This document shows positions 1 through 64,000 of a DNA stretch of 64,000 bases, in pieces (positions within the stretch are counted from its first letter, which is position 1; each line of letters starts with the position of its first letter). The notes below the pieces were generated by a model that saw nothing but the letters and a program-made list of their open reading frames with translations, had not been told where the DNA came from and did no database searches. Source of the stretch: Spisula solida (Eukaryota; Mollusca; Bivalvia; Venerida; Mactridae); NCBI GenBank assembly GCA_947247005.1, contig OX365955.1, positions 16,597,322 to 16,661,321 on the forward strand. The letters are read 5' to 3'. Position numbers and translations under genes: made by a program.

Positions 1-45
1 TGCGATCATTATTCTCTCTCTCCTGAACGAATAACACTTGCAATT

Positions 46-420
46 ATGTCTGGACGTGGTAAAGGTGGAAAGACAAAGGGAAAGGCAAAGAGCCGATCCA
101 GCCGTGCTGGTCTGCAGTTCCCCGTAGGAAGAATTCACCGTCTTCTGCGAAAGGGTAACTACGCTGAGCGAGTTGGTGCCGGAGCTCCAGTCTACTTGGC
201 CGCTGTTTTGGAATACTTGGCAGCTGAAGTACTCGAACTTGCAGGAAACGCAGCCAGAGACAACAAGAAGACAAGAATCATCCCCCGTCACTTGCAGTTG
301 GCTATCCGCAACGACGAGGAATTGAACAAACTTCTCTCGGGTGTCACCATCGCCCAGGGTGGTGTTCTGCCAAACATCCAGGCAGTTCTCCTGCCCAAGA
401 AGTCAAAGGTTGCCAAGTAA
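46..420 (+). CDS. H2A: Histone H2A, unit 1
   Basis: Canonical replication-dependent H2A of 124 residues, which pairs with H2B in the nucleosome core. The N-terminus starts SGRGKGGK, followed by the histone fold (AGLQFPVGR, acidic-patch region NDEELNKL) and a short [10 protein letters not shown] tail. There is no C-terminal SQ[E/D] motif, so it is not H2A.X. The start codon follows a 45-base leader at the window edge; its promoter lies outside the window. A 3' stem-loop follows 30 nt after the stop. Compared with the other copies it has two synonymous changes, an Arg codon at position 96 and a Leu codon near the 3' end. Confidence 0.98.
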
Positions 421-449
421 AGGGCAGACCCTTTATTCTACATCAAAAC

Positions 450-465
450 GGCCCTTTTTAGGGCC
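450..465 (+). terminator. Histone 3' stem-loop, H2A unit 1
   Basis: Six-base-pair stem GGCCCT/AGGGCC with TTTT loop, flanked by AAAAC and ACTAA. A purine-rich acgaaagga lies 12 nt downstream (478-486), as expected of a U7 snRNA target. Directs non-polyadenylated histone mRNA 3'-end formation. Confidence 0.95.
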
Positions 466-588
466 ACTAAATCTTTACGAAAGGACTTGATCTCACTTTG
501 TCAAAACCAAACCAATTAATAATAGTACCCTATAGTATATATAAGGCCCATGTTGTTTTGTCTTTGTTAGCTTATGTATTATATTATA

Positions 589-591
<3 letters not shown>

Positions 592-624
<33 letters not shown>
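592..624 (+). repeat. (TG)n microsatellite, unit 1
   Basis: About 16 TG dinucleotides, expanded only in unit 1. Units 2-4 have a short tatgtgtatgtgtgtgtg tract here. Confidence 0.9.
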
Positions 625-626
<2 letters not shown>

Positions 627-858
627 CGGGAAAGCATTAGAATGGATCCGGTAAACGTGTTTTCGAGTAGATCCGGCTCTCGTAGTGTATGCATACTGGT
701 GGTACCAGAGTCTTATAGATCTGGTGTACTTACTGTGTGGGTATATGGATCATGTATATGCAATGTCCCTGTGTCTTGTATATCCTAGCTTGGTGCTATA
801 CGGATACCGGATCTACTCCAAAATACGTTTACCGGATCCATTCTCTTCCCAACACTCA
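621..858. mobile_element. Foldback MITE-like element, unit 1
   Basis: Inverted arms of about 50 bp. The left starts gtgttcgggaaagcatt and contains atggatccggtaaacg; the right is its imperfect complement ending cttcccaacac. About 130 bp separate them. The right arm has lost the aatg found in the other units. Confidence 0.7.
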
Positions 859-1639
859 CTATATAATATATATACTCACTTGTAGACTCACTTTGTTACT
901 GTTCTGTTCTATTCTGTTTTGTTGTGTTGTGTTCTGTTGTGTTCTGTTGTGTTGTTCTATGTTATAAATGGGATATGTGATGTTCAATACTGGTGTTGGT
1001 ATCATGCTTTTGTACTTCCATTATGTTCATCATATGCATATTAAAAGCTGGAAGCTGGAACTTAGTTTGTGTCTTTTTCCCGCCTATTTGGGTTATTGCT
1101 ACCAAAATGGCGGCTCCCCGGTCATCTAAAAAACGGTCACATATTCATTATTTACGATAAAAGGAAACTTTTTTTTACATAAATGCAAAGTTAAGGGTTG
1201 TCGACCCCTGATTGACTACCATTACCATGTCAGTAATATGTAAAAACACAGTTTAACTAAAAGTCTACTCAAGTTGCACACGGCCAAATAGACTTGTGTT
1301 TCTTCCCCGCCCCCAAAACGCTGATATTTTCATTTTCTGACCGAATTTGGTCAAACTTTTTGCTATTAGTCTTCACCATACGAACCACTCTGTCGATTTA
1401 CAACAATATAACACAGATATAATGCGTTTTCGTGAAAATATTGGCGAAAAACCAATGCTACAACCGTCTCAGCAGCGGTCGCAGCTCACTCTAGCGACCC
1501 TATTTCTCCTCATAATTTTGTTGGGTTTGATTTTATAGGAAAAACAACGCCACGGCTGTGTAGCGGCATGTCTAAGCTTCGCCTAGATGCCAAACTTTAT
1601 GGGTCTAACACATATATTAACGCCACAATCACGAAAAAT

Positions 1640-1807
1640 GTTTGTTGGAGAAAACACACTATACAGTAAACGCACATCGCGCACCTGCAGTATTTCGATC
1701 CCGTCCGCGCGCCCATTTTTTCTCACCGCGACTGACCTACTTACCGATATATTGAGTCCTGTACTGTTCGAACGTAATCATTCTGTTCTCAACAACACGA
1801 AACGAAA
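1640..1807 (+). promoter_or_regulatory. H1 promoter region
   Basis: Contains AAACACA at 1652-1658, matching the H1-specific box known from animal H1 promoters, and TGACCTACTTAC at 1733-1744, the reverse complement of the H2A/H2B motif. No clear TATA box; gatatatt follows at about 1746. Equivalents lie +6278, +12546 and +18824 bp away. Confidence 0.65.
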
Positions 1808-2386
1808 ATGACTGACACCGCTGCTCCCGCTAAAGTGAAGAAGGCTACCAAGCCTAAAACAGCACCAGCTCACCCCAAGTATAGTGAGATGGTTGGCGCT
1901 GCCATTGGTGCACTGAAGGAACGAAGTGGTTCATCTAGACAAGCTATCCTCAAGTACTGTCAAGCTAACTACAAGCTCGGGGATAACGTAACTGCCGTCA
2001 ACGCACGTGTTAAGCAAGCCCTGAAGTCTGGCGTGAAGAGTGGTTCCATCAAGCAGGCCAAGGGAACCGGTGCATCCGGATCCTTCAAACTTGGAGAGGT
2101 CAAGAAAGCAGCCAAGAAGGCCACCAAGCCTAAAGCTGCCAAGCCAAAGAAGGCAAAGACACCCACCAAGAAGAAGCCTGCAGCCAAGAAACCAGCTGCC
2201 AAGAAAGCTGCCAAGCCTAAAGCCGCCAAGGCAGCCAAGAAACCAGCTGCAAAGAAGGCTAAGACACCTAAGAAGGCTGCTGCCAAGCCAAAGAAGGCCA
2301 CCAAGTCACCAAAGAAGACTAAGGCAGCTGCCAAGCCAAAGAAGGCAAAGACACCAAAGAAGGCTGCTGCTGCTGCTAAGAAATAA
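1808..2386 (+). CDS. H1: Linker histone H1, unit 1
   Basis: Linker histone of 192 residues that binds nucleosomal linker DNA. It has a short basic N-terminus (1-21), a winged-helix globular domain at about 22-97 (from HPKYSEMV to [12 protein letters not shown]), and a Lys/Ala/Pro tail (98-192) rich in [15 protein letters not shown] repeats with SPKK and TPKK phosphorylation-type sites. It has a cysteine at residue 51 in the recognition-helix region ([10 protein letters not shown]), which is uncommon in H1. The ATG follows a short leader downstream of a TGACCTACTTAC motif. The 3' stem-loop uses GGTCCT/AGGACC instead of the GGCCCT/AGGGCC of the core histones. Confidence 0.97.
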
Positions 2387-2416
2387 GCAATTCCATCTTG
2401 TTTATTTCACCACAAA

Positions 2417-2432
2417 GGTCCTTTTCAGGACC
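2417..2432 (+). terminator. Histone 3' stem-loop, H1 unit 1
   Basis: Stem GGTCCT/AGGACC with TTTC loop. It differs from the core histone stem-loops by a compensated C-G to T-A pair and by the loop base. Confidence 0.93.
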
Positions 2433-3009
2433 ATTCATGTATTTTCCATTGAATTTACCTCTAAAATTGTCAAACTTTTATAGTTTCAGTGCTTATACTT
2501 AGGTGTGTGTTGTATCTGAAAACAATAGTCACCCTTAATATTACCCTTATTACCTTTCATTATGACCAACATGTGCAAATATAGGTTTCCCTTGTACAAA
2601 CTCTCTTGAAAATGTAATAATTCAAAGTATTATCAGTGTAATTTCTGATTTTATGTGCAGTTTGTCCCTTACAGGGCATATCATTATACTTGTAATATGG
2701 CACTGGAACAAATATATGAGTAACTGTGTGCATTTGTGCAGTGATTGTGTATTCTTCTATAATAACTACAGTCAAACAGCATCATTTCATTCATTGTCAC
2801 AAAATTAAATGCATTTTCAAGTGTCTGGTACAGATGGGAACAATTTTGGTTAAATTTCAAAACTCTCTCAAAGTGAACATATATGACCGATTTTCATAAT
2901 TTTTGGATTCTCTATTAATAATTAGTCTAAATATTCAGAAAATATCACATTTTGAATGATTTAATTATAAAAAAGTCTTTTAATCACCCAAAAACTGATT
3001 TTTGGCCTT
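2433..3009. other. H1-H3 spacer
   Basis: AT-rich, no gene seen. Diverged copies of this spacer recur at 22668-22985 and 32013-32611 and were the source of the array-edge rearrangement. Confidence 0.75.
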
Positions 3010-3661
<652 letters not shown>

Positions 3662-3690
3662 GTGTCTGTGCTTTGCACACATAACAAAAC

Positions 3691-3706
3691 GGCCCTTTTT
3701 AGGGCC
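3691..3706 (+). terminator. Histone 3' stem-loop, H3 unit 1
   Basis: GGCCCT-TTTT-AGGGCC, with tcgagagatg downstream as a possible U7 target. Confidence 0.95.
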
Positions 3707-4222
3707 ACAAAACTGTTTTCGAGAGATGTACTTCTGCAAATTGTCTCAAATATTCAGCTTTATGTCCCCACACATGTCTTTAAAACAAAATATCGTATAT
3801 AACTAGTTACAAAATCGTAAAACAGGCCAATATTGTTGTAAATATACCAAACTATTCAGGGTCATTCACATATTGCTCCCTATATCACGTATAGTGCTCA
3901 CTATACCAAAAATATTGCCCTTCTATCATAACTCCAAGATCGTAAACATAACAGGAATCGTAAATTATGATATACGACTTCGTAAATGTTGTACAAAATC
4001 GTAAAATCGAGTATTATGTCGTTTGAAAGTACAAAAAACGACTATTTTCGACATTTCGTGCATATTAATTAATGCTCATACGTGAAATTGTGTTTCTACA
4101 ATTTAGGGTACTACAGAATTGTAACAAAACCATTCAAAACCATTTCCATGCGGCAATATTCTCACAATTTAGCAAATAGTACATTTCTAGAGCCTAAACA
4201 GTGCAAAAAGCTGTTCTCGACG
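3707..4222. other. H3-H4 spacer with TCGTAAA repeats
   Basis: AT-rich, no gene seen. At least five copies of TCGTAAA (usually aatcgtaaa) lie between about 3812 and 4003. The unit 4 array breakpoint falls in this spacer. Confidence 0.7.
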
Positions 4223-4670
<448 letters not shown>

Positions 4671-4699
4671 GCACAAGATCGTACTTTCGAGTGCAAAAC

Positions 4700-4715
4700 G
4701 GCCCTTTTTAGGGCC
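4700..4715 (+). terminator. Histone 3' stem-loop, H4 unit 1
   Basis: GGCCCT-TTTT-AGGGCC, 30 nt after the H4 stop. Confidence 0.95.
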
Positions 4716-5204
4716 ACAAATATTCTCGAACGAGTTATTCTCCTAACATTGTCAGTGTTCTATCAATTTAATACACAAAAACATAGTCAATTGTCCCAAT
4801 AATTGAATTTTCGGATGTATCTATCCGAACTTATGGTCATTTTTGTCTATTTTTCGCCTAATATCCATAAATTCTGTTTAACATTGCCTACTATAGCATT
4901 TTAAGACACAACACTATGTCTAAATTGTAATGGCTGCTCAAATTTTAACCAAAGTACCCATTATACAACAAAAAAGCATAAAACATTGGTGGAGAATACA
5001 CTGTTTTGGGCCTAAAACCGTTATTATACATTGAATATGAACATTTCTTGCATTTTTATATGCACAAGCATGCCCAAATTATATTAAACATCACATTTGT
5101 ACATCTTAAACAGAACATAAGTGCAATATGAGCCAAAATGTTGTTTTACAGGCATGAAAATTTTCTAAGTGTCCATTTTACGCGCACCTGCTAGCTGAAA
5201 ATTG
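4716..5204. other. H4-H2B spacer
   Basis: AT-rich spacer with no recognisable feature. A short inverted repeat, tcggatgt/atccga, lies near 4812-4828. Confidence 0.6.
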
Positions 5205-5329
5205 AACAGCCAATCAGAATGCAGCATTTGTGTACCAGGTTCCGTAAGTAGGTCAATCCGGTTTTGCGGACCAGCTCCTCATATATAAAGAAACTCGATT
5301 TGCTGTCGGTATTCATTCCCTGAATAATC
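5205..5329 (+). promoter_or_regulatory. H2B promoter
   Basis: CCAAT at 5210-5214, GTAAGTAGGTCA at 5244-5255, TATATAAA at 5282-5289. Equivalents lie +6278 and +12546 bp away. Confidence 0.8.
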
Positions 5330-5704
5330 ATGGTTGCTAAAGGTGTTGCAAGCAAAGGAAGCAAGAAGGCCGCCACCAAGGCAAAGGCCGCAAGATCTAC
5401 TGACAAGAAACGAAGGAGGAGGAGGAGGGAATCCTACTCTATCTACATCTACAAAGTGTTGAGACAAGTGCACCCAGACACTGGTGTATCAAGCAAAGCC
5501 ATGTCCATCATGAACAGCTTTGTCAACGACATCTTTGAGAGAATTGCTGCTGAGGCTTCAAGACTCGCTCACTACAACAAGCGATCAACCATCACCAGCA
5601 GAGAAATCCAGACAGCTGTCAGACTTCTGTTGCCCGGTGAACTCGCCAAGCACGCCGTCAGCGAGGGTACCAAGGCTGTCACCAAGTACACCAGCAGCAA
5701 ATAA
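5330..5704 (+). CDS. H2B: Histone H2B, unit 1
   Basis: H2B of 124 residues. The N-tail ([20 protein letters not shown]) is typical of invertebrate H2B in composition. It is followed by a basic patch of two Lys and six Arg ([11 protein letters not shown]), largely encoded by repeated agg codons. The histone fold contains [17 protein letters not shown] and ends AVTKYTSSK. The conserved C-terminal ubiquitination lysine lies in that AVTKYTSSK end. TATATAAA lies about 45 nt upstream of the ATG, and a stem-loop follows 32 nt after the stop. Confidence 0.98.
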
Positions 5705-5736
5705 ACATTTGCTGTCTAGTGCATTTACAACAAAAC

Positions 5737-5752
5737 GGCCCTTTTTAGGGCC
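5737..5752 (+). terminator. Histone 3' stem-loop, H2B unit 1
   Basis: GGCCCT-TTTT-AGGGCC, 32 nt after the H2B stop. Confidence 0.95.
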
Positions 5753-6155
5753 ACTCATCTTATTTCGATTGAGTGCTTCTTATACTGATTGTTTATACGT
5801 TTACTCTATATACACTGTGTCCCAATTAATATATAAATTTTTAATACAACCCATTCAAGTCCTGTAAAATGCATCAGATATTATATGATATACATGAAAG
5901 TGCATGAAATAACCCAAGATAGTTACATATTAATACAAAGAATGCGTTTATAACCTCGTTTTGTCAACCCCAATATTGCCCCAAAACACCGTACTTTAGA
6001 TCCCTATTATCGCTGTATAATCCTATGTATTAACATAAAATATATGTTTTTAGACAATATGTACCCTGTTCTTTCCAAAAATCCACATAAAAACTTCGAA
6101 AAGTTGTAAATAAGGGAAAAAAGGGGTGCCGAAACGGCCTATAGTAGCTTGTCTC
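5753..6155. other. H2B-H2A spacer
   Basis: AT-rich, no gene seen. It is recognisable in decayed form at 23125-23280, 23757-24140, 32750-32900 and 33690-34070. Confidence 0.7.
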
Positions 6156-6329
6156 TGATTGGCTGAAATGCCCTAGTCTCGCGCATCGTGATTGGTCGGC
6201 GTTTTAGTGCACCTGCACTGAACCCAGCGTTTTGTAAGTAGGTCAATCCGATTCCTGGGGGTATATAAGGCAAAAAATCAAAATTGCGATCATTATTCTC
6301 TCTCTCCTGAACGAATAACACTTGCAATT
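6156..6329 (+). promoter_or_regulatory. H2A promoter and leader
   Basis: ATTGG (inverted CCAAT) at 6158-6162 and 6191-6195, GTAAGTAGGTCA at 6234-6245, TATATAAG at 6262-6269, then a leader to the ATG at 6330. The same layout occurs before the unit 3 H2A (TATA 12540-12547) and the unit 4 H2A (18808-18815). Confidence 0.85.
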
Positions 6330-6704
6330 ATGTCTGGACGTGGTAAAGGTGGAAAGACAAAGGGAAAGGCAAAGAGCCGTTCCAGCCGTGCTGGTCTGCA
6401 GTTCCCCGTAGGAAGAATTCACCGTCTTCTGCGAAAGGGTAACTACGCTGAGCGAGTTGGTGCCGGAGCTCCAGTCTACTTGGCCGCTGTTTTGGAATAC
6501 TTGGCAGCTGAAGTACTCGAACTTGCAGGAAACGCAGCCAGAGACAACAAGAAGACAAGAATCATCCCCCGTCACTTGCAGTTGGCTATCCGCAACGACG
6601 AGGAATTGAACAAACTTCTCTCGGGTGTCACCATCGCCCAGGGTGGTGTTCTGCCAAACATCCAGGCAGTTCTCCTCCCCAAGAAGTCAAAGGTTGCCAA
6701 GTAA
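6330..6704 (+). CDS. H2A: Histone H2A, unit 2
   Basis: Same 124-residue protein as the unit 1 copy. Here the promoter is in view: two ATTGG boxes, the GTAAGTAGGTCA motif and a TATATAAG box about 60 nt before the ATG. Confidence 0.98.
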
Positions 6705-6733
6705 AGGGCAGACCCTTTATTCTACATCAAAAC

Positions 6734-6749
6734 GGCCCTTTTTAGGGCC
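6734..6749 (+). terminator. Histone 3' stem-loop, H2A unit 2
   Basis: Same hairpin and downstream acgaaagga as the unit 1 H2A. Confidence 0.95.
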
Positions 6750-6885
6750 ACTAAATCTTTACGAAAGGACTTGATCTCACTTTGTCAAAACCAAACCAAT
6801 TAATAATAGTTCCCTATAGTATATATAAGGCCCATGTTGTTTTGTCTTTGTTACCTTATGTATATATATGTATGTGTATGTGTGT

Positions 6886-7123
6886 GTGTTCGGGAAAGCA
6901 TTACAATGGATCCGGTAAACGTGTTTTCGAGTAGATCCGGCTCTCGTAGTGTATGCATACTGGTGGTACCAGAGTCTTATTGATCTGGTGTACTTACTGT
7001 GTGGGTATATGGATCATGTATATGCAATGTCCCTGTGTCTTGTATATCCTAGCTTGGTGCTATACGGATACCGGATCTACTCCAAAATACGTTTACCGGA
7101 TCCATTCTAATGCTTCCCAACAC
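6886..7123. mobile_element. Foldback MITE-like element, unit 2
   Basis: Same inverted-repeat element with both arms complete (gtgttcgggaaagcatta / taatgcttcccaacac). Confidence 0.7.
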
Positions 7124-8085
7124 TCACTATATAATATATATACTCACTTGTAGACTCACTTTGTTACTGTTCTGTTCTATTCTGTTATGTTGTGTTCTGT
7201 TGTGTTCTGTTGTGTTGTGTTCTGTTGTGTTGTTCTATGTTATAAATGTGATATGTGATGTTCAATACTGGTGTTGGTATCATGCTTTTGTACTTCCATT
7301 ATGTTCATCATATGCATATTAAAAGCTGGAAGCTGGAACTTAGTTTGTGTCTTTTTCCCGCCTATTTAGGTTATTGCTACCAAAATGGCGGCTCCCTGGT
7401 CATCTAAAAAACGGTCACATATTCATTATTTACGATAAAAGGAAACTTTTTTTTACATAAATGCAAAGTTAAGGGTTGTCGACCCCTGATTGACTACCAT
7501 TACCATGTCAGTAATATGTAAAAACACAGTTTAACTAAAAGTCTACTCAAGTTGCACACGGCCAAATAGACTTGTGTTTCTTCCCCGCCCCCAAAACGCT
7601 GATATTTTCATTTTCTGACCGAATCTGGTCAAACTTTTTGCTATTAGTCTTCACCATACGAACCACTCTGTCGATTTACGACCATATAACACGGATATAA
7701 CGCGTTTTCGTGAAAATATTGGCGAAAAACCAATGCTACAACCGTCTCAGCAGCGGTCGCAGCTCACTCTAGCGACCCTATTTCTCCTCATAATTTTGTT
7801 GGGTTTGATTTTATAGGAAAAACAACGCCACGGCTGTGTAGCGGCATGTCTAAGCTTCGCCTAGATGCCAAACTTTATGGGTCTAACACATATATTAACG
7901 CCACAATCACGAAAAATGTATGTTGGAGAAAACACACTATACAGTAAACGCACATCGCGCACCTGCAGTATTTCGATCCCGTCCGCGCGCCCATTTTTTC
8001 TCACCGCGACTGACCTACTTACCGATATATTGAGTCCTGTACTGTTCGAACGTAATCATTCTGTTCTCAACAACACGAAACGAAA

Positions 8086-8664
8086 ATGACTGACACCGCT
8101 GCTCCCGCTAAAGTGAAGAAGGCTACCAAGCCTAAAACAGCACCAGCTCACCCCAAGTATAGTGAGATGGTTGGCGCTGCCATTGGTGCACTGAAGGAAC
8201 GAAGTGGTTCATCTAGACAAGCTATCCTCAAGTACTGTCAAGCTAACTACAAGCTCGGGGATAACGTAACTGCCGTCAACGCACGTGTTAAGCAAGCCCT
8301 GAAGTCTGGTGTGAAGAGTGGTTCCATCAAGCAGGCCAAGGGAACCGGTGCATCCGGATCCTTCAAACTTGGAGAGGTCAAGAAAGCAGCCAAGAAGGCC
8401 ACCAAGCCTAAAGCTGCCAAGCCAAAGAAGGCAAAGACACCCACCAAGAAGAAGCCTGCAGCCAAGAAACCAGCTGCCAAGAAAGCTGCCAAGCCTAAAG
8501 CCGCCAAGGCAGCCAAGAAACCAGCTGCAAAGAAAGCCAAGACACCTAAGAAGGCTGCTGCCAAGCCAAAGAAGGCCACCAAGTCACCAAAGAAGACTAA
8601 GGCAGCTGCCAAGCCAAAGAAGGCAAAGACACCAAAGAAGGCTGCTGCTGCTGCTAAGAAATAA
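8086..8664 (+). CDS. H1: Linker histone H1, unit 2
   Basis: Same 192-residue protein as the unit 1 H1. It differs by silent changes only (a Gly codon in the globular domain, and Lys-Ala codons reading aaagcc in the tail instead of aaggct). Confidence 0.97.
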
Positions 8665-8694
8665 GCAATTCCATCTTGTTTATTTCACCACAAA

Positions 8695-8710
8695 GGTCCT
8701 TTTCAGGACC
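8695..8710 (+). terminator. Histone 3' stem-loop, H1 unit 2
   Basis: GGTCCT-TTTC-AGGACC, the H1 version. Confidence 0.93.
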
Positions 8711-9516
8711 ATTCATGTATTTTCCATTGAATTTACCTCTAAAATTGTCAAACTTTTATAGTTTCAGTGCTTATACTTAGGTGTGTGTTGTATCTGAAAA
8801 CAATAGTCACCCTTAATATTACCCTTATTACCTTTCATTATGACCAACATGTGCAAATATAGGTTTCCCTTGTACAAACTCTCTTGAAAATGTAATAATT
8901 CAAAGTATTATCAGTGTAATTTCTGATTTTATGTGCAGTTTGTCCCTTACAGGGCATATCATTATACTTGTAATATGGCACTGGAACAAATATATGAGTA
9001 ACTGTGTGCATTTGTGCAGTGATTGTGTATTCTTCTATAATAACTACAGTCAAACAGCATCATTTCATTCATTGTCACAAAATTAAATGCATTTTCAAGT
9101 GTCTGGTACAGATGGGAACAATTTTGGTTAAATTTCAAAACTCTCTCAAAGTGAACATATATGACCGATTTTCATAATTTTTGGATTCTCTATTAATAAT
9201 TAGTCTAAATATTCAGAAAATATCACATTTTGAATGATTTAATTATAAAAAAGTCTTTTAATCACCCAAAAACTGATTTTTGGCCTTGCCTAAAATGCCT
9301 ATAAAAGCTGCTCTCTGATTGGTCCAATTGCCCTAGTGTCGCACGGTGTGATTGGTCGCTTACCAGCCGAACTACCCGCTGTAAGGCCAAATCTGATTAG
9401 TTTATTTACTATCCGTTTTTGCAAACGAAAAATGAACAGCCAATCAACGTCCAGCAAGCTAAAGCGCGGTTATATTAACTCTGCACTTTGTTGCTATCAT
9501 TTCATAACTATTCTAG

Positions 9517-9939
<423 letters not shown>

Positions 9940-9968
9940 GTGTCTGTGCTTTGCACACATAACAAAAC

Positions 9969-9984
9969 GGCCCTTTTTAGGGCC
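9969..9984 (+). terminator. Histone 3' stem-loop, H3 unit 2
   Basis: GGCCCT-TTTT-AGGGCC after H3. Confidence 0.95.
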
Positions 9985-10561
9985 ACAAAACTGTTTTCGA
10001 GAGATGTACTTCTGCAAATTGTCTCAAATATTCAGCTTTATGTCCCCACACATGTCTTTAAAACAAAATATCGTATATAACTAGTTACAAAATCGTAAAA
10101 CAGGCCAATATTGTTGTAAATATACCAAACTATTCAGGGTCATTCACATATTGCTCCCTATATCACGTATAGTGCTCACTATACCAAAAATATTGCCCTT
10201 CTATCATAACTCCAAGATCGTAAACATAACAGGAATCGTAAATTATGATATACGACTTCGTAAATGTTGTACAAAATCGTAAAATCGAGTATTATGTCGT
10301 TTGAAAGTACAAAAAACGACTATTTTCGACATTTCGTGCATATTAATTAATGCTCATACGTGAAATTGTGTTTCTACAATTTAGGGTACTACAGAATTGT
10401 AACAAAACCATTCAAAACCATTTCCATGCGGCAATATTCTCACAATTTAGCAAATAGTACATTTCTAGAGCCTAAACAGTGCAAAAAGCTGTTCTCGACG
10501 CTGATTGGTTGACGAAAAACGAGCAACCAATCAGAAACGACCAGTACTTGTGACCTACTGA

Positions 10562-10948
<387 letters not shown>

Positions 10949-10977
10949 GCACAAGATCGTACTTTCGAGTGCAAAAC

Positions 10978-10993
10978 GGCCCTTTTTAGGGCC
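10978..10993 (+). terminator. Histone 3' stem-loop, H4 unit 2
   Basis: GGCCCT-TTTT-AGGGCC after H4. Confidence 0.95.
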
Positions 10994-11607
10994 ACAAATA
11001 TTCTCGAACGAGTTATTCTCCTAACATTGTCAGTGTTCTATCAATTTAATACACAAAAACATAGTCAATTGTCCCAATAATTGAATTTTCGGATGTATCT
11101 ATCCGAACTTATGGTCATTTTTGTCTATTTTTCGCCTAATATCCATAAATTCTGTTTAACATTGCCTACTATAGCATTTTAAGACACAACACTATGTCTA
11201 AATTGTAATGGCTGCTCAAATTTTAACCAAAGTACCCATTATACAACAAAAAAGCATAAAACATTGGTGGAGAATACACTGTTTTGGGCCTAAAACCGTT
11301 ATTATACATTGAATATGAACATTTCTTGCATTTTTATATGCACAAGCATGCCCAAATTATATTAAACATCACATTTGTACATCTTAAACAGAACATAAGT
11401 GCAATATGAGCCAAAATGTTGTTTTACAGGCATGAAAATTTTCTAAGTGTCCATTTTACGCGCACCTGCTAGCTGAAAATTGAACAGCCAATCAGAATGC
11501 AGCATTTGTGTACCAGGTTCCGTAAGTAGGTCAATCCGGTTTTGCGGACCAGCTCCTCATATATAAAGAAACTCGATTTGCTGTCGGTATTCATTCCCTG
11601 AATAATC

Positions 11608-11982
11608 ATGGTTGCTAAAGGTGTTGCAAGCAAAGGAAGCAAGAAGGCCGCCACCAAGGCAAAGGCCGCAAGATCTACTGACAAGAAACGAAGGAGGAGG
11701 AGGAGGGAATCCTACTCTATCTACATCTACAAAGTGTTGAGACAAGTGCACCCAGACACTGGTGTATCAAGCAAAGCCATGTCCATCATGAACAGCTTTG
11801 TCAACGACATCTTTGAGAGAATTGCTGCTGAGGCTTCAAGACTCGCTCACTACAACAAGCGATCAACCATCACCAGCAGAGAAATCCAGACAGCTGTCAG
11901 ACTTCTGTTGCCCGGTGAACTCGCCAAGCACGCCGTCAGCGAGGGTACCAAGGCTGTCACCAAGTACACCAGCAGCAAATAA
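11608..11982 (+). CDS. H2B: Histone H2B, unit 2
   Basis: Same coding sequence as the unit 1 H2B, including the agg-encoded arginine run. Confidence 0.98.
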
Positions 11983-12014
11983 ACATTTGCTGTCTAGTGC
12001 ATTTACAACAAAAC

Positions 12015-12030
12015 GGCCCTTTTTAGGGCC
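12015..12030 (+). terminator. Histone 3' stem-loop, H2B unit 2
   Basis: GGCCCT-TTTT-AGGGCC after H2B. Confidence 0.95.
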
Positions 12031-12607
12031 ACTCATCTTATTTCGATTGAGTGCTTCTTATACTGATTGTTTATACGTTTACTCTATATACACTGTGTCC
12101 CAATTAATATATAAATTTTTAATACAACCCATTCAAGTCCTGTAAAATGCATCAGATATTATATGATATACATGAAAGTGCATGAAATAACCCAAGATAG
12201 TTACATATTAATACAAAGAATGCGTTTATAACCTCGTTTTGTCAACCCCAATATTGCCCCAAAACACCGTACTTTAGATCCCTATTATCGCTGTATAATC
12301 CTATGTATTAACATAAAATATATGTTTTTAGACAATATGTACCCTGTTCTTTCCAAAAATCCACATAAAAACTTCGAAAAGTTGTAAATAAGGGAAAAAA
12401 GGGGTGCCGAAACGGCCTATAGTAGCTTGTCTCTGATTGGCTGAAATGCCCTAGTCTCGCGCATCGTGATTGGTCGGCGTTTTAGTGCACCTGCACTGAA
12501 CCCATCGTTTTGTAAGTAGGTCAATCCGATTCCTGGGGGTATATAAGGCAAAAAATCAAAATTGCGATCATTATTCTCTCTCTCCTGAACGAATAACACT
12601 TGCAATT

Positions 12608-12982
12608 ATGTCTGGACGTGGTAAAGGTGGAAAGACAAAGGGAAAGGCAAAGAGCCGTTCCAGCCGTGCTGGTCTGCAGTTCCCCGTAGGAAGAATTCAC
12701 CGTCTTCTGCGAAAGGGTAACTACGCTGAGCGAGTTGGTGCCGGAGCTCCAGTCTACTTGGCCGCTGTTTTGGAATACTTGGCAGCTGAAGTACTCGAAC
12801 TTGCAGGAAACGCAGCCAGAGACAACAAGAAGACAAGAATCATCCCCCGTCACTTGCAGTTGGCTATCCGCAACGACGAGGAATTGAACAAACTTCTCTC
12901 GGGTGTCACCATCGCCCAGGGTGGTGTTCTGCCAAACATCCAGGCAGTTCTCCTCCCCAAGAAGTCAAAGGTTGCCAAGTAA
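12608..12982 (+). CDS. H2A: Histone H2A, unit 3
   Basis: Protein identical to the other H2A copies, and nucleotide sequence apparently identical to unit 2. The upstream region has one G-to-T difference near 12506, before the GTAAGTAGGTCA motif. Confidence 0.98.
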
Positions 12983-13011
12983 AGGGCAGACCCTTTATTC
13001 TACATCAAAAC

Positions 13012-13027
13012 GGCCCTTTTTAGGGCC
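13012..13027 (+). terminator. Histone 3' stem-loop, H2A unit 3
   Basis: GGCCCT-TTTT-AGGGCC with acgaaagga downstream. Confidence 0.95.
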
Positions 13028-13163
13028 ACTAAATCTTTACGAAAGGACTTGATCTCACTTTGTCAAAACCAAACCAATTAATAATAGTTCCCTATAGTAT
13101 ATATAAGGCCCATGTTGTTTTGTCTTTGTTACCTTATGTATATATATGTATGTGTATGTGTGT

Positions 13164-13401
13164 GTGTTCGGGAAAGCATTACAATGGATCCGGTAAACGT
13201 GTTTTCGAGTAGATCCGGCTCTCGTAGTGTATGCATACTGGTGGTACCAGAGTCTTATTGATCTGGTGTACTTACTGTGTGGGTATATGGATCATGTATA
13301 TGCAATGTCCCTGTGTCTTGTATATCCTAGCTTGGTGCTATACGGATACCGGATCTACTCCAAAATACGTTTACCGGATCCATTCTAATGCTTCCCAACA
13401 C
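13164..13401. mobile_element. Foldback MITE-like element, unit 3
   Basis: Same element in the same position, both arms complete. Confidence 0.7.
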
Positions 13402-14353
13402 TCACTATATAATATATATACTCACTTGTAGACTCACTTTGTTACTGTTCTGTTCTATTCTGTTATGTTGTGTTCTGTTGTGTTGTGTTCTGTTGTGTTG
13501 TTCTATGTTATAAATGTGATATGTGATGTTCAATACTGGTGTTGGTATCATGCTTTTGTACTTCCATTATGTTCATCATATGCATATTAAAAGCTGGAAG
13601 CTGGAACTTAGTTTGTGTCTTTTTCCCGCCTATTTAGGTTATTGCTACCAAAATGGCGGCTCCCTGGTCATCTAAAAAACGGTCACATATTCATTATTTA
13701 CGATAAAAGGAAACTTTTTTTTACATAAATGCAAAGTTAAGGGTTGTCGACCCCTGATTGACTACCATTACCATGTCAGTAATATGTAAAAACACAGTTT
13801 AACTAAAAGTCTACTCAAGTTGCACACGGCCAAATAGACTTGTGTTTCTTCCCCGCCCCCAAAACGCTGATATTTTCATTTTCTGACCGAATCTGGTCAA
13901 ACTTTTTGCTATTAGTCTTCACCATACGAACCACTCTGTCGATTTACGACCATATAACACGGATATAACGCGTTTTCGTGAAAATATTGGCGAAAAACCA
14001 ATGCTACAACCGTCTCAGCAGCGGTCGCAGCTCACTCTAGCGACCCTATTTCTCCTCATAATTTTGTTGGGTTTGATTTTATAGGAAAAACAACGCCACG
14101 GCTGTGTAGCGGCATGTCTAAGCTTCGCCTAGATGCCAAACTTTATGGGTCTAACACATATATTAACGCCACAATCACGAAAAATGTATGTTGGAGAAAA
14201 CACACTATACAGTAAACGCACATCGCGCACCTGCAGTATTTCGATCCCGTCCGCGCGCCCATTTTTTCTCACCGCGACTGACCTACTTACCGATATATTG
14301 AGTCCTGTACTGTTCGAACGTAATCATTCTGTTCTCAACAACACGAAACGAAA

Positions 14354-14932
14354 ATGACTGACACCGCTGCTCCCGCTAAAGTGAAGAAGGCTACCAAGCC
14401 TAAAACAGCACCAGCTCACCCCAAGTATAGTGAGATGGTTGGCGCTGCCATTGGTGCACTGAAGGAACGAAGTGGTTCATCTAGACAAGCTATCCTCAAG
14501 TACTGTCAAGCTAACTACAAGCTCGGGGATAACGTAACTGCCGTCAACGCACGTGTTAAGCAAGCCCTGAAGTCTGGTGTGAAGAGTGGTTCCATCAAGC
14601 AGGCCAAGGGAACCGGTGCATCCGGATCCTTCAAACTTGGAGAGGTCAAGAAAGCAGCCAAGAAGGCCACCAAGCCTAAAGCTGCCAAGCCAAAGAAGGC
14701 AAAGACACCCACCAAGAAGAAGCCTGCAGCCAAGAAACCAGCTGCCAAGAAAGCTGCCAAGCCTAAAGCCGCCAAGGCAGCCAAGAAACCAGCTGCAAAG
14801 AAAGCCAAGACACCTAAGAAGGCTGCTGCCAAGCCAAAGAAGGCCACCAAGTCACCAAAGAAGACTAAGGCAGCTGCCAAGCCAAAGAAGGCAAAGACAC
14901 CAAAGAAGGCTGCTGCTGCTGCTAAGAAATAA
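14354..14932 (+). CDS. H1: Linker histone H1, unit 3
   Basis: Same protein as the other H1 copies, and carries the same silent changes as unit 2. Confidence 0.97.
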
Positions 14933-14962
14933 GCAATTCCATCTTGTTTATTTCACCACAAA

Positions 14963-14978
14963 GGTCCTTTTCAGGACC
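14963..14978 (+). terminator. Histone 3' stem-loop, H1 unit 3
   Basis: GGTCCT-TTTC-AGGACC, the H1 version. Confidence 0.93.
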
Positions 14979-15784
14979 ATTCATGTATTTTCCATTGAAT
15001 TTACCTCTAAAATTGTCAAACTTTTATAGTTTCAGTGCTTATACTTAGGTGTGTGTTGTATCTGAAAACAATAGTCACCCTTAATATTACCCTTATTACC
15101 TTTCATTATGACCAACATGTGCAAATATAGGTTTCCCTTGTACAAACTCTCTTGAAAATGTAATAATTCAAAGTATTATCAGTGTAATTTCTGATTTTAT
15201 GTGCAGTTTGTCCCTTACAGGGCATATCATTATACTTGTAATATGGCACTGGAACAAATATATGAGTAACTGTGTGCATTTGTGCAGTGATTGTGTATTC
15301 TTCTATAATAACTACAGTCAAACAGCATCATTTCATTCATTGTCACAAAATTAAATGCATTTTCAAGTGTCTGGTACAGATGGGAACAATTTTGGTTAAA
15401 TTTCAAAACTCTCTCAAAGTGAACATATATGACCGATTTTCATAATTTTTGGATTCTCTATTAATAATTAGTCTAAATATTCAGAAAATATCACATTTTG
15501 AATGATTTAATTATAAAAAAGTCTTTTAATCACCCAAAAACTGATTTTTGGCCTTGCCTAAAATGCCTATAAAAGCTGCTCTCTGATTGGTCCAATTGCC
15601 CTAGTGTCGCACGGTGTGATTGGTCGCTTACCAGCCGAACTACCCGCTGTAAGGCCAAATCTGATTAGTTTATTTACTATCCGTTTTTGCAAACGAAAAA
15701 TGAACAGCCAATCAACGTCCAGCAAGCTAAAGCGCGGTTATATTAACTCTGCACTTTGTTGCTATCATTTCATAACTATTCTAG

Positions 15785-16207
<423 letters not shown>

Positions 16208-16236
16208 GTGTCTGTGCTTTGCACACATAACAAAAC

Positions 16237-16252
16237 GGCCCTTTTTAGGGCC
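16237..16252 (+). terminator. Histone 3' stem-loop, H3 unit 3
   Basis: GGCCCT-TTTT-AGGGCC after H3. Confidence 0.95.
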
Positions 16253-16829
16253 ACAAAACTGTTTTCGAGAGATGTACTTCTGCAAATTGTCTCAAATATT
16301 CAGCTTTATGTCCCCACACATGTCTTTAAAACAAAATATCGTATATAACTAGTTACAAAATCGTAAAACAGGCCAATATTGTTGTAAATATACCAAACTA
16401 TTCAGGGTCATTCACATATTGCTCCCTATATCACGTATAGTGCTCACTATACCAAAAATATTGCCCTTCTATCATAACTCCAAGATCGTAAACATAACAG
16501 GAATCGTAAATTATGATATACGACTTCGTAAATGTTGTACAAAATCGTAAAATCGAGTATTATGTCGTTTGAAAGTACAAAAAACGACTATTTTCGACAT
16601 TTCGTGCATATTAATTAATGCTCATACGTGAAATTGTGTTTCTACAATTTAGGGTACTACAGAATTGTAACAAAACCATTCAAAACCATTTCCATGCGGC
16701 AATATTCTCACAATTTAGCAAATAGTACATTTCTAGAGCCTAAACAGTGCAAAAAGCTGTTCTCGACGCTGATTGGTTGACGAAAAACGAGCAACCAATC
16801 AGAAACGACCAGTACTTGTGACCTACTGA

Positions 16830-17216
<387 letters not shown>

Positions 17217-17245
17217 GCACAAGATCGTACTTTCGAGTGCAAAAC

Positions 17246-17261
17246 GGCCCTTTTTAGGGCC
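17246..17261 (+). terminator. Histone 3' stem-loop, H4 unit 3
   Basis: GGCCCT-TTTT-AGGGCC after H4. Confidence 0.95.
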
Positions 17262-17875
17262 ACAAATATTCTCGAACGAGTTATTCTCCTAACATTGTCA
17301 GTGTTCTATCAATTTAATACACAAAAACATAGTCAATTGTCCCAATAATTGAATTTTCGGATGTATCTATCCGAACTTATGGTCATTTTTGTCTATTTTT
17401 CGCCTAATATCCATAAATTCTGTTTAACATTGCCTACTATAGCATTTTAAGACACAACACTATGTCTAAATTGTAATGGCTGCTCAAATTTTAACCAAAG
17501 TACCCATTATACAACAAAAAAGCATAAAACATTGGTGGAGAATACACTGTTTTGGGCCTAAAACCGTTATTATACATTGAATATGAACATTTCTTGCATT
17601 TTTATATGCACAAGCATGCCCAAATTATATTAAACATCACATTTGTACATCTTAAACAGAACATAAGTGCAATATGAGCCAAAATGTTGTTTTACAGGCA
17701 TGAAAATTTTCTAAGTGTCCATTTTACGCGCACCTGCTAGCTGAAAATTGAACAGCCAATCAGAATGCAGCATTTGTGTACCAGGTTCCGTAAGTAGGTC
17801 AATCCGGTTTTGCGGACCAGCTCCTCATATATAAAGAAACTCGATTTGCTGTCGGTATTCATTCCCTGAATAATC

Positions 17876-18250
17876 ATGGTTGCTAAAGGTGTTGCAAGCA
17901 AAGGAAGCAAGAAGGCCGCCACCAAGGCAAAGGCCGCAAGATCTACTGACAAGAAACGAAGGAGGAGGAGGAGGGAATCCTACTCTATCTACATCTACAA
18001 AGTGTTGAGACAAGTGCACCCAGACACTGGTGTATCAAGCAAAGCCATGTCCATCATGAACAGCTTTGTCAACGACATCTTTGAGAGAATTGCTGCTGAG
18101 GCTTCAAGACTCGCTCACTACAACAAGCGATCAACCATCACCAGCAGAGAAATCCAGACAGCTGTCAGACTTCTGTTGCCCGGTGAACTCGCCAAGCACG
18201 CCGTCAGCGAGGGTACCAAGGCTGTCACCAAGTACACCAGCAGCAAATAA
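17876..18250 (+). CDS. H2B: Histone H2B, unit 3
   Basis: Same coding sequence as the other H2B copies. This is the last complete H2B; only C-terminal remnants follow, near 23650 and 33550. Confidence 0.98.
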
Positions 18251-18282
18251 ACATTTGCTGTCTAGTGCATTTACAACAAAAC

Positions 18283-18298
18283 GGCCCTTTTTAGGGCC
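18283..18298 (+). terminator. Histone 3' stem-loop, H2B unit 3
   Basis: GGCCCT-TTTT-AGGGCC after H2B. Confidence 0.95.
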
Positions 18299-18875
18299 AC
18301 TCATCTTATTTCGATTGAGTGCTTCTTATACTGATTGTTTATACGTTTACTCTATATACACTGTGTCCCAATTAATATATAAATTTTTAATACAACCCAT
18401 TCAAGTCCTGTAAAATGCATCAGATATTATATGATATACATGAAAGTGCATGAAATAACCCAAGATAGTTACATATTAATACAAAGAATGCGTTTATAAC
18501 CTCGTTTTGTCAACCCCAATATTGCCCCAAAACACCGTACTTTAGATCCCTATTATCGCTGTATAATCCTATGTATTAACATAAAATATATGTTTTTAGA
18601 CAATATGTACCCTGTTCTTTCCAAAAATCCACATAAAAACTTCGAAAAGTTGTAAATAAGGGAAAAAAGGGGTGCCGAAACGGCCTATAGTAGCTTGTCT
18701 CTGATTGGCTGAAATGCCCTAGTCTCGCGCATCGTGATTGGTCGGCGTTTTAGTGCACCTGCACTGAACCCAGCGTTTTGTAAGTAGGTCAATCCGATTC
18801 CTGGGGGTATATAAGGCAAAAAATCAAAATTGCGATCATTATTCTCTCTCTCCTGAACGAATAACACTTGCAATT

Positions 18876-19250
18876 ATGTCTGGACGTGGTAAAGGTGGAA
18901 AGACAAAGGGAAAGGCAAAGAGCCGTTCCAGCCGTGCTGGTCTGCAGTTCCCCGTAGGAAGAATTCACCGTCTTCTGCGAAAGGGTAACTACGCTGAGCG
19001 AGTTGGTGCCGGAGCTCCAGTCTACTTGGCCGCTGTTTTGGAATACTTGGCAGCTGAAGTACTCGAACTTGCAGGAAACGCAGCCAGAGACAACAAGAAG
19101 ACAAGAATCATCCCCCGTCACTTGCAGTTGGCTATCCGCAACGACGAGGAATTGAACAAACTTCTCTCGGGTGTCACCATCGCCCAGGGTGGTGTTCTGC
19201 CAAACATCCAGGCAGTTCTCCTCCCCAAGAAGTCAAAGGTTGCCAAGTAA
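18876..19250 (+). CDS. H2A: Histone H2A, unit 4
   Basis: Protein and nucleotide sequence match units 2 and 3. This is the last intact H2A in the window. Later H2A-like promoters at 23280-23466 and 24140-24278 are not followed by an H2A coding region. Confidence 0.98.
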
Positions 19251-19279
19251 AGGGCAGACCCTTTATTCTACATCAAAAC

Positions 19280-19295
19280 GGCCCTTTTTAGGGCC
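19280..19295 (+). terminator. Histone 3' stem-loop, H2A unit 4
   Basis: GGCCCT-TTTT-AGGGCC with acgaaagga downstream. Confidence 0.95.
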
Positions 19296-19431
19296 ACTAA
19301 ATCTTTACGAAAGGACTTGATCTCACTTTGTCAAAACCAAACCAATTAATAATAGTTCCCTATAGTATATATAAGGCCCATGTTGTTTTGTCTTTGTTAC
19401 CTTATGTATATATATGTATGTGTATGTGTGT

Positions 19432-19669
19432 GTGTTCGGGAAAGCATTACAATGGATCCGGTAAACGTGTTTTCGAGTAGATCCGGCTCTCGTAGTGTAT
19501 GCATACTGGTGGTACCAGAGTCTTATTGATCTGGTGTACTTACTGTGTGGGTATATGGATCATGTATATGCAATGTCCCTGTGTCTTGTATATCCTAGCT
19601 TGGTGCTATACGGATACCGGATCTACTCCAAAATACGTTTACCGGATCCATTCTAATGCTTCCCAACAC
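19432..19669. mobile_element. Foldback MITE-like element, unit 4
   Basis: Same element in the same position, both arms complete. Confidence 0.7.
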
Positions 19670-20631
19670 TCACTATATAATATATATACTCACTTGTAGA
19701 CTCACTTTGTTACTGTTCTGTTCTATTCTGTTATGTTGTGTTCTGTTGTGTTCTGTTGTGTTGTGTTCTGTTGTGTTGTTCTATGTTATAAATGTGATAT
19801 GTGATGTTCAATACTGGTGTTGGTATCATGCTTTTGTACTTCCATTATGTTCATCATATGCATATTAAAAGCTGGAAGCTGGAACTTAGTTTGTGTCTTT
19901 TTCCCGCCTATTTAGGTTATTGCTACCAAAATGGCGGCTCCCTGGTCATCTAAAAAACGGTCACATATTCATTATTTACGATAAAAGGAAACTTTTTTTT
20001 ACATAAATGCAAAGTTAAGGGTTGTCGACCCCTGATTGACTACCATTACCATGTCAGTAATATGTAAAAACACAGTTTAACTAAAAGTCTACTCAAGTTG
20101 CACACGGCCAAATAGACTTGTGTTTCTTCCCCGCCCCCAAAACGCTGATATTTTCATTTTCTGACCGAATCTGGTCAAACTTTTTGCTATTAGTCTTCAC
20201 CATACGAACCACTCTGTCGATTTACGACCATATAACACGGATATAACGCGTTTTCGTGAAAATATTGGCGAAAAACCAATGCTACAACCGTCTCAGCAGC
20301 GGTCGCAGCTCACTCTAGCGACCCTATTTCTCCTCATAATTTTGTTGGGTTTGATTTTATAGGAAAAACAACGCCACGGCTGTGTAGCGGCATGTCTAAG
20401 CTTCGCCTAGATGCCAAACTTTATGGGTCTAACACATATATTAACGCCACAATCACGAAAAATGTATGTTGGAGAAAACACACTATACAGTAAACGCACA
20501 TCGCGCACCTGCAGTATTTCGATCCCGTCCGCGCGCCCATTTTTTCTCACCGCGACTGACCTACTTACCGATATATTGAGTCCTGTACTGTTCGAACGTA
20601 ATCATTCTGTTCTCAACAACACGAAACGAAA

Positions 20632-21210
20632 ATGACTGACACCGCTGCTCCCGCTAAAGTGAAGAAGGCTACCAAGCCTAAAACAGCACCAGCTCACCCC
20701 AAGTATAGTGAGATGGTTGGCGCTGCCATTGGTGCACTGAAGGAACGAAGTGGTTCATCTAGACAAGCTATCCTCAAGTACTGTCAAGCTAACTACAAGC
20801 TCGGGGATAACGTAACTGCCGTCAACGCACGTGTTAAGCAAGCCCTGAAGTCTGGTGTGAAGAGTGGTTCCATCAAGCAGGCCAAGGGAACCGGTGCATC
20901 CGGATCCTTCAAACTTGGAGAGGTCAAGAAAGCAGCCAAGAAGGCCACCAAGCCTAAAGCTGCCAAGCCAAAGAAGGCAAAGACACCCACCAAGAAGAAG
21001 CCTGCAGCCAAGAAACCAGCTGCCAAGAAAGCTGCCAAGCCTAAAGCCGCCAAGGCAGCCAAGAAACCAGCTGCAAAGAAAGCCAAGACACCTAAGAAGG
21101 CTGCTGCCAAGCCAAAGAAGGCCACCAAGTCACCAAAGAAGACTAAGGCAGCTGCCAAGCCAAAGAAGGCAAAGACACCAAAGAAGGCTGCTGCTGCTGC
21201 TAAGAAATAA
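20632..21210 (+). CDS. H1: Linker histone H1, unit 4
   Basis: Same protein as the other H1 copies and same silent haplotype as units 2 and 3. The H1 tail pseudogene at 31808 instead carries the unit 1 tail variant (aaggct). Confidence 0.97.
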
Positions 21211-21240
21211 GCAATTCCATCTTGTTTATTTCACCACAAA

Positions 21241-21256
21241 GGTCCTTTTCAGGACC
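21241..21256 (+). terminator. Histone 3' stem-loop, H1 unit 4
   Basis: GGTCCT-TTTC-AGGACC, the H1 version. Confidence 0.93.
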
Positions 21257-22062
21257 ATTCATGTATTTTCCATTGAATTTACCTCTAAAATTGTCAAACT
21301 TTTATAGTTTCAGTGCTTATACTTAGGTGTGTGTTGTATCTGAAAACAATAGTCACCCTTAATATTACCCTTATTACCTTTCATTATGACCAACATGTGC
21401 AAATATAGGTTTCCCTTGTACAAACTCTCTTGAAAATGTAATAATTCAAAGTATTATCAGTGTAATTTCTGATTTTATGTGCAGTTTGTCCCTTACAGGG
21501 CATATCATTATACTTGTAATATGGCACTGGAACAAATATATGAGTAACTGTGTGCATTTGTGCAGTGATTGTGTATTCTTCTATAATAACTACAGTCAAA
21601 CAGCATCATTTCATTCATTGTCACAAAATTAAATGCATTTTCAAGTGTCTGGTACAGATGGGAACAATTTTGGTTAAATTTCAAAACTCTCTCAAAGTGA
21701 ACATATATGACCGATTTTCATAATTTTTGGATTCTCTATTAATAATTAGTCTAAATATTCAGAAAATATCACATTTTGAATGATTTAATTATAAAAAAGT
21801 CTTTTAATCACCCAAAAACTGATTTTTGGCCTTGCCTAAAATGCCTATAAAAGCTGCTCTCTGATTGGTCCAATTGCCCTAGTGTCGCACGGTGTGATTG
21901 GTCGCTTACCAGCCGAACTACCCGCTGTAAGGCCAAATCTGATTAGTTTATTTACTATCCGTTTTTGCAAACGAAAAATGAACAGCCAATCAACGTCCAG
22001 CAAGCTAAAGCGCGGTTATATTAACTCTGCACTTTGTTGCTATCATTTCATAACTATTCTAG

Positions 22063-22485
<423 letters not shown>

Positions 22486-22514
22486 GTGTCTGTGCTTTGC
22501 ACACATAACAAAAC

Positions 22515-22530
22515 GGCCCTTTTTAGGGCC
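22515..22530 (+). terminator. Histone 3' stem-loop, H3 unit 4
   Basis: GGCCCT-TTTT-AGGGCC after the last intact H3. Confidence 0.95.
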
Positions 22531-22985
22531 ACAAAACTGTTTTCGAGAGATGTACTTCTGCAAATTGTCTCAAATATTCAGCTTTATGTCCCCACACATG
22601 TCTTTAAAACAAAATATCATATATAACTAGTTACAAAATCGTAAAACAGGCCAATATTGTTGTAAAACAAATATATGAGTAACTACATGTGCATTTGTGC
22701 AGTGATTACGTATTCTTCTATAATAAATACAGTCAAACAGCATCATTTCATTCATTTTCACAAAATTAAATGCATTTCAAGTGTCTGGTACAGATGGGAA
22801 CACTTTTGGTTAAATTTTAAAACTCTCTCAAAGTGAACACACCAGGCCGATTTTTATAATAATTTTTGGATTTTCGATTAATACTTAGTCTAAATATTCA
22901 GAAAATGTCACATTTTGAATGATTTAATTATGAAAAAGTATAATAATCACCTAAAAACTGATTTAATGCCTTGCCTAAAATGCCT

Positions 22986-23466
22986 ATAAGAGCTGCTCTC
23001 TGATTGGTCCAATTGCCCTAGTGTCGCACGGCGTGATTGGTTGCTTACAAGCTGAACTACCCGCTGAAAGGCCAAATCTTATTAGTGCATTTTCTTCTTG
23101 TGCCAAGTTTTATGGGTCTAATACAAAAACACAGTAGCTTAGATCCTTATTATCGTTATATAATCCTCTATGTTAACATAAGGTATATGTTTTCAGACAA
23201 TATGTACTCTGTTTATGCGAAAAATCCACAAAAACCGAGAAAAGAAGTAAATGAGCGGAAACGTCTGCTGAAACGAATTATAGAAGCTTGTCTCTGATTG
23301 GCTGAATTGTCCTAGTCTCGTGCATCGTGATTGGCCGATGTGAAAGTGCACCTGCACGCAGTTCAGGGTTTGCTAAGTAGGTCATTACGATTTCAGGGGT
23401 ATAAAAAGCTAAATTTAACGAATTGTGATCATTATTCTCTCTCGTGAACGGATAACACTCGCAATC
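22986..23466 (+). pseudogene. Mosaic of orphan H3 and H2A promoters, copy A
   Basis: An H3-type promoter (two ATTGG boxes, 22986-23095) is not followed by H3. It runs into a scrap like the H1 upstream region (gtgccaagttttatgggtc), then the end of the H2B-H2A spacer. A full H2A-type promoter follows: ATTGG boxes, CTAAGTAGGTCA at 23373-23384 and TATAAAA at 23400-23406. The H2A-type leader ends at the ATG at 23467. Confidence 0.8.
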
Positions 23467-23739
23467 ATGCCTAGGAAGATAGCAATATGGTGGAATGATG
23501 AATGTCACACTGCAATTAAAGCCAGGGAAAAAGCCTACCATAAGAAAAAGACAAAAGAAACACCGATTAATGTTGAAAATTGGAAAATTTTAAGAACTGA
23601 AGCATCTAAAATAATTAAAAAAGCTAAAAGAAAAAGCTTGAAAAATGTCTGCAGTGGTGAACTCGACAAGGATGCCGTCTGTGAGGGCACCGAGCTGTCA
23701 CCAATTACACCAGTAGCAAATTTAACAATTGCTGTCTAG
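23467..23739 (+). CDS. Chimeric ORF: H2A start, LINE linker, H2B C-terminus
   Basis: Intact 90-codon ORF starting at the ATG that aligns with the H2A start, behind a near-complete H2A promoter and leader. Residues 7-60 (IWWNDECHTAIKAREKAY and onward) match the endonuclease-to-reverse-transcriptase linker of non-LTR retrotransposons, recognised by the WWNDEC motif, the conserved R/A spacing and a basic KKAKRKS helix. The H2B C-terminal helix follows in the H2B frame (GEL-K-AV-EGT). A 1-base deletion then shifts the frame to a new end, SPITPVANLTIAV. The H2B stem-loop is deleted here. It is probably a rearrangement product rather than a working gene, but it is open and has a plausible promoter. 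Confidence 0.45.
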   Translation: MPRKIAIWWNDECHTAIKAREKAYHKKKTKETPINVENWKILRTEASKIIKKAKRKSLKNVCSGELDKDAVCEGTELSPITPVANLTIAV

Positions 23740-23756
23740 TGTATATACAACAAATT

Positions 23757-24278
23757 TCGATTGAATGCCTCTCATACCGATTGTTAATACTTTAGTTTAT
23801 ATACACTGTTTCCCAATTCATATATATTTTTAATACAACCCATTCTAGTCTGGTAAAATAAATCGGACATTACACGATATACATGCAAATGCATCAAATA
23901 CCCTAAAAAGTTGCATATTAACACAAAGAATGCGTTTATAACCTCGTGTTGTCAATCCCAGTATTTCCCCAAAACACAGTACTTTAGATCCTTATTATCG
24001 CTGCATAATCCTATGTATAAACAGAAGATGTGTTTTAGACAAAATATATATCTTATTAATATTGCCAAAAATCTACACAAACCTAGAACAGTAGTAAATA
24101 AGGGAAAAGGGGTGCCGAAACGAGTTATAGTAGCTCGTCTCTGGTTGGCTGAATTGCCCTAGTCTCGTGCATCGTGATTGGTCGGTGTTCAAGTGCACCT
24201 GCACTGAAACCTGCGTTTTGTAAGTAGGTCATTCCGATTTCTGAAGTATAAAATGGAAAATTTCAAAAATTCCGATCA
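23757..24278 (+). pseudogene. Decayed H2B-H2A spacer and second orphan H2A promoter, copy A
   Basis: Follows the H2B-H2A spacer in order, then an H2A promoter (ATTGG boxes, GTAAGTAGGTCA-like motif near 24222, tataaaat near 24247). Homology stops at ccgatca just before the leader, and no H2A follows. Confidence 0.8.
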
Positions 24279-24927
24279 CATGTCAAATTTGAGCAATTGT
24301 TGTCCATTCTTGAGCAAATTAATTGTAATTTTATAAAAAAAATCACACCCCGAGCAAACTAAGCCGGAGCGGAGTATGTGAAACACGCGATGGCTAGGTC
24401 AAACAATAGACTAATACAATGAGAAACCTAGGTCAAGTAAACAATAAGAAGGTTAATAAAACAATTTAACCAATCTAGACTGACTAACCCAAAATTAAAC
24501 GTTATAGGGCGATATCACTCGGCATTTAGTAATTATAAACATTAAAATTAACAATATAATCAACTGGACCTCATATCTACCATCGTTTTCATTACAATAC
24601 ACTTTGAACTTTCTTTTGGAAAGTTTTCTGTGATTTTTAACCTTTTCCCAATTCTATAATAGAATCTATGTATTTTTAATCAAGAATTATATTAGAATAA
24701 TTTTAATAGAAAGTTATTATGTTCTTCTTTACGGGTTGTTAATACTTTTAAAAACATAGGACTCTAAAATTACGTAATAAATCCGGCTTTATTATTATTA
24801 TTTAACAACAGCAAAGACCTAAATATACTATTGACTACAGTTTTTCAAAGAAAATAATAGAGAAATTTATTTAAAAGAATTATTTGGACTGGTCGCAGTA
24901 TTTTTGACCTAAACATAAGCGAATAAG
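24279..24927. other. Unassigned AT-rich sequence, copy A
   Basis: No gene or repeat recognised. It is conserved in copy B at about 34203-34854, so it was part of the duplicated segment. Confidence 0.6.
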
Positions 24928-27900
24928 CATATCCAACTATTTGTCTCATTTGTATTGAATGTGTTTTCAAGTCGACCACAGTTACCTTCCCTTGACTGGT
25001 GTTATACCGGTTATAATCTGATCGATCTTATCTCGATTGCGTAATCGCGCTATGCTAACTCAGCGGGTGGTCGGAGTGTATAAATTAATGTATATCATTT
25101 GCTGGAGGGGTTTTTTGCGTTCAGTTACACTTTGGTGTTTTTGACATTTTGTATATGATGCATACCAGGATCTTTTTTATGGGCATATCTCTGTCATTAT
25201 GAAATTTTGTTCATAAGGTAGGTATCATCAGGAACATTTAAATATGCTTCCATGGTACTATTCAGAATTCGTTGATCATGTGTGAGGAATCTAACAATTA
25301 TGCATTTGATATACTAGTAACCGCAATACATGTCACGATATGTATACTTATTATCATGCATATTCGATGGATGATAAAAAAATAAACGGTTACTAGTAAC
25401 TGTACAATGCTTGAGTATGTGTGCAATATCACAAAGTACAGTTTAAATGAAATTTAGCAACCACTGCTGATTTTTCAAGTATGTTGTACGGTTGATAGAC
25501 CATACAATTATGGAACTGGTTTTTTAATATCTTGAAAAATAAAAAAGTTATGACAATTTTAAGTTCGTGAAATAGAGCGTTCTTTTCTTGAATTAAATAG
25601 GAGAATATTCGCGCGGTAGCGGACCCGACAAAACTCAAATTTTCCCTCTAATTGTCACAAATATTTTATTTTTTTCAAGATATTGGGATGAAACATTTGT
25701 TTAACTTATTTATGTTGGACAAGTGCTTTCAAAGTTATGAAGAGTTGAAATGTTAAACAAATACTAAATCAGTTTTCATTGTTTTAATTAAATCATAACA
25801 TCAATCATATAACCAACAAAGTCATATATTCATTTTCAAGTTATCACAAAATGTAGTTTGGCTATTTTGACCTGAACCTGACCTTTATGCAAGACTATAT
25901 TACAAGGTTCTTGCTTTGAATACATGAATATCAATTTCCGCAAGCAAGTCGTTCGATATCGGTATTTCAAATTTGTGTTTCTATTACATCTCGAGCTACT
26001 TCGTGATACTCCCCGATTATGAAATATATTGTGATAATATATTGACTGTTAAATTCTGCTAGTCAATTCATCATCCTGATTTTTTAAAATAATGAGTAAA
26101 ATACTTAAAATGGATTTAATCACATCAGCAATTTATATCTGAATATGAATTTGTGCTTTTATCAGACTTGTTATAATATATAGACTGTAGACTGTGGCTT
26201 GATTTATGATGCGTTATATGCCGTGGAATTCCCGGTGACACCCGCAATAAAAGTTACAGGGGTTTGTTTACGAATACATGTATTGTCTTATTATAGCAAA
26301 AAGGATGTATCTACAAATGAAAAAAGAAGGCAGATAGAAACTTTATATAAACGCATCTTGAATGATACTTACTGTTTTATTTTTACATTGTGGTTATAGG
26401 TATCAGCGATGCGACCATACATGTATGATAAAAAAATATTTATGATACTTATTATACGAATATGAAAGTTTACTTTGCATGAAGCATAAAACAATGCTTA
26501 TAACAAATAACAATGATTGAAAACATAAATTTTCAGGAGAAAAAACCTAATATATATGATTAATTAATATATAGAATGTTCGAATCCCAACTGGCTTCGT
26601 AATCTGTCTGGTCAGAGCAGACGCGCTTTATTCCTCTAGCCGGGCTATAGTTAAGTGATTATCATTAAAAGATACGCATATTATTAGCAATATATAAGCA
26701 AGTACATGTATACTGTAAATGAACCATAAAGCTATAACGCACATGTATTTAATCTGCCTTAGGGTAAAACCACGGAAATACATTAGACGGAATGGCAACT
26801 CATTCAACTCCCACTATTTTCCTATATAGGCCGCCATAATGGAATGAAATATCGCGATCGGCTTACTTGTACGAGACTTAGCGAGACTTGACGAGATTCT
26901 CAAGTTGGCGCTATTTTTCCCGCTAGCCGCCGCCATCTTGGATTATTTCACCAATTCAGCCTGATTTGTCAATGAGATATTTGTTTTCATTTAAAGCAAT
27001 TCTTCGTCTAAATAAGCAAAGATGGGTGTTTATTTGTTCCGTTGTGTGTTTGGAACGTTTTTAAATAGATAGTCTGGACGATTCATCTGTCAATTGTGAC
27101 ATAGACCACATTTTCTGTGACCTATCCTGGTCGATAAATTTTCAATCGACGGGTTTTGGATTGCTTCCGATATTTACTTTTTTAAATCCCTAAGGAAACT
27201 TATTTGCGACTGTTTTTCTTATAAATCAATATTTTTTGTGATCTTTGGGGTGTCCTCTATTTGTTGAAAATGATCAAACCACTTAGTTTTGTGGTTTTGA
27301 CACGAAAAAAAGATTTCTTTTGGATAAGCCATGTTCACAATTATCGTGCTTACCGAAGCGCGCAATGCATTATGGGTAGTCAGGTCATAATTAGGCTATT
27401 TTTAGACCTGCTTATCCGTTCTGTGTATATCCGTGGTAAAACATACATTTCAACATCTGAATTCATGCCTCTAAAAGTATACGGATTTTTTCTCACCTTT
27501 TTTGACGTTTAATTTTCATTTTACAATTCGTATATATTCAATTAGGTGGTACAACGTGTCAATTAACCAGTTTATTTATTAAGTGTCATAGGAATGACAT
27601 GATTCTTCATTTTTATGTCTCACCTGTTCGATTATTATAATTTTAAATTATGCGTGAGCTTATGACATTTCACTTTTAATCATTTTAATGCATGTATTAC
27701 TTTCCAAATCGGCAATAAAGTCAAAGTTTCAAATCTCTAAAATCATAATAAAGTATGTATACAGGAAATATAGCGGTTATAACCCTTCACGCGAATGTAC
27801 CACTTTTATTACCCCACATGCTGTGACAATCGCAGCGGGGCGCGTCATAAAACAATTAACAATGTGCAAATTAAATATGTGTATTACTTTTTACTAAAAA

Positions 27901-28338
27901 AAAAAGATACCTGTTTTAAAAAACCGTAAAAAGGGGGCAGATCTAATAATCACATTTCTTATATCAAAACACCAATCTGACGGGAAGAAATTAAACTATT
28001 AATCAAGTTTGCACAAAATATATTCCCCGAGAAACAAAAGAACTACGAACAAGAAAGTAACCAAGTTTGATATCAAATCCGTTCAATTCCTTCTTTGTTC
28101 AATGTGAGTGATAGTCATGTTAAAAACCTTTAAAAAGGGGGTTGATCCCATAAAGATACAACTATGAAATTTAGTGCATTATATTGTAGACATATCAAAC
28201 TACAAAATATGTTTGCACATAAGAAATATCTCAAATAGTTATTATCATATGGACAATTTTACGTGGAGTCCCCATGCCTTCCAATGGTAGAAAAATTGTC
28301 ACATGTGCGAATACAAATGGGACAAATAGTTGGATATG
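24928..28338. mobile_element. 3.4 kb TIR DNA transposon, non-autonomous
   Basis: Terminal inverted repeats of 29 bp with one mismatch (24928-24956, catatccaactatttgtctc; 28310-28338, its complement). Copy B has the exact empty site at 34854/34855, which makes this a well-defined insertion or excision. The junction shows no target-site duplication: the left flank gcgaataag and right flank gttaaaag join directly in copy B. No transposase-like ORF is seen inside, so I call it non-autonomous; the superfamily is unknown. Confidence 0.8.
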
Positions 28339-28560
28339 GTTAAAAGACGCCCGTCTTATGTCCGATAAAGAGATACATAGCCATAGTAGTTGAAAAAAGG
28401 CGATATTCAAGCGGAAGAGGACCATCCCCCAACATCACTCCATTACCATTACCACAACTTCCGGAACCTCATCTTCCAGCAAAAGTTATAAGAAGTTCCC
28501 CAAACCTTCTGATATTCCCATGTTTGAGGGATTGGATGGGGCGATCTACAACAACAAAAA
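28339..28560. other. Start of SGNH-associated block, copy A
   Basis: Begins with a palindromic motif, aagacgcccgtctt (about 28346-28359), followed by tgtccgataaagaga. Similar palindromes recur at the far end of the block near 30660, 30738 and 30787. Confidence 0.5.
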
Positions 28561-28806
28561 ATGAAGGCACGAGGAATCGTCGACAAGAACAACAACTACT
28601 ACACCCAGATTCAGCTGCGTTCTCGGCACTTCGGCATCCCGTCCGAATATTCCAACAGCACCCGTCCGGTCCGCTTCGTTGCACCAGTGCGTGCGTCCGA
28701 GCACCAGTCCGAGTATGTAGACCTTGCGCCAGTCCATACAATGGCACATGTGCTAGTCCGGTCTGCACACCTTTCCGCAACCAGACTTTCACTTTATGTA
28801 AAATAA
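28561..28806 (+). CDS. Small ORF of unknown function, copy A
   Basis: 81-codon ORF starting MKARGIVDKNNNYYTQIQ. It is open in both copies of the segment with two amino-acid differences (Y to S, H to R). I do not recognise a domain. Other frames are also open here in both copies because the region is GC-richer and recently duplicated, so coding is not established. A diverged, non-open relative of this stretch seems to lie at 30852-31200. Confidence 0.25.
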   Translation: MKARGIVDKNNNYYTQIQLRSRHFGIPSEYSNSTRPVRFVAPVRASEHQSEYVDLAPVHTMAHVLVRSAHLSATRLSLYVK

Positions 28807-29491
28807 GAACCTTTGGACTGTTATTGACACAATTTGGAATTATAGTGTCGCAAATATATGTCTTTTGGTGGTAATGATTGGCACAAGATTGTCGTTTTTA
28901 AAGAACAACTGTAAACTGCCAAGTAGGAGATACAAATGCTCTAGACCTCAGAGGTCGATTTTTGTGTATATATAAATAAAATAAATAAATCCATTTCCTT
29001 AAGCTTGTAGATGAATTATCCACCAGACAAATTTACCCCGTTTAGACCATTTTCATGCAGCAACGACATGAAGGGGTACATGTCAATGTTACGACTTATC
29101 TAGTTACTTCCCTTGACTAAACAGTATGCACATGCCATACGTCGTTACTCCCCTTGACAACATACAATTTTAAGGTGTTACAACTGCTCCATCGTTATGT
29201 AAAGAACCAAATACTTAAATAATAGGAAATGTTAAGCATACATACTAATTAATCAATTAGGGATTAAAATTACATACTTGTTTAGGATCAATTACTTCAT
29301 ATTAAACAAACAAATAAACATTTATTATTAATTAATAGATCTACTGTAGACACATAGGTAAAACATAAATTATTAAATTCTAATGCATAAATTGATTTAC
29401 CGGGTCCCAACCTAGGATACTCTCATCAGGCCATACACCCCCCCATAATAACTAGACAATACGAGTAGCTATTCTCCCATGTATATGTGGT

Positions 29492-29507
29492 GGCCCTGAA
29501 AAGGGCC
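29492..29507 (-). terminator. Histone-type 3' stem-loop after SGNH ORF, copy A
   Basis: On the - strand it reads GGCCCT-TTTC-AGGGCC, preceded by CCCCAAC and followed by ACCACA, matching the animal histone stem-loop consensus including flanks. GGGAGAAT, a possible U7 target, lies 13 nt downstream (29471-29478). The loop (TTTC) is the type found at the local H1 genes, while the stem is that of the core histones. Confidence 0.85.
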
Positions 29508-29541
29508 GTTGGGGTGGCATTATTTAGAAGCCTAAAAAGCT

Positions 29542-30087
29542 CTAAAAATGACCGTAGGCAGCAATAAGTGTCTGTCGCAGCTTCAGTAATATGCAGCGCA
29601 TCCCCTCAACATTCAAATGAACCTGGTCCGGGGCAACGTGCTTAAAGTACCTAAGTTTAGGAAGCCTCACCAAATCACGGCCATACCACTTGGCCAGCCT
29701 TCTACTTACGTTGATACGCTGTCTATCAAAGCATTCCTGTGTCAGACCAGGACACTTACGGAAATCTCCCCGGGGGGTGATCTCGACTATGTAGATTTGG
29801 CTAACTCCGCCTCTACGAATAGTCTCCACCAGGTGACAAATCTGGTGGAAAATGTCCTTATGCCTAGACACTGGGGTAATGTCATTGCCACCCAGCATGA
29901 CAATAACAACTGTCGGCTTAAACTCGAGTAGCTCCCCCAAAAGGCGTTGATCATAGCGCTCTGTGCTCATACCGTCCGTTCCATAGAATGAGGTGGTATA
30001 GGGAGGGTACAGCTGGGTGCCGGTCTTCTCCAAATATTCCCCAAGTCTCCGTACAAAGCTATCGCCAAAAACTGCAAGTCTAGGCAT
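29542..30087 (-). CDS. SGNH/GDSL hydrolase-like protein with histone-type 3' end, copy A
   Basis: 181-residue protein with the SGNH hydrolase blocks: GDSF with the nucleophile Ser near residue 10, GGND at 66-69 (oxyanion Gly/Asn), and DQVH at 154-157 with the catalytic Asp and His. The family includes esterases and lipases, and SGNH domains also occur in some retroelements (CR1/L2-type ORF1, Ngaro-type). The gene is intronless. TATATAAG (30126-30133) lies about 40 nt before the ATG, with CCAAT motifs further up (about 30182 and 30200). A consensus histone stem-loop starts 35 nt after the stop. The layout is that of a replication-dependent histone gene. Substrate and role are unknown. Confidence 0.75.
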   Translation of the reverse strand: MPRLAVFGDSFVRRLGEYLEKTGTQLYPPYTTSFYGTDGMSTERYDQRLLGELLEFKPTVVIVMLGGNDITPVSRHKDIFHQICHLVETIRRGGVSQIYIVEITPRGDFRKCPGLTQECFDRQRINVSRRLAKWYGRDLVRLPKLRYFKHVAPDQVHLNVEGMRCILLKLRQTLIAAYGHF

Positions 30088-30125
30088 GGTAGTTGGAATA
30101 ATGAGGGCTACAGGTCAGCATACAA

Positions 30126-30133
30126 CTTATATA
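30126..30133 (-). promoter_or_regulatory. TATA box of SGNH gene, copy A
   Basis: TATATAAG on the - strand, 39-46 nt upstream of the ATG, implying a leader of only about 10-20 nt. Confidence 0.6.
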
Positions 30134-30852
30134 GCCAAATGTCAAAATGTAAATTTATTACCCGTCACAAACAGTAACATGCCAATTATAACTGCCAATA
30201 AGGGTAGTGTCTACCGATACAATCAATAAAGACTGAGCAGTCTGGAATATAGATGACATATAATCTAGGCGCCGTCACCTCACCACCTATGATAACACCT
30301 ATGTGGGGACATGAGAAAACCCGGTAAATCTAAAAATAAAATTAAAAATAAAACGTAAAGATTAATTAAAAAAAACTTAACCTACGTAATTGAACATAAT
30401 TTCATCAAGAATTATTAGTTGGAATCATAAAATTTGATATAAAAATAAGGAAATTTAAGTGTTCATATACCAAGCAGCATCATTTTTTTATCATTATAAA
30501 TATAATTATTTTTGATAGGAATATAAATTTTTACAACTATTCTTATAATTAGTGCTAGGGTTACCATTAGCATATTATTATTATAAGTAAAAGAACAAAT
30601 CCACACAAATATGTTTCGATTGTTTAATAATTTAATTTAATAAGTCTAAGTTGAAGGGACGCACGTCTCAGTCAGAGCTTGAGAACAAGTTTACTTAATT
30701 GTCTTAGCCAGAACAAGAGAGAAGTAAGTTAAAAGACGCATGTCTTAGTCCGAGTAAGAAGTAAGTTAGGACAATTAAGTAAGAGACGCGCGTCTCAGTC
30801 CGTGAAAGAGAAACGGAAGCAAAGAAACTGGAGTAAGGCGCCGGTGGAAAGG
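30134..30852. other. Region upstream of SGNH gene, copy A
   Basis: AT-rich, with no gene. Near its far end are three palindrome-centred repeats (ggacgcacgtctcagtc near 30658, aagacgcatgtctt near 30736, gagacgcgcgtctcagtccg near 30784). Confidence 0.6.
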
Positions 30853-31807
30853 TGAACGTCAACAAACATCTTCCAGACCTTCAAGAAATACCATCTTCCA
30901 GATCTTCACACAAGGTCAAGCCACATCACCTCTACAAGAAATTCCCATACGCTCTCCAATCTACTCAGCTCAACTGGGTTTTGCGGAGGGGGTTGGGTAA
31001 TCTACAAGCTGCCAACTACACAGAGGAGGCGTTCCGGGGAGTGGAATAACCAATAGCTGTCAAGTTTCTCCAAAATTTAAAACAACACCAGTCCGTGTCC
31101 GGCCCGACTCGTATCGCTGCATCCGTCCGTGAGTCTAAGCGGTGAGCTCCAGTCCGAGTCCTAGTCGGCGGTTCCCTCTGGGTTGCCGTTGGCGGGGCTG
31201 TGCATTATCTTACTGCTACTTCTAAGACCCCAAGGGACGCAACTCATATCAAAATAGGCAAAGTAAAAAGATACAAATGCTCTAGATCTCATTGGTCGAT
31301 TTTTGTATCTACATTAAACAACACAAAAAGTAAACATTTGGCTAAAGCTTGAGACAAATTATCGGCAAAATAAATTTACCCTGTTCCGAACATTTTAACT
31401 TTCTCGACATGCAGGGATACATCCCGTGGTCCTACAAAATACCGAGATTAGACTATAGATCTCGGCAACTAGCCAATCAGCATGGAGAAAAAGTGTTGAA
31501 TAAATCCCGTATGCAACACTTTGCTGTGGTATATATAACAAAAGATTGCTATATACTATAGAAGGCCAAGCAAAATAATTGAGCATAGCTATAATAATTT
31601 ATACATGCATTTAGCACAGAAAATGTGGATGCCAAAATTTTTGATACCAAGCTTTGTTTAGACTATAATATAACAATACTATATTGTAAACAAGTAACTA
31701 ATTGGACTTATTAGAATACATGTATATCAAACCTTTTTACGTTTGTTCATAATTACTGTCATAATCTGAGACAACAATTTTGATAGATAATTAACCAATT
31801 AAGGTAT
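30853..31807. other. Between the two duplicated segments
   Basis: The first part (30853-31430) is a diverged copy of about 28400-29080: both contain tccgtccg-rich text, the phrase gatacaaatgctctaga, and the run aaatttaccc. The rest (31431-31807) is AT-rich with no recognised feature. Confidence 0.55.
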
Positions 31808-31966
31808 TGCCAAGGCAGCCAAGAAACCAGCTGCAAAGAAGGCTAAGACACCTAAGAAGGCTGCTGCCAAGCCAAAGAAGGCCACAAATCACCAAAAAAG
31901 ACTAAGGCAGCTGCCAAGCCAAAGTAGGCAAAGACACCAAAGAATGCTGCTGCTGCTAATAAATAA
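31808..31966 (+). pseudogene. H1: Histone H1 tail pseudogene
   Basis: The last ~53 codons of the H1 tail, beginning gccaaggcagccaag. It has a frameshift (gccacaaatcacc for gccaccaagtcacc), a premature stop (aagtaggca) and aataaataa at the end. It carries the unit 1 tail variant (aaggct). There is no globular domain upstream. The stem-loop at 31997-32012 is broken by C to A in the stem. Confidence 0.92.
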
Positions 31967-32033
31967 GCAATTCCATCTTGTTTATTTCACCACAAAGGTA
32001 CTTTTCAGGACCATTCATGTATTTTCCATTGAA

Positions 32034-32611
32034 TTTACCTCTAAAATTGTCAAACTTTTATAGTTTCAGTGCTTATACTTAGGTGTATGTTGTATCTGAA
32101 AACAATATTCACCCTTATTATCACCCTTATTATCTTTCCTTATGACCAACATGTGCAAATACAAATGCATAGGTTTCCCTTGTACAAAATGTCTTGAAAA
32201 TGTGATAATCCAAAGTATTATTAGTGTAATTTCTGATTTTATGTGCAGTTTGTCCATTACAGGGCATTATACTTGTTATATGGCACTGGAACAAATATAT
32301 GAGTAACTACATGTGCATTTGTGCAGTGATTACGTATTCTTCTATAATAAATACAGTCAAACAGCATCATTTCATTCATTTTCACAAAATTAAATGCATT
32401 TCAAGTGTCTGGTACAGATGGGAACAATTTTGGTTAAATTTTAAAACTCTCTCAAAGTGAACACATCAGGCCGATTTTCATAATAATTTTTGGGTTTTCG
32501 ATTAATACTTAGTCTAAATATTCAGAAAATGTCACATTTTGAATGATTTAATTATGAAAAAGTATAATAATCACCTAAAAACTGATTTAATGCCTTGCCT
32601 AAAATGCCTAT
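32034..32611 (+). other. Decayed H1-H3 spacer, copy B
   Basis: Aligns with the functional H1-H3 spacer with scattered substitutions and small indels. No gene. Confidence 0.8.
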
Positions 32612-33056
32612 AAGAGCTGCTCTCTGATTGGTCCAATTGCCCTAGTGTCGCACGGCGTGATTGGTTGCTTACAAGCTGAACTACCCGCTGAAAGGCCAAA
32701 TCTTATTAGTGCATTTTCTTCTTGTGCCAAGTTTTATGGGTCTAATACAAAAACACAGTAGCTTAGATCCTTATTATCGTTATATAATCCTCTATGTTAA
32801 CATAAGGTATATGTTTTCAGACAATATGTACTCTGTTTATGCGAAAAATCCACAAAAACCGAGAAAAGAAGTAAATGAGGGGAAACGTCTGCTGAAACGA
32901 ATTATAGAAGCTTGTCTCTGATTGGCTGAATTGTCCTAGTCTCGTGCATCGTGATTGGCCGATGTGAAAGTGCACCTGCACGCAGTTCAGGGTTTGCTAA
33001 GTAGGTCATTACGATTTCAGGGGTATAAAAAGCTAAATTTAACGTATTGTGATCAT
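32612..33056 (+). pseudogene. Mosaic of orphan H3 and H2A promoters, copy B
   Basis: Same H3-promoter, scrap and H2A-promoter mosaic as in copy A, almost unchanged. The H2A leader is interrupted by the insertion that follows. Confidence 0.8.
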
Positions 33057-33322
33057 ATAAATAATTTTTAATATATATACATAGAATATAAATAGTTTTT
33101 AATATAAAGACATACATATATAGATTTTAATTATACAAATAGATACAAATAGATACACATATATAAACATAGCGTTCATTCTAAATAGTATTAGTACACA
33201 CGCAAACATTCTAAAATAGATAATTTTAATATAGTCTAAATAAAGAAAGCAAACTATAAAGATAGAGAATGCTCGCCCATATGGGTTATCCCGGTGGCGA
33301 GGGTAAATAAATCCAACAACTG
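33057..33322. mobile_element. 266 bp insertion with 11 bp target duplication
   Basis: Present in copy B only. Flanked by attgtgatcat at 33046-33056 and 33323-33333; copy A has a single attgtgatcat there. The insert is AT-rich and ends in a small hairpin, gctcgccc...ggcgaggg, near 33271-33302. The length and target duplication suggest a SINE or other retrotransposed piece, although no poly(A) tail or RNA polymerase III box was seen. Confidence 0.7.
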
Positions 33323-33367
33323 ATTGTGATCATTATTCTCTCCCGTGAACGGATAACACTCGCAATC

Positions 33368-33639
33368 ATGCCTAGGAAGATAGCAATATGGTGGAATGAT
33401 GAATGTCACACTGCAATTAAAGCCAGGGAAAAGCCTACCATAAGAAAAAGAGAAAAGAAACACCGATTAATGTTGAAAATTGGAAAATTTTAAGAACTGA
33501 AGCATATAAAACAATTAAAAAAGCTAAAAGAAAAAGCTTGAAAAATGTCTGCAGTGGTGAACCCGACAAGGATGCCGTCTGTGAGGGCACCGAGCTGTCA
33601 CCAATTACACCAGTAGCAAATTTAACAATTGCTGTCTAG
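33368..33639 (+). pseudogene. Chimeric H2A/LINE/H2B ORF, frameshifted, copy B
   Basis: Same chimera as at 23467, but one A is missing in the gggaaaaag run near residue 20 (gccagggaaaagcc), so the frame is broken. Unlike copy A it keeps the H2B-derived stem-loop downstream. Confidence 0.85.
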
Positions 33640-33655
33640 TGTATATACAACAAAC

Positions 33656-33671
33656 GGCCCTTTTTAGAGCC
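33656..33671 (+). terminator. Mutated H2B stem-loop, copy B
   Basis: ggccctttttagagcc: one stem pair is lost (C opposite A). In copy A the whole hairpin is deleted. Confidence 0.8.
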
Positions 33672-34202
33672 AATCAACTAATTTCGATTGAATGTCTCTC
33701 ATACCGATTGTTAATACTTTAGTTTATATACACTGTTTCCCAATTCATATATATTTTTAATACAACCCATTCTAGTCTGGTAAAATAAATCGGACATTAC
33801 ACGATATACATGAAAATGCATCAAATACCCTAAAAAGTTGCATATTAATACAAAGAATGCGTTTATAACCTCGTGTTGTCAATCCCAGTATTTACCAAAA
33901 CACAGTACTTTAGATCCTTATTGTCGCTGCATAATCCTATGTATAAACAGTAGATGTGTTTTTAGACAAAATATATATCTTATTAATATTGCCAAAAATC
34001 TACACAAACCTAAAACAGTAGTAAATAAGGGAAAAGGGGTGCCGAAACGAGTTATAGTAGCTCGTCTCTGGTTGGCTGAATTGCCCTAGTCTCGTGCATC
34101 GTGATTGGTCGGTGTTCAAGTGCACCTGCACTAATACCTGCGTTTTGTAAGTAGGTCAATCCGATTTCTGAAGTATAAAATGGAAAATTTCAAAAATTCC
34201 GA
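33672..34202 (+). pseudogene. Decayed H2B-H2A spacer and second orphan H2A promoter, copy B
   Basis: Counterpart of 23757-24278, with the promoter motif GTAAGTAGGTCA kept exactly near 34148 and tataaaat near 34173. No H2A follows. Confidence 0.8.
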
Positions 34203-34854
34203 TTACATGTCAAATTTGAGCAATTGTTGTCCATTCTTGAGCAAATTAATTGTAATTTTATAAAAAAAATCACACCCCGAGCAAACTAAGCCGGAGCGGA
34301 GTATGTGAAACACGCGATGGCTAGTTCAAACAATAGACTAATACAATGAGAAACCTAGGTCAAGTAAACAATAAGAAGGTTAATAAAACAATTTAACCAA
34401 TTTAGACTGACTAACCCCAAATTAAACGTTATAGGGCGATATCACTCGGCATTTAGTAATTATAAACATTAAAATTAACAATATAATCAACTGGACCTCA
34501 TATCTACAATCGTTTTCATTACAATACACTTTTAACTTTCTTTTGGAAAGTTTTCTGTGATTTTTAACCTTTTCCCAATTCTATAATAGAATCTATGTAT
34601 TTTTAATCAAGAATTATATTAGAATAATTTTAATAGAAAGTTATTATGTTCTTCTTTACGGGTTGTTAATACTTTTAAAAACACAGGACTTTAAAATTAC
34701 GTAATAAATCCGGCTTTATTATTATTATTTAACAACAGCAAAGACCTAAATATACTATTGACAACAGTTTTTCAAAGAAAATAATAGAGAAATTTATTTA
34801 AAAGAATTATTTGGACTGGTCGCAGTATGTTTTACCTAAACATAAGCGAATAAG
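34203..34854. other. Unassigned AT-rich sequence, copy B
   Basis: Counterpart of 24279-24927. It ends at the empty transposon site (34854/34855). Confidence 0.6.
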
Positions 34855-35077
34855 GTTAAAAGACGCCCGTCTTATGTCCGATAAAGAGAAACATAGCCAT
34901 AGTAGTTGAAAAAAGGCGATATTCAAGCGGAAGAGGACCATCCCCCAACATCACTCCATTACCATTACCACAACTTCCGGAACCTCATCATCCAGCAAAA
35001 GTTATAAGAAGTTCCCCAAAGCCTTCTGATATTCCCATGTTTGAGGGATTGGATGGGGCGATATACAACAACAAAAG

Positions 35078-35323
35078 ATGAAGGCACGAGGAATCGTCGA
35101 CAAGAACAACAACTACTACACCCAGATTCAGCTGCGTTCTCGGCACTTCGGCATCCCGTCCGAATCTTCCAACAGCACCCGTCCGGTCCGCTTCGTTGCA
35201 CCAGTGCGTGCGTCCGAGCACCAGTCCGAGTATGTAGACCTTGCGCCAGTCCGTACAATGGCACATGTGCTAGTCCGGTCTGCACACCTTTCCGCAACCA
35301 GACTTTCACTTTATGTAAAATAA
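35078..35323 (+). CDS. Small ORF of unknown function, copy B
   Basis: Counterpart of the 81-codon ORF at 28561. Same length and frame, two residues different. No domain recognised. Confidence 0.25.
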   Translation: MKARGIVDKNNNYYTQIQLRSRHFGIPSESSNSTRPVRFVAPVRASEHQSEYVDLAPVRTMAHVLVRSAHLSATRLSLYVK

Positions 35324-36007
35324 GAACCTTTGGACTGTTATTGACACAATTTGGAATTATAGTGTCGCAAAAATATGTCTTTTGGGGGTAATAATTGGCA
35401 CAAGATTGTCGTTTTTAAAGAACAACTCTAGACTGCCAAGTAGGAGATACAAATGCTCTACGCCTCAGAGGTCGATTTTTGTGTATATATAAATAAAATA
35501 AATAAATCCATTTCCTTAAGCTTGTAGATGTATTATCCACCAGACAAATTTACCCCGTTTAGACCATTTTCATGCAGCAACGACATGAAGGGGTACATGT
35601 CAATGTTACGACTTATCTAGTTACTTCCCTTGACTAAACAGTATGCACATGCCATACGTCGTTACTCCCCTTGACAACATAAAATTTTAAGGTGTTACAA
35701 CTGCTCCATCGTTATGTAAAGAACCAAATACTTAAATAATAGGAAATGTTAAGCATACATACTAATTAATCAATTAGGGATTAAAATAACATACTTGTGT
35801 AGGATCAATTACTTCATATTAAACAAACAAATAAACATTTATTATTAATTAATAGATCAACTGTAGACACATAGGTAAAACATAAATTATTAAATTCTAA
35901 TGCATAAATTGATTTACCGGGTCCCAACCTAGGATACTCCCATCAGGCCATACACCCCCCATAATAACTAGACAATACGAGTAGCTATTCTCCCATGTAT
36001 ATGTGGT

Positions 36008-36023
36008 GGCCCTGAAAAGGGCC
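36008..36023 (-). terminator. Histone-type 3' stem-loop after SGNH ORF, copy B
   Basis: GGCCCT-TTTC-AGGGCC on the - strand, 35 nt after the stop, with flanks CCCAAAC and ACCACA (even closer to consensus than copy A) and the same GGGAGAAT downstream. Confidence 0.85.
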
Positions 36024-36057
36024 GTTTGGGTGGCATTATTTAGAAGCCTAAAAAGCT

Positions 36058-36603
36058 CTAAAAATGACCGTAGGCAGCAATAAGTGTCTGTCGCAGCTTC
36101 AGTAATAAGCAGCGCATCCCCTCAACATTCAAATGAACCTGGTCCGGGGCCACGTGCTTAAAGTACCTAAGTTTAGGAAGCCTCACCAAATCACGGCCAT
36201 ACCACTTGGCCAGCCTTCTATTTACGTTGATACGCTGTCTATCAAAGCATTCTCGTGTCAGACCAGGACACTTACGGAAATCTCCCCGGGGGGTGATCTC
36301 GACTATGTAGATTTGGCTAACGCCGCCTCTACGAATAGTCTCCACCAGGTGACAAATCTGGTGGAAAATGTCCTTATGCCTAGACACTGGGGTAATGTCA
36401 TTGCCACCCAGCATGACAATAACAACTGTCGGCTTAAACTCGAGTAGCTCCCCCAAAAGGCGTTGATCATAGCGCTCTGCGCTCATACCGTCCGTTCCAT
36501 AGAATGAGGTGGTATAGGGAGGGTACAGCTGGGTGCCGGTCTTCTCCAAATATTCCCCAAGTCTCCGTACAAAGCTATCGCCAAAAACTGCAAGTCTAGG
36601 CAT
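36058..36603 (-). CDS. SGNH/GDSL hydrolase-like protein with histone-type 3' end, copy B
   Basis: 181 residues, same length and same catalytic blocks (GDSF, GGND, DQVH) as the copy at 29542. Four residues differ (T42A, Q117R, S128N, I166L), none of them catalytic. I count six nucleotide differences across the ORF, two of them silent. TATATAAG lies at 36642-36649. Because both copies stay open with motifs intact while neighbouring histone remnants decay, the ORF may be selected or recently duplicated; the two cannot be told apart here. Confidence 0.75.
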   Translation of the reverse strand: MPRLAVFGDSFVRRLGEYLEKTGTQLYPPYTTSFYGTDGMSAERYDQRLLGELLEFKPTVVIVMLGGNDITPVSRHKDIFHQICHLVETIRRGGVSQIYIVEITPRGDFRKCPGLTRECFDRQRINVNRRLAKWYGRDLVRLPKLRYFKHVAPDQVHLNVEGMRCLLLKLRQTLIAAYGHF

Positions 36604-36641
36604 GGTAGTTGGAATAATGAGGGCTACAGGTCAGCATACAA

Positions 36642-36649
36642 CTTATATA
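36642..36649 (-). promoter_or_regulatory. TATA box of SGNH gene, copy B
   Basis: TATATAAG at the same distance from the ATG as in copy A. Confidence 0.6.
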
Positions 36650-37361
36650 GCCAAATGTCAAAATGTAAATTTATTACCCATCACTAAACTGTAACATGCC
36701 AATTATAACTGCCAATAAGGGTAGTGTCTACCGATACAATCAATTAAGACTGAGCAGTCTGGAATATAGATGACATATAATCTAGGCGCCGTCACCTCAC
36801 CACCTATGATAACACCTATGTGGGGACATGAGAACACCCCGTGGTTAACTAGGAAAACCCGGTAAATCTAAAAATAAAACGTAGATCAATTTAAAAACTT
36901 AACTTACGTAATTGAACATAATTTCATAAAGAATTATTAGGTGGAATCATAAAATTTGATATATAAATAAGGAAATTTAAGTGTTTATATACCAAGCAAC
37001 ATCATTAATGAGTATAAATATAATAAAAAATTATTATTATTGATAGGAATATAATTTTTTACAACTATTCTTATTATTAGTGCTAGGGTTATCATTAGCA
37101 TATTATTATTATAAGTAAAAGAACAAATCCACACAAATATTTTTCGATTGTTTAATAATTTAATTTAATAAGTCTCAGTTGAAGGGACGCACGTCTCAGT
37201 CAGAGCTTGAGAACAAGTTTACTTAATTACTCACTCACTGAATTAAATTAAGACATCTGTCTTAGCCCGAACAAGAGAGAAGTCTAATAAGAGACGCACG
37301 TCTCAGTCCATGAAAGAGAAACGGATGCAAAGAAACTGGAGTAAGGCGCCGGTGGAAAGGT

Positions 37362-38427
37362 ACCTATTTGGTAACCGTTCATCTGCTATTCAAGCAGCAA
37401 AATCTTGCTTGTAGATGTACACCTTTACCTTTATTGAGTTGTGCTTTTCATCATTTGAGATCCCTGGACGGTTTTCATATGACGACTCATTTTTCCTTTT
37501 TGGCACATTTCTTTGTTTCAGTCAATAAGGCTTGCTCAGTTGTTAAGGTGATTGACAACTCTTAAATTTTTCTGTACAAGAAGTATCAAACACCTGATTT
37601 TTATGAAGAACCAAAGACCTAAATATATACAGATTGGACACTTAATTGAAAACGGGGAGAAATTGCATGCAGCAGATGCTGATATTTTGCATGCAGGCTT
37701 TTGTTTGTCATCCTTTTTTAATGACCAATACCCCATTTTAAAGAGCTAGGTTTCTTATACTGCATGATGTAACTTATTTTTTTCTATCTCTTATAGAATT
37801 TAGAAAATGATTGTTTGAATGAGGCAAATTGGGTATATTCTGATAAAATTGGAATTTCCATTAAAATGAGAGTAGGTCTGGCTCTTTGAGGTACATGTAT
37901 AATGTTTTACTTCTTGAGTTATTTCAATCAATTATGTTTAATTTTAAAACAGAATAATAAACTTATTGCATAAACGTATTAGTTTTTTCCTATGTACACA
38001 AAAACAGAAGATATAAGGATTAAAAACAAACGAGATTTCGCGAGATTTCAGAAGACTGCCGCGAGATATTGCGAGATTTGGTAGATTTTTCCAACCTTTG
38101 TATATTTAGGTCTTTGGAAGAACAGACTCATGATAGTTATAGTGCAAACCCATAACAGTTTTGTACGGCTAGTTTTTTAAGATATTTTTAGATTTTGGGG
38201 AAACCCCCTAAAGACTGATATTTGCATTTTACCGAACAAGTTTGACATTTAATTTCATGAAACTTGGCATGCATGAAATTTTGTATATACATAATTACAA
38301 GATAACGTTTGTTTTCGAATATGCATGTTATATGCATTTTTAAATCATATTTTAAAATGTGATTTTTCATTTTTAAGTTATACGAAAAAAATTGTTGGAA
38401 CGACATACACAGGGGTTCTACTGAGGC
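37362..38427. other. No gene recognised
   Basis: AT-rich sequence after the end of copy B. Short repeated cgagattt words lie near 38030-38085. Short ORFs are not convincing. Confidence 0.5.
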
Positions 38428-38433
38428 ATAATG

Positions 38434-39708
38434 TACGGAATCCTGTTAGTGCCATTTTAAATATCGTGTATCGCCCTCCAAGGGCGAGACACGAGATAAG
38501 AAACGAGACACGAGAATTAGACGCGATATTTAAAACGAGACACGAGAATTGCGCGAGGCCTGAAACGAGACACGAGAATTAAAAATTGAATTCTCGCGTT
38601 TTTAATCTCGCCCTAGACCAACAACTTTTACAAGTTAATATCTAATATCGTGTAATTCTCGCGTATCGTATCTTGCCTCGCAGTTGAATATCGCGCTCGT
38701 TTCAAATATCGCGTCTTAATCTCGTGTCTCGACTTCCAAGGGCGAGACACGATAGTTAAAACGAGACACGAGAATTCAACGCGAGGCACGAGAATCCAAC
38801 GCGAGACACGACAATGCTATCGTGCAAATATCGCGCAATTCTCTTGCCTCGCGTTTCTATTTGGTCAGCGAGACACGAGAATTAAAGCGAGACACGAGAA
38901 TTGAAGGCGAGGCACGAGAATGCTATCGCGCAATTCTCGCGTCTCGCCGCGATACACGACAATGCTGTCGCGCAATTCTCGCGTCTCGCGGCGATACACG
39001 ACAATGCTGTCGCCCAATTCTCGTGTCTCGCGGCGATACACGACAATGCTGTCGCCCAACTCTCGCGTCTCGCCGCGAGACACGACAATGCTGTCGCCCA
39101 ATTCTAGGCGGTGTCAGTAAGAAATTTTAACTGGCACACCGGTCGAGACGCGAGAATTGGGCGACAGCATTGTCGTGTATCGCCGCGAGACGCGAGAATT
39201 GCCCGATAGCATTGTCGTGCCTCGCCTTCAATTCTCGTGTCTCGCTTTAATTCTCGTGTCTCGTGGACCAAATAGAAACGCGAGGCAAGAGAATTGCGCG
39301 ATATTTGCACGATAGCATTGTCGTGTCTCGCGTTGGATTCTCGTGCCTCGCGTTGAATTCTGGTGTCTCGTTTTAACTATCGTGTCTCGCCCCTGGAAGT
39401 CGAGACACGAGATAAGGAGGCGATATTTGAAACGATCGCGATATTCAACTGCGAGGCACGATACGATACGCGAGAATTGCACGATATTAGATATCAACTT
39501 GCAAAAGTTGTCGGCTTAGGGCGAGATTAAAAACGCGAGAATTCAATTTTTAATTCTCGTGTCTCGTTTCAACCCTCGCGCAATTCTCGTGTCTCGTTTT
39601 AAATATCGCGTCTAATTCACGGTCTCGTTTCTTGCCTCGCGCAATTCTCGTGTCTCGCCCTTGGAGGGCGATACACGATATTTAAAATGGCACTAACAGG
39701 ATTCCGTA
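38434..39708. mobile_element. 1275 bp foldback transposon with internal minisatellite
   Basis: Almost the whole element is one long inverted repeat. The arms begin tacggaatcctgttagtgcc at 38434 and end with the complement at 39708, meeting around 39106-39145. It is flanked by a perfect 6 bp target duplication, ataatg (38428-38433 and 39709-39714). The arms are built of cgagacacgagaatt-like words. The left arm also has over four tandem 42 bp units (about 38913-39105), with fewer in the right arm. No protein is encoded; a 14-residue periodic ORF is only the 42 bp repeat read through. Confidence 0.9.
38913..39105 (+). repeat. 42 bp tandem repeat within foldback element
   Basis: Units start cacgacaatgctgtcgc; more than four copies with a few substitutions each. 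Confidence 0.85.
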
Positions 39709-39714
39709 ATAATG

Positions 39715-40335
39715 CCCAATCCTGAAAACGAGTCACAAGTCGGTTTCGAATAACATTAGAAACATCCCTACACCTTAACTAGGTTTCAAACATCGTTTTA
39801 TTATTAAAAGTTAGATTATGGAACTTCAAATGACCACAACTTTGTCAATTCTTAGAATTTTTTCATCAAATAACTTTTATTTTGTGCAGAAAAGATAAGT
39901 CTTCCTAATGCAGCAAATCCGGATTATGCCGGAATTGTAGGACCCCTGCATACTGTTTTCGTACATGCAACCAGTAAACTATTATAGAAGTTTTATCCCA
40001 AATTTCATGGCAGTTGCACGGCTAGAATTTTTTTATTGACACTCTAGTGATTTCGGAAATGTCCAAAACCAGGAGAGTTTACAAAATACGTCAACATTTT
40101 GAACACGTTGTATCCAGTTTTCACGATAATTTGTTTCGAAAAATGTGTATAATTATTTAAGGATGAGCCCAGGTTTAGTTATATGGTCTTTTGCATTCGA
40201 TAGTCTATATTTTTATAAATAAATGCACAAGAACCTTTCTCTAAAGTGGTCGGGATGCTTGCTAAACAAATATAAAAACATGGATAAAATTTCGGGTGGA
40301 CGCATTATAATACGTTTCACATACGTTGTAGCTAG
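39715..40335. other. No gene recognised
   Basis: AT-rich spacer between the foldback element and the first TA-flanked MITE. Confidence 0.5.
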
Positions 40336-40337
40336 TA

Positions 40338-40504
40338 CAGTAAAGTTCCGCTAAAAAGACCACTTTGATTATTTTGGAATCATGCAGATTTGTGCCAGTT
40401 TAAGGTCCCAAAGTATTAAATTTAGAACAAAAAAGGTCCGCTAATGAGACCGATTCGCTATTGAGACCACCTTTTTGACTGGTCTTATTAGCGGAACTTC
40501 ACTG
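40338..40504. mobile_element. Short mariner-like MITE (167 bp)
   Basis: Inverted ends cagtaaagttccgctaa and the complement of agcggaacttcactg, flanked by TA on both sides, as in Tc1/mariner-type insertion. Shares ends with the longer element at 41384. Confidence 0.8.
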
Positions 40505-40506
40505 TA

Positions 40507-41381
40507 TTTGCGCATGTTGGTGTTTCAAACATTTGGAATAAACGACAAATAAAATTTCAGCTATAGCTTATTTTTGCATGTTTATTATAGTATACTATAG
40601 TAATAACTATACAGTAAATTCGCGATTTTAAGACATGAGAACATGCTGACAGATCAATTTTAAGTTTTTCGTACTATTTCATCATTGTAGTAAGACGCTT
40701 TCAATTATTATGTCTTATTTACACCGATTTCTAAACTTCCACTCATGAAGAGTTTGCAATCACCTGAAGTTCTAGAGTAATACTATCACACAGTCAGACC
40801 ATCTGGTTTCCACTGCCTGGTTATGTTATGCTATCTAATATCTTGCAACTTAGGATTCAACCCATGCTCATTGGCTCTTCAGCAAGCAACAGACTATTTC
40901 TCCACATCTGGAGAACATGAGCATTGACAATGTCACAGGACAATCCCGAACAGTTTTGCCAATAGAAGATGTACGGCCAACCAGCAATTTTCTGGAACAA
41001 CTCTCATATACTGAGCGCCAAGCAAGGGAGCTATACCAGTACTGTACTCTATGACTTTGGTATGACACAACCTGGGATCGAACCCACAACATTCTGTTTA
41101 CATGTCATACTCTCGAACTAATCTATATCAACCTTCAAGAACATTCCCTACATAAAATACAACATAAGTCAAAACTAGCAATAAGATTTAATGCATGAAA
41201 TTTACATTTATTCAAAAACATTGTTATACAAACAAATTATATAGTTGTAAGTCATATAATAAAAAGTGCTGACTTCATACACAGTAACATTAAATTATTA
41301 CACTTCTCATTTAAGCACATATACTGTTGATAGCACTCGTAGTTCTTCATGAAAAAAACCAGGCATATTACCATTTAATGA
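40507..41381. other. No gene recognised
   Basis: Sequence between two related MITEs. No ORF or repeat supported. Confidence 0.5.
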
Positions 41382-41383
41382 TA

Positions 41384-42511
41384 CAGTAAAGTTCCGCTAT
41401 TAAGACCACCACTGGGACCGACATAAAGTGGTCTTATTATAGAGTCGGTCTTATTAGCGAGACCGACCAAAATAGCTGAGACATTGAACTTCTATACATC
41501 TAATATACCGACAGCATTCTTGTTGACGCGTTTTAAATATTCATATGTACATGTATCTTAGTGCATATTGCATTTATTAATGATTGAGGATTGTTAACTG
41601 TTAATTATTCATGTAAAAATGAAAACGTCATGTGATTCATATATATATATTAAATAAATGATAAATATTTGTAACAGTTGTTTTCATTTTTCCTGACCTG
41701 TGACCTCTATGTACATGTACAATGCATATTGTATAAATGAAGCATGTAAACCCATGGCCATTAAAAGCTGCAATACTTTTTTTAATTATTCTGAAATTTA
41801 TTAATTTGCACTGTACTACCGATACAGCACTAGTTTGACCGTTATTTAACAAACTAGTTGATCTGTATAAAGACCACGTACGTACGTGGTGTGGTCTTTA
41901 TACGGGGTCTTTTTTGTCATGTCTTATTTATAAGAACTACATTAAGTTATGATTTTGTAGCTGCGTAATTTGATGTACAAACGCGCTAGGCTAATTAACA
42001 GTTAAAAATAATTATTTACATGAATTAACAACGACGTCCAAAATTACGCATCATCCGAAAACGTGCGACTAACAGCCATCGGTCTTTATTCTCCACAAAT
42101 CTTTAATTATGGTTGAGTTAATTGTCGCCGATAGTTTCAATCGATCTATTGTCATTGATAAACATTAGAATTTCGTTTTAATCCCTGCGTATACACCAAC
42201 AAGTGTCAATTTATCAGTATACATGTTTATTGTTTACTCCTCGCTGATTGCCGTAAACGAGTCTTCGTGTCGTAAAATTAATTATACAAAATGACACGCG
42301 CGGTATGTGGTCTGTTTATCGAGACCTAAAACTGCAATAAATTGGTCGTTGGGTCCCGAAATACTGGTCGTATTACGTAATATCGAGTCGGTCGCATTAT
42401 CGGGACCTGCGACCATTGAAATATAGAGCAAAATAGTCGGGACCACGAAAAAGTGGTCGTATTACGCGAACGGTCGGATTAACGGACCGGTCGTTAGACG
42501 GAACTTTACTG
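41384..42511. mobile_element. Long relative of the mariner-like MITE (1128 bp)
   Basis: Ends cagtaaagttccgctatt and acggaactttactg, flanked by TA. Inside are several ggtcttatta/aagacc words and a palindrome, aaagaccacgtacgtacgtgg (about 41871-41891). No transposase ORF. Confidence 0.8.
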
Positions 42512-42513
42512 TA

Positions 42514-43075
42514 TAACTATTAAATTGGAACAGGTCAAACACCTCATGGTTCGATTTTATCTCTCAGATCAAAATCAAACTTTACTTATTAAACAATTAA
42601 TGACTTTCCAGGAAAAACAGCTTTGGTAACTAGGCTTTTATTCTGTATTAACTGGATGGCATCTCTATCCATACAATAAATGGTGTTGAACCCTTTACTC
42701 CATACACGCTCAACTATTTGGAAAAGAAATGAGCTATAATGCTTACACGTCTAATATGCAGTTTGAAGGACAAATATCAAGACTGATCTCCCTTAATGAA
42801 ACGTCTAGTTCAGTATATTTCTGTAATGGGATGGTCTCCCCTCCATACTTTTATTATTGGAAAGTAATTGGTAACAGACATGGGAAAGGGGTGTGATTGG
42901 ATAGAGGTGGACATTGACATATGTATGGAGTAAAAGGTTGAGCAACAACTGTAAACAGAATGAAAGTATCAATAAATACAATATGAAGCCTACAATGCCA
43001 TCGTTGATCCTTTTACATAAACTACAAACATTGAAGCACATGTTAGAGAGTTTGTATGTTTGAGTTGTAAGGTAA
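42514..43075. other. Region downstream of PSMD2, likely 3' UTR
   Basis: On the - strand this follows the PSMD2 stop codon. AATAAA occurs on the - strand at 42850-42855, about 220 nt after the stop, and could be the poly(A) signal. Confidence 0.45.
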
Positions 43076-63344
<20,269 letters not shown>

Positions 63345-63421
63345 CTGTAAAACATAAAATACATTTCATACAAATTACAATTGTACATCTTATTCATTTT
63401 TTAAGAGATTCATGAGCCAGT

Positions 63422-63493
63422 AGCCTGTTAGCTCAGTTGGAATTGCACCAGACTTGCAAGCAAGGGGTCTTGGGTTCGAATCCTGCACAGGGT
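63422..63493 (+). mobile_element. tRNA-derived SINE head 1
   Basis: A-box tagctcagttgg (63429-63440) and B-box gggttcgaatcc (63472-63483); acceptor-like ends agcctgt/acagggt pair with one mismatch. The anticodon stem is poor. Preceded by gattcatgagccagtagcc, also found before the second copy. Confidence 0.6.
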
Positions 63494-63700
63494 AGATCAA
63501 TACTAATACAATAATGGCAACGACGATAATTTGGACAGTTGCGAGCTATATCTGCGGAACAAGGTTAAAGAGCATGCAGATGCAAGGGCTATACTTCGTT
63601 GAAAAAGGAACAGTTGATGCCCTCCTCAAGATAAGATTCCACTGACAGTTCAAGCCTTCAAAATTAAAGTGAGGAGGAGTGTTGTGATTCATGAGCCAGC

Positions 63701-63779
63701 AGCCGGGTTAGCTCAGCTGGTACATGTAGAGCGCTTGACTTGCAATCAGGGTGTGTGGGTTCGAGTCATGCCCTGGGTA
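63701..63779 (+). mobile_element. tRNA-derived SINE head 2
   Basis: tRNA-like fold with A-box ttagctcagctgg, B-box gggttcgagtc, and an anticodon stem cttga/tcagg around cttgcaa (UGC, Ala-like). Preceded by the same gattcatgagccagcagcc as copy 1, so this looks like a SINE rather than a tRNA gene. Confidence 0.6.
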
Positions 63780-64000
63780 GATACTTTTTTTCCTCAAAAT
63801 ACAATAACTTAATACAAGTTTGCATTTTATTATTCAATTTCATACTTCAACTTCATACTGCCGACAATCAATTACTGATTATTACTGACAGGCATTATAT
63901 CAAATACCTTACTGCAGGTGCTGTACAGAAAGGATAATATATCTTTCATTCTATGTATTTTCTATGTATACTGCTAGAGCCCCTTTCTTATAATCACTTT

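Follow-up and report, generated by a model that had tools for sequence, protein, structure and literature searches.

Stem-loop mRNA is described, in the cited portions of PMC2642717, PMC3156773 and PMC9526256, as a property of histones. Searches of the open-access literature, judged by titles and abstract openings, yielded no non-histone gene with a stem-loop ending. The gene considered here lies in a stretch of 64 kb (G000:C13:16597322-16661321; the whole stretch is called the window) of a 932-Mb genome in 36 contigs. It resembles replication-dependent histone genes in being intronless and in having a TATA box, a stem-loop near the stop codon, a purine-rich element and the motif TTGTC at about +33. 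It differs from them in encoding a predicted esterase of the SGNH type and in lacking GTAGGTCA at 75-92 nt upstream of the start codon. H2AX-type genes outside the clusters also have a stem-loop ending and, according to the cited part of PMC9526256, are likewise kept apart from the replication-dependent genes of the clusters. H2AX is a histone, whereas the SGNH gene is a non-histone gene.

The Texim genes of fish, captured by Helitrons, resemble a second SGNH family of this genome (family B, as opposed to family A of the window) in that a predicted SGNH hydrolase gene is spread by a DNA transposon, as the cited part of PMC4021074 describes it. The likeness meant here is one of description, and unlike the Texim carrier that of family B is bounded by terminal inverted repeats and 9-bp duplications. 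The abstract of the Texim account does not mention a histone stem-loop (PMC4021074).

Two SGNH genes at the edge of a histone array

Histone quintets in tandem occupy the first part of the window; all five gene types lie on the + strand, each with its own stem-loop (Table 1). The 120 listed relatives of its H1 include, where an organism is named, Mytilus, Dreissena, Crassostrea, Saccostrea, Aplysia, Nucella and Babylonia, along with one bacterial bin. The genome is most likely that of a bivalve. Two duplicated blocks, each carrying an SGNH gene on the - strand, lie where the array decays at its edge. A 42-bp repeat forms an inverted array at 38425-39716.

Table 1. Positions of the features in the window, counted from its first letter
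Feature	Position	Strand	Remarks
Histone quintet tandem array	1..22666	+	H2A, H1, H3, H4, H2B; period ~6.28 kb
Decaying array edge	22666..34854		pieces matching the H1-H3 stretch/spacer and the H2B 3′ stretch; surrounds SGNH copy 1
Duplicated block with SGNH copy 1	28334..30853		matches 34850-37361 at 95.4%
TTGTC element, copy 1	29455..29459	-	+33 past the stem; common to histone genes
Histone 3′ UTR stem-loop RF00032, copy 1	29467..29512 (core 29492-29507)	-	35.9 bits
Purine-rich GGGAGAAT, candidate histone downstream element	29471..29478	-	13 nt past the hairpin
SGNH/GDSL ORF, copy 1	29542..30087	-	181 aa; ATG to TAG, no intron needed; Pfam Lipase_GDSL_2
TATA box TATATAAG	30126..30133	-	46 nt upstream of copy 1 ATG
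Duplicated block with SGNH copy 2	34850..37361		~2.5 kb, like its partner
TTGTC element, copy 2	35971..35975	-	+33 past the stem
Histone 3′ UTR stem-loop RF00032, copy 2	35983..36028	-	35.6 bits
SGNH/GDSL ORF, copy 2	36058..36603	-	181 aa; 98% identical to copy 1

An earlier, sequence-only reading of this DNA had described one of the two genes as an intronless ORF of 181 codons with GDSF, GGND and DQVH blocks. The ORF call and a Pfam match to Lipase_GDSL_2 of 47.2 bits (46.2 bits for copy 2; cut-off 32.9) agree with that description, and by Pfam the product is not a histone. The tandem copy with a hairpin of its own, the adjoining histone array and the TTGTC element had gone unmentioned; the three blocks are present in both copies. 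Ten database relatives of the protein were found at 34-47% identity, and the four of them that are named all belong to Dreissena polymorpha. The residues G66-D69 are invariant across the 12 rows of one alignment (A1). In a second (A2), G8, D9, D154 and H157 are invariant in 8/8 rows and the Ser of the GDS block in 7/8, with Asn in P0001, one of the ten relatives; this alignment found no relatives in viral contigs. The predicted model of the protein (pLDDT 86.3) has the three-layer alpha/beta/alpha SGNH fold and matches GDSL hydrolases and PAF acetylhydrolase with TM-scores of about 0.6-0.75. The fold search gave 97 PDB matches with E<=0.001, and the 50 listed mostly bear the names of lipases, esterases, thioesterases or acetylhydrolases. 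The window genes are predicted to encode an SGNH-fold esterase, whose substrate, to judge by the fold relatives, might be a small lipid or sugar ester.

Family A occupies five main places in the genome, and of these only the two window copies are intact. L031 stops short at residue 135, L032 carries frameshifts, and both have lost the 3′ end; L037, a decayed relative of 49% identity, has no hairpin. The sequence-only reading had named a consistent lack of the hairpin in other copies of the ORF as a refutation of itself. This applies in part: the other three family-A places are without one, L031 and L032 because their 3′ ends are lost. L025, a 35-residue SGNH fragment of 51% identity, was scanned for RNA families only. 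Copies 1 and 2 differ by three silent and four replacement changes, giving a dN/dS of 0.40 from only 7 changes, and the window copies compared with the 3′-truncated L031 give 0.33-0.35 over 135 codons. These ratios point to selection on the SGNH protein.

TATA boxes lie 42-46 nt upstream of the ATG in both SGNH families (for family B as in L033), and the one proposed earlier for the window gene was found as TATATAAG. Two genes of a helical protein family treated below (L046, L047) have no TATA box near the ATG. With at most one mismatch, GTAGGTCA occurs 75-92 nt upstream of the ATG in four of the five histone genes (H2A, H1, H4 and H2B; not H3). It is absent at that distance from the non-histone genes: family A has it only at -298 and -285, and family B has none within 300 nt of the ATG. 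The common feature of the two sets of genes is therefore the 3′ end and not the cluster promoter.

The 3′ end of the SGNH genes

The hairpin of copy 1, GGCCCT-TTTC-AGGGCC with the flanks CCAAC and ACCAC, lies 34 nt past the stop codon on the same strand. It had been taken for a histone-type hairpin, and RF00032 bears this out, with scores above the Rfam cut-off of 34 bits in both copies. The E-value of copy 1 is 9.6e-07 for the whole window and both strands, which makes a chance hairpin unlikely. The histone genes of the window score 37.9 (H4), 36.3 (H3), 34.0 (H2A), 29.9 (H2B) and 28.2 bits (H1), so that both SGNH ends score higher than three of these five, namely H2A, H2B and H1.

The purine-rich element reported downstream of the hairpin was also recovered as GGGAGAAT, with a purine run of 7 whose background chance is about 0.07 per 20 nt. 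The longest purine runs past the stem are 4 in family B, L044 and L050, and 3 in H1, H4 and H2B. The purine element is weak evidence for a histone-type end because such runs are short and, whether or not the gene encodes a histone, of uneven length. According to the cited part of PMC6210712, some but not all histone genes of the clam Lucina pectinata have purine-rich elements near the palindrome. The search for U7 RNA with RF00066 gave no match in this genome, nor in any control genome.

TTGTC lies at +33 past the stem in H2A, +35 in H1 and H3 and +34 in H4, and at +33 in family A and +34 in family B; H2B has TTGTT at +37 instead. As a 3′ signal it was first seen by eye in this genome and is not a published criterion, and the histone and non-histone sets were for that reason tested apart. 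Among the pentamers at +31..+38, a range set post hoc, ATTGT and TTGTC tie as the commonest, occurring in 4/5 histone and 6/9 non-histone genes, the latter not all independent since two SGNH and five helical genes are among them. The chance expectation for TTGTC is 0.012 per gene. The exact motif is missing from this range in H2B, L044, L051 and L043. We know of no described role for TTGTC after a stem-loop. Its spacing is near-fixed, at about +32 to +37, in most of the genes read, whether histone or not.

Sequence comparison supports well the assignment of the 3′ end of the window SGNH genes to the histone type, and we infer that SGNH transcripts may use it. The two tandem intronless SGNH-esterase genes would probably give transcripts that are cut past the stem-loop by SLBP and U7 and are not polyadenylated. 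SLBP would bind the stem-loop, U7 would pair with the purine-rich element and cleavage would fall a few nucleotides past the stem. The SGNH mRNA would be stable only with SLBP present, mainly in dividing or germ-line cells. Transposition and segmental duplication could have spread a gene with such an ending through the genome.

The transcripts could also be polyadenylated as a rule, the stem-loop being used in some cells, as in H2AX, of which stem-loop and poly(A) forms are both described in the cited part of PMC9526256. Such dual use would fit the AATAAA on the coding strand about 215-220 nt past the stop, but the window sequence has no AATAAA between the stop and the hairpin, and we consider it possible though unlikely.

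Stem-loop genes elsewhere in the genome

In the genome-wide search with RF00032, 75 of 142195 first-look candidates were scored, and the census is therefore a lower bound: at least 37 matches, at least 34 of them over the cut-off. Classed by position and by reading of the pieces, these 34 comprise 18 histone genes or remnants (17 in the array and one H4-derived copy elsewhere, L045), the two window SGNH genes, ten family-B loci, three helical genes and L043. The helical gene L048 (32.5 bits), the H4 remnant L049 (31.5) and the ORF L050 (30.5) fall below the cut-off. The hairpin pattern had no match in viral contigs. The sequence-only reading had held the signal to be essentially confined to replication-dependent histones, and for this genome that cannot be maintained, with a second SGNH family and the helical family also having it. 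Its proposal of a non-histone gene packaged with a histone-type 3′ end gains from the same recurrence.

The window SGNH protein has 35 matches in the genome. The Rfam scan covered 31 of them (C11:5154266, C12:22208926, C9:40523717 and C8:23844170 were left out) and found a hairpin at cut-off in the two window copies and in five family-B rows (L006, L007, L016, L017 and L030, 31-32% identical to family A over the matched parts); the other 24 have none. The family-B stem-loop lies on the same strand, 14 nt past the stop. The ORF is intact in two of the ten family-B hairpin loci (L006 and L007) and damaged or shortened in six (L016, L017, L030/L058, L052, L054 and L056, the last with six codons only); at L053 and L055 the frame read shows nothing clearly SGNH. 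With the family-B protein as query there are 48 matches, the further rows read being L059, a decayed copy that has lost its 3′ end, and L060, a decayed copy without hairpin. The nearest relative of family B, L038 (61%), is intact and has no hairpin, with an AATAAA about 190 nt past the stop. L038 and L060 argue against the hairpin always being kept. The protein tree, built to tell a single gain of the hairpin from two, leaves seven of nine inner branches open.

Four family-B loci read at length (L033-L036) share kilobases of sequence and have inner inverted satellite arrays. In L034 and L035 both ends were read, and they carry terminal inverted repeats and 9-bp target duplications. Family B is mobile and is carried in a DNA transposon, with the ends expected of the cut-and-paste kind. 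The length of the duplication would suit a Mutator-like element; a transposase was not seen among the ORFs read. The SGNH relatives L041 and L042 stand beside long ORFs that by eye resemble a reverse transcriptase and a tyrosine recombinase.

Non-LTR retrotransposons carrying an esterase have reportedly been described (PMC3905857), which places such an enzyme in a mobile-element setting. The window differs from them in having no reverse-transcriptase-sized ORF among its 25 ORFs of at least 120 aa, a search that covers intact ORFs and not broken remnants. For the retroelement origin once suggested for the window gene no evidence was found, and family B rides a DNA transposon.

The stem-loop genes might then be relics of mobile elements, in which the hairpin would serve the element (e.g., by keeping its RNA stable in germ cells that divide) and the SGNH protein would be cargo or a transposition helper. 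The transposon around family B, its ten hairpin loci and the neighbours of other SGNH relatives speak for such relics; the helical protein, conserved across named bivalves, suggests host genes, and we hold a relic origin to be rather doubtful.

The helical genes have no detected relation to the SGNH family. RF00032 is over the cut-off at L044, L046 and L047 and just below it at L048; identity to L044 is 43% for L047, 36% for L048 and 22% for L046. The family has 260 relatives, and among the 120 listed all rows named by organism are bivalves, of the genera Mya, Mactra, Dreissena, Ruditapes, Potamilus, Sinanodonta and Pinctada, with no described function in the names. The alignment of the family (A4) found no relatives in viral contigs or, as a contamination check, in prokaryote genome contigs. 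Of 199 candidates in the genome with L047 as query, 150 were scored, and all of these match. They include a tandem array of at least 149 copies at C4:3917600-4191017, most of them about 1.35 kb apart. The piece of the array that was read (L051) contains two units of a short gene that has a TATA box and no intron; its hairpin is degenerate, with one stem mismatch, and at 23.1 bits lies below the cut-off. A database relative, P0168, is predicted to fold into a hairpin of two antiparallel helices followed by an acidic tail modelled at low confidence, and the fold search of the family gave no PDB match with E<=0.001.

Weighing the histone-type ending

The reading as SGNH-esterase genes processed by SLBP and U7 draws its support from the stem-loop over the cut-off in both copies, from its recurrence in family B and the helical genes, from TTGTC, and, for the protein, from the dN/dS ratios and the fold. 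Several findings count against it. Within family A the hairpin is confined to the two window copies, whose blocks are 95% alike; L038 and L060 have no hairpin, and 24 of the 31 SGNH matches none at the cut-off; GTAGGTCA is absent at the distance it has in the histone genes; and the hairpins of the helical array units read are below the cut-off.

That a histone 3′ end landed behind the SGNH ORF during shuffling of the array edge, and is a passive leftover without a role in expression, would suit the histone remnants around the SGNH blocks and the family-A copies without such an end, but is very improbable, since the SGNH blocks do not match the histone units as DNA (E<=1e-5, >60 bases), the loop is TTTC in the SGNH copies (and in H1) against TTTT in the core histone genes of the window, and the same ending occurs in family B and helical genes away from the array. 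Copying of the hairpin as DNA from the neighbouring units is rejected by the lack of similarity between blocks and units, and a chance hairpin by its E-value of about 1e-6 per window together with the recurrence in other families.

If processing by SLBP and U7 is extended to all these genes, the histone mRNA machinery of bivalves may serve a second set of genes, including SGNH esterases (some of them transposon-carried) and a two-helix, acidic-tailed family with an array of at least 149 copies. Their ends would be of the SLBP/U7 type and their production would therefore follow DNA replication, in which case stem-loop mRNA would not be histone-only. We give this wider proposal an even chance. 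If different protein families do bear the signal, the pathway would be open to recruitment. Non-histone stem-loop genes would be natural substrates with which to separate the role of the stem-loop from that of the histone, and they are likely to be overlooked by poly(A)-selected RNA sequencing.

Two further loci are of note. L050 (G000:C3:41344968) has a 93-codon ORF without a Pfam match, followed by its histone-type hairpin below the cut-off and by TTGTC at +35. L043 (G000:C3:12893234) has the top stem-loop score of the genome, 39.5 bits. No upstream ORF was recognised there within about 2.3 kb, and 7 nt separate the stem-loop from the end of a possible last exon.
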